The notes beneath the pieces are model-generated. The model ran no database searches, had not been told where the DNA came from, and saw nothing but the letters and a program-made list of their open reading frames with translations. This document shows, piece after piece, positions 1-64,000 of a DNA stretch of 64,000 nt. The stretch is taken from positions 2,420,501-2,484,500 of the forward strand of contig OZ020521.1 in the NCBI GenBank assembly GCA_963971425.1. Reading direction: 5' to 3'. Source of the stretch: Bryoerythrophyllum caledonicum (taxonomy: Eukaryota > Streptophyta > Bryopsida > Pottiales > Pottiaceae). A program made the translations under genes and the position numbers. Position 1 is the stretch's first letter, and each line of letters begins with the position of its first letter.

Positions 1-2791
1 AGTGCATGTATAAGATCATACAAGCCTTTGGCTTCCCTGCCGATTTTATTTCAATGATCAAGATCCTCTTTCAAGAGGCCACCTCTGCTGTTAAGGTGAA
101 TGGCAGACCAGGCCCAGCGTTTAAGATCAAAAGGGTTGCCCACTTGCACCGTATATGTTCATAATAATTGTAGAGGCCTTGAACACTATGGTAAAATTGA
201 AGGCACAGAATGGCTGTGTGGAAGGCATCAAGCTCCCGTGTGCAGACCGGCAATAGATCCTTGCGCAATGTGCCGACGATACCACATTCACACTACTTGA
301 GAAGGAAGGACTTGTGAGGTATTTGATTCATATTCTTAATATCTTTTGTCTTGCTACAGGCCTGGTTATCAATTGGTCCAAGTCATGCGGATATTGGCAA
401 GATTGAGGAGGTCCTGGCAGATCGTTATGGACAGACCATTTGGACATTACCTGGGCAGAGCTGGAAACTGTTAGTAAATTACTCTTATCCCCGTTTGGCA
501 TGACGCTCTCCACAAGTTCAGTGGACAACTTCCTATACGAGCGCATCTCCAAGAAATTAGTCTACTGGAGCTCTGCAAAACTCAACCCTACCGGGAGAAG
601 CGTGATTGCCAACAACGTTCTCCTGTCAGCTCTTCTATTTTTCCTGTCAATCTGAGGAGGCACGAAAAAGGGTAGTACGAGAGTCAAGGGATTAATCATG
701 AACTATTTGGCCTCCGGCACGATGAGGCGATCTCGCACTCGTGCAAGTTGGATCCGGTGTTGCCAACCTAAAGCCCGTCGCGGGTTGAATTTAATCATTA
801 TTGAAGACGCATCAACGCCGCTTCTGACAAAGTGGGTGCTGAAGGCCATGGAACCCGGGGAGTCTAATCTACATTCCCTCCTCAGATACCGTCTTGCTTC
901 ATTTCAGCCCTTTGCCAACGGTAGATGGCAAGCCATTCTGAAGTATTTTACGTTGACTAATGTCAAAGAGAGGATCCATTGTGTGGAACCGAGTGACGTC
1001 TGTATGGAAGTCAATTCTCCCTACTCTGAAGTACAGTCCACCTTCCACCCTTGACGAACTTTTGGGATGCAATTTCTGGTTCTACCCTACTGCTCAAACC
1101 ATCGGCCTTGGGTTCGCTTGCTCGCGGGCGCTGGAGTTGAATAAACAAGGGATCCATCATTACTGAGATGTTTAAAATGGTGACCGCTTCTTCAATTTGG
1201 AGGAGATGCGTGCCACTCACGCCCTTGCGGAGTCTAAAAGTGGGGCTTGGCTCGCCCTTACACAAGGTCTGTGGGGTACATCGAGCCGACTTCTCCGCAT
1301 GAACCACCTGCGAACAACTCCTGGGGAGTGGGTTGGCATGTTTAATGCCGAAAAGGCTCTGATGTCGGTTATGGTGTTACAAACTAGTGAGCGATTTCAA
1401 CCTGATTTGGGATGGCAACGGTCGGAGATCCCTTCCAGTAGAGATGCTTTCGTGGTCAGACCGGCATCACACTACCTGCAGAGCATCAACTGGACGGAAC
1501 GCCTCAAGGTGGCGACGAGGCCTCCTAGCTGGAGTTTCTATGCAGATGATTGGATCTCCACACATTTTGGTATGTTTCGTCAAGTTCGGGTTGCGAAGGT
1601 ATTTAGAGGCACCAAAAAGACCACCATGCACTTATTCTACGGAAGAAGTGACATGTTGATGTGGGATCCAAAGCGTTTCAAATGGGATGGAGAGACCTCT
1701 TTCATAGAATTCTCCACCAAAGTTGGCCGCAAGCTCATGCAGCTCAGGCACCAAGTGCCCTCTATTGTTGTTAACAAGGGGAGTGGGATCCTCCCGGCAT
1801 CATATAAGCTCAAATGGCTCAATATCTGGGACGCCGATAGGACGTAGAAGGAGGTTGGCTTCATCTGGGCCATTTGGCATAAGGCCACCGCTGTCAATGT
1901 GTGGAGAGGGAGGATTCACTCTTCTGCCGATCAAAATTGCCCCGCGTGTAATTGTGGGACCCCTGAAACCATTCTCCATAGATTCTGGGAGTGTAAGTCC
2001 GCTCAAGAGACGTGGTCGTGGGGGGCCAACCTGTTGACTCAACTGCTGCCTTGTTGCCCTGACAATCAGGTAGCTCACAAGAGAAAGGAAAACACGGGCG
2101 CGGCGAAGCGCTTGCTGTGGCGCCGACGGAGGGGGGTGCCGACACCTAGCCTGAACCATCAACAGAATATTGTCCATGAAGTGCCGCCGTCTCCGCTAAT
2201 CTCTCTTGAGGAGTCCGACAGTGCGAGTGGGGACGACGACACCCTCGGTGGTGTTGTGCAGCCCTGTGCGTTCAACCCGACGTGGAAACACGGTATCTTT
2301 GGTCACCGTATTCCGAGGCATTTCACCCTCATCAGCAGGATCTGGGTGTTGTTGAGAGGTATCATTTTGTGGCAGCTTTGGAGTGAAAGATACGATAGTA
2401 CGTTTAACGACATCAAGTGGACCAAGCAGAAGCTCAAATCTAACGTGTGGCTTGGTCTCGTGGACTATGGGCATGTCCCGTGGTCCAAGTCGCAGTCTAA
2501 GTGCACCCAGGCTCCGGAGAAGAGCACGAAGTTTTTGAAAAATCTTTGGTGTTGCAATGACGTTCTAGCTTAGTGGGTCGATGAGAAGCCGCATTGGCAT
2601 CTATCTCCTAGCTCGTTTAGGACTAACCCTAGGTCTAACCCCCTTACTAACACTTAATTTTGGCCCGGGCGTGTCGCTCGGCCTCGCCGGCTTTGGCGGG
2701 GTCTGCCTGGGCCCCCTTTTTTTTTCTCCCTCGCCCCTTCGCAGTAAAGGCTCTCTTTGCTTGTGTCAAAATAAAAATAAAAATAAAAATA
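1..2791 (+). mobile_element. L1-type LINE, 3' half of ORF2 plus 3' UTR, decayed
   Basis: Non-LTR retrotransposon, truncated by the window edge. Reverse transcriptase reads from base 3 (IIQAFGFPADFISMIK, AVKVNG), shifts frame near 131 into GCPLAPYMF, then carries the catalytic box ADDT at 272-283 after an in-frame stop. A third frame (440-655) gives WAELETVSKLL, PFGMTL and ISKKLVYWSSAKLNPTGRS, typical of the L1 connector. Further fragments run to 2,573. A zf-RVT zinc-binding motif lies at about 1,938-1,995 (CPAC, then HRFWEC), as in plant L1 elements. The protein would copy element RNA at the target site. At least four frameshifts or stops make it non-functional. The 3' UTR (about 2,574-2,767) is followed by an A-rich tail. 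Confident as a LINE; the clade within L1 is not resolved. Confidence 0.9.
2768..2791 (+). repeat. (AAAAT)n tail of the LINE
   Basis: Four runs of AAAAT close the LINE's 3' UTR, as expected for target-primed insertion. I could not find the matching target duplication because the 5' end lies outside the window. Confidence 0.75.
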
Positions 2792-3398
2792 GGTGTGTCA
2801 ATCTTTTCACTCATTTTTTCCCCTTGCTGTTTCTTGAACTTTCAAAAGAAGTGAAGACACAATTGGTACTTTAGTAGGGATGACCAGGTTTAGAATTTGG
2901 AGTCACAACTTGACTTTGTTGGAGGCTCACTATGTTGACGGATGGCACCTCATCCTTTGATCATCTTATCCAGTTTGTTGGCTGTGCAGTGTGGACCATC
3001 CTCTCCTAACCAACAGAATTCCGCTTGCAGCCAATGGCCACTCATCATGTGACAACTACACTAAACGTTGAATATAGTGTAGAGGGATTATTGATGTAGA
3101 TCACTCACACTAATTTCCATCAAAGCATGTGTATGCCAAGTTCTGATTGGGTATTTCTTCTCAAGCAAGTGTGTGTCAGTCAACAATTGCATGTAAATTT
3201 TCAATTAGTGTAGGAAATTTCAAATAGTCTAGTCTACTCTACGTTCACGAAACGGTGTAGTGGTCATTATTCATGCAGGCTTAATCCAATGTACTTCCAG
3301 AGATTAAATGAGATTTAAAAGAAAGACCAATGTAGATCATGGTTTATTAAAGGTCTACAAATCCACATCCTTACACTAAAAACTACAGTATAATCTCT
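2792..3398. other. Spacer; possible short pogo-family fragment
   Basis: No ORF. From 3,053 the sequence holds several TACACTAA / TTAGTGTA words and a hairpin made from TACACTAAACG and TATAGTGTAG. These words also fill the ends of the pogo-family elements at 18.8, 45.9 and 52.6 kb, so this may be a short deletion derivative. Its ends are not resolved. Confidence 0.35.
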
Positions 3399-4377
3399 TT
3401 AACCCCCAAAGTACCATGACAGTTTTACACCAAAATCACTTCAAAATTGTTGGATTCTAGTGCTACGAACAAAGAAGGAAACAAAAACTTCGATTTCTAG
3501 TTATGACGGTAGGATCTCAATTATGACTTGTTAGGTAATATACTCACAAAATTTCATAAACTTTGACCACACGGATTAAAAGATTATAATGTTTGAAGTC
3601 AAGAAAATGGTTCATTTTCTTCCCTGCGTTCAATGGATCAGCAGACTTTGACTTCACTTGGTGTCAAATTTTTGCACTACACAAGGTCTAAATCCATTAC
3701 CATCTTGTTAAGCATGATGTTAGTTCCTTATACACCAATTTTTAGAGGTAGAGGACGGATGTAGCATATTCAAAACAATTGTGTGCAAGGAGTAGAGGTT
3801 CCAAATTTGCCAATTCACACTTTAGTTTTTTGAGAACTTAACATGTTTTAGATTGATAATCCGAATGGTCAAGAAGAAGGTGGACACCAGACATTGTTGT
3901 GGAAAAAATAAAAAGTGAAAAATATAAAGATATCTAGGTTTTATGTGGAAAAAAAGAAGTTTTTTGGTACCTTGCCTGACAATGACTGACAATGTGCTAA
4001 AATGTTTGACATGGTACCAAAAAACTATTCTTGAAAAATAGCATGACAAAACTATTTTTCAAGAAAGACAAGAACTTGTTTTTGACAATATAAAGGGAAA
4101 CAATACTACTTGCAAGTATTGAAAATCTCACATTCAATAGTGTCCTAGCAAAAGTTTTTGAATGTGCCCAAGGTGCCCGCTCTCCCCATTTGAAATTCAA
4201 AACCCTATGACTTTTTCATCAAATGTCCAGTTCAGGAAAAACTGTTTTGCTACTAAGGTCTTGGTAACGCCTTTCTATAGTAAAAATTTCAAAGAGGAAT
4301 GTTGGAAATTGACACCATAGGAATCTGTCAAAACTTTCAAAAAGCCAATTTTTGACACTTGGTCCTTTAGCGGTTAT
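3399..4377 (+). mobile_element. TTAA-flanked non-autonomous DNA element, copy A
   Basis: The element starts TTAA + CCCCCAAAGTACC and ends GGTCCTTTAGCGG + TTAT (a decayed TTAA). The inverted ends match those of the copies at 9.4, 56.4 and 62.3 kb. Internal sequence also matches copies B and C, for example GCAGACTTTGACTTCACTTG. It has no coding capacity. A TTAA target with CCC(C)TAAA ends suggests piggyBac or Kolobok; the superfamily cannot be fixed without a transposase. It abuts the RNase H end of the minus-strand LINE. Confidence 0.75.
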
Positions 4378-4399
4378 CCATAGATGTTAGTATGGTTTA

Positions 4400-4700
4400 G
4401 TCGGGGTGGCTATTGTGAAGGGTAGGATGTGTTATTTGTGTGTTTAGTAGATACAATACGTTTATACAATTTGTAAAGATATGTGCGGGTTTGTTATCAT
4501 ATTTTGTAGTGATAATTTGGAGGGTTTTATGGAGGGCCATTATTTCTGCTCTAAAGATATATTAGAGTCCATGAGGTCTTTTGGATATTTTTATTTCTTT
4601 AGTTGAGTTGTGTATGCCATAACCAACTTTTTCTCTATGACAATGTCTGGGGTTGACAATAACTAGTACCAAAAGCATGGAAGCATGGAAGTATATTTCG
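4400..4700 (-). pseudogene. LINE RNase H domain, broken
   Basis: The minus-strand reading contains KVGYGIHNSTKEIKISKRP, then after a stop FRAEIMALHKTLQIITTKYD and HIFTNCINVLYLLNTQ. This is the order of an RNase H fold: strands, the AE..A helix carrying the catalytic Glu, then the usual D in 'TDC', here Asn. RNase H would remove element RNA after reverse transcription. The Asp-to-Asn change and the stops make it inactive. Confidence 0.75.
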
Positions 4701-6214
4701 GGTCACTTCTGGCTGCAAGTCTTGCACAATGTATTGCTTGTTGTGTTTCTTCTATATTGTGGAGGTGTGCAATCCATTTGTAGTCAAAAGTGTTTCCTAG
4801 TGAACCATAGATTTTGTCTCTTTCAAAGGGTGAGTGGAATTTTGTGAGTTGGATGGGGCGTGTGACGTGGATGAGAAGTACGAGTATTGGATGTTGAAAG
4901 ATGAGATTGGTGAGTTCAGAATGGCGTAGGTAGTGTATATTGTGCGAGTTTGAGGGGGTCATTTTTTGGGATGCAGTATATTTATCTTTGGTACAACCAA
5001 ACTATTTCAGTTTTGAATGGTTGAGTTATTGGCTTTATGTTTGTGGAAGTTTGTAATTTGTTATGGTATTTTTTCATAGCCATGGAGTCTAGTGACAGGA
5101 ATAGTGATTAGATGTCTCCCATTGTCTTTGTATATATGTGCGTGATCTTCATTAATTCTTATTGTGATATTTGATGTGAGAATATCTTTTTCGGCATACA
5201 TTTGGTTGTATGGATGTTGAGGAGAGGAATGATTACGTGTGGGGTAACCGGTCTTGAGTCACGAGATTGTTCTTGGAGGTGGTGTGCTTGAATGATTTTG
5301 AAGTAGAATTTGTTTTGAGTGTTTTAGCAATATTGTGTTAGTTGTGCGGAGTTATGGGTGGAGGTGTTTTGGTCATGCCATGGGAAAAGGTTCCTTTGGG
5401 GTAACCATTTGTTGTAGGCATTGTTGTTGTATTGCCATTGGTATAAATATTTGGTATCATTCTTTATAATTTTGTTTGAGTCAATATGTTTTCTATGTTT
5501 ATGGTCAAGAATGAGATTTATAGGAAATGTGGAAGGGTTTTTAAGGATGTATGTTTGGAGGGGGGAGGAAAAAAAGGGTGCAGTGGATGAGGAGGGTGAA
5601 TTCAAGCAGAGTTGTTTTGGGGATGGATGCCACTGTTGGTGGTGACATATGCGTTTCTAAGTGTGTGGGGGCTTGGATGTGTAGAGCATGGTGAGGCGCA
5701 TGTGTCGGGGCATGGAGGGGTGATAGCAAAATAGTTGTTGAGCAATATTAATAGCGTTTTCTACTAATTTGAATGGTGTAGCATGGAATGTTTTGAAGTC
5801 ATTGTGGTTCATAATGTGTGTTTCATTTGGTAATGTGATATGTTTTAAGTCAGTAATATTTACTAGAAATTTTTTTGTAAGAGTTTTTGGAAGAGGTATT
5901 GGTTTTTTCTTGTGTTACTTTGGATTTCCAGTAGCCATATTTGTTTGAAGGATGAGGGTTTAAAAAGAAAATCCATGAGTGTGCTTTTTAAGTAAACTTT
6001 TGCTTCATTTTTTAGTAGAAAAAATGTTTGGGTGATTGGTGATCTAACGCATCGGCTTTGTTAATTATAGGGATGGTATTAGCACCACTGTATTTGGTAA
6101 GAATAAAGTGGGTGAGTCCCTTGTAGATTTTTCCAAATCTACCTTAGTTGTTGAGTGTATTTTGAAATTGTTCCCCTACACATTGGAGGTAGGCATTTTT
6201 AAAGGGGAAAGCCT

Positions 6215-7330
6215 CTAGTCCAAATAATTTTGTGGGAGTTGGTTATTACATTTGACATACATTTGGGAAAGCGACAAATGAATTTTTGTATGGCTATGAT
6301 TTTTTTGGTCTAGTTTTTTTATAGCAAACATAGAGTATGGGACTGCGTAGAAACTGTATGCTACTTGGGGCCTAAGTACTTTGTCCACCATTTTTGTTTT
6401 TTGTTTCAGTGGGGCTGGGCATGTTATAGGTTCTTTGCATTGTTTAATGAGTTTTGTAGTACTGGGGTGGATTTGTATCTTCCATTTTAGTGAGGGGACA
6501 AGATGTGTGCCTAGATACACGTATGGTCCATCTTGATGTAGTATAGAGATGGCTTGGTTACGGAATTTTATATTGGAGGCTTGCATAAGTGCTTTGAATA
6601 CAGTGGGGTTCATTTTGGATATATTTGGACATCCTGTGGCAGCACATTTTTGGGTACCAACATCCATATCGGACCCATCGCAGAATTTATCAACCTTATT
6701 GGCTTGGATTTGTAGTGATTTAAGTTTACCTCCTATAGTGGCAAGGTCACTGGTGTAGGCGGTCAAGTTGATGTTGACTTGTGATGTTCCAAAGCTGTAA
6801 CCGTTATTTCTCCTTTACATCCACCTTGGTCCTTAATAGTGGTTCCATGAAAATAATGAATAGATATGGACTTAAGATATCAACCTGTATTCTTCTGCGT
6901 TGAATAGGGATGTTATTGACCACCAGAATATTCTCCAACGTACGAGGTGGACGATTGAGAGTAGATGTTTTCGACTAGTGCAATCGCGTCGGCGGGTATC
7001 CAAGGTCAGACATAATTGCTAGTAATCTTGCATGGTCAATAGGGCCAAATGCATTTTTGAAATAAATATATTAAATATATATGTCTTGATTTGTAAATCG
7101 TACGTATTCTAGCAGAGCTATTATGGTTTGGAGTTGTCTGGTGGTACTTCTTTCCGCACAAAAGCCTTCTTGGCTGTTGTGTAAGATTTGGTGTTTTTCT
7201 CCATATGAGGATAATATGGATGTGAATGTGTTTGTAAAAAGTATATAGGTGGTGTTGGCTAAGGCAGTTGGTCACTAGTTGGGAAGCATTGAGGGATCAC
7301 CTTTTGTATATAGTAATATTGTAGAACAAG
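6215..7330 (-). pseudogene. LINE reverse transcriptase, broken
   Basis: Reading from 7,330 down, the trace shows ANTTYILFTNTFTSIL, then QEGFCAERSTTRQLQTIIAL, then FKNAFGPIDHARLLAIMSDL, the palm region with the first catalytic Asp. The longest open piece (6,766-6,215) begins with the active-site strand, where the family's AYADDLA reads AYTSDLA, so the catalytic pair is damaged. VGTQKCAATGCPNISKMNPT and YVYLGTHLVPSLKW follow in normal order. A stop near 7,070 and a frame change in the thumb show a dead copy. Family identity is by residue pattern from memory. Confidence 0.85.
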
Positions 7331-8299
7331 TTTTCCATGAGGCTAGGATTTGTTTTTTTGGTAGCAGTGAGAGAAAATTAGGGAGAGAAGTACTCTTGTC
7401 ATCCCCAAGATTAGTTCCGTGGAGTTTGGAATGCAATCCAACATTGGGGCTTTATTGTTTCCAAGATTTTTGAAGCATGTATCGTATGTGGCTCGATTAA
7501 AGTAAGTGTGTAGTGGAATTTATGGTTCACCACACTTATCTATAGTAAAGCCATCCAGGTCATGCCATGAGTATTGTCTTACCGCACATGTATATGTAGG
7601 TGGGTGGTCTCGTGAGTAATTACATGTACGTACGGTAGGTCTATTGTTTTTTTTTGGTTATATATCTCATTTGCAATGTCTTTAAAGCTAGTTAAAATGT
7701 TGCTATATTGATTAGGGTACAATCTAGTGGTGGAGATTCACTGTTTTAAAGAATCTTCTATTAATTTTCTTTTGACTAGTATCATACAATTGTCTGTATT
7801 TAAAGATGGATTTTTTGATAGTTTCTCTAGTACACTTGGTAGTTATTTTTTATGGACTCTTTTGCAATTCATGCAATATTATGTAAACATTAATCTGGTG
7901 ATGTGTGAAGAGGTGGTGGGGGCAGGATTTGGGTATGCTGGACGGTTTGTACTTCTTGACAAATGGGCTAAGTGAACCATTGTGGTTTATTTTTAACAGT
8001 TTGAATTGTTTTCTGAACAGTAGGATATATACTTAAGTGTTGTTTCCACTTTTTTGAGAGTTTTTGTGGTAAATATCCCCGTTGTTTAGATGCTCTGGTT
8101 GTTAGTTAAGGTATGGGTGGGGCTTTGCAGTTTTCTCAAGGGTGTTGGAGATATTATTTATTAGTGTGTCTAGGGTGTTACAAAATTCAAGCCATTGGTT
8201 TTGAGAGAGTTGGCCATTGTTTTTTAGATAGTTAATAAAGGAGTCGATTTGTATAGATTTTCCTTCAAAACACATAGTGTTGAAATCTTGTACATTGAT

Positions 8300-9010
8300 T
8301 TTTGGAATGGGATTAAGTATTCGGACATTTTCTTTGTTTGGTGTTGTGGGTGTTCTATTTATAAGTGTAACGTGTGGGATATTTATTTGGATTGATGAGT
8401 GGTATGAGTTAAGAATAATTCTTGTTTTTGTTGTGCAAGTGTACCGTTTTGTGATTGAGGCTTAGTATGTAATAATTGTTTATTAGACTTAAGTCGATGG
8501 ATTGTCGCGGGGAAAATTGGTCTCCGTGTTGTGTGCCGATTAGTGCAACGTCTCAATTAAAATTGCCACATAGTAAGTATGTGTGATTTAGGTTGTTGTT
8601 AATTTGGATGGTAATAGTATTTTTGATGTCTGTGATGAATCTAAAGTCTTCTAGGTGGGATGGCATGTACATGTGAAGTATTAGCCATGGTTAAAGGGAT
8701 TGGTTATTAATTTTTTTAATCCGTATGGAGATATGTGCATTCGTGTAGGGATTTTGACAATGTGGCCAGGGAATGTGTAGGCTTTTATGTATTAATGTGA
8801 GAAGCCACCTCATCCTAGTGTATATGGGCGGCATTGTTGGATACAACATGTGAAGGCATGGGTATTGTTAAAGATCATTTTTTAGTTAGGAAAGATTTGT
8901 TCTATGTATTTAGTAGATTTTGTGGCTGTGAGTTTGGTCTCTTGTATGGCAATTATGGCTGGGGGAGTATTTTTTTATGTGGTGAGGTTTTGAATGCAGA
9001 GGAGGGTAGT
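8300..9010 (-). pseudogene. LINE APE-type endonuclease, broken
   Basis: The minus-strand reading contains LHMYMPSHLEDFRF and then TYLLCGNFN*DVALIG near 8,570-8,535. The latter is the GDFN motif of apurinic-type endonucleases with Asp changed to Asn and a stop after it. The domain normally nicks the target strand to prime reverse transcription. It sits upstream of the RT as expected. Linker sequence (about 8,160-8,240, QNQWLEFCNTLDTLINN) joins it to the RT. Confidence 0.7.
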
Positions 9011-9453
9011 GTGGAGGGATAGGGCATTTGATGTTAGAATATATGTGTAGTTGTTTAATGTGTTTGTGTTTTGATTTAGACGAGGGATGTATGGGAGTGA
9101 AGGGGCCGGGTGTGTGTATTTTGGTATAGGTTCATAGCATCTCTGAAACGTTCTTTTAATTAGTTCCACAAGAATAAATGAAAAGTATTGTTGTATTTAG
9201 TTTTGTGTTGGTGGTGGATTTTGATTATGGATGAAATTGTATAGTTTTTTATATATTGAGTCTCTATGGTGCATAATGTCTTGGTTTTCTTTAGTAAATT
9301 TTTTATATGGGTGATTAGTATTGATGTGCCGTTCGGGTGGGTTATCTAGGGCGGCTAATTTGTTTAGGAGAGTGTTAGTCCATTGAGTTATATTAGAGTA
9401 TTTATGTGATAAAAGGTGGTTGCATTCTTCTAGGGAGGGGTGAGTGGTGATTC

Positions 9454-10387
9454 TTAATCCCTAAATTTCTTTGACAATTTCACACCAAAAGCACTTCAAA
9501 GCTGCCCGTTTTTGTGCAATTAGTAACGACGAAACAAAAAACTTTTACTTCTAGTTTGAACCATAGGATCTCAAATAAGACTTATTGAGGAACTTATTCA
9601 ACAAAATTCATGAGGTTTGACCGCACGGATTGTAATATTATAGTGATTGAAGTAGAGAAAAGGGTCCATTTTCTTCCCTGCATTTAGTAGATCAGCAGAC
9701 TTTGACTTCACTTGATGTCAATTTTTTTCACTACATAAGGTCTCAATCCATTTCCATAATGTTGAGCATGATATTAGCTCCTTGTACTCCAATTTTTAGA
9801 GGTAGAAAAAGGGTGTAGCAAATTCAAAAAAATTGTGCAAGGAGTAGAGGTTCAAAAATTGTCACTTTGCGTTATATATTTTTTGCAAACTTTGTATGTT
9901 TTAGAATGAGAATCCAAACGGTCAATGGGATGGTTTACACCACATAATGCTACGGAAAAAATAAAGAGTAAAAAATATCGTGATCTCGAAGTTTTATTGG
10001 TACCTTGCCCGACAATGTGCAATAATGTGTGAAAATGTTTGACTTGGATTTATATGTTTTTTTCACTAAAGACAAGAGATTTTTTTTCACAATATGAAAG
10101 GAAATAATATTATTAGTTCGTACCAAAAATCTCACAATCAATAGAGTGTCATAGCAAAAGTTTTTGGAGTTGCCCGACGTGCCCGCTCTCCCCATTTAAA
10201 CTTCAAAACCCTATAACTTTTTCATAAAATGTTGGATTTAAGAGAGAAAAAATGAACTCACACAAAGCTTTTGATAATGTCCATCTACTATAAAAAATTC
10301 AAAAAGTATGTCATAAATTGACGCTAGAGGTACCTGCCCAAACCTACTAGAGTCCCCCGAGGGGACTCTTGGAAATTTAGGGATTAA
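9454..10387 (+). mobile_element. TTAA-flanked non-autonomous element, copy B
   Basis: Bounded by perfect TTAA at 9,454-9,457 and 10,384-10,387, with inverted ends TCCCTAAATTTC / GAAATTTAGGGA just inside. Length 934 bp with no coding capacity. Its right end has a strong hairpin, GAGTCCCCCGAGGGGACTC, also present in copy C. The insertion splits the minus-strand LINE, whose coding trace resumes on both sides, so it is younger than that LINE. Confidence 0.85.
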
Positions 10388-11060
10388 GGCATATAGTATA
10401 TTAGTTTTACGACATATTTTTTTTTACAACTTATATGTTATTTTGTTTTGGAGTTGTTTATTATTTTTATTTTGGTGTTTTTTTGTTTTGTTTTTTATTA
10501 TTATTGTTGAGTTAAAAGGTGTGAAGTATATATCTTGGGTTTGTTGAACCATTATATCGTTGTAAATGTGGTGGTTTTATAATGGGGGTATTTGTATATT
10601 TTGGATGTGGAGGTATAGTTGTTTTGCTGGTACTTTTTTGAGTTGTAATTATGCATATTTTGTCATTGATTTGTAAAGTTATTTTGATTTTTATTGTTGC
10701 ATGGATTTTGTGGTTTTTGGAATTGTTTGTGTAATTATTATTTGGGTGCTTATTTGTATGTTTATTGGTGAATTTATTTGTGTATTCAACTGTGTATTGG
10801 TTTGTTTTTATAGTGTTGTATTTGTTTTTGTATATGTTTGTATATTGTGAATTGTATTTTTATGGGTGTTTGGTGTAGTATAGGTATTGGTGTTTGTATG
10901 AATATGTGTGTTAGTATTTGTATCAGTATATATGTTGGTATTTGTATTGGTATATATATATATATTGGTATGTAAACTGATATATAAATATGCACTTGTA
11001 TTACCATGTTGTATACTTGTATTTGTTTATATTTATATTCAAATAAAATACAATAGGTAT
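10388..11060 (-). other. Low-complexity 5' part of the second LINE
   Basis: On the minus strand this is A/C-rich and reads as long N/T/P/H/I-rich runs, broken by stops. The 10,786-11,007 part is a TA/TG-rich, nearly periodic tract (ATATATATATATTGGTATG). I assign it to the LINE because the same composition continues at 9,180-9,453 after the inserted TTAA element. A simple-repeat tract is the alternative. Confidence 0.45.
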
Positions 11061-11179
11061 AAGGAATATTGTATGTATATCTAATTTTGTAAGATAGCTA
11101 GATATTAGTTAGATGGATTCTACTATAGAAGTATTTTAGACGACCGGTTAGATACTAACTCTTTAGCCTTGAGGTTGTT

Positions 11180-12900
11180 TACCTTCACATTTTTGACAAT
11201 CCTTCTTCAATTATGGAAGGTGGCTTGGACCCAATAATGTTTTGCAACATTGCAAAGATTACTCCAACGCATTCTTGGATCTTCAACATATGGTCCTTGA
11301 GTTCTTAGAATTTCGTGGCCTTTGCATCCGCTAGTGCCTTCGCCTCTAACCTCAATAGTTTGTTGTTTGCCTCTAAGGCCCAGCCAAGTTTTTCGTGGTG
11401 ACTACATCCGTCGTTGCTTAGAGCTCGAAGGCTTCCATTGCGTTGGTAATTGCTTTGTTGACGTCGCCAAAACCGAAGTCCACAAGTTGGATTTGAGTGG
11501 GGGGCTCAACTCCATCAATGCTCCTCCTATGAGGAGCAAAATTGACGAAGTGGCCATCTATGGGAATGGTTTTGTCTACAAAGGCCCTATAAACTATGGA
11601 TTTTGCACACACAACATTGACACTTCCATTGTGACAAACAACGTTACGGTGAAACCAAATAGAGCTAACATTATTAGCATCTAAAATCTTATGGATAGCA
11701 GAAGAAGAAGAACACCAGACCCTTATGGGTTGGCGTGAATATAGTGTCCGTTCGACCTACCCTTGATGATATGCCCACAGGACATAACAACAGTGGTATA
11801 GGACTACTAACCCCTCTCAGGGTGGACACTGTATACCAGAAACCAAGAACCAGTACACTGTAATGTAATTGTTTGGGGTGTATTCTGTTTGTGGATAGCA
11901 CTAGTAGTCTCATCAACACTAATGAATATGGGAAGTTGGGAGAGTGTGAGGGTGAAGGCGTCCTTCTTGGTCTTCATATCTTTGGTCATGCATCCTCTAC
12001 CAAAAGCTTTTTTCAGTTGCATGATTTCTTGGTGTGCGGTTACTTGGAGATCTTGTATCTTCTTTGCTTGCTGCGGAGAAATGTAGGCAAAGCCTTCCTC
12101 TTTCATCTTCTCCACTCTAGTCACCTCAAAGTTTTGTCTTGTCTTGAAGCTGGCTCAAAAATCTCTTTGAAGAGATAAGAGTAACACCATGGAGAATAGG
12201 GCTTTGAATTTTCACTGATAGAATAGGAAAGCCTACGGTATTATGGTATGATTTACATACCTTTCCCCTCACGTCAATTTCATCGAGTTTGAGGATGAAG
12301 GGTCAAATTTCCTTGAGGAAGAATTCCCGTCAATCTCGGGTTTCAAGAAAATGAAGTTTGATAAGCCCAGACCAAACACCTTTTTGTCCCCCACCTTGTT
12401 TAAAACTTAAACAGTGAGTAGAAATAAGTTCAATGATTTCTTACCGAGTGGGATGTCCATGACTTTGAGGCGGTTGACAACCATTGCATAGACATCAATC
12501 ATGCAAAATTTGGTTGGTGGGAAGCTCAAAATGAATAGCAATTTGAAAGTCTAGAGCCAAACTTGTGCTTGAGTTGACAATGATGTTGGCAGGTACTTGC
12601 GTGAGGTCGTAGTGTTGTCCGCCAAGGCCTCCTGCTCCTCGTGATTGTGGGGTATAGGATTTGTAGGATGTGTGGAAAGGCTATCTTTTCTTTTCTAACT
12701 TCTCATGCCTCTTTTTCTTTAAAGCCCCTATTTACCATGTCTTCAATTATTTCTCCACTGAAGAGCTCTTTAAGTCCTTCATCTATTGCCACCTCTTCCA
12801 TCATCTGGAAACCCAGCCATAAGTTGAAGCCACAAGTTTTAGGGAGAGAGATGAGGCTTTTGGTGGAAGACTCAATGTCCATACGGTCAACATAATTGAG
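11180..12900 (-). pseudogene. Unrecognised decayed protein gene, split by a retroposon
   Basis: The minus strand carries coding-like sequence in shifting frames: VDRMDIESSTKSLISLPKTC and FNLWLGFQMMEEVAIDEGL (about 12,895-12,720), KFCMIDVYAMVVNRLKVMDI (about 12,510-12,450), then a clean stretch from 12,124 (MTRVEKMKEEGFAYISPQQA) to about 11,901. The frame resumes at 11,700 beyond a 200-base insertion plus duplication and stays open to 11,418 (FVDKTIPIDGHFVNFAPHRR). Further down, LEAKALADAKATKF is predicted helical. I do not recognise the family; a retroelement gag-like protein or a host gene are both possible. No start or end can be fixed. Confidence 0.5.
11701..11891 (-). mobile_element. Retroposon with the shared stem-loop/(TTC)n 3' tail
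   Basis: Flanked by the 9-bp direct repeat TGGATAGCA (11,692-11,700 and 11,892-11,900). On the minus strand the 3' ~130 nt match the tail of the SINE at 57.4 kb (CACCCTGAGAGGGG, ACACTATATTCACG, then a short stem-loop and TTCTTCTTCTTC). The 5' part (about 11,891-11,840) does not match that SINE, so this is either a LINE 3' end or a chimera. Removing the insert plus one repeat copy (200 nt) restores the host reading frame. Confidence 0.8.
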
Positions 12901-13385
12901 AGTTTATTTCACGTTTCTTGTATCCATATCTACATCCACCAAGCTTACTGCCACTTACAAGTTATAATTTTAAAGCATGAGGTTTAAGAGACTTACATGG
13001 GTAGCGTTTCAAATGTTGCAGTGTAAACACTAGGTCGTTGAGGCAGGTTTGGGCATTGCAATGTGAGATAGTGGTGTTGTTACAGTAGGTGAGGAGGTCG
13101 CTCCTAAAGAAGGTTGTTGGGCGGGAGGCTTCTAGTGTGTGAGGTAGGTCGCTAGTGAATGGGGTAGGTCAATAGGCTAGGAAGGGGGGTCGCAAGAGTT
13201 GCTCGCACAGGTCGCAGGAGGCCTCTCAGACCGTTGTGGGAGGGGCTTTGTGGCTCCCCGCATTGCTTCAAGCACGGCACTTGGGTTCTGCTCTTCTTGT
13301 GCTGCTTCAAGCACTATGTTTTAGCTCTACTCTTCTTGTCTTCTATTACTTTTCTCCTCTCTGCTCCTCTATTCTTTCCATCGAG
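12901..13385. other. No gene seen
   Basis: G/T-rich on the plus strand with repeated words such as GGTCGC and GTAGGTCG, then C/T-rich. Short ORFs here have no recognisable content. Confidence 0.4.
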
Positions 13386-13390
13386 GCTAT

Positions 13391-13612
13391 GGGCTCAGGT
13401 TCCTTTGCATTGCACTCCGCCTGAACCAAGCTCTGCAATCTGCGCTTGACACGAGGTTGAGGTGTGGACTTGGGCTCTTGGGCGTTCCACTTAGGCTCTG
13501 TGCTCGGATTCTTTTGGTGTTACACTCCGCCTATACCAAACTTTGCAATCTGCGTTCGGCTCAAGATTGAGGTGTAGACTCGAGCTCTTGGCCGCTCAAC
13601 ACTCTTCTCACT
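13391..13612. repeat. Diverged tandem duplication, period about 109 bp
   Basis: Two adjacent units share CACTCCGCCT, CTGCAATCTGCG or TTGCAATCTGCG, GATTGAGGTGTAGACT-like and GCTCTTGG words in the same order, starting near 13,391 and 13,500. They are about 75-80% alike by eye. No function is evident. Confidence 0.6.
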
Positions 13613-15450
13613 TAGGGTTGGTGACTTTTGTGTGTGTGTAGGAGGTCCGTCTCTTCGGTAAATGATCTAGGTATTGATTCCGAAGAGGCCACCAAACTTC
13701 ACAAGTTGTTTTTTTATTAGTGATACGAATAGTTGGGGCAATCTCGTGTTGGTGGTGTTGCTTGCTCTATGAATGTTGTTGCTTGTTATTGCAGCAAGGG
13801 TTGGTGGTGCTGCTTGTTGTAGTATGATTTGATGATGTTGCTTTTGGTGTTACTGCTTGGACGTTTCGGTGTAGTTGTTGTTGGGACTCGGGCTTGGATA
13901 GTACTACTTGCAGTTGGGGCTCGAGCTTGGATGTTGTTGCTTGAATGTTGCTACTTGGTGTTGGCTGTTGAAATCTCGGCTTCGATTAGTTGTTGCTTGG
14001 TCGTCTATGGGCACTGATGTTGGTGTAAATCTACATGTTTGAGGATAGCGTGCGGTTGCCATGGTAACTTTTGTGTGCCTTCAAAGATTCCAAAGAGAAA
14101 TGGACAATGCTTCCACCCTCTTTTACGGATGTGGAGATTTCTATGTGTATGCACAAGATTGTTGTGAGCTAGGCTTAGGCTATTATCTATTTGGTTTATT
14201 TGTTGTTAGTGCTACTAGAGTTAAAGGTGAGTTGTTAAGTTTCACCAAGAAAAATAATAACAAGACAAGAATGGATTTTAAATATGAGTTACAATTCTAT
14301 TGAGGAAATGGAGAGGAGTGAGAGGTAGTCTTGAGTGAAAGTACTCATAGGGAATGTATAAAAGTTGTTGCGTGATCTACCAACTTGGATTTTAACGTGT
14401 ACATTTGCTGCTCAAAGGTGCTCTCGACGAGTGTAGTCGCATTTTCTTGATCTCCATGCGTCAGTACTGGATCGTTTGCTTCTGCTACTCCAAAGTTGTG
14501 TTGTTGTGTTATTGCTGATGTGGATCATGGTTGGATGCAAAGAGGTAGTTTTGTTCCGGAATTGTGTTGATCTTGTTCGAGATGCGGTAATGAAATAAAG
14601 ACTGGGTCGAGGGGTGTGGTGGCTTGCAAAGAAGGCTATAGATATGTTATCCAGTCTTCAAATCTAGTGTAGAGACTCGTAGATTCATGGGCCTACACGT
14701 GCTCCCAAGCTTTCACTACATGCACACCATAGATCTAAGACCAATCCTTTGTTTTTTGCTCCTCTAACCCCATATCTGATGCTTTTGAGCCTCTTCCAAC
14801 ATGATTTGCTTTCCCAACATGTCCTTCCTCTGAGATCTAAGATGTATGGGAAGCTCACACCAAGGCCAACTACCTTTTGGTGTCCACAATCTTGTTTCTG
14901 AGACTAAGTCCCTCCTCCTGTCACCAAAAATTACGGAGCTCACTCAACAATTGTCTGATCCGATGTATGATCCGATGTATGACAGCCCATGTATCATCAT
15001 TAAATATTCATCTTCAATAAACATGATAGCCTTTATTAAATATTGAGCATGGGTGAGACGGTAAGCTTGAGAGGCAAACACTTGATTCATACAAGCCTTT
15101 TTTAAAATACCAAATTTCGTCTTCTTAAGAAAAAGGTATTTAATCCTTGAATGTTAAAGCATCTACATGCTAGATTATGAACAAAATCTTCCTTGCTTGA
15201 TTTCTTGTTAGCATAAATTACTTTTGTCCATCCATTTGTTAAAGATTGATTATCTCATTACAACTCATACATGGAGGTCACTCATATGTTTTAAGCTTTC
15301 TCCATAACTTGATTTTAAGTTCCAAAGTGGACATTTAAAACAATACAATAAATATGGTTAAAATCAAATAGTGGTAGTTTACAATTGTAAAGAGTCTTTA
15401 ATAGAGGCAGGGTACACATTTCATGTACACTATTCCAATCCACCTTATAT
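13613..15450. other. Spacer with GTT/GCT-rich tract, no gene seen
   Basis: 13,740-14,000 is a degenerate tract of GTTGTTGCTTG and GTTGGTG words that opens several leucine/valine-rich frames by composition alone. 14,938-14,970 has a tandem GATCCGATGTAT pair. The rest is AT-rich with no supported feature. Confidence 0.4.
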
Positions 15451-15719
15451 ACGTTCATAAGTTAATTTGTGATTATACTTTCACTTAGATATCCACCAAT
15501 GAACCATGCTTTGATTTCAAAAGTACATAAAAGACTTCTCTTCTTATATGCACTGAAAAGAATGTGCACTCACAGGGAGTGGTGACACAACAATGCCCAT
15601 TGAATTGTTGTATAAATAATAGCCCCTATATTATAGCTACACTTTGCAAAATCATATCACGATTTGAAATTACATACTCATGGAAAAGCTAGGAATACAT
15701 CACAAAATACATCAAATGC

Positions 15720-16150
15720 ACTAAATTACAATGAATACTATGCCACATACTTTGTGTATTTCCATGTACATACAAGATGATTTTGGACTTGAATTTTGAA
15801 TGGAATGTCTTTAAGAGACTCATCATTATTTTGTGATTGTTGATCTCTCATCACATACAAAACTTCCATTATTATCCGTATACGTTTGGAACATTTTTTT
15901 ACACAATCAAGCAAACAAAAGTAAAAACTCATCAATAATCATGTATAAATGTTTACTTCACATGTGATACGTCAATAAGGAGCTATCAATCTAGTGCATA
16001 TTTGAACCTCTTTCATTCAAAGTAAAAAAAATCGAGCACAAATCTATTGATGGATGAAGTAGAATACTCTCCATTATCCACAATTTTTACTACCAATATA
16101 CGGTAGCTTGAAACACTATAATCTATTCCATCAGCCATTGGATGTTATGC
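15720..16150 (-). repeat. Dispersed repeat, partner of 62.6-63.1 kb
   Basis: The reverse complement matches 62,600-63,110 over several hundred bases, with shared words such as ATTGGTAGTAAAAATTGTGG and CAACAATCACAAAA. Both copies hold short ORFs around SQNNDESL / SQNNEESL, which is weak evidence for a decayed coding origin. The family is not recognised. Confidence 0.65.
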
Positions 16151-16167
16151 GATTTTTTCAAAGGTTT

Positions 16168-16580
16168 TTTTTTTTAATTTTAATTTTAATTTTTTGAAAA
16201 AAAACAAAACAAAGTTTGATTGCAGAAAAGTCACCAGTACAGACAGGCGCGCCAGTTCCGGCAACACCAAGGACTCAAGACCTCGAACTAGACATGAAAC
16301 TCTTTGACCCAAACAATATGGTCGCCTCGAACGCTACACAACAACTCATAACAACCCCAAGTGGAGTCGAAAAGGTTTGCCGCCTTGTTCCTGCTAGCCT
16401 TCGTGTTGGCAGTCAAAACTCTGCCCCAAGCAATCCTGCCATAGTCCGTAAGGCCTTGCCAAATGACATTCTCAATCTTGTAATGATTCCATTCACACTA
16501 GTTAAACACCCAGTCATTTCTGGCAAGCCAAAGAGTCCAAAGAGTAGTCCCTCTAAAAAGGAGCCAAATTCTACTAAAGG
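16168..16580 (-). mobile_element. 5'-truncated L1-type LINE insertion
   Basis: Flanked by a perfect 14-bp direct repeat TTTTTCAAAGGTTT (16,154-16,167 and 16,581-16,594). On the minus strand it reads LWLARNDWVFN, NVIWQGLTDYGRIAWGRVL and LFDSTWGCYELLC, the C-terminus of an L1-type ORF2 like the one at 2,340-2,560. An A-rich, TTAAAA-type tail lies next to the left repeat. This is a textbook target-primed, 5'-truncated copy. The 126-codon plus-strand ORF here is its antisense shadow. Confidence 0.88.
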
Positions 16581-17041
16581 TTTTTCAAAGGTTTAGATTG
16601 TGGTTTAAATTCAATTTGTAAGGTTAGATACTAAAATTAAACACTATCGTTCCATCAAAATTTGTTCAAAAAAAAATCATTAGAAACCTTGGTTTCACAT
16701 AAACACGCTCAAGGCACTAAAGAAGGGTAAAATTATAATTTCACCAATCTGCATGAAGTTCATCAATTTTCCTAAATAGTTGTAATTGAAAAAGGCCCAT
16801 TTATATTGGTAATTGTTGAATAAATTTTGATTAAGTAAGTTTTAATAGTTGAAAGTGCACCCCCATAGATTGCTCATATACATTGTGCCTCATGACCGTG
16901 AGAAAACTCATTTTTGAAACATTACCTAATATTACACATGATATCTAGTAATAAAATTGTTTAAAAATATAAGGCCTAACATTTTTTCAATACTTCACAT
17001 CACATTTTTCCAAAATTGTATAAAAGACTTCTCATTTTATA

Positions 17042-17319
17042 GGATTTGCCTATTTATCCCGGTCGAGCGGTGCACCGAGCCACAGGCTCGGCGGGGGTTG
17101 GGAGGGGTGGGACAAAACCTGCCCCTATTTTTGTATTGGAGTGGGGCCCTATTTAATCCAAGGAGGGATCATCGAGGATAATTTGGGACCGCAGGCCCCA
17201 ATTTTGAAAAAAAAAAATCAAAAAAGCCTCTAGAACCCAAAACGGACAGGGCCAGAAAAATGGACCCACCCGAGGCTGAGGTTTGGTGCACCGCTCGACC
17301 AGGGTCAATAAGGTAATCC
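17042..17319. mobile_element. Mutator-type MITE
   Basis: Starts GGATT and ends AATCC. Inverted ends are imperfect over about 45 bp with a perfect core GGTCGAGCGGTGCACC (17,061-17,076 and its reverse complement at 17,285-17,300). It is flanked by 9-bp direct repeats differing at one base (CATTTTATA 17,033-17,041; CATTTTACA 17,320-17,328). The 9-bp duplication and G-initial TIR fit Mutator-like elements. GC content is much higher than the satellite it interrupts, and neighbouring satellite units show the empty site. Confidence 0.82.
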
Positions 17320-18815
17320 CATTTTACATGCACAGAAGATTGTTTCTGGATACAACGCACCTCAACGCTGCTTAAATTATAATCCCACCAATTAACATGA
17401 AATAGACCATTGTTGATTAATAGTTGTTATCAGAAGAGACCTCTTTACCTGGATGGAAGGTGCTGACTCAATAGTGCCTATTGGTAATTATTGCGTAAAG
17501 GGCAATTATGTTTGTTTTTAAAAACAAACATGAACTACCAAATCCAAAGTGTGCATTTCAATATAGTGCCTCACAACTATGTGGAAACCAAATTTTGCAA
17601 CATTACCTACTATGATGTATGATTTTTTTCTAATAAACCAACTTTATTTTGATTTTTAGAAAATACTTAAACTTCTTGAAAAATTTCACATCACATTCTT
17701 CAAAAACATTGTAGCATACAAAAACATTGTAGTATACATGGAAGGTGGTATCTCAACAAAGCCATTAATAATTTTTGTATAAATTGTGATTCGGTTTATT
17801 TTTAAAGTAGAAAGTGCACCACCATTGATTGCTCTTTTATATTATGTCTCCCAACTATGTCAAAACTCAATTTGAAATATTACTAGATATCTCCAATAAT
17901 AAAATATGCTATATTTATAAAAATCTAACCGTATTTTAATACTTCACATCACTTTTTCAAAGATGGATAAGTGGCTTTTCTTTTTACATGTAGGGGAGAA
18001 GGATTATGCATACAACGCACCGCAATACGCACCAATTTGCATAAAGTCAACCAATGTTGCACAATGGTTGTTATTAGAACAACTTACAATGGTATTTGTT
18101 GTATAAAACGTGATTATGTAAGACTCAAGAGTAGAAAGTGCACCACCATAGATTGCTCATTTACATAGTGCCTCATAACTATATGAAAATTAAATTTCAA
18201 AACATTACATACTATTATACATGATAATATGCTAATAAATAATGGTTTAATTTTGTAACACTTAACCCCAACTTTACATCACATCTTTCAAAAATGAATA
18301 AAAGACTTCTCCTATTACATGCATGGAAGATTATTTCTACATTTGACGCACCTTGATGTTGCTTAAATAATAATTCCACCAATCCGCATGAAATCAACCA
18401 ATGTTGTCCAACAATTCTTATCAAAAGGGACAACTTTACATGATGCACGGTGCTGATCCTATGTGCCCATTTGTGATTATTGTGTAGATCATGACTACGT
18501 TTGATTTTAATAATGACTATCATCTCTTCACATCAAATTATTCCTAAATGAATAAAAGACTTATTTTCAAGCATACACTGGAGGTAGTGTCACAATGGTG
18601 CCCTTGATAATCGTTCTATAGATCCTCATTAAGTTAGTTGTAAAGGTAGAAAGTGCACCACTATATCTGCTCTTTTATATTGTGCCTATGCAGAAACCCA
18701 ATTTTGAAACATTACTTATTATCTCATTTGATTTTGCTAATAAATGATGCTTTACTTTTTTCAGACTTCAACTTTTTGGAATACTTCATATCACACTTTT
18801 CAAAAAAAGATAAGC

Positions 18816-20113
18816 CACTACACTAGATATTGCATTTAGTGTACTCACACAAATAGTGTACTTACCCTAGTACACTAATTGTAAAGAAGTTGACAAATAG
18901 TGTACTAATTGCAAAGAAATTGATAAATAGTGTTAGCCGTCCATGGTATTCATGATACTCTCAATCAACTTTCTTGTGCCAATCAAAATAAAACAAACTA
19001 AAAAGATACCCCCAATCAACCACCTACTGGCCGCCATGACTTTATTGAATAAAATGCTTCCTTTTGAAATGTTAATTTTTTTAAAAGTCTACTTTCAAAA
19101 GTTTATTTTTTCAAAAGACTTCTTTTTTCAGATGGATACTTTTTCAAAATGTTATTTTTTTCAAAAGGTAACTTTTTGAAATGTATACCTTTTCAACAAG
19201 TTACATACCGAGAAGGTTACTTTCCCAAAAGGTTATTGTTTCAAAAAATAACTTTTTGAAAATTCACATTTCAAAATGTTACTTTTTCAAAAGATTACTC
19301 TTTCAAAGGGTTCCTTTTTCAAAATGTAACTTTTACAAAAGGTTACTTTTTCAAATGTTAACCTTTTGAAAACTTACTCATTAAAAAGCTTACTTTTAAA
19401 AATATTACTTTCTCAAATTGTTACTTTTTCAAAAAGTTAATTTTCCAAAGGTTACGTTTTCTACATGTTATGTTTTCAAATGTTTTCTTTTTAAATATTT
19501 CCTTCTTCAAAAGATTACTTTTCAAATGTTTTCTTTTCAAAATTTTCGGTTTTTATAGTTATCATTTTCCAAACCTTTCCTTTTTCAAATGATCTCTTTG
19601 TTAAATGGTTGTTTTTAAAAAAAAATCTCATTATTTATAATTCTTAGTTTTTATTTTCCAATCTCCTTTTTGCAAATGTTTATTTATATTTGGATTGCAA
19701 ATTCACTTTCCTTCCATATCTATGTTCTCTTTTTCCAAATTTTTCTCTCCAAATTGTTGTTTTCTCTCAATCTTGGTGTTTCTAAATTGTTCTTTTTTCA
19801 AAGTTGTTGATTTTTCTATGTTGTTCTTTTCTTCAAATTGTTGCTTTTCCCAATTTTTTCTCTGCAAGTTTTTATTTTTTCTCTTCTTCACTTTTGATAC
19901 TCCAAATGTACAAATAACTCTCTTCTACTTTTGATACACTAAATGACCATGAGTATAATTTATTTTTATTCCAATCCTTACTGAAATCCCGAAATAGTGT
20001 AGTTAGTTGGCATTTAATATATTATTCTAACACTACACTAATTGCGTAGGTCGCAATTAGTGTACATGTTCGCATTTAGTATTTAGTACACTAAATGCAA
20101 TAAAAAGTGTAGT
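18816..20113. mobile_element. Non-autonomous pogo-family element, copy 1
   Basis: Inverted ends: CACTACACTAG...TTGCATTTAGTGTAC on the left and the complement of ACTACACTTTT...TTGCATTTAGTGTAC on the right. The next ~100 bp at each end match the corresponding ends of the transposase-bearing element at 52.6-55.8 kb (for example AAATAGTGTACTTACCCTAG). It has no coding capacity. The middle holds a TTTTTCAAAAGGTTAC-type minisatellite and a pyrimidine-rich tract. It lies within a satellite unit; the target duplication is unclear. Confidence 0.8.
19040..19560. repeat. Minisatellite, TTTTTCAAAAGGTTAC-like units
   Basis: About 25 degenerate units of roughly 16-20 bp built on TTTTTCAAAA followed by GGTTAC, TGTTAC or AGATTAC. 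Near-periodic phenylalanine/lysine-rich frames in this tract come from the repeat and are not genes. Confidence 0.8.
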
Positions 20114-20224
20114 CTTCTTACATGCACAAGAGGTGCTAACTTGATGGTCTCCATTGATAATTTTTATATAAACTACGACTAAGTTTATTTTTATAAACAA
20201 AAGTGTACCACCAAAGTTTGCATT

Positions 20225-21125
20225 TCAACCCCTAAATTACCAAGAGTCCCCTTGGGGGACTCTTGAAGGTTTAGGCAGGTTCCTAATGTGTCAATTTATA
20301 ACATTCTTTTTTGAAATTTTTATTGTAGATGGACATTACTAAAAACTTTGTAGGAGTCCATTTTTTTACTTCTAAATCCAACATCTAATGAAAAAGTTAT
20401 AGGGTTCTCAAGTTCATTTGGGGAGTGCGGGCACATCAGGCAACTCCAAAACCTTTTGCTAGGACACTCTGTTGTATGTGATATATTTAGTACTAGCAAA
20501 TAATATGATTTCCTTTCATATTGTCAAATAAAATCTCTTGTCTTTAGTGACAAATAGCACATTAATCCAAGTCAAACATTGTCGCACATTGTTGCGCAAT
20601 GTACCAAAATATCTCCTTCTTTTCCACATTAAACTTAGAGATCTGTATTTTTTTTACTTCTTATTTTTCCCACATCATTATGTGGTGTAACACTTTTCAT
20701 TGACCATTTGGATTCTCATTTAAAAAAAATATAACATGAATTGACAAATTTTTTTAATATGCTACACCCTTTTTTTACTTCTTAAAGCAAGTGTACAAGG
20801 AACTAATATCATGCTTAACATGATGGAAATGAATGTAGACCTTGTCCAGTGCAAAAATTGGACACCAAGTGAAGTCAAAGTCTGTTGATTCACTAAACTC
20901 AAGAAAGAAAATGAATCCTTTTCTCTACTTTAAACACAATAATCTTTCAATCTGTGCAGTTAAAGTAAATGAATTTTAGTGAGTATGTTATTTCATAAGT
21001 CTTTATTTAGATACTATGGTCAAAAATAGAAATAAGAGTTTTGTTTTTCATCTTTACTCATTGCGCTAAAACGAACAATTTTGAAGTGCCTTGGTGTGAA
21101 ATTGTCAAAATCATTTAGGGGTTCA
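20225..21125 (-). mobile_element. TTAA-family element, copy C (at a TTCA site)
   Basis: The reverse complement of copies A/B. It starts CCCCTAAATTACC at 20,229 and ends ATTTAGGGG at 21,121. Flanks read ATTTCAA on the left and TTCATAG on the right. The uninterrupted satellite at 17,550 reads CATTTCAATATAG, so the target was TTCA(A), not canonical TTAA. The GAGTCCCC/GGGGACTC hairpin near its left end is shared with copy B. No coding capacity. Confidence 0.78.
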
Positions 21126-21189
21126 TAGAGTGCCTCAAAACTATGTGGAAACTCAACTTTGAAACATCATCTGTGTAGCATATTAAAAA

Positions 21190-21682
21190 AAATACAACCT
21201 TCTGCTCGGTCATGGCATGCCAAAAATCACAATTAATGGAGGTGTGTAGGATGAGAGTATTGAAATACAATTAGTAGGGGTTTAGGGAGTAGCCAATTAC
21301 TTAGGAAATAATTTCATATTTTTAACTTTTAAAAAATGGTTGGATCTAAAATTTGAATCGTGGATGAAATTTTATTGGAAAAAAACTATTTAGAAAGAAA
21401 TTCTTCTTAAGTAAAAAGCAATGAGGGTTGCCAAAAACTTTCCTTCATTGCCACCTGGCTCAAAAAAGTGCTCTGTAGTACCTTGTCCGCCCTCCCTAAT
21501 AAAATGCTTTGGGCAACATAGTTTTTCCATTAATGTATATTGGATTTTGGAAAATGTACCTCAAAAGTTTTAGTTAAGTCCATTTGCAGTAAAAGTTTTT
21601 AAAAAAATGTTATGAATTGACACCATAGAAACCTGATCAAACCTTAAAAAGCCCATTATGCATCATGTCTTCTAAGGGTTAA
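21190..21682 (+). mobile_element. TTAA-family element, copy D, 5'-truncated
   Basis: Ends TCTAAGGG + TTAA (21,679-21,682). Internal words (GCCAAAAATCACAATTAATGG) match copy E at 56.4 kb (GCCAAAAATCACAAGTAATGG), so it belongs to the copy-E subtype. The left end is lost in the satellite. Confidence 0.6.
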
Positions 21683-24237
21683 TGTCATTTCAATAGCTAT
21701 AATTGGCAACACTATCCAATTTTGCTCCAAATTGTTTTGGTGAGACGCACACATTCACAATTTGTGTTATAAAAATGTGGGAAAGTGAACAAGTGAACCG
21801 GACAAGGTGTTGCAATAAATTTCAAGTCAACTATTGGTGCCCCCAAAACAAAACACCCTCTTCTACCAATGAAAGCCCCTCCCTGGACTTTGAAGAAACA
21901 ATTAAATCCTATCACAGTGCACCCATTGCAATCCGCAGAACCAGGAAAAAGCAGCAAAAGTGAATGTAGCAGCCTTGTCTATTACTGTTCCCTCTCTGCA
22001 ACAAAAGTATTATTGATTGTGTTGGAAAAACAAGTGTGGGAAGCCCAATACCGGTAACAATGAGTTTGCGTGCTTGGTATGGTAACTAGGTAAGACATAG
22101 GGAGCCGCCAAAGGACAGGACATATCTTTGAGAATACCCAACCAGGCCAACAGAAGTACATACAACTTCCGGAACTTCTGGAGGTTTGGAACTTGGACTC
22201 AGAAGAATGGCAAAGTTTGTGCCCCAATTATTGATTCATCCATCATTGGGTCATTCAGTACTGTGAGAATATCTGACAATCTTGTCATGCCCTTGTTATA
22301 ACAAAAAGTATAACCCTTGAGTGAACAACTTATATTAATCTTCTAGTGCCCATGACACTCATGCTTAATCCTTTAAGGCCCATCGACCATATATGGGTCG
22401 ATTATGGACAAAACCTTTATAGAATGCGCAATAGGCCACCTCAAAGGAAAAAATTGACCATGACTTAGAGGTGGAGGAAGATGGACATCTTTTGAGACCA
22501 TCGCCATCGCTATCGGTGCAAGCATCGACGAGCTACACTAATTTCCGTGGAACAAGTTTGTAGATTTGCATTCTGAAAAGTAACCACTCCGTAGATGCCG
22601 TTCTACATGATCTAGAACGCTCGTAGATCCTCACATGCCAGAAAAGCTCATGGGTTTAAAAGGGTCAAAAATGGGATTTGATGGAAACTGTTAGCAAACT
22701 AGGCTTTGAAATGTGAACCTATATTTGTAGTGTTATCGTACCTATATGATGCAACAACTCTAATTTAGTTTGGACTTTTACAACTAAAAAAAACAAGGCC
22801 ATATGTAAAGCATTTAAGAACAATAGAGTTTTTTTGAAGTCCTTCCTAAAGAGGAAAGAAATGAAAAGATAGGTTGAGTTTAGAATATGGGAAGAAGAAG
22901 AGCATGAGGAATTTTATGTTTTCTTTTTTTGCACCAATGAAATGCATTGCAATCAATGACCTTGGGCCCTACTCAATGCAAGTTAAAGCTCCCCCGTAGT
23001 ACCCTAAGTTCTCAAAGAGTTGACCAATAGTTCCCAAATACCTTTTCCAAGCCAAGCCACCCTCTCTATGTGGTCCTACTTGCTAACAAAGCACCTCTTA
23101 CTTTGGATTAGTGAGAGATGAAGAATAGAATGGTTAATCACATGCAATACTTTGAATTAAAAAAATGTTTAGAGAACATGCTATACGTATTTGTACCAAA
23201 TTGCAACACATTTGGTATTTTGTTGTATTAGTAAATAAATAGTAGCATTTCCTAGTATTCTTGTGAATGTTGTTTCCTTGAATCTATATGCTTTTCTATT
23301 GTGGTGATGATTTGAATAGATGTACATTTAAAGGATAGTAGAACTTTTATGGATTTAGTTTCTATAAGATACAAAAGCGACTTTCTATGTTTTCAGAAAA
23401 GCATTGACAAACCTTTATAAACAAGTTGTAAATATATAATCTCTTGTTGGAAACTTGATTGGGATTTTAAACTTAGAAAATCATTGTCTATTGTAGACTC
23501 TATATAACATAAATATATGCTTTGTAATATCCTGTGATCTTTTGAGATATATGGTGGATATACTTTTGATTCACATGATAAAACAAACAATACCATTGAG
23601 TGTAAAAATATCAATTTAAGGTATGTTATGCTAATAATAATTTTAGACCTTGTGGAATGGACAAAATTTACCAAAAAAATCAAGACTATATATATACAAT
23701 ATTTGAAAATTCATGATATACACATTTGTTCCACTACAAATATCAATAAATTTAATGCTTCCATCCCTGTGAAATGATATAATTCTACATAATTTGCAAA
23801 TCAATTTGTTTTCTTAATCTAGTGTGAAATTATTATCAATTACTTTGGAGTGAACTCTTTGTCTCTAATGCTTTCAAAACTTGCCTCCTTATGAGCATGA
23901 AAGAGCCAAAATTTCCTTAATCTAGTGAAAAAGAAACACCAATCTTGTCACAATCTATTACATTAACATTGATAAGAGTAATTCACCAGGGCACATGGGC
24001 ATTTGACCATTCTTTTCCTTCCTAGAGGATAGATCATGGATGCACCTATTACGATTTGAACCATGGAATTCAAGTCCATCATCATTAGCTTGCTTTAGAT
24101 ATGCCTTATTTTATACTTTGGTGATCCATAGTATACTTTGGTGATCCATAGTTTTTCCTATGTTTTTGTACCATCAACTAATATGATATAATAATAGGAT
24201 GTACATATTATCTATTTTCCTTCAAACAAAGTAAAAG
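21683..24237. other. AT-rich spacer, no supported gene
   Basis: Short ORFs at 21,703-21,963 and elsewhere show no recognisable content. 22,360-22,700 has moderate GC and may be an old element but its ends are not visible. A 20-bp direct duplication (TACTTTGGTGATCCATAG) lies at about 24,115-24,153, just left of the hAT element. Confidence 0.4.
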
Positions 24238-24330
24238 CAGGGTTGTCTACATAGACGGATAGGGGCCCAAAGACAGCGGGCGGACGGAGAGTCGCATGGA
24301 CGGACAGGACGGACAACACTTTTGGGCAGA
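24238..24330 (+). repeat. hAT left terminus and subterminal repeats
   Basis: A 9-bp TIR CAGGGTTGT is followed by GACGGA / GGACGGACA words at about 24,255-24,325. The same words appear in the same plus-strand orientation near the right end, so beyond the 9 bp the ends are not mirror images. Confidence 0.8.
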
Positions 24331-24429
24331 CAATTGCGTGTAAATTTTTTTTACAAATCCTAAATCAAATTTACAACTTACCCCCTAGTAAAACACGTGT
24401 GCCGACACGTCAAGCAACTTTTCACGTCA

Positions 24430-24595
24430 CATCATAGGGTCGGGCGCGTACCTTCAGGCCGTGCGCGGAGCATTTGGGGCCGGGCGCGTATCCCTCAGGG
24501 CCAGGCGCGTACCGTCAAGGTCGGGCGCGTACCGCTAGGGGTCGGGCACGCAGCGTTACGGGCCTGGCGCGTACCGTTGTGGTTTGCACGTGCAC
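24430..24595 (+). repeat. GC-rich 21-bp array 1
   Basis: About seven units of the type GGGCCGGGCGCGTACCNTCA, diverged. It sits between the hAT left end and the acidic-tail ORF, in otherwise AT-rich DNA. It is the same core (GGGCGCGTAC) as arrays 2-5. Confidence 0.8.
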
Positions 24596-24673
24596 CTGAT
24601 ACTATTGTCCCATGCAATCACCAGACCACTAAATGTAGTTTTAACTTGTAGTACCCTCGTGTCCGTCATCTTT

Positions 24674-25288
24674 TTAATCATCCGAGCTTGAGGATTCTTC
24701 ATTGTCTTTCTGCTTCCGTTTTGATCGGCAAACATTTTGGGAAAGAGAGAGCCCACGAAGCACCTCCGTATTGTTGCCACGTACCTCATCGCAATCCTCA
24801 TCATCTGCATCATCACCCGATGATGAAAAGTTCTCCGCTGAATTTTCCAAGACTCGTGCCACGTACTCTTCAATCTCCGAGGCCAAGTTTCATAATTGTA
24901 GCTCGGCTCGAGTAGTTGATGCGGCGTTCACAAGTCGTTTTACTCCGATTTTCTTCCTTTTGTCTGTTACTCCATCCATGTTTTTAGAGCGGTTGCCTTT
25001 GGCCCCAATGACTCTCTCCGAGGTTCCGCTTCACCAAAGTCCCGTGAAGAGGGAGAGTACCATTGTTCTCGCCCCTCCGTGTCCCTAAATGGCTGCCCAT
25101 AGTAGAGGACCCAACCCTCGCGGAGGGAAGTTGTGGGATTAGTATCGTGCGCTCCACACCACCATTTGGGCCAAGTGCGCTATGGTGGACGGGTGGCCAA
25201 ACTATGGTTGAAGAGGTTTTTTTCTTTACACGTAAAAGAGTTATCCCGATCGATGCGGTACTTTGAGCACGTGGCAGCCGAAACAAAT
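24674..25288 (-). pseudogene. Acidic-tail ORF of unknown function (hAT cargo)
   Basis: The clean C-terminal piece (24,886-24,674) starts MASEIEEYVARVLENSAENF and continues to a Ser/Asp/Glu-rich tail (SSSGDDADDEDCDE, SSSSDD). Upstream, after a stop, the same frame reads DGVTDKRKKIGVKRLVNAAS. Basic then acidic segments suggest a nucleic-acid or chromatin-associated protein, but no domain is recognised. It lies directly downstream of the transposase C-terminus and may be a separate gene or a continuation of it. Confidence 0.45.
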
Positions 25289-25289
25289 C

Positions 25290-27726
25290 TTAGAGTGGCA
25301 TGTCTTCCTCTGAGTCCGGTTCTATTGCTTGAGACAAAACCTGAGTGCTCCTCACAACTTCAATGGATCCCGTGGTGGCCATTCGCTCATGGGATTCATT
25401 ATTGTTTCCACCACTGCTCACTTTGATTCCATCGTGAGAAAATGCATTGTGCGCTACAATGCCAATGCCATGACCGTCGAGATTAGGGCCATCGCCACTT
25501 GAAGGGCCTGAGGCGCTAGAGCCGTTTGAGTTGGGAGACTGATTCTCCGAGATGTTGTCATCTCAATCAAGATTGTTCCCCAATGCCGACCCATCTTCCT
25601 CTACCCTAGCTTCTTGGGCACGGTCTTCACCCGACAATTCTACTGTAGTATGGACTGCTTCTGCGTTGACATCATCAAACACAAAAGGATCCACTGGATC
25701 GCTGTGGACGTTGTGAAAATGGTCATGTAGTGCATCTCCATCGTGCTTGTTGTTTGCAGAGTTGTCCCTAGGTGGGCTATATCAGACACGGGATTGTTGT
25801 CACCAGCAAGGTCTTTCCAATCGCCGCCCATCCAGTTGTAACCCCCATCATCCGAGTCCAAGTCCTCGTCCTTTGTGTTTGAAGGAATTCCCCCATCTGG
25901 ATCAGACTCCTCTGAATGCACATTCTCCTCATACCATCGAACTGGGTCCGGTCGAGCACGTTCTCGGAGCAATCGACTATTCGTATAGATGTAAACCAAA
26001 TCTTTCGCTTTCTTCACTCCCAAACGATTTCGGCTCTTACTATGCAGGAACAAATACATGCTTTAATTACGCTCACATGACGAGGCCAAGCAGGTTTGTG
26101 CTAATATACGCTTTGCAATGATAGACAATGATTGCCCGCCCACGCGGTTCCACTATTGATGAGGCAACATGTTGTTGTTTTCAATCTCCCGAGCTTCCAA
26201 TGGTGAATATGGGCCTGGCAATTCTTCATACTCCGTGATTTCAAGCATTACTGCCGAATAGGACACTTCGAGTGGACCACAGAGCGTCACAACAACCTTG
26301 TTTAGGGCCCTTTTGGCCTCACCATTGTTTTGAATTTGCAAGTTAGTGGCTAGATAAAGATTCAATAAAGCCCCTGCATAATGATGATTTGTTGTCATCA
26401 TCTCCCAACGGACAAAGAATGATCCTTCCAGGCGAGTTGCAATTCCGGCTGGCATGTTGAACGGCGCATTGCGCAGCTTGAGCACGTGCTCCTTTAGCTT
26501 GTTCATGGTTACCAAACAATTCCCATTGCCGAAGTGTCACCATCAAAAGTTCGCAATGCCTTTAGTACTGGTGCCACTACAAATTCAAAGTTAGTGCACC
26601 GATGCTAGAAAGTCTCGTCTTGAATGGTGGCCCGCACCTACGATGCCTTTGTATGGGCACGGTGCCCGTTTTGCCTATCGAAAAGAGAGAATACGTAGGA
26701 TATCCATGTTGGGTCTATCACAACCATCTCCAGAGCATTCTTCACTTCCAACAGACGATGGATCATTATGTAATTGCATGCAGACCTTGTTGCTGTTGGC
26801 CACAACAAAGACAATTTTGGCGAAAATCGACAAAAAAGAGCCATGGGCACATGGTGGTTCCGGATATACAATGCAATCTCTTTTGACTTCTGGACGAGGT
26901 CTGCAAATATGTCTTCCTTTTCCCAGTCCTCGAGGAGGAGGTCCAAAATATGTGCACAACACCCTTGAGTATATATATGCGGGTACTCATCGTTGACCTT
27001 CTTCATTGCCCCCAACATGTTTGAAGCATTATCGGTGCACACTTGGACCACATTCAATGGTCCAACCTTTTGGATAAAAGTTTTCAATTGGTCCCCTATA
27101 TATGCGTTAGATTTCTTCATACCCGTGGTGTCAATAGACCCCAAGAAGATATCACCCATTGGACATACGAGCATGATATTCATGAGAGGGCTACGCGTAA
27201 CATTGTTCCACCCGTCCGAGCATATTGTTGCTCCATACTTGGCAATATCTACGCCGGTCTTCTTGTCCACAAGGTCTTCCACTTTTTTTTAGAGGCTCAA
27301 TGTATGTCGTCTTCATGGCATTGTACAATGGCGGTGTATAATCAAAATCCGCCTTTGATGTTGCGAGTGTCGCCTTGATGAAGGCCGGATGTCTAACCAC
27401 ATTGAATGCAACGTTTGCTCCATAAAAAATTGTGCCCATAATTCGTCCAACTCTTTTCGTTATTCTATTTGATAAGCGTCTGGGAAGCTCAGTTGTGGTA
27501 CAGATCTTGGTGTTGATGATGCTGCTTGGCTTAGAGGATTTGTGGACTGCGTGTTCTCCTCATTTTGAGTTTCCAAGAAACTACCTTGTTGAATCGATTG
27601 GCTTGAACAAGGTTCAGTGGAACGTGTTGCTGGTGCTTGATCCTTCTTGTTAAATGTGTACCATGGGGCCCTCTCCTTTGTTTGAGCCCTTTGTTGACAC
27701 GACATCACAATAAAATCGGCGCGCAA
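25290..27726 (-). pseudogene. hAT transposase (DUF659 and hAT-C), broken
   Basis: The transposase would cut and join the element ends. Pieces in order: a Ser/Gln-rich N-terminal linker (27,726-27,460); FFYGAN-like FYGANVAFNVVRHPAFIKAT and FDYTPPLYNAMKTTYIEPL (27,439-27,300); DUF659 (27,282-26,638) with ATICSDGWNNVT (Asp at residue 23), VCTDNASNML (Asp 84) and CCAHILDLLLEDW; VVAPVLKALRTFDGDTSAMG (about 26,580); then a long frame with hAT-C: SLSIIAKRILAQTCLASSCE, RN-stop, HSKSRNRLGVKKAKDLVYIY. A Ser/Gly-rich tail ends near 25,290. In-frame TAG and TAA sit near 26,153 and 26,060, with at least three frame changes. A BED finger was not found. Confidence 0.9.
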
Positions 27727-27906
27727 TGTTGTGCCAAAGATAATTCACCAAAAATAATAGGAAATTGTGTGCTAGTAGAAAAATGTGGATCCAAAGGTCA
27801 CTCACAAACTTGTAGATTCATGCAAGGAGCCCAATAAGGAGTTCCAGGACACGAAGCCAAGGATCTGAGGTGAGTGAAGCACATAGCATATGGTTCTTAT
27901 ATAGTG

Positions 27907-28205
27907 CTGGAGCAGGAGCATCTGGGGCCGGGCGCGCACAAGGTGGGACCGCGTGCACATCTATGTAGTCGGGCGCGCACGCTGTGGAGCCGTGCGCGTT
28001 CTCCATGTGGCCGAGCGCACACGCTGTGGGCCGGGCGCGCACGCTGTGGGGCCGTGTGCGTACGCTCTAGGGCCGGGCGCGCACAATATTGGGGCGTGCG
28101 CGTACTTTATGTGGCCGGTTTCACACGCATAGGGGCCGGGTGCATTCAATGTGTAACCGGGCGCGCGCATTGTGCAGTCGGGCGCGCACTCTAAGGGTCG
28201 GGCTG
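27907..28205 (+). repeat. GC-rich 21-bp array 2
   Basis: About 14 units of the type GGGCCGGGCGCGCACGCTGTG with diverged spacers. It lies between the transposase N-terminus and the first accessory paralogue, where a promoter for the minus-strand transposase would be expected. Confidence 0.8.
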
Positions 28206-28439
28206 GCGTTTTAGATTCTTCCATAATACTTCAAGGTTTGCACCAATTCGACAATATATTGAAACATTGCAAAACTCAAGATTTTGATATGTAAAACATC
28301 TCATAAAAATCCACTAAATATACATGATGCCACTCAATTTACAAGATTTTATTAAATATACAAAATTTTGCTCAATATTCAATGGCAGTTACAAAATTGT
28401 CGAAAGCTCTTGTTCCAAAACGTTTCAACATTGCTCTAT

Positions 28440-29380
28440 ATACATTTCTAGCACTGTTGTAGTTCTAAACTCCACTATAGCCAGTAAAAATTGAAAGAAG
28501 ATGGTCTCTCTCCCGAACTTGTTCCTTCAAGTCTTGAATTTCTTCGTGGCATTCCAAAACTTCATTTTCCTTCTCATCGAGATCTTCTCCTAGATCTTCA
28601 AGCTTTCATTTAGTCGATTCACAACTCGAAGATAATCGTCACGACTCACCCACTCACCCTGCATAGATTTTTTTTTATTATCCACGCCCTTCTCAAGTAC
28701 CACATCCGTCTTCGTGGCATCTCCCTCTTTTTGTGAAACCGATGGTATTGGGTTCAAGCCTAATTTGAAGGACAATTCTTGTTGCCTACGCACAGACTAA
28801 TGACATCCAGTATCCGAGTCGTCAGATGAAGATGCGGACCACTCGATTTTTTGATCCGAAGGTTCAACTTCCATGGTTCTCCCAAGACCTTCTCCTGGAA
28901 ACTTCTGCACAAACGGTATTGTTATTCCAATGACTAGCGCCATCTTGGAGTTTGTTTGGATTTCCATTGTCCTCCAATCAACCGGTACGCCAAGTACCAC
29001 CTCTGCATAAACCATCCGTAAAATTGAAAAATTTACCGAGTTGCGGCGCACTTCGCCTCGTCATAAATGTGTTGGTACGCTTGGATGCAACGCTCCTTGA
29101 AGAACTCATTGGTGCAGTACCCCAAGTTGGCCCTATTTGTACGTTGCATTAGACAATACCGCGAGTATGGCCAGTGGTGCCCCAAATGACACCATCCAAT
29201 GTATTTTGCACATTGTGCAAATGTCCATGGAATTGGAACTGCCTCCTAACCAGAAAATGCCTTCATATTTTCATCCATCAACACGTGAAGGCGCTTCTTC
29301 TGCTTTGAACGTGCGTGATGTTTATCACGTTGTCGTTTTCTGTGGGGACTGCTAGTGGTAGATGGTTGTCCAGAATCCAT
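28440..29380 (-). pseudogene. Accessory gene A (paralogue of gene B), broken
   Basis: Starts at 29,380 with MDSGQPSTTSSPHRKRQRDK and basic RSKQKKRLH, then a stop, then NRANLGYCTNEFFKERCIQA. A frame at 29,051 gives LRMVYAEVVLGVPVDWRTME. All three blocks align with gene B (33,356) in the same order: RKREKDRDRARHGKLQKKRM, NKANLKYCINEQFRARALQV, RMVYAEVVFNKQVDWRTV. The C-terminal part (28,793-28,440) is charged and probably coiled-coil (DDYLRVVNRLNESLK, HEEIQDLKEQVRERD). No zinc finger is seen. Function is unknown; the Lys/Arg-rich N-terminus suggests nuclear or DNA association. Confidence 0.6.
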
Positions 29381-29564
29381 GGTGACGAGGTGGAGAAATA
29401 CGAAGGTGGCGAAATACAAAGGTGTCAATAGACACCGTAAAAAACTTCCGAAAAGTGCCAAGCAGCAGCCGCCACGTGGCAGTTGCAGGCCAAAGCGCCT
29501 AGAGGTGGGTCCCATAACTTGGAAATCCAATATTTATAGTAAATTAGTGACCTATGGCAGGCGC

Positions 29565-29745
29565 ATTTGACCAAGAGGTGTGCGTATGCGAGGGGGCTGC
29601 GCGCGTATGTTGGAGGGCTGCGCGCGTAAGCGAGAGGGGTAGGCGCATACGCGAGAGGGCTACGCGCGTACGAGACGGGGCTGCGCGCGTACATAACGGG
29701 GCTAGTCGGGCACGTTCGAGTAGGGTTGGGCGCGCACATTTCTGG
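29565..29745 (+). repeat. GC-rich 21-bp array 3
   Basis: About eight units of the type GGGGCTGCGCGCGTACGNGA. It lies just upstream of accessory gene A. Confidence 0.8.
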
Positions 29746-30506
29746 ATCAAGCACCTACCTAGTGCCTTGAACTTGACATACTCTCCTTTCCAAAATTCCA
29801 TTTCCGACGTGCCATCTACAATAAATTACTAATTTGCAATTTCCATGAATTCTATAAAAGTAAAAATTACATAAAGTGGGTAGATTGAGTTTGTATATGG
29901 AAAATTTGTTCTCTGTTACAATATATTACTACAATATTGGCACTATTACAATTTAGTGAATTTATTTGGATGGCTCAAATGATTTGACTTCTATCTTCCA
30001 TAAATCTATGAGCATGTACTGAAAATTTGATTTACGTACAAAAAATCATAAACAATCCAATATTTTTGAAATGTTCATGAAAAGTAGTCAAACACTATAA
30101 TGTTTTAAAAACATCTTCTTAAAATGTTGTTAAAACAATACTTACACTTACTTAATGATTTTTTTGGGGAGAGTTAGTACCTTCAATTAGCATGGGAAAT
30201 GATTTGTATGGCAAACTTACACTCATATTAAGATATAATATGGATAATTTGTATGGTAGAATGCCATCTCTTATCATTTGGAAGGCCGTCGCAATTAGTT
30301 ACATATAATTCAACCAAGAATAATAATGTTGCATTAATATTGGGGATATTGTTACATCCCAAATCATTTATTATGCAAGTAAGTAACATGATTTTTATTG
30401 TTTAGTCTTATGATTTACATGTTTGAGGCAAAAGTTGAAGTTTTACTCTTCAACACATGATATAAATTCCACTACAAAAAAATTCTCAATGATTCTACAG
30501 ACTACT
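29746..30506. other. AT-rich spacer inside the hAT element
   Basis: No ORF of note and no repeat structure seen up to the gap. Confidence 0.5.
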
Positions 30507-30706
30507 NNNNNNNNNNNNNNNNNNNNNNNNNNNNNNNNNNNNNNNNNNNNNNNNNNNNNNNNNNNNNNNNNNNNNNNNNNNNNNNNNNNNNNNNNNNNNN
30601 NNNNNNNNNNNNNNNNNNNNNNNNNNNNNNNNNNNNNNNNNNNNNNNNNNNNNNNNNNNNNNNNNNNNNNNNNNNNNNNNNNNNNNNNNNNNNNNNNNNN
30701 NNNNNN
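30507..30706. other. Assembly gap (200 N)
   Basis: Exactly 200 N, so the true size is probably unknown. The base after it begins GTGGGCGGGCACGAACAGGG, which resembles the GC-rich array units. The gap therefore probably hides another array that failed to assemble. Confidence 0.95.
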
Positions 30707-30930
30707 AGTGGGCGGGCACGAACAGGGACCATGAAAAGTTCAGTTCTTGCAAATTGGATTATCTTAAATGTTACAAAATCATTTCAATGTTTCAAAAGAG
30801 TTGCCGGAAATGGGTCAATGCTTTAAAGATGTCCTTATATTTATATTGCATATATAAATGCCGCAACATACAAAATGGTTATAAATGCTATGCTTTCATC
30901 TTGCATTCTATTTGCCTATACTCCACTTCA

Positions 30931-33356
30931 TCACGCATCAACTCCACTTGGTTCACCACTTCCTCTAGCCCCATCATCAAGCAATCTACGAGCCGCTCGC
31001 GTCCTCCGGTGAGGCCCATCCGAGTTTACCAAAGCACGTAACATTCCAGAGTTCCGAAGTGCTTTGAGAGTCTTCAGTCGCTGGACTATGTTCCTCAAGA
31101 AGGAAGTCAATAGCTTCCTCCTTCCAAGTTTCCTTCCATTGCAATTCTTCCCATTGCAACGCATTGCGAAGGTCAAGATCAGTGGCCTCTCCCAATTCTG
31201 ACACCACACGTCCCTGGTGATTCCACAGTTTCCCATGTGGATGTCGCCCAAATTGGAATAGCTTCCATCTAGCATCCCAATATCCACCCATGACTTGGTA
31301 GAAGAAGTTTTGTTTAGCAACATGGTCCGCGGTGGTTCCCGATATGAGTTTCTTGGCCACTCGTACAATTTCTTCATGGTCATTTTTCCAACCAAATTGC
31401 GAGCTTACACTGGACTTATGTAGCTGGTGGCACTGCCCATGCCAATTCCATACCAAATCTTCTCTCCACTTTTGAGCATAGGCATCCCCAGGCGCAATCT
31501 CCGGGTTCAACTCCCAACTAGGTGGCATGTAGGTGGTGAGGCCAAACAATTCATACAAGCCCTTATGAAATGGTGCTCTACACTTTGCGCAAAACCTACG
31601 TGTCAAGATACCACCTAGGAGACACATCGGATGGTATAAACACCGGCACGTGCCAAGAGCATATGCACCTTCTGGCCCGAAAGGATTTAAACAAATCAGG
31701 CAAGCATCTTCATTTTGGGTGAAGCTTGCTAGTGTTGGCTATAACTTGCGTGCTTCCACGTTTCCGCTTGGTTGAAGGGCATGAGAAGACATAGCCTCTG
31801 CGTGGTCCCACTCCAACTTTGCCCAGTCAATAGACTTATCATCTGGCAACTGAGGCAATTCGGTTGGAAACATCTCATCGATGTGTGCCCAGGATGTGAG
31901 TTCAAAGTCATGGCGCGTATTATTCGTCAGATATTTATAGTCAATCTTCTTGAATTCTATTGCCATTTGCCTCGCACGGTCAACATTCAAGATGCCTGCT
32001 AGCTTCCATTGATGGTACTGCTCGCTCATGGATATAATCATTTTTCGAAGGATGTCGTTTGCACTGCGAAGCTGAACTAGTTCTGTGCTTGGATTGGGTG
32101 GGATAAACGACAGGAGAATCCTCGGTGCCGATGGAATCTACAAATGGCTGCGTTGCTACAGTTGGCGGCGGTAGAAAAATTGACGGACGACTAGCGAAGC
32201 GGTGTCGCGGTGGTCTCGTCGGGGTCTCTAGCAAGCAACTAGTAATGTTGCCAATAACATTGTGAAGGATTGTATCGTCCACACCTTGAGCAACACGGCC
32301 AATATTAGCCTGGCTCGCAACACGTTCTTGACGCAACTCTTTCATCTCGGTTGCTTGCTTGGTGATAATGTCATCTTTTTTACTGGATTGTAGCTTGAGG
32401 TTTTGAATCTCTTCTTGGAGACGTTGAATTGTCTCATCCTTCAAGGTTATAGTTTCCAAAAACTCCTGGTGAGCATTGATGGCCATACTTCCGGACCCTG
32501 ATGCTACATGCCTGGTGTTGGGAGTGGTGACTATGACATCCATCATTGGCATTTCATCCATAACATGGAAGGGTTCTTCATCTCCAACACCCTCAAGCCT
32601 CGCTATTGGTTCATCATCGCCAACAAGATTTAGGATTGGTAAATCTACTTGGCCACCTCCTTGAACCATCAGAGGTCCTGCTTGATGGAGCTTCACTCGT
32701 TGCCGTTTTTTTCGTGACGCACGCGCCACTAGAGAAGTCGATGAACGTCGACCTACACGTCCATCTGAGTCCGAATCAGGTGATGAATTTGACTCTACTG
32801 GAGGTACTTCTTCTAGGCCATCGGTTTTCTGTGGCCCTAGTGCCGTAAATTGAAACACTGGATATTGCGCCCTAGGCACATCGGCATGCATCCACACGCT
32901 CGACATTTTTGGAATTTTCCGCACAGTCCTCCAATCCACTTGCTTATTGAAAACGACCTCCGCATATACCATGCGAGCGAGATAGAGGGGACAATCATTG
33001 CGGGGCATGAATTTGAGTTCGTATTGGTGCACTTGGAGGGCACGAGCTCGAAACTGCTCATTAATGCAATACTTCAAATTCGCCTTGTTTGAGCGACAAT
33101 TTATCAAATGGTGATGTGGAGGAAACATCTTCGACAGGTAGCACCACTCGATGTAATCCTCGCAAGTGACGGACGACCATGGCGATGGCTCATCTTGCCA
33201 ACCCACGAATGCAATTTTCGTTGGGTTGTTGAACAGGTGCATCCGTTTCTTCTGGAGCTTCCCGTGCCTCGCCCTATCTCTGTCTTTCTCCCTCTTCCTC
33301 AACACGGTGGACATTGGTGGCTGTTGTTGGGCTTCCAGCTCACTCTCACTTTCCAT
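30931..33356 (-). pseudogene. Accessory gene B: basic N-terminus, coiled coil, RING-like finger
   Basis: A 458-codon open frame starts at 33,356 (ATG). Residues ~20-40 are Lys/Arg-rich; ~110-170 hold the block shared with gene A; ~205-225 are basic (RASRKKRQRVK); ~310-360 form a likely coiled coil (LKDETIQRLQEEIQNLKLQS). A frameshift near 32,090 moves the frame to 32,041-31,739; after one TAG it continues to 30,986. Just past the TAG is a zinc-finger pattern (about 31,706-31,580): CLIC, 14 residues, CRCLYHPMC, then CAKC. It resembles RING but lacks the canonical sixth ligand. If real, it could be a ubiquitin-ligase-like or treble-clef protein. One frameshift and one stop make this copy dead; role unknown. 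Confidence 0.65.
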
Positions 33357-33612
33357 AGCGGAACACTGTAAAAAAATCTACCAAATATTCGTTAACTACG
33401 CTAAGCTCTATCTCAAAAAAATAAAAAAATTACCACCTTGGATTTGAAAATAATCCAAGGTAGTGATGTAAACTAATTCGAACGGTGAACAAAGGTGATG
33501 CAATACGAGTGAGTAATGTGTGCAAATCTGGAGCCCCAATCAAAGATCACGCAATCAGCCACCTCAAAAAGATAGTTGAAAGCCATGATTTCCAATTGGA
33601 GTTTTCTGAGAT

Positions 33613-34350
33613 GGGCTGGGCGCGCGCGGCCATTTATACCTGTGGGCCGAGTGCCCACGCGGCATGGGGAATGCGCGCATGCCGTATGGGGACCGGGCGC
33701 GTACACTGAGGTCTCGCGCGTAGGATTAGGGGCCTCGCGCGTAGTATCTAGGGTCAGGCGCATGGACTCTGGGCCCGGGCGCATGCGGGAACAGACTGGG
33801 CACGCGCGGGAACGACCGCGCGCGAGCGGGAAGAGGCTGCGCGCGTACGGAAAGGGGCCAGGCGCGTGCGGGAATGGGCTGGCCGTGTGAGGGAATAGGC
33901 TGGGCGCGAGCGGGAACGGCCGGGAGAGAGCGGGAGCTGACTAGGCGCGTGCGGGAACGGGTAGGGCGGTTGCGGGAACAACCGGGCGCGTGCGGGAACA
34001 GGCTGGGCACGTGCGAGAACGGGTTGTGCGCGTACGGGAACGGACCGGGCGCGTACGGAAACGGACCGGGCGCGTGCGGGAACGGATTGGGCGCGTGAGG
34101 GAACAGGCCGGGCTCATACGGGAACGGGTCGGGAGCGAGCGGAAACGGTCGGGCGCATATGGGGATGGGCTGGGCGCGAGCAGGAACGGATCGGGCGCGT
34201 ACGGGAACGGGTTGGGCGCATATGGGTACGGGTCGGGCGCGTACGGGAACGGGCTAGGCGCGTACGTTGGAAGGCCGGGCGCGTACGGGAGCGGGCCGGG
34301 CGCGAGCGGGAACGGGTCAGGCGCATGGCGTCTTGGTCAGGCGCATGCAG
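33613..34350 (+). repeat. GC-rich 21-bp array 4 (largest)
   Basis: About 30-35 units of GGGCGCGTACGGGAACGGNC, with a period of 21 bp in the cleanest part (34,020-34,320). Because 21 is divisible by three, long frames such as (GAYGNGL)n run through it; these are by-products. It occupies the divergent promoter region between gene B (-) and the kinase-like gene (+). Confidence 0.9.
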
Positions 34351-34554
34351 ACGCGCATGCGAGGCCACGGTTTTCCATTTCACTATAAATGGAACAGATT
34401 CTAATATCAATCACATAGGCTCCTCTCAAGTGGCTCCTTGTCCTAGTACTATTCGTACTTTGCTAGGAACTAAGGGGGGGGCCACCACACATTGGGGGGG
34501 AGGTTTTGATCTTTTTTTTAAATTCTAGTTTGTGTAGGGGTTGTGATTATTGCA

Positions 34555-36140
34555 ATGGCCATTGATCGTAATATTGGAAAGCGGCCCTTGTATGTTGATT
34601 TAGATGCTCCAGATGCATATGAGCTTCCACCTACTAGCGTTGCAGAGTCAAGCCGCAAACCTTCCGATGAACCAAAGGCACCGTCGAAGAGGGCGAAGCA
34701 AAAAATGTTTGCGCACGAGAAGGATGCGGGTTATCCACCGAAGCAGTATACCGCATTTCTTCGAGGTGTGGCAATACAATATTACCGTCGGTGGTGTAAA
34801 ACTGATGCGGTGCAATTCCGTCAAGTTTATTTGGAGAAGGGAGAGCTAGAAATCATGTGCCTGCAGGCTGACGTCTAGTCAAAATTTGAGTGCGCTCTGG
34901 AGAGTTCTGAATCGTACAAGGATGCATATGGCATGTACCACTATGCCTCATTCATGGAGAGAGTAATCACTCAATGCACAAGTAATGCATCGCATGACTT
35001 TGATTGTGAGGTGAAAAAACCTAGCGGGGGCCAACATCAGCCTCAAGACTTGGAACTCCGCAAGTTCCTCGAAGGTGTAAAGACCACCATCGGCAGGTTT
35101 TCAAGCTTTCGTACCAGAAGCATGCCTTGGAATGAACAAGCAATGAAATCACCCATGGAGATGCATATGTTGTACAACGTGCAATTCCTTCTAGAAGATA
35201 TCGGAGTCTATAGACTTTCCGGATATGACGCCGTTGGTGGATACGGAAAGCTTCGGAAGGTCCGCATCGTGGGTGTGAGAGCCATTTCGACATACATGGA
35301 GTTTGCCGGGAAATTGCCAAGAGTGTCTCATCCGAAGGAGAAATTTAGACAACAGTCTCACGAGGCCATGATGTGTCATGTTGCACACCCAGGAGTTATA
35401 AAGTTTTGGGCTGTGAATACAAAGAATATGGAGGCGTACACATTGTGGTGGAATGGTGGTAGTTGAGCCCATTTTAAAACCGTTAATTCAAAGGCAAATC
35501 CGGCGGCTTCGAGCAATTCAATCCTTTTAGCTCATACATTTTGGCAGAGGATACTATACAAATTTTAGCCTTTCAAAAGAACAGAGTAAGACTTTCTTGG
35601 ACATTGATGTACACCATGGCCCAAGTCTACAAGGCAAATGTCATTCATAATAACATCGCTCCCACAAATGTGCTTCTCCACTTTCGTCTAGAGAAACCAG
35701 GGTAAGTCTTCATTGGCGTTTGTGATTGGGGAATTGCGAGCCGAGTATCACACGAAGAGCCATCAAAATATGGATTCTGGACTAAGACGGAGCTTGAAAA
35801 CCAACGCTGTAAACGACATTGGATAGCTCCAGAGTTGTTTTACAAATTCGGCCCACAAAATTCGGAAACGGCATTGGATGTGATGCAACGGCGACACCAA
35901 TACACCGATCTCGCCGATTCGTACTCCGTTGGGTGGATGGCTAGAGCGATTTGGGCGAAAGAATCTAACTCACCATTCTTCAAATCAACCGTCAACTATG
36001 CAGCTTTTCAAGTAAAGATCGACAAGTTACCGGAGCGAGATTCAATTGAACGTCCAACAGTCTCCAAAGTGGTTGACGAGCTAATGGCTAAACCATTCAA
36101 CTTTGAAGTATCGGACGCTTGCTTCCTCTATGAGATATAG
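34555..36140 (+). pseudogene. Kinase-like gene carried by the hAT element, broken
   Basis: Starts at ATG 34,555 (GCAATGG context; MAIDRNIGKRPLYVDLDAPD). The N-terminal half has Ser/Lys-rich PSKRAKQK. One in-frame TAG at 34,876, then the frame runs to 35,466. The kinase N-lobe is GYDAVGGYGKLRKVRI (glycine loop), FAGK (likely beta-3 Lys) and HEAMMCHVAHPGVIKF (likely alpha-C Glu). After a TGA and frame change: VIHNNIAPTNVLLHF (HRD-x4-N position, with HNN for HRD), GVCDWGIASR (DWG for DFG), RHWIAPELF (APE-like), and YSVGWMARAIW (the DxWSxG region). It ends with TAG at 36,138. All landmarks are in normal order, so this was a full kinase domain; the missing catalytic Asp suggests pseudokinase state or decay. 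Confidence 0.8.
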
Positions 36141-36305
36141 CAATTTTGGCTTAGCGTTTTGATAGTGAAGGCAAATTGTTGATCATTTTGCAATATGTAC
36201 TAGCATTGTGATGTAACGGTGTGTTTTGCCCATCTCGTGATAAATTAAAGATTGACATTTTTCATACACATTGCGATATTAGGTTCATGCATGTTAAGCA
36301 GTCAA

Positions 36306-36735
36306 GAGCGCGCGCGATCCCTGAATCCCATACCCGTACGCGCGCGCCCCCAGACGCCACGCGCCCGGCCCAGCCCCCTCCACGAACGCACCCAACCCCC
36401 TTTACGAACGCACCCAACCCTCAGCGCGCGTGCGACTTTGGTCGGGCGCCCAACTTCTCCAGGTATGCGGCCCAGGCCCTTCACCGCGCGCGCCCGGCTC
36501 CTTGCGGTACGCGCTTGATCCCTCATGTATGCGTCCGGCCCCTTGCGATACGCGCTCGATCCCTCCCAATATGCGCCCGGCCCCTCACGATACGCGCCCG
36601 TCCTTCCTTGTATGCGCCCGGCCCATCTCCATATGCGCCCGCCCCCTTCACGCACCCGCCCTTTGATTGCACGCACGCGACCTTGTAGTCGATGTGTCAC
36701 CCACGCACGCGACCTTGTAGTCGATGTGTCACCCA
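36306..36735 (-). repeat. GC-rich 21-bp array 5 plus 33-bp duplication
   Basis: The same units as arrays 1-4 but inverted (TACGCGCCCGGCCCCTNNCG on the plus strand), about 15 copies. At 36,665-36,735 a ~33-bp segment with GCGACCTTGTAGTCGATGTG is tandemly duplicated. It lies downstream of the kinase-like gene. Confidence 0.8.
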
Positions 36736-36789
36736 CGCACTCGTCTTCGTGGCAATGGATAAATTGATTTAACTCAAGTCATGGTCAAA

Positions 36790-36881
36790 CTAGGGTTGAC
36801 CCTTATCGGACGGACAACTGCCTCTATCGAACGGACAGCCAGACGGACAGACACTAACGGACGGACAAACGAACAACCCTG
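36790..36881 (+). repeat. hAT right terminus and subterminal repeats
   Basis: Words GGACGGACAA, GAACGGACAG, AGACGGACAG and GGACGGACAAAC lead to the terminal ACAACCCTG. They have the same strand orientation as the left subterminal words. Confidence 0.8.
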
Positions 36882-36889
36882 AGTAAAGG

Positions 36890-39800
36890 CTATAAAATCA
36901 TAAGCTTTTAAGCCTTGAACATCACAAAGGCTTGTGGCAGCTTGTTAGAGGTTGTTGAGAACCTTAAGGTTTAGCTGGATAGAGAAGGAACAATATATAG
37001 ATGGATAATTGAAGAAAATAGGTCAAAATTACTTAATTCTTCTCAAGGCTTTGCCCACGGAGCCTTGGATTTTTGGTACTTTAGACCCCATATAAAGTCT
37101 AGGTTAATCCAATCATAGTTAATGCCGTTTCCTTGAATTCCTTTTTGTCATCTCCATGCTTGGACTTTTGCGCTCGCCAAGACCTATATAGCCCTCTCCA
37201 AAGTCTTTGCCTTCAACTGAAATTTGTTTATCATAGACATCACCCTCCACGCCCCATCTTCCCTTGTTGCTCCTCTTTTTACTCCATCTTTTTCTATTGT
37301 TGCTCCTTCACGCTCTTGCTTCCTCAACATCATCTTTGTAGGAAAGTGTTGCACCAAAGAAGACGGCAATTGACAACAAATGATAAGACATCTTGACGTT
37401 AACTGCAAATAGTAGCATTGTTTAGAAAAATGACAACGGTGCTCAAGGGTCAGAGACTTGGAGGAGCCTTGGAAAAGGATTGTAGGGGTTTTGGTGAGCA
37501 CTGAAATCTAAAAAGCTGGAAAACGCTCATAGGAGGAAAATATAGTGATCTCTCTACTCTATATGTGGTTGGAAAGAGGGGACGATGTGCGGCATTCTAT
37601 CCCCCAAAACAACGGTCTCCACCTTTGCAAAAATTAAAATATAAAGATTAATATGAATCTTGGAAGAAAGACACGCATTAGGGTTGAAAGGGAGGATTTT
37701 TATCCCCTTCAAACTACATTGCATAAGGGTTGAAGTAGGCCCGCGGCAAAGTGAGGTGGAGGCAACAATGGCTAACAGGTGGATGCAAGGGTCAGGTAAA
37801 AACCAACAATTTAAACTATACAATGAATCAATGCATCAAGCCTTTTATATCCTAAATTTTTTTCTTGAAGGTTATACAATTTCAGCATTTTTATTTGCAA
37901 CAACCATAAGTGCATTTTTTAATTGCAAGGAAAAAATTGCTCAGTTTCATGTTCTTAGATGGGTTTTATAATACTTCATTTACACACTAATAGTTATTGT
38001 TGAATGAAAAATGTACTTTTGAATGGTCAATAAAAAATATTTAAAATATCATGTTGTTGAAAACACATTTAAATCAAAGGATAAGAATTATGGTTTTAAA
38101 GTGATCAAAGATTTTATTGAAATATGAAATTGAGATTTCATTGAGATTTTATTGAGATTTGATGGTGCCTTGGAAATTATTATAAAAAGCAAAACAATGG
38201 CTTGGGAAATGCCTAAGATTAAATGTATAGGTTTTGGAGAGTATTTATATGAAAAGGATTTAGGATTAGACTCAAACGATGCCATTTTTGCTTGGGAAAA
38301 TACCCCATTCTTATGAACCATATTTCATCTTTCATTTGTGAACTTATTTGCTATCTAAGTCGTGTCAAATTTCATGATTATATGAAATGAAGAAATGCAA
38401 TGACCTCAAATTTTAAAATTGATGAATATACAATAGTACCATATCATGGTTGTTTGAAAATTAATTTAATTTTGCAAAAGATAAATTTAAAAAAAGGTAA
38501 AGATGAAAAAAAAACAATATATACATTTTTCTACCCTAAGAATAAGTATTGTCCTCTGTTTTGACTTTTGAATTGTGATTCTTTAAAAAGATTAACTTAC
38601 AAAACATAAACCGAGAAGTAAAATAGAGTCTTGGATTTTTCATTTGAAAAGCCTAGACATATTTGCTACATGTAAAACTTGGTATATACATAGCTATCAT
38701 GGTCTTCTTTTACATAGTCAAATCTCCTCAACATAACAATGCAAGAGGTTGACCCTAAAGATGAAACAAATTGTGTTGATCTTATATTTTAAAGTATGGA
38801 AAATACTACTTTTTTCACTTCAATTACTATAATTTTCCAATCTATGTGGTTAATTATTTTTTAAACATTACTACCTTTCTAGCATTAGTCTTTTTTAAAA
38901 TTCTATGATTGAAGGTTGAGGTAAATCTAACTTTTTTTATTTTTTATTTTTTTTAAAGTAGGAATAGGAGTTTTGAGGTGTTTTATTTTGGTGAAACATA
39001 GTTACAAAAATCTAGGTTAAAGTGTCAATCACATGTTCACTAACCTTGTGTCTCTTTGGCTCATAACATTTAGTGGTTGAATAAACCTCAACCATCCTAA
39101 TCCTAGAACATTAGGATTATAATTGGCTCATTTCCTACAATCAATTTCCATGGCACGCCATCTTTGATCAAGGTTGTGCATTAAGAAAAGCGGTGAAACA
39201 ATATGAAAAAAGGTGATTTGATGCAATTCAAAGTTCATTGTTTCTAAGTAGCTTGCATAACCCTTCTCCTTTGCAATGGAGACAAATCCAAGGCACAATG
39301 GAATTGGTCCCAAAATTCAATTTCTATTGTAGATCATCTTTTAGGTATTGTTGAAGAACAAGAAGAAGGTGTGAGTTGTTGGATTCCATACTTCATACAT
39401 TTTCTTTAGACCTTTGTCAATCTTTTTTCACTTTTTTAATTTGCTCCCCACCATCACATTTTGGACTTTGATACGGCTAGTAATGAATGTTATGGGCCCT
39501 GATCTTCCCTCTCTTTTCACAAGTATTATATGCTTTGCTCTCTCACTATTTTGTCTCTCACTATTTTGTTTTTAAAGTAGGTACAACTTCCAATTGATGT
39601 TTCGCGGAGCATGGACTGTTGTTTCAAGTGACCCATCTATTTCATGCATTGGGTGCATGCTACTCAAGCATTGAAATCGCTTCATACCATGCATTTGCTT
39701 TGGTATTACTTTGTAATGGTTGCCGGTTGAAGAAGCAAAGACAAGACTTTCCTCTCATCACAAGCTGTACCTGCCTCAAAGTCCATGTAAATCTATCTGT

Positions 39801-40326
39801 CGTTTGTCCACTGTGCCACTGGAGATGAAAATAGTTGTGTGTACTCCATCCCTAACGCATTGACCAAGGCGTGATGTAATGTCGGCCTACATATTCTCCC
39901 CAAAATTTAGGAAAGGTGCTCAGGCTTGAGTCCTTCAGAAGCACAATTTGATACAAGCTGCATAATTGCAAGACAAGTGTCTCCTTTTTCCTGGAATTCT
40001 TTTGTGCACTCTAACTAGACAGCCACATATTCAACATGGTAGTGGGACCAACAGTGGACTTGTTTATGGGTGGCCCAGTGAATTCAGTTATTACTTTGTA
40101 GCCATGTCCCACTTTTGGCCTGCATTCTGACCCAAATTGATCTCCAGCAATAGTACCAGACGTACACAACTACCTTTCGGTGTGGGCATGTAACTTAATT
40201 GCAAGTACACCTACGTATACAGAGCGTATAAGGTACCCTGTTCAATGACGTATGTATCTTGTAACAAAAGGATCCCATGTGTTGATCTCATGTGTTGTTC
40301 AACCATGCTGCTGTTGTTCGTCCACG
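36890..40326. other. AT-rich spacer, no supported gene
   Basis: 37,130-37,860 has moderate GC and short open frames but nothing recognisable. 38,130-38,165 has three GAGATTT(C/T)ATT words in tandem. 39,600-40,300 has scattered ORFs under 70 codons without recognisable content. Confidence 0.4.
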
Positions 40327-40668
40327 TAAGGTAAGCCCCCCTAAAACCGACAAGTTAAGGAATGTGCATACATGGAGAGAGGAGATCATTTTATTATTAT
40401 TTTTCAGTAATAGCCCATAGAATTACAATTCCGACCCAAGTGATTTCATATTTTTTTATGAAAACTAAATTAGTTATGAATTTCCAAACTATGCAGCCAT
40501 GTTTAGTGGGTGGCCAGCACTAGGTACCCCCATAACCAAAGACCAAAAGTAAGGGTCTTGACTAATAACAAACCTCCATTTGGAACTGAGTTGGTGGTAA
40601 TGGGATGGAAGAGGGTTGGATATAGGCGTTGGCTATGGGTTTTTGTTGGTTATGGGGGGCTTACCTTA
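40327..40668. mobile_element. MITE with TAAGGTAAGCCCCCC ends
   Basis: Perfect 15-bp inverted ends (40,327-40,341 and 40,654-40,668), followed by a weaker inverted match (AAACCGACAA / ATAACCAACAA). No coding capacity. A second, older copy in inverted orientation lies at about 56,150-57,271, where a TTAA element has inserted into it. The target duplication is not clear. Confidence 0.8.
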
Positions 40669-41827
40669 ATTCTTTAAGCGGGGCTGCATTGAGGTCATAA
40701 GACTATGTCGACCAAAATTTTGCTATGAGCACCCGCACTGTTCGGGAGCCCCCAGAGCCGGAAAGTGTTGCATTGGTGGATGTTCGCACCTTGTTGCTGG
40801 TTGAGGTTCCGCCAAAAACTCAGGCCGTCATGTGTCAAACCCGCTGAGTAGACGCCTCCACATGCAACACTTCAACCTTCTCTTGCAGTCACCATGGTCA
40901 GTCATTGCTTCTTGCCATACCTACAACCTCCACACCAACTTCTGGTGGAAAGGCTCAGTGTTACCATTCCAACATTCTTTGCTATGGGAAAAAAAAAAGG
41001 AGCTTCAACGGCACCTTTTTGCTTTCGACCCATTGCCTACTCATTGGAGTAAGCTGTGTGGCTGCTCTAAAGTCTCAAGTGAGGAAATCCATTAGTTTTT
41101 TCAAAAATGTTTTATTTAATATCAAACAAATTCAGAAATTTGCATAGTATTTAAATTTGAAGTTTCTGCACTTTTGTGAAGTGACTGTTGTAAGTGCAAA
41201 GTGACATATTTGTGGGGTCCAGCGTTGCTGAGTCATCTGAGCAGCTTTATAGTTGGACAAATTAGCAAATAGGTGTTTTCAAATATATTTTTTAAATTAA
41301 GGAACTATTACAAACAGTGTGCCAATAATTTGATTTGATTTGATTTGATTTGATTTTCACAAAAATTAGGTGTTAGATCACTCCTCCCAAGAAGTCAAAT
41401 CCAACCATCTAAACATATGTTTTTCCATAATGTAAACTTTTCAGATTGTATGTTTAAGAAAATTAATTTGTAAAATTTGTTTAAAAAAATAAAAATTATA
41501 AAATCTGTTTCTGAATAAATATGGTTTGCCCTTCCAAAATGAAAATTCTACATTTTATTTTTAAAAACAGAAAATGGCTTCTAGTGGCTTAGGTATAGTA
41601 ATGTCACCAATTTTTATTATTTTACGTTGATTGTTGCCATATACAATTTTTTTGTTTTTTCATTCTATTTTTTAGAGTTAATCTTAGACAACCTTGCTAT
41701 GGTATTACTATAATACAATTCTTATGATGTACAAACACTTTACAAAAATATGAGGATCATTGACATATGTCACTCACCTCTAACTATTGCCTCATTCTAT
41801 ACCAAAAGCTTGTCATTCAAAGGTATT
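40669..41827. other. Spacer; GC-richer patch of unknown origin
   Basis: 40,730-41,090 is GC-richer than its surroundings and opens plus-strand frames (VREPPEPESVALVDVRTLLL), broken by stops; I do not recognise it. A (TTGAT)n microsatellite of about six units lies at 41,328-41,356. Confidence 0.4.
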
Positions 41828-42272
41828 AGAGTTTTCCTGAAAGTACTCAGGGTTTGAACCCTGATTGTCATCCCAAAACGCTGATTTTGGTTGTACACCT
41901 GAAAGTCCACATGTTTTTGAGAAACATGGTGGTTTGGTTAACTTTGGGTCTTTTCCATAAATTATGGTCTTTTGTCAGCCAACCAATATGCTACAGGGTT
42001 AATCATCTAGGCACAGTCACCGTCCAAACAAAGATGCAAGGTGGCATTGGTGACTCCAAATTACTAATTTGGTTACATTAGCTTGCATCATGCAGGTGGC
42101 CCATAAAATATGGAGGGTGAGAACTTTCACCCTGCAAATATTGCCGTATTTACATCTCACCCTGCTTTGATGAATAGAGAAAGACACAAGGTCCTCAAAA
42201 GATGCTGCACCGGGTCTTTTTGCCTGACACAAGGTAGCCACCCTTTAAAACTCAGACTTTCAGGAAAACTCT
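41828..42272. mobile_element. MITE with AGAGTTTTCCTGAAAGT ends
   Basis: Perfect 17-bp inverted ends with the match extending weakly inward. It is flanked by ATT on both sides (41,825-41,827 and 42,273-42,275), a possible 3-bp target duplication. 445 bp, no coding capacity. Superfamily unresolved. Confidence 0.75.
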
Positions 42273-42599
42273 ATTATATGTCAAAAGTCCATGTTGAGTT
42301 TTCTGTGTTTCCCCATATTCAAATAGATTATATTTTCATCACACACAAGGTCTTGAATGTATGCCAAATCAAACATATTTAGTATTAATAACTTCTGTAA
42401 TATATCACTTTGGTCTTAGAAAATGATATATTATACATGTTATAAAATAGAGGTAGTTTTACACTATAAAGTTTGGTCACGAACGTTTTGGCTACATAAT
42501 GAAAGTTGTTATACAATCAAATGTCATGTGGTTGAAATTAGATTGTCACAAGAAATATAAAATTTGAGTGTTTTATAAAAATATTGTCCATAAAGGTTT

Positions 42600-44872
42600 T
42601 ATATGTTTGTTGCCTCAAAACTTGCCACAAAATTGTTCTTCTTGAATAATAGCAACCACTTAAGGTTAGCACCACTACAAGTCATGGAGCAATGTTTTAA
42701 GCGAGCACTTGCAAGCATTGCATATCTTCAATCTCGTTCCAAGAACCGCCACAAGGGCGACGTTGAAGGAGACGATGCTCTCCAATTGCAAGGTATGGAA
42801 GCTCACTAGGAGTATCTAAGTTTGCTGCCACCGCATTTGAAAGCACAACAATGGCAAGAGAGTTACAAATGCGGAGGGGGGAGCAATGATTTATAACTAA
42901 ACCCACTCACCACAAAAAAATTTAGTGCACTCCTAGCAAGATTGCTCACCTACCGAGTAATCTATGGTGTTGCACTTTTTAATCTAGAAGTAACTTAATC
43001 ACAATTTATACAACAATTATTAATGGCCACCATTGTGTCACCACCTCTCGTGCATGAAAGAGGAGAAGTCTCTTATTCATTTTTTAAAAAATGTGATGTG
43101 AAATATTTAAAAAGGTTAACTCTTGTGAAAAATAAAAGCATAATTTACTAGTGAAAGCATAAGAGATAGAAGGTAATGTTTCAAAATTAATTTTTGACGT
43201 AATTCTAAGGCACCTTCTAATAAAATAATCTATGATGGTGCACTTTCTAGTTTTGAAACTATTTTAATCACAATTTATAAAAATAAATTAATGGGCAGCG
43301 TTGTCTTACCACCTCCCATGGATATAAATGTAGAAGTCTATTAATTATTTTTTGAAAAAATTTGTGTGAAGTATTCAATAAAGGTTAAGTCTTTTATAAA
43401 AAGAAAGCATAACTTATTCGCGGGTATTATATGAGATAGTAAGTATCATATCAAAGTTGAGTTTTTCATAGTTTTGAGGCTTTTTACAAGAAAGCAATTT
43501 ATGGTAATACACTTTCTACTTTTAAAATCAACTTATTCACAATTTATACAACAATTATCAATGGTCACGGTTGTGTCATCACCTCTCGTGCGTATAAGCA
43601 AGGAAGTCTTTTATCAATTTTTGAAAAATGTGATGTGAAGTATTCAAGAAAAGGATAATCTTTTTAAAATAAAAGCATAATTGTTTAACAGAAAATATGA
43701 GATAATAGGTAATAGTTTAGAATTGGTTTTCCACATGGTTCTCGCGCACCATATAAAAGAACGGTTTCACTGGCGCACTTTCTATCTTCAATACCAACTC
43801 AATCATGATTTATACAATAATTATAAATGCCTACCGTTGTGTCACCACTTTTGGTGCTTGTAAGAAAATAAATCTTTCATTCATTTTTGAAAAATGTGAT
43901 TCGAAGTATTGAAAAAAGATTTAATTTTTTTTCAAAATTAACTATAATTTATTAGTGGAAAACATATGACTTAGTAGGTAATGTTTCATAATTAATTTTC
44001 CACATATTTCCAATGCTTTATATAAAAGAGAAAACCATGTAGTGCACTTTTTACTCTCAAAAGTAACTTAATCACAATAAAGACAACATTTATCAATGGT
44101 CATCGTTGTGTCACCACCTCTAGAGTGCATGTGAGTAGAGATGTCTCTTGTTTATTGTTTGAAAAATGTGATGTGAAGTATTCAATAAAGATAAAGTTTT
44201 TTAATATAAAAAGAGCAAAATGAATCAACAAAAAGCATATGAGATATTAAGTAATGTTTCAAAGTTAAGTTTTCACCATAGTTTTGAGGCACTATATAAG
44301 AAAGCAATTTATGGTGGTATACTTTCTACTTCTAAAACAAACTTAATCACAATTCATACAACAATTATCCATGGGCACCATTGTGTCACCACTTCTTGTG
44401 CATATAAGAAGAGGAGTCACTTATTCATTTCTTGAAAATTGTGATGTAAAGTGTTCAATAAAGGTTTAGTCTTATATTGGTCATTTGATATGGTAGGTGA
44501 GCCATCTAGTTTGGAGTGCACTCTAATTGTTGTGGTGAGTGAGTCTATTTATAAATCATCTCTTCTCTCCTCCGCATTTTTTAACTATCTTGTTGTGGCC
44601 GTGTTCCTTGTTGTGGCCGTATTCTATGATGTGGTGATGGCAAAGTGAGAGACACCCAATGTGAGCCATCATAGCTTGCAATCAAAGAGCACCTTCTCTT
44701 CAAACGTTGCCCTTGTGGTGGTTCCTGGAGTAAGGCTGAAGATAAGCGGGGTTTGCAAGCGCTCGCTCAAAACATTGCCCCGCAATCCGTGGTGGTGGTC
44801 AACCCAGGTGGTTTTCAGAAGGTGAGAGGAACAATTTTGTGGCAAGTTTGTTGATCTTTCAAATGTAGGTAA
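42600..44872. mobile_element. Foldback-type element: ~300-bp inverted ends around a tandem array
   Basis: 42,600-42,905 and the reverse complement of 44,525-44,872 match over roughly 300 bp, with ordered shared words (ACTTGCCACAAAATTGTTC, GGCAATGTTTTGAGCGAGC or its variant, CCACAAGGGC, AATGCGGAGG). Between them lies the ~265-bp tandem array. No transposase is present. Long inverted ends around tandem repeats are the layout of foldback elements. The exact outer boundary and the target duplication are not resolved. Confidence 0.75.
42930..44500 (+). repeat. Tandem array, period about 265 bp, six units
   Basis: Landmarks ACAATTTATACAACAATTAT or variants recur near 43,005, 43,270, 43,540, 43,805, 44,080 and 44,350; GAAAAATGTGATGTGAAGTATT and TGGTGCACTTTCTA recur in step. 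Units are about 75-85% alike by eye. The block at 15.5-21.2 kb is the same unit inverted and more diverged. Confidence 0.85.
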
Positions 44873-45865
44873 AAAAAATCTTTTTTCACTTCAAATATAA
44901 TCATTCATTTTGTATAGTCACTTTATCAGCATGTAGTTTTAGTAGTGTAGATTAAGATCCCATAATTGGAGATGGACATAAAAAAATTATTTGCCATTTG
45001 CACTCCTTGCATTAGAATGAGTAGTTTTGGAGTGTTTCTTGGTGAGAAATAGTCAACAATTACTAGGAATTTTATTACCGAGGAACCATTGTGTGCCACC
45101 AAATATTGACCTCAAAAGGGCCACTTGCCCTTCAAGAGACTTTTGACATTTTGGACATTCTTTTTTGATACGATCATAGAAATTTAGAGCTACTTAGAAC
45201 TTGTTTGACAAGATCTTAGCTATAAGATTGAAATGGTTATTTCTTTTTACTTAAATATTTCACCTAAATATTTTTACTTGAATATTTTACAAACTATCCT
45301 TGTTTTTGCCCCCCAAACACCGTTCCTCCAAAGAATGAACATTAAGCTATGTTGGTGTAGAAACTAGACTCCAATCTCTCTCATACGGCTGAGTGGCTCT
45401 ATCCTACATTAACAACTTTCCCACCTATTCTCCTTTGGTGAAAGTAGTCTCATTTATTGATGTTTTGTAACAATTACATTACGGCTACTTGTTCATGGAG
45501 CCTGGAAATTTCTAAGTAATGTGCATTTTGGCAGATTTCTTGATGTTTTTGGGAAAAACATCGAGATAATTTTCCTTTCACTTTCTCCTTGGACCGTGAC
45601 TAGAGAAATGAGTGGAAGTTTTTAGAAAATGAAAACTTTTAAGGACTGAAAATTGACTTAAGATTAGCCAAATAGGATGCATCACCGGCCCTTAACTCAA
45701 CCCTTTGGCTTTCACACGAAGAACCAAACTCCACAAGCTACATATTTTTATGTATTTTTTCAACTCCAGAACTAGGCCTTATCATCATAGTTTGGTTTTT
45801 CAATGGAGTTTGGTCCCTGGTTTGTGTGTGAAAACCCTTTTATCGTAGATTAGAGCTCCAAAAAA
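44873..45865. other. AT-rich spacer, nothing seen
   Basis: No ORF, repeat or motif that I can support. Confidence 0.5.
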
Positions 45866-46369
45866 CACTACACTAAAAATGATAACTTATGTCATATAGT
45901 AAATAACACTATTCATCCACATTAGTGACAATAAAGATGTCACACAAAGTACCTTGTTGAACCAATCAATTTTACACTGGTACCTTGATTGACACTAATG
46001 TCAATCAATCAATGTTACCATACAAAAGATGACATTTAGTGTAATGGTACGAATAGTGTACTTATCCTAGTACACTATATGTTAAGAAGTTGGCAATTAG
46101 TGTTAGTTGCCATTGTCATGAATATTATCCCTGGATTGTCTACCTATCCTAGTACACTATTTGTAAAAAGGTTGACAATTAGTCTTAGTCCCTAATCAAC
46201 CGCCTATCCTAGCACAAAAATTTGTTGACAAGTTGATAAATAGTGTTAATCCCCAATCAACTGCTTACCGGTTGCCATGCATTTATTCTCCCTGTCTCAT
46301 CCTCATCCTCATTCCCTTATCTTCCCATTCCAAACTATTCCCATTTCCATCTCATACATTCCTTGAAAC

Positions 46370-46830
46370 TTTCAATGAATATCTATTGAATATTTAATGT
46401 ATACTTATATATTTAATAAAAAGTTAATGACTTTCTATGATATTTTAATGTATACTTTATGACGATTTAATATATTTGTATATATCATGAATTTTAATAA
46501 AAATTAAATGAGTTTATTTGACTATTTAATGAATATTTAATGTATATTGATATATTTATTCTATATATATATTGAATGAATATTGAATGATTTAAAAATA
46601 AATTTCTAATGTATATTTAATTTATATTTGAATATTTAATGAATATTTAATGAATATTTAATTTATATTTGAATATTTAATGAATATTTAATGAATATTT
46701 AATGAATATTTATTGCATATTTAATGAATATTTATTGCATATTTAATGAATGTTTAATGAATGTTTAGTGAATGTTCAATAAATATTTAATGAATATCTA
46801 ATGAATCTTCAATGTATATTTCTATATTTA
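46370..46830. repeat. AATATTTAATG minisatellite
   Basis: About 30 degenerate units of AATATTTAATG or TGAATATTTAATGTATA, partly in exact runs at 46,620-46,760. It occupies the same position in copy 2 as the TTTTTCAAAAGG minisatellite does in copy 1. Confidence 0.85.
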
Positions 46831-47130
46831 TTGTGTATTTATTGTATATATATATATACATGTTTTTTTTTCTTTTTCAATATTCCTTTCTTTTCTCACT
46901 TTCCTTCTAAATCCAAGTTCTAGTTTTTCAATTTTGTACTTGCAGTTTCATTTTCCTTCCATATGTACATTCTACTTTGTCCATGTTTTGGGATAATATT
47001 TTTGTTCCATATCTACGTTCTATTTTTTCCAATCTTTCTCTAGCAAATTGTTTTTTTTCTAAATGCACTCAAAATCTTCTTTACTTTGATGCTTGAAATG
47101 TACACATAATAATTTTCTAGATTTCATACA

Positions 47131-47305
47131 CACTACAAGAAAACAAGGTGTTTAGCAACGTTTTGAAAAATTCCAAACCAACGACTAGGGACTTGCTTTG
47201 TACATAAAACCACGCTACAGTTGTTGCTTTTTTAAAAAGCAAGCCCCTAGGCGTTGCTTAGGAAATTTTTCAAAACGTTGCTAAACACCCTATTTTCTTG
47301 TAGTG
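47131..47305. mobile_element. CACTA-type MITE
   Basis: Starts CACTACAAGAAAAC and ends with the near-complement TTTTCTTGTAGTG, the En/Spm (CACTA) terminus. It is flanked by a perfect 3-bp duplication ACA (47,128-47,130 and 47,306-47,308). The inverted match extends about 35-45 bp inward (GTGTTTAGCAACGTTTTGAA). 175 bp, no coding capacity; it interrupts pogo-family copy 2. Confidence 0.92.
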
Positions 47306-47463
47306 ACACGAAATGTCCACACGTAAAAAAACTTTTGTTCCAGTATTTACTCAAATTGACATTTAGTGTAGCGGTTGACATTTAATGTATAGTTTTGTCA
47401 CTACACTAATCGTAAACTTTAGTGAATTTAGTGTCTACTACTAAATGCCATCTAAGGTAGTGG

Positions 47464-48100
47464 TTTATATTCCCGTGCGAATTTCAGGTTTGCATATTTA
47501 GACTTGTGAAAGAAAAAATTTATGATTTTTGGATGCTTCGCAAAGCTGTTGCTAAGGCATCCCAAAAAAAAAACATTTTTTTGAGCATTTCTACAATTTT
47601 CTATGAATTTTTAAGAACGACGGCTTAGAGTGGCCAATAACCGCTCATAGAGTCATGGTGTTCATGAGAGGTTGGATTCTGAAAATAAAGCACTTGTGCA
47701 CCAATTCGAACCAATCAGAAGTTCTCAATTTTCCCAAGCATGGGCGGAATTAGAACAAGCTTGGACACTTTCTAAAGCCAGGTTGGTTGGTTTCTGACAC
47801 ACAGCCCCGGAATGTAGGGTGCGACAATTGGAACTGCACGGAAATATCAACCACTACCTTATAGTGTAGTGGCTGCAGCTTTTTAGTTTTGGAGGCTGGA
47901 AATGGCTGCAGTTCAAATGCAGCTAATTACATAGGTAATAACACTACTTTTTAATAGTGAGCGCCATCAATCAAGTGCATAAACACCGGTGATGATCTAG
48001 AGCTCCACGAGCACTGGTGATGCTGATTTGCATGCAATAATAATGCAGGATCGACGGTAGCCGTTCGAAACGCCATTAGGCTCCTTCCCACCCCTCACTT
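47464..48100. other. Spacer, then presumed promoter
   Basis: 47,464-47,880 shows nothing supported. 47,900-48,100 is of mixed composition and leads into a TATA box. Confidence 0.4.
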
Positions 48101-48106
48101 TTGCGT

Positions 48107-48114
48107 TATAAAAG
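48107..48114 (+). promoter_or_regulatory. TATA box
   Basis: TATAAAAG after a C-rich stretch (CTTCCCACCCC). Transcription would begin near 48,137, giving a ~80-nt leader to the ATG at 48,216. Confidence 0.5.
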
Positions 48115-48215
48115 CAGATTGCAGTGGTCTATTGGGCATGGAAAAAGCCCTCCGTGTGGCCCAAGATCTGCCACTGTGAAGTCACCAAATTAAAGAACCC
48201 CTGAAGTCTATCCCA

Positions 48216-48374
48216 ATGGCAGTTATTCAACAAGTAGCTGCTTCAGCAGCTCAAACTGAAATATTCATAGTATCGGCAATTTTCGTGCTAATATGGAAGT
48301 TGGAAATACTTTCTGAAGGTGTATACATATATGTTGCGTTTTGCAAGAAATGGATATTTCCATTCTGCGGTTAG
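48216..48374 (+). CDS. Candidate 52-residue membrane protein
   Basis: ATG at 48,216 (CCCAATGGC context), stop TAG at 48,372. The protein starts MAVIQQVAASAAQTEIFIVS; residues about 15-29 form a hydrophobic segment (EIFIVSAIFVLIW), followed by LEILSEGVYIYVAFCKKWIF with a second hydrophobic stretch and a basic, Cys/aromatic C-terminus. One or two membrane segments are predicted by eye. It stands in the least repetitive part of the window behind a TATA box with normal spacing. I do not recognise the family. A chance ORF or the first exon of a longer gene are alternatives. Confidence 0.45.
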   Translation: MAVIQQVAASAAQTEIFIVSAIFVLIWKLEILSEGVYIYVAFCKKWIFPFCG

Positions 48375-48527
48375 ATGGACGACGTCACAATATAAGTGTA
48401 GTGGCATTCCATAAAGTCTGGTATCTGAAAAAATCTGGGAGTTTTGGAATTATTGTTGGCGAAACCTCGCCTTAGTTAAAAATGTGTTTGTTTTGTTCTG
48501 AGAATGGGGCACGTACAATACCAGTAT

Positions 48528-48534
48528 CACGTGG
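48528..48534 (+). promoter_or_regulatory. G-box/ABRE-like CACGTGG
   Basis: CACGTGG, the core bound by plant bZIP and bHLH factors. It lies about 750 bp upstream of the TATA box at 49,280. Confidence 0.4.
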
Positions 48535-48549
48535 GTATCAATCAAAGCC

Positions 48550-48717
48550 ATGGTGAAGGGCAGAAACATGTGGACATGGTACATTTGGGCAATAGAACAA
48601 GGAGATGATGACGACACTTACACAGCACACATACGGCTTCCTGTGGTGAGATCCGCACCTGGAATGAGTACGGCGATCAACAAGAAGGCAGAGTTGCATC
48701 ATTTGCATGCAAATTAA
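48550..48717 (+). CDS. Small ORF, 55 residues, uncertain
   Basis: ATG in a good context (AAAGCCATGG); begins MVKGRNMWTWYIWAIEQGDD and ends KKAELHHLHAN. Trp-rich then Asp-rich; no domain recognised. It lies just after the G-box at 48,528. It may be chance; included because this island is otherwise non-repetitive. Confidence 0.25.
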   Translation: MVKGRNMWTWYIWAIEQGDDDDTYTAHIRLPVVRSAPGMSTAINKKAELHHLHAN

Positions 48718-48970
48718 TGTAGAATCCCCGCTCAGATATCTGGAGGATTAAGTTGGACGTGTCATGGTTTATCGACAGTAGGGCCAATAGTAGTACTACA
48801 TGCAAGTTCAGGGAAGAACATCGATTGAGTGCCTGTCTGATTTCTAATCTAATCCACTTTCCAACGCATCCACTTTCATTATTCTAACAACCTTTGACAA
48901 TCTATATTGCAGACAAAGCAATGGATATTGCCAGCAAGCCTGGATATAATTTCCATGCACGATCATGAAT

Positions 48971-48987
48971 CCACGTAAAGGACGTGG
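48971..48987. promoter_or_regulatory. Paired inverted ACGT elements
   Basis: CCACGT-AAAG-GACGTGG, two ABRE-like ACGT cores facing each other, about 300 bp upstream of the next TATA box. Paired ACGT elements are typical of ABA- or drought-responsive plant promoters. Confidence 0.45.
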
Positions 48988-49279
48988 TTAATTGCTGCAA
49001 TCCAAGATCGGTCTATCCGATAGTGGACGTACTTTTCACGGGCAGCCCGGGGCAATTTGACAAAATTTACTTTTGGTAATCCCGATTTTGATGATGTGAA
49101 TCTTCAATCATGTACACCTGCAGAAATTCCAGAGTCGACTCGCACAAATTCCTGTCATGAGAAGCGTTACAATTCACATAATTTCATGCCCTGGTTTCTG
49201 CATGATTGTGTCGTCTGATAATTTTCAGACATGGTGACTCGCAACTAAACTGCCACTGGAATAAAATCATCACTTCGGC

Positions 49280-49286
49280 TATAAAT
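49280..49286 (+). promoter_or_regulatory. TATA box
   Basis: CTATAAATC, followed about 30 bp later by ACACACCATATTC, a plausible initiation site. The leader to the ATG at 49,634 would be about 320 nt and could contain an intron. Confidence 0.5.
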
Positions 49287-49633
49287 CTAAAACACACCAT
49301 ATTCAACAACTGCCCAAGTCACAAGCTTTGAAACATAACACGTAGTCACGTCTAGAAAGTGCTTCTAGAGTCATAAGAATCTGCCAATACAACCAACAAC
49401 TCCACATTGCTCAAGATTGCCCTTAGACAAGACCTGGGGCATCTTTGGTAATATCTGAGGCGCAAAGCCAGCGTCAAAACTCGCGCCCAAGTTGGTCACT
49501 GGTCACGAACTGCTCTATTCAAATCTAGACCCGATGTGAGAAGCATCAATTGTTGAAGCAGGGAGACTGTATCTGACACACGGAAGTTACATAGTTTTTC
49601 TTTTTCCAGTGGCTCGTCCAGGGCTAATTCGAA

Positions 49634-49873
49634 ATGAGTCGTGGATACATTTCTGTTGCTCGTCGTCTGTCAGATTCTGTTCCCTGTGCGTCCAGCACAA
49701 AGCTGCAGCTGGCCTCGGTAGCTGCAGCCGGACCTGGTCAGGACTCTCAACGAGCTCAGTGTACTTTTCTAGCTAGTCCACCTATAAATTTCCTCGCAAC
49801 ACCACCCACGTCGGTAAAAGTCCCTCCCAAGCTCCCAGTGTTCGAACCAGAGCTCGAAGAAAAGCAGCACTAG
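49634..49873 (+). CDS. Candidate 79-residue protein with organelle-type presequence
   Basis: Begins MSRGYISVARRLSDSVPCAS: Arg/Ser/Ala-rich with no acidic residue in the first 13, like a mitochondrial targeting peptide. The rest is Ala/Pro/Ser-rich and ends PPKLPVFEPELEEKQH. Together with a TATA box and paired ACGT elements upstream, it could be a small stress-induced, organelle-targeted (LEA-like) protein. That is inference from composition and promoter; no family is recognised. It may be only the first exon. Confidence 0.45.
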   Translation: MSRGYISVARRLSDSVPCASSTKLQLASVAAAGPGQDSQRAQCTFLASPPINFLATPPTSVKVPPKLPVFEPELEEKQH

Positions 49874-50291
49874 ACGGGGCATCAAGTATAGTCAGTTAAC
49901 ATGACCTTGAATCAAATCTCTCAGATCTTAACATCATGGATCCTCTGCCAAATCGACAAAAGTGTCGTTCATGACGTTCAGAGCTGGGCTTGTGTACACT
50001 TTCCGCCCAAACTGCAACGAAGAGCACAGAGGCTGTGCCAGTGATCCCATTCGATTCCACTAGAATTACCACACTAATAATGATGTCTAGTGTTATGTTT
50101 TGATCACCACACACTAAACGTCAACAAGTAAAATTTGAAAATATGCATACTGTTCACGACGCACGTAGTGAATATATTCAGTATTTTACACGATATTGTA
50201 GTGTATATTGTACATGTATAATGGAGTGTGTCATGTAGTGTATTATGTTCATATAGTGAGAATATATTGTAATGAATATGGTGATGTAGTG
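49874..50291. other. Spacer with TAGTGTA-rich pogo-like fragment
   Basis: No gene. 50,075-50,291 is rich in CACACTAAACG, GTAGTGTATA and ATAGTGAGA words resembling pogo-family ends, but boundaries are unclear. Confidence 0.35.
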
Positions 50292-50306
50292 TATACAATA
50301 TTTATC

Positions 50307-50396
50307 TTTTAAAAAAAAATTTGGGCACAAAACAAAGCGAAGTTTGGGTTGCAAAGAACCGAGGGAAGCAACAGGAACAAAAGGCGCGCCAAGGCG
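50307..50396 (-). mobile_element. Very short LINE 3' end insertion
   Basis: 90 bp flanked by 15-bp direct repeats with one mismatch (TATACAATATTTATC 50,292-50,306; TATATAATATTTATC 50,397-50,411). The minus strand resembles the 3' end of the LINE copy at 16.2 kb (GGCGCGCCT, then CAAACTT, then GTTTTGTTTTGTG-like) and ends in an A/T tail. Confidence 0.7.
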
Positions 50397-50411
50397 TATA
50401 TAATATTTATC

Positions 50412-51640
50412 AAAGTCCGGTACTTCTACATATGAACTGTAGTATGTATCTAGTCAAGTACAATATTTGAATACAATATAAATATTTGTACAATATACAT
50501 TACAATACATCTGCAGACTATACCTCACACTAAATGTCAACATGTATAATTTTTGGTATTCCATAATTTACTGGAATTGACATACTATTAGAGTTCCCTT
50601 TTAGTGTGAAAAAAAATCAAGAAAATGGTCAAAATGCCCATTACACAAAAAAAATCCAACACAAGCACCGGCACAAAAAAATTCATGTAAAAAAATGTAG
50701 GTGAAAATTCATATTAAAAAATCCAGGTGAAAAAAAATTGGGTAAAGAATTGGATAGAATATTTCACAGTAGAATAAGATGTTGTTCTGATCCAATTGTT
50801 GAGATCTTGTCAAATCTTAATATTTTAATGATAAAATGTTAAAAATATTCGCCACCTTGGCAAGAGTTTGGATTGAACAAGAATAGAAACCCAAATCTCC
50901 CTTGGGGGACCAAACTCTTGGTGCCAAAACCTCCAAAAAGTGCTGCCATTTAGACATTTAAGACGCTTTTGGTACCTTGGTCCAAATGTGAAACTCCAAG
51001 GTCCTCACTAAGCCCATTTTGACGCTCTAGACCAATCAAATTGCTAGTAGAACTTGGTACCTTGGTACCATGGTCCATGTGTGAAACCTCTCTTAAACAT
51101 CATCATTCATGTGGTATTGACTACACTCATTATCAAAATTCATATAATTTGCTAGCTCTGGATCTTGTAGTCTTTTCATATGAGACACTATTAATTGGGG
51201 TCGCTATTCAAGAGGAAAAAAAGAATAACACTAGCCAAAATGACCAAGATAAGTGAAGAGTGGGGTAGTGCTACTATATATATCACTAGGCCCAAAATGT
51301 TACTAATATGTTTGGGGCCTAGACCATATGTAACCAAAACAACATTGTCTAGTAAGGTAGAGGCACCCAATTACACAATCTAAATGAATTGCTTGAAAAC
51401 ATGTATCAATGGTGTTTATTGGTTGTTTTACTCTATTGTAGCAAAATTGGTAGATAAACCTTCTCTTTGTGATGATGGCAAATTTGGGACATAATTGAGT
51501 GGTTCCCATGATTCTATTTCTACTATAGGTCATCTTTAGTTAAAGTTGGACACAAAAAAAGCATTTTGATGAAGTCCAATACTCTTAGTAGGGCCCTTGT
51601 CTTATTTCTCCCTTTTGTAGTTTGTTCCCCCACTACCCTA
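50412..51640. other. AT-rich spacer
   Basis: No gene. 50,520-50,555 repeats the CACACTAAATGTCAAC word seen at 50,110. A solo copy of the first ~19 bp of the MITE end described at 51,921 occurs at 51,355-51,373 (AAGGTAGAGGCACCCAATT). Confidence 0.4.
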
Positions 51641-51860
51641 CGTGCGCATCATTTCTGTCCATGGAGATTGTAAAAAAAATTGGAAAATTCAAGAGATTTT
51701 TCTGGGTGATACTTATAAAATTTCAAGGTGATTCCCATGAAATATCAAGGTAACACTGGTGTAATGCCAAGGTGATACCCTTGTCATGCCAAGGTGATGC
51801 CTGCATAATACCCAGTTGATGCACATGTAATACATAGATGATATCCATCGTGTTTAAACC
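51640..51860 (-). repeat. 22-bp minisatellite with flanks shared with 63.2 kb
   Basis: About six units of the type AAGGTGATACCCNTGTNATG with a 22-bp period, preceded by GGAAAATTCAAGAGATTTTT. Both the array and this flank recur in reverse complement at 63,185-63,290. No protein features. Confidence 0.75.
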
Positions 51861-51920
51861 ATTGGTGTTTTTGTTTTTTTTCTGCTTGGTCTAAACCAAC
51901 TAGACTTGCTCCCTCCACGT

Positions 51921-52453
51921 CTAAGGTAGAGGCACCCAATTCCGATCAGTAGAGTATGCATGGCATGGTGCATGAAAATGGCAAATGCTTGAAATGGTGC
52001 ATGAAGTGACCCAAAATCGAAAACTCAAAATCTGAAAACACCATCCATTATTGGCATTGGGTCATAATGTGTGCAATTTTGGATTGCTCCACCTCAATTT
52101 AGCTCTCATTGGTGACTTTGCCCTAAAAGTTGAACAAGGCCGATTGGTATTGGGTACCCTCCATGAGTTGGGTATCCATGGCATGTTTTCTCACTTTTAC
52201 TCACTCTCATTTATTAGCATTGGGTGAAGGAGGGCACCAAATCTCACCTACTCTAGAGTTTGATTATGGGCTCTAGAGGTTTTTGGGCTTTTAAATTCTA
52301 TATCAATTCCAAATCTTTGTGATTAAATTTGAAAAAATATTTGTTGAGTTTCATTCCTAGTTCCGCATTTTTCTACATAAATGCTTTTGACATACAATGT
52401 CATTTGAGTCCCGAACTGGCTTAAGTGATCGGAATTGGGTGCCTCTACCTTAG
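51921..52453. mobile_element. MITE with perfect 28-bp inverted ends
   Basis: 51,921-51,948 is the exact reverse complement of 52,426-52,453; it begins CTAAGGTAGAGGCACCCAAT. 533 bp, no coding capacity. Flanks show no clear target duplication. The perfect TIR suggests a relatively young insertion. Confidence 0.85.
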
Positions 52454-52759
52454 TACCCTTGAAGAAGAAGAAAAATACAGGAAAACATGCATTTATATGT
52501 TACAAGATCTCTAAAATTGGTTATTTTTGTTACATGAAGTTTACTTTCAAGAAGGGGCAGTATTGGTACACTAAAGATCACATATAGTGTAGTATACACT
52601 AAATGCAAAGCCATACACTAATTGCAAAATTTGCAACTAGTGTGGTGACATAACAATACATTAAATGTGAAGGACATTACACTGTATGCAAATCTCAGTA
52701 AAGATTGCAATGACTTGTTTTTTTACTTGTGTGCATTTAGTGTATGAAAAGAAGAATAA

Positions 52760-53077
52760 CCAAACCCTCTCCGATCCACATGACACACCATAAAACACCC
52801 TAATTCTCCCACCGCCCGCTCATTCCCCCTCCCTCACCCCCCTTCATTGTCTTTACTTTCCCTTCCTTTTCTTTTCTCCCCACTCCCTTTCTTTGATTGT
52901 GGCTTTCCTTGTTTTGGTTTTTATCCCTATGGTTACTTGTTACATAGTGTCTACCCTCGAGAGGGGGAAGTAGCTCCATACTACTAATTCCTTGCCTGGT
53001 GGGCATGGTCTTAGTGGTGGTGCAAACAAACACTTTATTCACGTTGGTCCCTCCGGGACCGGCGTTCTTCTTCTTCT
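52760..53077 (+). mobile_element. Retroposon with the shared stem-loop/(TTC)n 3' tail
   Basis: Flanked by 18-bp direct repeats with one mismatch (52,742-52,759 and 53,078-53,095; GTATGAAAAGAA core). The 3' ~130 nt (from 52,946: CTACCCTCGAGAGGGGGAAG) match the SINE tail, ending GGTCCCTCCGGGACC and TTCTTCTTCTTCT. The 5' ~185 bp is C/T-rich and unlike the tRNA-derived head at 57.4 kb. Confidence 0.82.
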
Positions 53078-53509
53078 GTATGAAAAGAAAAATAAAATGA
53101 TGTGCACATTTTGAGTATGAAAAGAGAATTTGAGTTCATTTGAAGAAAACACCCATTTGGAAAAACAACTTTAGTAAAACAAAACATAGATTGCAAGCAA
53201 AAAAAAAAAAAAAAACATTTGCAAGGAAACGTTTGCAGAATAAGAATTGAGACATGGAATGAAAACATAGATTGCAAAAAAAAAATTGCAGTAAGAAGAT
53301 TGAAGAAATAAGGATGAATACATGGAAGGATAATAAAATTGAAACAAAAAAAAGAAAAAAGAAATGGGTAAGACAAGTCTTAAAAGTAAGGATGAAGAAA
53401 ATTTAATAAGAAAGAAACATTTGCAATAAGAAATTGGAAAGAATAAAAACAACCAAAAAGGAGGAAAGTAAAATTGCAAATATGTAATAAAAAACATAGA
53501 TTAATTTGC

Positions 53510-55080
53510 ACTTTTAACATCTCTTGAAGGTGCGGAAATAAATGTTCAATACTCCTAGTGCCATCTAAATCCAATGCTAAGCCACATCTAATCATAGTTT
53601 TTTGCACATAGGAAATGTTGTTGGAATCAACCATGCGGTTTACATCATTGACCGCATTTGTTGCTAACTGAAGAAAAAAACGCTTACTCGGATTTGTAAG
53701 TTTCCCAGACCATTGATCATTGTTGTGCACATTGTTTTGCCAAACATTGTTTTTGATGAATTCATATTTTTTTGCCTCCCACCGTCTTGTCCATGCAACT
53801 TTTATTTTTGAGATAATAAAAGTATTGGCCGGTTGGCAAAGATGGATTGTACATGGGGGGAGATATTTTAAGACCGTTCATTTTTTAACTAACACATCCG
53901 CTAATCTAGGGATAATATTGTGGCACGTACAATTATCCATCCAAATATATTTCGTGCAATTATGGACATTTTTTTGGTCAGATCTAGGGTCCTCAAAGAA
54001 TTGAGGGAAAATGGACAGATCCATCCATCGTTTGGGCCCGTGCGGTAAGAAACTCCGGGAATAGAGTCCTATAATCTATGGATGGGTAATTACTATTAGT
54101 ATTGATAAAAATAATCATCGGGGCTTCTATCATGGCTCTACGTTCTTCGGAAATTTGAATGACCATGGTCATTGCTTCCCCACCGACGACCACATTGACA
54201 TAAGTGATCGTAGCATCTCCTTGAAATCCTAGAGTTCGCCTATTGTCCATATTGATGGTAAAATGGATTTCGTCCAAGTTTTCCATGAGATTTTCATCAA
54301 ACTCACTCGATTGAAACCCTCTGTGTAAAATACTCAAATGGAAAGTAGTGTTCATCTCTGTTTGATTTTCTTTTTCTCGGATGCAAATCAAACATCCCCT
54401 TTGGAAAAATAGAACAATATCATGTGCATTCATGAAATGATGTATCCATGAAATGCGTGATTTTTTGTGTTAGTAAAACATTGTCTTTAGGATTGGTAGA
54501 TTAGACGATATTGGGTGAATCTAGAGCTATGAGTATGCACAAAACAGGTGAAAATTTCAGTGAGGAAGTCTTGTAAACCTCAAATGACTAAAGGAGTTTT
54601 GGATACAGCCACTGTATCCAATCTGATCTACGCGGACCTCGTCCGGATGCTGCCTTGTTGAGCATACGCTTCAGGGCGCCCTTGCTGCTACGGGTAATTT
54701 CGAGCGCTTGGGTAGGAACACGTCCGTCGGCGACTATAAGGAAGTCACAGAGGCCACCAGCAGGTGGCCCTAATCATGTTAGTTTGGTGTTGCGCTCGGA
54801 AGTGTTCACGGAAAGCCTTAACTATACGGTTGTAGAGATTGCGGCTTCCACGAATGTCGTTGTCCTCAATCATCCATGCAACATCATCGCGCGGGGTCTT
54901 CAATGTGGAAAGTTGATGGATGGTGCGATGACGTGGCGTTCGGTCGGATGCTTTATGCCTGCAAGAATGGAAATCAGTATCAACATCCATGATTTTCACT
55001 CAACATTTGAATGTGGATGGTTTTTGTATATGGCCACAGGGACGTAAGATTGAGGTCCAACGATGACGTCGAATTTGGGG
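53510..55080 (-). pseudogene. pogo-like DDE transposase, broken
   Basis: The enzyme would excise and reinsert the element. N-terminal part (about 55,000-54,600): DDVAWMIEDNDIRGSRNLYN, KAFREHFRAQHQTNMIRATC, a frameshift, then LCDFLIVADGRVPTQALEIT and GRGPRRSDWIQWLYPKLL. The catalytic region (54,433-53,993) has ENLDEIHF (first Asp, residue 54 of that frame), NMDNRRTLGF and GGEAMTMVIQIS. After a frame change: KYIWMDNCTCHN (second Asp), KYLPPCTIHLCQPANTF (third Asp position, now Asn), KVAWTRRWEAKKYEF. Last piece (53,730-53,510): QWSGKLTNPSKRFFLQLATN and MIRCGLALDLDGT. It fits the DDE_1/pogo-Tc5 class. At least two frameshifts, stops and the Asn change inactivate it. Confidence 0.88.
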
Positions 55081-55818
55081 CTCATGAGGTCGGACCATGG
55101 GGCTAATGTGTTGCACCGGGTTGCTGAGTCGCATTGGATTTCTGAGTTGCATCGGGTTGTTGAGTCACATTGCCTATAATGTTGAAGTTAGCCGGGCGTC
55201 TGACCGAATGTGTCAGGCTGCTGAACTACGCGGAAGACAAAGGCCGGTATGACAACGGGGTCTGGACTTTATGAAGGTTTACAGCAAATGCGCTTCTGAA
55301 GAGTGACGACCCCAGATGAAGGAGAGTGCGGGCAGGCAACTCAAGAGCGACAACCTTAGATGATGGTGTGACACAAGCCCAAATGCAAAATCAGAAAACG
55401 AGAAAATGAGACTGTTTTGGGATTGTAGATGGGCAACAAATTAAAGATAAACCTCTCAAGCTCCAAAACTAAACATCTCCAAATAGTTTAGAGATGCACA
55501 AGAGAATGCAAGCTAGAGTTGGGAGAAAATGCAAGAGAGAGTTGGGAGTACAGAAAGTGGGAGAGTTGGAAATAGGAAGTAGTCAAGGGGGAGAATTAAT
55601 GCATGACGGCCAATAGGCCGATGATTGGATGTAGGGTGAGTTGAAAATGTGGAGAAGCCAACAATGAGAATGAAGGCATGATGGCCGGTAGCGGTTGATT
55701 GGGGGTAACATTAATGACATTCGCATCTGACACTAATTGAGAACTTATTCACAAATAATGTACTAAGGTAAGTATACTATTTGTGCCCATTGCTAAATGT
55801 GAACTTTTATGTAGTGTG

Positions 55819-55885
55819 CAAAAAGAGAATGCTACTAAGATACACAAATGAACAAAGACAGAAAAAATCCTAAACCTCAAACTGA
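55819..55885. other. Short spacer
   Basis: Right flank of the pogo-like element; nothing seen. Confidence 0.4.
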
Positions 55886-56050
55886 GGCGCTACTAGAGAA
55901 GCTATTGCTAGCAGCTTTGCTAGAGAAGCTATTGTTGGCAGCTCTAAGGTAGTCGTGTCCATCATCCCCGGCGCTACTAGAGAAGCTATTGCTAGCAGCT
56001 TTGCTAGAGAAGCTATTGTTGGCAGCTCTAAGGTAGTCGTGTCCATCATC
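55886..56050. repeat. Near-perfect 84-bp tandem duplication
   Basis: 55,886-55,969 and 55,970-56,050 are identical by eye except at the last bases. Each unit itself contains two ~42-bp halves (CTAGAGAAGCTATTG(C/T)TAGCA-like). The period is a multiple of three, so both strands show in-frame 28-residue repeats in an otherwise unsupported ORF. Probably recent. Confidence 0.85.
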
Positions 56051-56149
56051 GCCACCATTCTATCACCGCCATTCCATATTTGGTCCCAATTCCATCCCAT
56101 ATCGCCACATTGCCATCCATTCACTCTTTGTCAGCTCCAAATTAAAGCA

Positions 56150-57271
56150 TACTATTGATTAAGACCCTAATTTTTGGTTGAGGCCAATGGGGGGTACCTA
56201 GTGGCAGAAATAGGTTGAACATGGCTTACCACTTTGAAGATCCATAACTAAAATTTTACATCTCATTGGAAAAATATGAAATCACTTGGGTTGAGATTGT
56301 AATTCTATCAACTATCACTGAAAAATAAATGTGTTATTATTTGGGTTCTCCTTATATGCACATTGCTTAATCCCTAAAGGACCAGGCCCTTGTGCTTCAC
56401 CAAAACCATCCCAAAACTGCCACTTTGACATGAGATATTATTAAACTTATGTAAACGCCTTTTTACTGTTTTGCACCATTGGATCTTCAAGTTACCTACT
56501 ACAAAAAAAACCCTAAAATTTTCGTAAACTTTGATCGTATGGATCAAAAGATAAATGCATTTGAAGAGTGCAAAATTGTTTTTTTCTATCGTGCCCGGAC
56601 TGGTTTAACATACTTTGACTCAAGATAATGGCATATTTTTCCATTACACATTGCATAAACTCAATGAATCTATGTTCTACTTTGTGTTAAGTCATTGCAC
56701 GCCAAAAATCACAAGTAATGGAAGTGTTTACAATAAGAAAAATGGACCTGCAACAACTAGGGGTATAGAAAGTGGCTCTTTACTTAGGAAAGCTATTTTG
56801 TTTTTAAAATAGATAAATGGTATTTTGAACTAATATCCAAACAATGAATAGAATATTAAAGTCATATTCTTACAACATGAAAAATATTTTTTAAAAAGAG
56901 TAAAATCCTTAATTTCTATGCGTTTATAAGTGAAAACAATGAAGGTAACCAAGAAGTTTCCTCCACTACTACCCACCTCAAAAAGGTGCAATTGTCAACT
57001 CTACGATAGCACTATTCAACTCTATAGCACCTTCCTAAACTACCAGAAGAGTAGAGCTTTTATGTTTGGAGCACCATAACTTTTTCCCTATAAGTCCAAA
57101 AAAAAATTAAAAAATCCCTGCAAAGATAACGTGTATTTCTGTTAGCAATAAAATTTTCAAGAAGTTATCTTAAAAAATGGATTTCAAGGAACTTGCCCAA
57201 TATCAATTTGTCCGACATAGGGACAAATTGTCCTTTAGGGGTTAATGTGTGAGACATGGGGGTATACCTTA
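56150..57271 (-). mobile_element. Older copy of the 40.3-kb MITE, interrupted
   Basis: 56,160-56,366 is the reverse complement of 40,370-40,560 (AAGACCCTAATTTTTGGTT, GGGGGGTACCTAGTG, CACTTGGGTTGAGATTGTAA). 57,246-57,271 (ATGGGGGTATACCTTA) matches its other end. The two parts are separated by the TTAA element; the uninterrupted copy at 40,358 reads CAAGTTAAGGAATGTGC, showing the empty TTAA site. Confidence 0.78.
56367..57245. mobile_element. TTAA-flanked element, copy E
   Basis: Perfect TTAA at 56,367-56,370 and 57,242-57,245; inverted ends (T/C)CCCTAAAGGACCAGGCCC / GGGACAAATTGTCCTTTAGG. 879 bp, no coding capacity. It belongs to a subtype whose interior differs from A-C but matches copy D. 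It is inserted in the older MITE, with the empty site visible at 40.36 kb. Confidence 0.9.
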
Positions 57272-57426
57272 GTTGGAGAAGCGAAGGTTAGGAACACATG
57301 CCGGGTGGTGGCTGGGCCGGGTGGACAATAGGGTTGGATGTGGAGTCATGGATCAAGGTCATGAAATATGGAATACACGTATTTGTATTCCAAATATAAA
57401 TATATGTATTTGATTGATATTTCGTT

Positions 57427-57781
57427 AAGCACCAGGGCCTTGGTATAGTGGTTTGGGTCATGGCACACCGGTGAGGTGGTTGTGAGTTCAAGTCCTATTG
57501 CCGGCGTGGTGCCTACCACCATAGTCCACCCAATTATGGTGGGGGGTCCCATGGCCTTGTTGTATAGGGACCCACAAAGCCCTTGGGGGAGATGACATGT
57601 CGGTTGTCTCTAAGGCAATTAGTGAAGGGAAGCACTTAGTGTAGAAAAGTGTTTACCCTCGAGAGGGGGTAGTTTTATTACACTAGCCTATGTCATGTGG
57701 CCATATGCTTAGTGAAGAGAATGAACAAACACTATATTCACGTCCGTCTCCTTTGGAGACTAGAGTTCTTCTTCTTATGTT
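57427..57781 (+). mobile_element. tRNA-headed SINE, full length
   Basis: Flanked by 10-bp direct repeats with one mismatch (ATATTTCGTT 57,417-57,426; ATATTTTGTT 57,782-57,791). The head has RNA polymerase III signals: A box TGGTATAGTGGTTTGG (57,441-57,456) and B box GAGTTCAAGTCC (57,484-57,495), about 30 bp apart, as in a tRNA. The tail has CCCTCGAGAGGGGG, ACACTATATTCACG, a perfect stem-loop GTCTCC-TTT-GGAGAC, and TTCTTCTTCTT. The tail is shared with the retroposons at 11.7 and 52.9 kb. No cloverleaf with a proper acceptor stem, so it is not a tRNA gene. Confidence 0.88.
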
Positions 57782-57791
57782 ATATTTTGTT

Positions 57792-57975
57792 TGAAAACAT
57801 GTATACAACAAATACATCTGAATACATGTATTCAATTGTTGGAGTACATGTATTTGATAACCTTGTCATGGATCAAGGTCAATACGGCTCACTTGTGGAT
57901 GCAATTTGCCTCAATCAGCATGTCCCCATGTTCCTACAAAACCAAGATTTGTGCTAATATTCTTCTTTGAACTAG
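57792..57975. other. Short spacer
   Basis: Contains repeated AATACATGTATT-like words; no gene. Confidence 0.4.
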
Positions 57976-58524
57976 CCCTTAAAGGACCAAGGCATTTTAG
58001 AGGAATTTCTACTCTCTTGATTAAAAAATTCCAACATTAAATTTTTTAGAATGTAACCATAAACACGCAATTAAGCAATTATGCACTTGGCCATTTAAAA
58101 GTGCACTTGGGTACAACGGCGGCCATTGTGAACAAGAGTGGCAAGATTGAAAAAAAAAAAAACAAAGAAAAAAAAAATTCAAAGAAAAAAATTTGAGCTT
58201 GTTCAACAATACTATGTACAACCATGGTTGTTAATATTGGAAGCAATTTTTTGGCATTTTTAACTAATTTTTGTTGGCCCCTCGTTAATACTAGATAAAT
58301 GTGTATTTAATTTAGTTTCACAATATTTCAAAGATAGATTTCAAGGATTGTAGTATAAAAACAAGCGTAATCACAAAAAAACATACTTTATGCAAGGGTT
58401 GGCAGTTAATTAAGAGATATTCTATGTAGTACAAAATGCATACAATTGTGGAAACTAAATATAGACTCTTCTACAAATGGACTTAGCACCAATAGTTAAA
58501 AAACCTTTACACCTTTGGGATTAA
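57976..58524. mobile_element. Possible TTAA-family remnant
   Basis: The left edge CCCTTAAAGGACCAAGG resembles the family terminus; the right edge CCTTTGGGA + TTAA resembles the other end. The interior is unlike other copies, and the left TTAA is not preserved. Alternatively the left edge is one end of a larger element that extends over the DUF7869-type gene to 62,546. Confidence 0.4.
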
Positions 58525-58630
58525 TGACATAACGTCTTACATCACCCTTAGAATATACTACTCTTACACATATACTAATAATATATCAATTACCATACAC
58601 AACTAGTATACTGTCATAAAGGCACACTAT

Positions 58631-61600
58631 TTACTCCATAGAATTTAGAGCTGCTTGCAAACTGTCATCATCGATAGCTTCGGTTTGCATTGCAATATAC
58701 TGTAGTATGTGAGCCCTTGTCGATTGAAGAATGCGAATCCTGCTTTCAACCAGCACTCCAAATACATTGCGCTTTCTCCACCCGTTGGCCCCGGACATGG
58801 TTCTTTACGGTGTGTCTACCCATGAAAAAATACATGCCTCTTTCTCTACCCAACTATGGGTCTCCCCAGATGGCTCCCAGAATGAATCCATGTAATTTGC
58901 ATACCGCTGTGCAGATGACCCATGTCCATCAATCCCCCCCCCTTGGATGATGGGCCAATACCAACAAACCTTTATCTTAAGTCTCCATCGGCTTTTTCCT
59001 TCCTCAATCACTTTCCTCACATAGAATGGTACACCGCCTTCTATTTCTGCTCGATCAACACTCAAGGCTACAAATCGTCCACAACAGATATCATATTGTG
59101 GATTGAATGGTGGAAATGGGTCATCATTACCTTCATACCTTGCTCCTTCTTCGGCTCGTTCCTCAACATAGTTGCGTTCTGTTCGTTGTGCCCTACGCAG
59201 TGCTTGATTAGAGGGTCTTCCTCTACGAGGACCAAAGTATCCTCGAGCCTCGGCATTTGGAAGCATCGCCACTACCTGCTCAACGACATTTATCTCGCGA
59301 TTTTCTTCACTTGTACCATCCATTACATCCAAAGATGCACTCTCCGTAGATCCGGTGTTGGTGAAGTCTAAAGGCCAAAACGGTGACGAACGATGCTCAT
59401 TGCTACGGTCTTTGTATGGAAATTCAGCTAAATAGATTTTCAATCGTTCAGCCTCTACTTTTGCCTCACGATTCTTGTCCTCATGGTGCAACCTTTGAAT
59501 GCATCTTTGTTTATATACGATGAAGTCATCCAACGCCTTCAATTCCCGCTCGTCCGCTCCAAATACTTCCGCAAATGATGGTCGCTCATCCCTACTTGGC
59601 AACGACCTCAAAGTTTTTGTCCCCGCCTCCGGTCCCCATGCATCCTTGCAATAATGCTTGTGTTGTACTCGAACCTCACGAGTCCCTTCTCGATTGTCCA
59701 TATAGAATCGCATATGGTGCGGAAATATTATGCCCACTAATGAATCCTGACCTGTCAGTAAGTGAGGAGTTATGAACAATTTCCAATCCCATACATTCTC
59801 TAGCAGCCGAGCGCTAACAAATGCCTCCGTAGGAGATGTTCCTTGTTCTATAAGACTCATCATTTCCTTCAACGAGCCTACGTCCGACCTCTTCAACGTA
59901 TTTGATATACAACTGAAACGTTGATCAATATCTTCGTGTGTATGGCCCACTATGAGGAAAGATAGCTCCACTTCTTGAAAAAACCCCAATCCCACCAATA
60001 TAGTACATAGAGCAAACATATAAATGTTTTTGTTCTCCCGTGTGCAGTTGTCCGCCTGGATTCGTAATGTTGGTGGCAAAAAGCCCTTCCTCCGCAACAC
60101 ATCTCCTATCACGTACAACAATGTACTCACGACTTGGTTGCTATCATGTTTGCGGTGAGTCCCAAACCACACGTCGCAATATAAACCGATCCCATGTACA
60201 AGAGCTCCGCACAGGTGGGTCTTCACACACCGGTGTTCAATGTTCTTCACAGTCTGACGCATCCTCGGTACCATGGTTGTGTTTTGGTCCATGCCATCCA
60301 CTATGATGCACATGTACAATTCAGGGCTAATATAACACGACCTCTAGAATATCCAATAATGCCTACGTTCTTCCATTTGGTTGCGCAGATGTAACATAAA
60401 CAACTCTTTTATCTTTATCCTTGCATCCGCATTGGTGGTTCCCTCCATGGCACATTTATACTCCCAACAATGATAACACTTTGAGAACCTCGAGAATGGA
60501 GGTACCTGAATGTGGGGATACTTGATGCGCCACATCCTTCGGAACGAACTGATAGAAATGGTTTCTCCATTACAAATTCTCTTCACCTCCTCGTTCACGT
60601 AATTGAATATATCAAATTTGGCAGTATTTATAGGAAGGAGAATAAGAGGCACCACTTCATTGTCACTCTTACGGCAAATACAGCGATGAGGTTGAGGGCA
60701 ACCAGCTTCATCGACAAACGATTTAAAACAAGCCTCTGCCGCAGACATTCTAGTGCTCTCTCTAATCGGATCTGAAAGGGTATTGCCGTGAATCGATGTC
60801 ACTCTTCCATATATTAGACAATCCTTCTTCAATTGCTTAAAACGCCTATGTGAATATCCAACCCCAAAAGCGTAGCAAGCAATGCAAACTTCTTTCCCAT
60901 CTAACTTTGTTACAAACTTGTCACGATGAGTTCCTTCCGTCCTAGTATAAAAAGAAACCAACGTACTGAAAACTCATTGCCCCATGCATTATATCGCATG
61001 TCCAATAGATACCTTGCTGGAACGTCCCTCAAACAATTCCGTTTGCATCCTCCTTGTGCCATTGCAATTTGCACGCTTCTAAGGGATACCTTAGATGGTG
61101 CAGCTTCTATCAATAATGGCTCTACCGAATCTCTCCTTCTCCTATTTTGCATAGAATAGGGGCGACGTGCTGGTCTAACATAAGCAAATCCATCTACATG
61201 GGAAAAATCTTGGATATTTGAGGGAGTAGGTTGGGAAAACGGTGAATTTTCATCTACGGCGTTAGAAGCTTGACTACTGCGTCGCGACCTCTCGGTTGAT
61301 CCTGGTCTGTTGATGAATTCGGGAAAATCAAATTTTTGGGCCATCATTCCTATAGGCGCTGCTCGTGATCCAAGGTCACCAGAGGCACTTGAAATACCCG
61401 GTTCTACATCCACTATACATAGCAAAGTACGGTGCCAACGAATGATCAAGCCTACACACATGCCAAGTCGTTCTCCTACAATCTCTCCGGTCCAATGCAA
61501 TGCATCATCTACCCTAGTGATACGCACCCCCACCTCGAATGGGAACAACTTCGATCCATTCAATTCCATACCGCTTTTGAATGCATGCTCCCTTTTAGCT

Positions 61601-61836
61601 TAACCCACCACATCCCCTCTTTCAGATAGCAACTCTACTGTCCTTCCCAATTCAGATGTCATGACGTCAATAGATCTTTCTTGAATTTGCCTTGCACGTG
61701 CTGCTCGTACTAATCGTGCCCCCACAGAGATATTGGAAACCATATTATCCCTTTGGATGTGTCGCCGTATTAAAGGAGTCTGAATTGTACGGCTCTCCAT
61801 TATCACTATTGAAAAAAAAACATTATGGTTGCACAT
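58631..61836 (-). pseudogene. DUF7869-type (probable RNase H-like/DDE) protein gene, with in-frame stops
   Basis: Read leftward: start near 61,800 (MESRTIQTPLIRRHIQRDNM); TAA at 61,602-61,600; then a frame with FEVGVRITRVDDALHWTGEI (chromo/Tudor-like by eye). Frame to 60,344 has Cys-rich patches (CIACYAFGVG, HRCICRK, CYHCWEYKC) and MEERRHYW; TAG at 60,346-60,344; then 504 codons with MCIIVDGMDQ (Asp 8), LRIQADNCTRENKN (Asp 90) and LIVGHTHEDIDQRFS (Glu 129, Asp 130/132), the family's hallmark triad and a plausible DDE site. VPFYVRKVIEEG...IKVCWYWP may be BAH-like. TAA at 58,807-58,805, then 57 more in-frame codons to 58,631. A 47-nt intron (61,012-60,966) joins the two middle frames. Probably transposon-derived; role unproven. 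Confidence 0.75.
60966..61012 (-). other. Candidate 47-nt intron in the DUF7869-type gene
   Basis: On the minus strand: AAG|GTATCT donor at 61,012 and TTTTCAG|TA acceptor ending at 60,966. Removal joins the 61,569 frame (GACGTTCCAGCA AG) to the 60,961 frame (T ACG TTG GTT) without loss of register. Without splicing the gene needs a frameshift. 47 nt is short for a plant intron. Confidence 0.5.
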
Positions 61837-61984
61837 CTGTCAGAAAAATTGTACTAATTGATAACCTCTAAAGCGCCATCCATATGATAGAAGCTATGTT
61901 TTTTATTGCATATTTAATGTTCATAACATGTTGATGATATTGAACCTTTTTATAAAACTTCTTTGAAATGAAAAAATTTAACAT

Positions 61985-62254
61985 TTGTAGAGCGCACACT
62001 TACTTGCAAGAGTCTTCCAATATGCTACACCTCTTCTACATCCCTAAATATTGGTGTACAAGAAACTAATATCATTTTTGACATAATGGTAATGAACCTA
62101 GACCCTAGGTAACGCAAACTTTTGTAACCGAGTAAATTGAAAATCCAATATTCGACTCAATCTAAGAAAAAAATAAACCAATGTTGTCTACTATAAAAAC
62201 TATAAATTTTCAATCCGTGCATTCAAATTTTAGGAAACTTTGTGAGTATGTTAC
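61985..62254 (-). mobile_element. Truncated TTAA-family fragment
   Basis: The reverse complement matches copy A from about 3,530 to 3,800 (GTAACATACTCACAAAGTTTC; GTGTAGCATATTGGA). It stops where copy F begins. Confidence 0.65.
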
Positions 62255-62546
62255 TTAACCCCTAAAAGCCCGTGATAAATTCGCACGAAAAACACTTCAA
62301 AATTGTTGATTCTAGTGCAATGGGTAAGGAAGGAAATAAAACCTTATATTTATCCTTTTGACCGTAGGATCTCCATCAACACTTACTATGTAACATACTC
62401 AAAAAAAATATGATAGGATCTTCTTCTATACTTATGTGAGATGACGTGGTAAATTTTTTGTGAATTTTGACCGTACAGTGTGAAAGATAATTGCTCAAAT
62501 TGAGTTTTTTGTTCTCCGAAGGGACACTTGGTCCTTTAGGGGTTAA
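62255..62546 (+). mobile_element. TTAA-flanked element, copy F (short)
   Basis: Perfect TTAA at both ends (62,255-62,258; 62,543-62,546). Left CCCCTAAAAGCCCGTGATAA, right CACTTGGTCCTTTAGGGG. The left ~140 bp follow copy A; most of the interior is deleted (292 bp in total). Confidence 0.82.
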
Positions 62547-62579
62547 CTTTGATGGAAATATAATGCCTACTTTTAGTAT

Positions 62580-63110
62580 TCAATCAATCCATGACCAAAA
62601 TCTTGGAGAAAATTTGCATCCAATCGTTAATTGTAAAGATTATATTGTTTAAAGTTGTCATATATTGGTAGTAAAAATTGTGGATTCCAGAGGGGTGCAC
62701 TACTTTATCAATTGATAGATTCTTCCTAGAAAATTCATACTTTAAATGATAGAGGATTAGAAGTGCACTAGGTGATAGCTTCACATCGACACGTAAATTA
62801 AAAAATCCATTCACGTTTGAACGTTTAAGTACCTTAAGCTTCAATGTGTCCATTTACACTTAAACGTGTCAATGTGTGATTTTCACACTTTATGCATGAT
62901 TTTTGATGTTTTTTGTCTACTTCAATGTATGCGGAAACGTTCCAAAACCCATACAAAGAAAATGGAAGTTTTCCATGTGATGAGAGCAATCAACAATCAC
63001 AAAACAATGAAGAGTCTCTTAGAGACAAATTTCAATCAAAGGTTAAGACCAAAATCAAATTGGTGGTATATGAAATACAAATATTATGTGGCATTGTATC
63101 TGTAGATACC
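62580..63110 (+). repeat. Dispersed repeat, partner of 15.7-16.15 kb
   Basis: The inverted copy of the repeat near 15.9 kb; see that entry. Short ORFs here are shared with that copy only as fragments. Confidence 0.65.
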
Positions 63111-63300
63111 ATGTGGAAGAGCCAGTTTTGGCACCTCTTTGCCAAATCATTTATTTTTCCAAATCACGATGGTTCATACATAATGTATATCACCTAGGTA
63201 TTACATGGGTATCACCTAGACATTGCACATGTATCACATTGGCGAATTGTGGGTATCACCTAGACAAATCTCTTGAATTTTCCAAATTTTTTGGACATTC
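63111..63300 (+). repeat. 22-bp minisatellite (TATCACCTAGACATTGCACA)
   Basis: Four units at about 63,186-63,272 with a 22-bp period, followed by TCTCTTGAATTTTCC. It is the reverse complement of the array and flank at 51.64-51.86 kb. Confidence 0.75.
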
Positions 63301-63503
63301 TTCATACAATGAATACCCTACGCGGTGAAGATTCATTGTATTTGAGTGAATTTGATGTATTTGGCAATGTATTCCTAAGTATTCCAAGAGCTTTATAATT
63401 CCAATTGTGATATGATTTTTGGAGAGTGTGCCTATAATGTGTGAGCAAATGTCAACTTCAAATTTCTCACCGATTTCATGAAAAGCAAGATTTTAACACA
63501 TCT

Positions 63504-63690
63504 TGCTACCTCCCATTTCAACACCAATTGGGGTTGTTATGAGGTTTTGTGTAGTAGGAAGGGTGACGGGTGACTTAGGTTAGTGAGTTCCTTTAGAGGT
63601 CCTGTCATGTCCGTCGTGTGGCCAACTCTAGAGTGTAGTTCTTGTTTCTGGTTTCGTTTGGTTAGTGCCAAAATAAATAAATAAATATTC
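63504..63690 (+). mobile_element. 5'-truncated LINE 3' end
   Basis: Flanked by a perfect 9-bp repeat AACACATCT (63,495-63,503; 63,691-63,699) and closed by AAAATAAATAAATAAATATTC. It opens with sequence matching the coding end of the LINE copy at 16.2 kb (TTGGGGTTGTTATGAG), so the same L1-type family. Confidence 0.8.
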
Positions 63691-63699
63691 AACACATCT

Positions 63700-64000
63700 A
63701 GACAAGGCTTTTTTTGGGCAATTTGGAGCCGAATGGCAAAAAAATTCCCCAAAAAGAGAATATTCCCCGAAGTGGGAAATTTGTGATTTTAAATTGCCAA
63801 AATTTCATTGATGGCCGATGCCATGACGTCATATTGTTACTAATGAACAGCAAGGACTCCAACCTATCGCCATAAAGGATGTACAAATTTATGTTTATGG
63901 AGATGGATTCTCCAAAAAGATATTTGTGGAGAAAATTTGGTTTTGTACCATTGCAGTAGAAACTTTGTGTCGACAAATGTGTGGTCTCCAAAAAATTTGT
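63700..64000. other. AT-rich spacer to window end
   Basis: No supported feature. Confidence 0.5.

Follow-up and report, generated by a model that had tools for sequence, protein, structure and literature searches.

A decayed copy of what is very probably a large, gene-bearing hAT transposon lineage in the moss Bryoerythrophyllum caledonicum, with proposed shared control by repeat arrays

The window, a stretch of 64,000 nucleotides from the genome of Bryoerythrophyllum caledonicum, contains an element of 12,644 bp (positions 24238–36881) whose genes are broken (Table 1). A preliminary description of the locus had bounded the element by terminal inverted repeats (TIRs) and an 8-bp duplication, and these boundaries hold: the exact motif CAGGGTTGT occurs only twice in the whole window, in the correct orientation at the two ends of the element. 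The TIRs are perfect over 9 bp, with a mismatch at base 10, and the flanks AGTAAAAG and AGTAAAGG agree at seven of eight bases. At both ends CAGGGTTG fits the pattern [T/C]AGNGNNG, which PMC6027215 gives for hAT elements together with a duplication of 4–8 bp; 8 bp is termed typical of hAT in PMC12506042. Two or more exact copies of CAGGGTTGT were present in 14 of 100 shuffles, so the pair alone is not rare in the window; it is placed beyond chance by the genome-wide relatives of the left end and by the matching 8-mers that flank end pairs (see below). An Rfam scan of the window gave no match at gathering scores.

Table 1. Features of the element in the window (positions are those of the window).
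Feature	Position	Strand	Basis
Left target-site duplication AGTAAAAG	24230..24237		Sequence at left flank
Left TIR CAGGGTTGT	24238..24246	+	Exact motif match; left 213 bp with 39 scored relatives
Left terminal CGGACGGA/GACGGAC repeats	24281..24314	+	Sequence inspection
Left subterminal 21-bp array, 5 matches, all +	24442..24574	+	Repeat count
hAT transposase gene disrupted by stops and frameshifts; encodes DUF659, the hAT dimerisation region and an acidic C-terminal tail	24722..27603	-	Pfam, homologues
21-bp array upstream of transposase, 9 matches, all +	27930..28189	+	Repeat count
Short paralogue A, broken; basic N-terminus, N-domain common with RING protein, no RING	28471..29380	-	Alignment
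21-bp array upstream of paralogue A, 7 matches, all +	29599..29737	+	Repeat count
200-N assembly gap within element	30507..30706		Sequence inspection
Long RING-like protein gene, span of open frames	30986..33377	-	Frames, Pfam, homologues
21-bp array in divergent RING/kinase promoter region, 22 matches, all +	33618..34307	+	Repeat count
Divergent protein kinase gene (528 aa in relative P0020), broken in window	34555..36137	+	Homologue alignment
Right subterminal 21-bp array, inverted, 17/18 matches on -	36336..36714	-	Repeat count
Right terminal CGGACGGA/GACGGAC repeats	36807..36866	+	Sequence inspection
Right TIR, CAGGGTTGT inverted	36873..36881	-	Exact motif match
Right target-site duplication AGTAAAGG	36882..36889		Sequence at right flank

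The transposase gene gives a DUF659 Pfam match of 1.3e-31, in agreement with the first assignment. The dimerisation region is under the Pfam cut-off in the broken frames of the window copy, and in the relative P0051 both DUF659 and Dimer_Tnp_hAT are above it; a MULE match in the window is below its cut-off (15.6 versus 27.6 bits). Public sequence contains 106 transposase homologues, and the consensus of 20 relatives includes CSDGW, CTDNA and SSCERNW, which we take to have a catalytic role. Pieces of one relative, the Physcomitrium patens hAT C-terminal dimerisation domain protein P0075 (61% identical across 63% of the query), align from 26910 to 24722 and cover an 'acidic-tail ORF' that had been listed as separate cargo. 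The ORF encodes the C-terminal portion of the transposase and was dropped as an independent gene. DUF659 with the dimerisation region, the 8-bp duplication and the short TIR place the element in the hAT superfamily.

A basic N-terminus is common to three paralogues, which in the gapless copy C1 are two small coiled-coil proteins (paralogues A and B) and a long, coiled-coil RING-like protein. Two related ORFs, one with a RING-like finger, had been proposed; their relationship is borne out by the shared N-domain, and the finger of the window copy matches RING only below the Pfam cut-off (0.0076, 16.9 bits). The RING-like gene in the window has one frameshift and a stop at the position of a Trp conserved in relatives. 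RING scores are under the cut-off in the five scanned proteins (best P0003, 26.5 versus 27.3 bits), and precomputed database domains assign RING families to P0003 and P0013. We found 19 RING homologues in public sequence and confirmed none in viral_contigs.

The kinase match of the window copy is also below the cut-off (0.00085), but its relatives pass Pfam (Pkinase, 3.5e-11 in P0020), in keeping with the kinase-like gene first described. In 16 aligned kinase rows G228, K253, H365-N366 and D391-W392-G393 are invariant and D367 is nearly so, with HND and DWG standing for HRD and DFG; in the window copy HND reads HNN. By this alignment the family possesses the Gly loop, the Lys and both the catalytic and the metal-binding Asp that mark eukaryotic protein kinases. 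Public sequence contains 31 homologues, and full-length kinase frames are present both there and in the B. caledonicum genome. Searched against PDB sequences, the kinase alignment returned five weak kinase matches (best 0.0006), and no relative was confirmed in viral_contigs or prokaryote genome_contigs.

The 437-Mb genome to which the window belongs was searched with the left 213 bp of the element, which gave at least 40 scored matches from 1,071 first-look candidates (the window and 39 others, with 87–90% identity). Ten left–right pairs span an element end to end (the window and nine others, including lengths of 13,148 and 13,852 bp), and both ends co-occur elsewhere at a similar distance. 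Nine of the ten spans, the window included, contain 200 N of gap of unspecified true length; the sole gapless span is C1 (13,852 bp), the longest gapless copy examined. The flanking 8-mers agree at seven or eight of eight positions in nine of the ten pairs (four perfect, five with one mismatch), compared with 99 of 200,000 random 8-mer pairs. The flanks of C15 agree at only two of eight, with no matching duplication, and the terminal bases differ in C1, C10 and C11. The left ends L014 and L015, an inverted pair around a gap, were discounted as an element.

C1 is arranged as left end, transposase (-), paralogue A (-), paralogue B (-), RING-like protein (-), kinase (+) and right end. Gene order was compared in the window and ten copies chosen from the 40 scored left ends, eight of them because element DNA was already visible past the left end and two not so picked; the linkage of transposase and cargo is judged from these individually examined copies. 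Accessory genes are present in five of the 11 (the window, C1, C11, C2 and C6), behind the same left end and in identical order and strand, and three (the window, C1 and C11) run end to end with the kinase. The other six are without the cargo and show just the transposase, the ends or the left end. None of the copies examined contains the five intact genes together. The 12.6-kb hAT-type element with accessory genes is upheld in its nature and gene content, with the amendment that stops or frameshifts disrupt every gene of the window copy.

The unit of the internal arrays is the 21-bp GGGCGCGTAC, counted with up to two mismatches; 21 bp corresponds to two helical turns. The element holds 68 of the 75 matches in the window, and 50 shuffled elements have a mean of 7.4 and a maximum of 14. 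An expansion of a GC-rich satellite devoid of regulatory meaning, a reading that concerns the arrays only and whose odds are independent of the others, would suit the degenerate units (65–90% matches in period-21 rows) and the numbers of matches, which differ between copies. We regard it as unlikely in view of the main spacing of 21 bp (31 neighbouring pairs) and the placement of the arrays, which lie at both ends, inverted relative to each other, and 66–383 bp upstream in 16 of 20 gene copies, cargo genes and transposase alike. We lean somewhat towards the arrays being putative binding sites for an element-encoded protein.

Constraint on the accessory genes resembles that on the transposase, with dN/dS of 0.4–0.7 in 20 of 28 accessory-gene pairs and in 13 of 21 transposase pairs (seven of the 21 are lower). 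These counts leave out pairs with fewer than 80 shared codons, seven transposase pairs with C2 (codons partly from a second, diverged transposase) and four RING pairs with C10, which are too diverged. In the shifted-frame control the true frame gives the smallest of the three values in 17 of 21 pairs; the bootstrapped upper limit of dN/dS stays below 1 in 18 pairs and exceeds 1 in three. A shifted frame falls below the true one in the remaining four pairs (one each of paralogue A, paralogue B, RING N-terminal and RING C-terminal), and in three further RING N-terminal pairs the frames differ only slightly. A hAT element might have acquired fragments of host genes on a single occasion and multiplied them as cargo without a role, as plant transposons commonly capture genes (PMC13317346) and many copies are decayed or deleted; we consider this very improbable against the near-transposase dN/dS values, the full-length kinases with invariant motifs kept in relatives at 31–72% identity, and the arrays that precede cargo genes and transposase alike. 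The Pack-type gene-capture (transduplication) class likewise appears not to apply, judged by the full-length kinase frames and the dN/dS values. Because dN/dS lies mostly below the shifted-frame controls and the full-length relatives are diverged, the cargo appears to be long-standing in the element rather than recently captured.

The RING-like and kinase genes are also paired across the genome. Among the 82 kinase places that were scored (from 2,381 candidates), 28 lie head-to-head with a RING-like gene 2.0–4.8 kb upstream, 25 of these at 2.0–2.83 kb, against a mean of 0.18 and a maximum of three in 1,000 trials of random placement. Within 8 kb there are 29 pairs among the scored places, one differently arranged. 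Among the scored matches listed, no scored partner accompanies 54 of the 82 kinase places or 122 of the 150 RING places. One of the 40 scored left ends lies within 14 kb upstream in one of the 82 kinase places, and within 40 kb in three. In L051, the region around a stop-free kinase, the gene is followed by an inverted array and a canonical right end, with 94% DNA identity to the C1 element. Two mobile units, with a RING–kinase element or array-flanked module nested in the hAT element or sharing its ends, would account for this scarcity of left ends near kinases, for one left end 3.4 kb from a kinase and for the lack of a RING gene in the 1.4 kb examined upstream of the L051 kinase, but are very improbable: the window, C1 and C11 keep one gene order between matching ends, the kinase and right end of L051 are arranged as in C1, and a single repeat type marks both ends and gene starts. 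Shorter forms could stem from deletion between arrays.

From the ends, the gene order, the RING–kinase pairing, the dN/dS values and the arrays, we conclude with high confidence that this is a hAT-type element of which the cargo is a stable part; the preliminary proposal of a giant hAT lineage with stable cargo is strengthened further by the diverged relatives. The element in the window is most likely a decayed member of a lineage of large hAT transposons in a non-seed (moss-like) plant, with proposed shared array control, and control of the cargo lineage is probably element-wide.

In the mechanism that we propose, the element would be moved by cut-and-paste by its transposase, and the 21-bp arrays at ends and promoters would be bound by the transposase or by one of the three paralogues with a basic N-terminus. 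Such shared binding could place transcription of all the genes and readiness of the ends under joint control, by which the element might be switched on or off, or host silencing kept away, as VANC does for VANDAL elements. Candidate roles are that of an E3 ubiquitin ligase for the RING-like protein and of a serine/threonine kinase for the divergent kinase, with host silencing or repair factors, or else the transposase itself, as possible targets. Anti-silencing as the purpose is a tentative suggestion. Equally speculative is a self-contained system of hAT control, in which a 21-bp repeat at ends and promoters would be read by the coiled-coil family while RING and kinase disarm silencing or license transposition, as an independently evolved counterpart of VANC.

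hAT elements are usually regarded as small, with one or two genes. A high-copy hAT lineage with four additional conserved genes points to an ability of plant DNA transposons to carry signalling and protein-turnover tools of their own, and the shared arrays offer a direct handle on the coordination of genes and ends and on whether anti-silencing arose more than once. The many kinase-like and RING-like places in the genome would easily be taken for host genes. Among the literature matches listed, titles and opening lines mention no hAT element with a kinase and a RING protein, which is no proof of absence.

The lineage resembles the plant hAT superfamily (DUF659-type) in its DUF659 and hAT dimerisation domains, TIR pattern and duplication size, and differs in its four accessory genes and its length, 12.6–13.9 kb in the moss lineage versus 7,144 bp for the longest plant hAT consensus (Chlamydomonas Gulliver) in PMC6027215, which reports having found no moss hAT. 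ToxhAT/ToxTA of wheat-pathogen fungi is similar in carrying cargo on about 14 kb but, according to PMC12506042, has been reassigned from hAT and has a TA duplication, a 74-bp TIR, a single copy and a likely non-autonomous nature. The nearest parallel is the Arabidopsis VANDAL elements with VANC. Together with Ulp1-bearing KIU forms, these keep stable extra genes beside the transposase, and short motifs are tandemly repeated in their noncoding regions (PMC5735166, PMC10398659 and PMC13317346); the moss lineage shares both features. The VANDAL transposase is of the Mutator-like superfamily and its companions are VANC or Ulp1, whereas the moss lineage is hAT and carries kinase and RING-like genes.

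The window copy of the element starts with CAGGGTTGT and ends with its inverted copy, the only two exact occurrences in the window. The perfect terminal inverted repeat (TIR) is 9 bp and no longer, and the flanking 8-mers, AGTAAAAG and AGTAAAGG, are identical at 7/8 positions, which bears out the preliminary description of an element bounded by TIRs and an 8-bp duplication. GC content is 0.45-0.51 in the 2-kb bins of 24001-36000, except for 0.365 in the gap-holding bin, and 0.34 and 0.32 in the bins directly outside the element. Stops or frameshifts break the genes for the transposase, paralogue A, the RING-like protein and the kinase. Stops occupy positions of tryptophans in relatives, both in the RING gene (KLW) and in the transposase (FW, QWW, RNW); the kinase has HNN in place of the HND motif and paralogue B, present in the copies on contigs C1, C2 and C6, is absent. 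An acidic-tail ORF previously taken as a separate gene is the tail of the transposase, as pieces of the Physcomitrium patens homologue P0075 align from 26910 to 24722.

Features of the window copy
Feature	Position	Length or strand
hAT element, window copy	24238-36881	12,644 bp
Assembly gap, inside window copy	30507-30706	200 N
GGGCGCGTAC cluster	left end	+
GGGCGCGTAC cluster	upstream of transposase	+
GGGCGCGTAC cluster	upstream of paralogue A	+
GGGCGCGTAC cluster	between RING and kinase	+
GGGCGCGTAC cluster	right end	17/18 matches on -

Elsewhere, the window contains repeated units about 269 bp apart, together with their diverged inverted relatives about 25 kb away (42929-44485 and 16772-18760), an AT-rich tandem array with mostly 11 bp spacing (46367-46863) and three large adjoining or overlapping ORFs of 512, 209 and 229 aa on the minus strand (58805-61599), which look like another transposon or gene.

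The 437-Mb assembly containing the window (894 contigs) was searched with the left 213 bp, giving 40 scored matches including the window (the best 40 of 1,071 candidates). Stretches of at most 3.2 kb were taken for 30 of these matches, and 20-kb stretches for 10 of the 40. Nine further left-right end pairs were found in this material (ten with the window), and both ends thus co-occur elsewhere in the genome. The duplication is 8/8 in the fetched stretches L011, L021 and L030 and in the C12 copy, and 7/8 in L029, C10, C11, C1 and the window; the flanks of the C15 pair agree at 2/8 only. Agreement at 7/8 occurred in 99/200,000 random 8-mer pairs. The C1 copy starts with TAGGG, and C10 and C11 each have one altered base close to the right end. 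Lengths are nominal for 9/10 end-to-end spans, the window's included, owing to 200 N inside each; the gapless exception, C1:35252499, measures 13,852 bp. Since these gaps recur, the assembly seems to break inside the elements, perhaps at the GC-rich arrays, and the copies may be larger than their measured sizes.

The ten 20-kb copies are a non-random set, with eight picked for element DNA continuing past the left end and two not. In C1, the transposase is followed by paralogues A and B, RING, kinase and the right end. C11 contains the transposase, an N-terminal piece of RING, the kinase and the right end, with a gap and more than 5 kb of unmatched DNA mid-element. In C2 and C6, which contain insertions, the genes run from the transposase through A and B to RING, up to a gap (C2) or the limit of the fetched stretch (C6). 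The transposase alone is retained in C14, C12 and C15, and ends or pieces alone in C4, C10 and C1:44790979. The expected sharing of gene order held, in that no different order of this lineage's genes was seen among the 11 copies (the window and these ten, eight of them pre-selected). Directly beyond an assembly gap in the C2:10931625 copy (L037/L038), the opposite strand carries another, diverged transposase (14497-16423), which shares 43-56% identity with the transposase relative P0051. At 16989-17567 of the 20-kb stretch of C10:4018282 (L049/L050), outside the 3.1-kb element and 3 kb from another CAGGGTTGT, lies a RING relative that has diverged strongly (26-31% identity) and possibly represents a second lineage.

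With ≤2 mismatches, the 21-bp repeat GGGCGCGTAC has 75 matches in the window, 68 of them within the element, compared with a mean of 7.4 and a maximum of 14 in 50 shuffled elements. The matches in the window copy form five clusters, with 21 bp as the most frequent spacing. An array lies 66-383 bp upstream, measured from the 5' end taken for each gene, in 16/20 gene copies (window and four gene-bearing copies). Among those lacking one, the C1 transposase has its upstream stretch mostly deleted, the C2 RING and C11 transposase have their upstream side interrupted by an assembly gap at 0.1-0.25 kb, and for the C6 RING the fetched stretch ends 0.5 kb away. This placement suggests that a single factor may read both ends and promoters, and the ends, duplications and domains point to a hAT transposase that would move the element by cut-and-paste.

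The genome-wide kinase search gave 82 scored places (the best 82 of 2,381 candidates), and the RING-part search gave 150 (the best 150 of 1,810). The majority of the 82 kinase places are full length, and eight are stop-free. At least 28/82 kinase places have an opposite-strand RING upstream at 2,006-4,788 bp (25 of these at 2.0-2.83 kb), a lower bound because both lists hold best candidates only; among the scored places, one further pair with partners at most 8 kb apart is arranged differently. Random placement of RING, with hits restricted to contigs of listed length, gave a mean of 0.18 such pairs and a maximum of three (1,000 trials). Among these best candidates, 54/82 kinase and 122/150 RING places are without a scored partner. 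Linkage to the scored left ends is poor: upstream and in the same orientation, 3/82 kinases have such an end at up to 40 kb (3.4, 20.1 and 30.0 kb) and 1/82 at up to 14 kb. In L051, a stretch around a stop-free kinase, the open frame is followed by an inverted array and a canonical right end, with 2.7 kb matching the C1 element at 94% identity; no RING gene was found in the 1.4 kb upstream of this kinase. At G000:C2:14813260 to 14818209, in the same assembly, a left end just 3.4 kb from a stop-free kinase may mark a kinase-only form lacking both the transposase and the RING gene. Contig C1 (65.2 of 437.4 Mb, ~15% of the assembly) holds 32/82 scored kinase and 63/150 scored RING copies and is perhaps a TE-rich or non-recombining chromosome.

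Pairwise dN/dS between copies is 0.47-0.57 for the kinase, 0.29-0.76 and 0.47-0.76 for the N- and C-terminal halves of RING, 0.23-0.69 for paralogue A and 0.44-0.48 for paralogue B, with 20/28 accessory-gene pairs at 0.4-0.7. For the transposase (a set excluding the C2 copy), 13/21 pairs fall at 0.4-0.7, seven below and one above (0.78). Because copies decay once inserted, constraint on the active lineage is probably stronger than these values suggest. In a frame control on 21 chosen pairs, the true frame was the lowest of three in 17/21, the exceptions being four pairs, one from each of paralogues A and B and one from each RING half; the test is weak for the RING N-terminal half, as three further pairs are merely 0.03-0.04 apart from frame +1. 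The bootstrap upper limit exceeds 1 in 3/21 pairs (200 resamples).

Public sequences include 31 kinase homologues (the nearest, P0020, of 528 aa, with 72% identity across the whole query), 19 of the RING part and 106 of the transposase, one named as P. patens (61% identity over 63%), a match that suggests a moss-like plant as the source of the window. The glycine loop, lysine, HND and DWG are retained in the aligned kinase homologues. One transposase of the lineage, P0094, has a public record that gives a Bacilli MAG as its source, apparently through contamination with plant DNA.

The literature searched, which was not covered in full, described no hAT carrying both a kinase and a RING gene. 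A plant hAT study gives a longest consensus of 7,144 bp, compared with 12,644 bp (window) and 13,852 bp (C1) here, and includes no moss hAT (PMC6027215). ToxhAT, once termed a 14-kb hAT with cargo, has since been reassigned because of its TA duplication, according to PMC12506042. In Arabidopsis VANDAL elements, as described in PMC5735166 and PMC10398659, VANC binds short motifs, which often occur as tandem repeats in noncoding element DNA, and lifts silencing; some VANDAL elements have captured a Ulp1 domain (PMC13317346). By analogy, the present element could parallel the VANDAL/VANC system, but with a different transposase and with a RING-like protein and a kinase in place of VANC and, in some, Ulp1.
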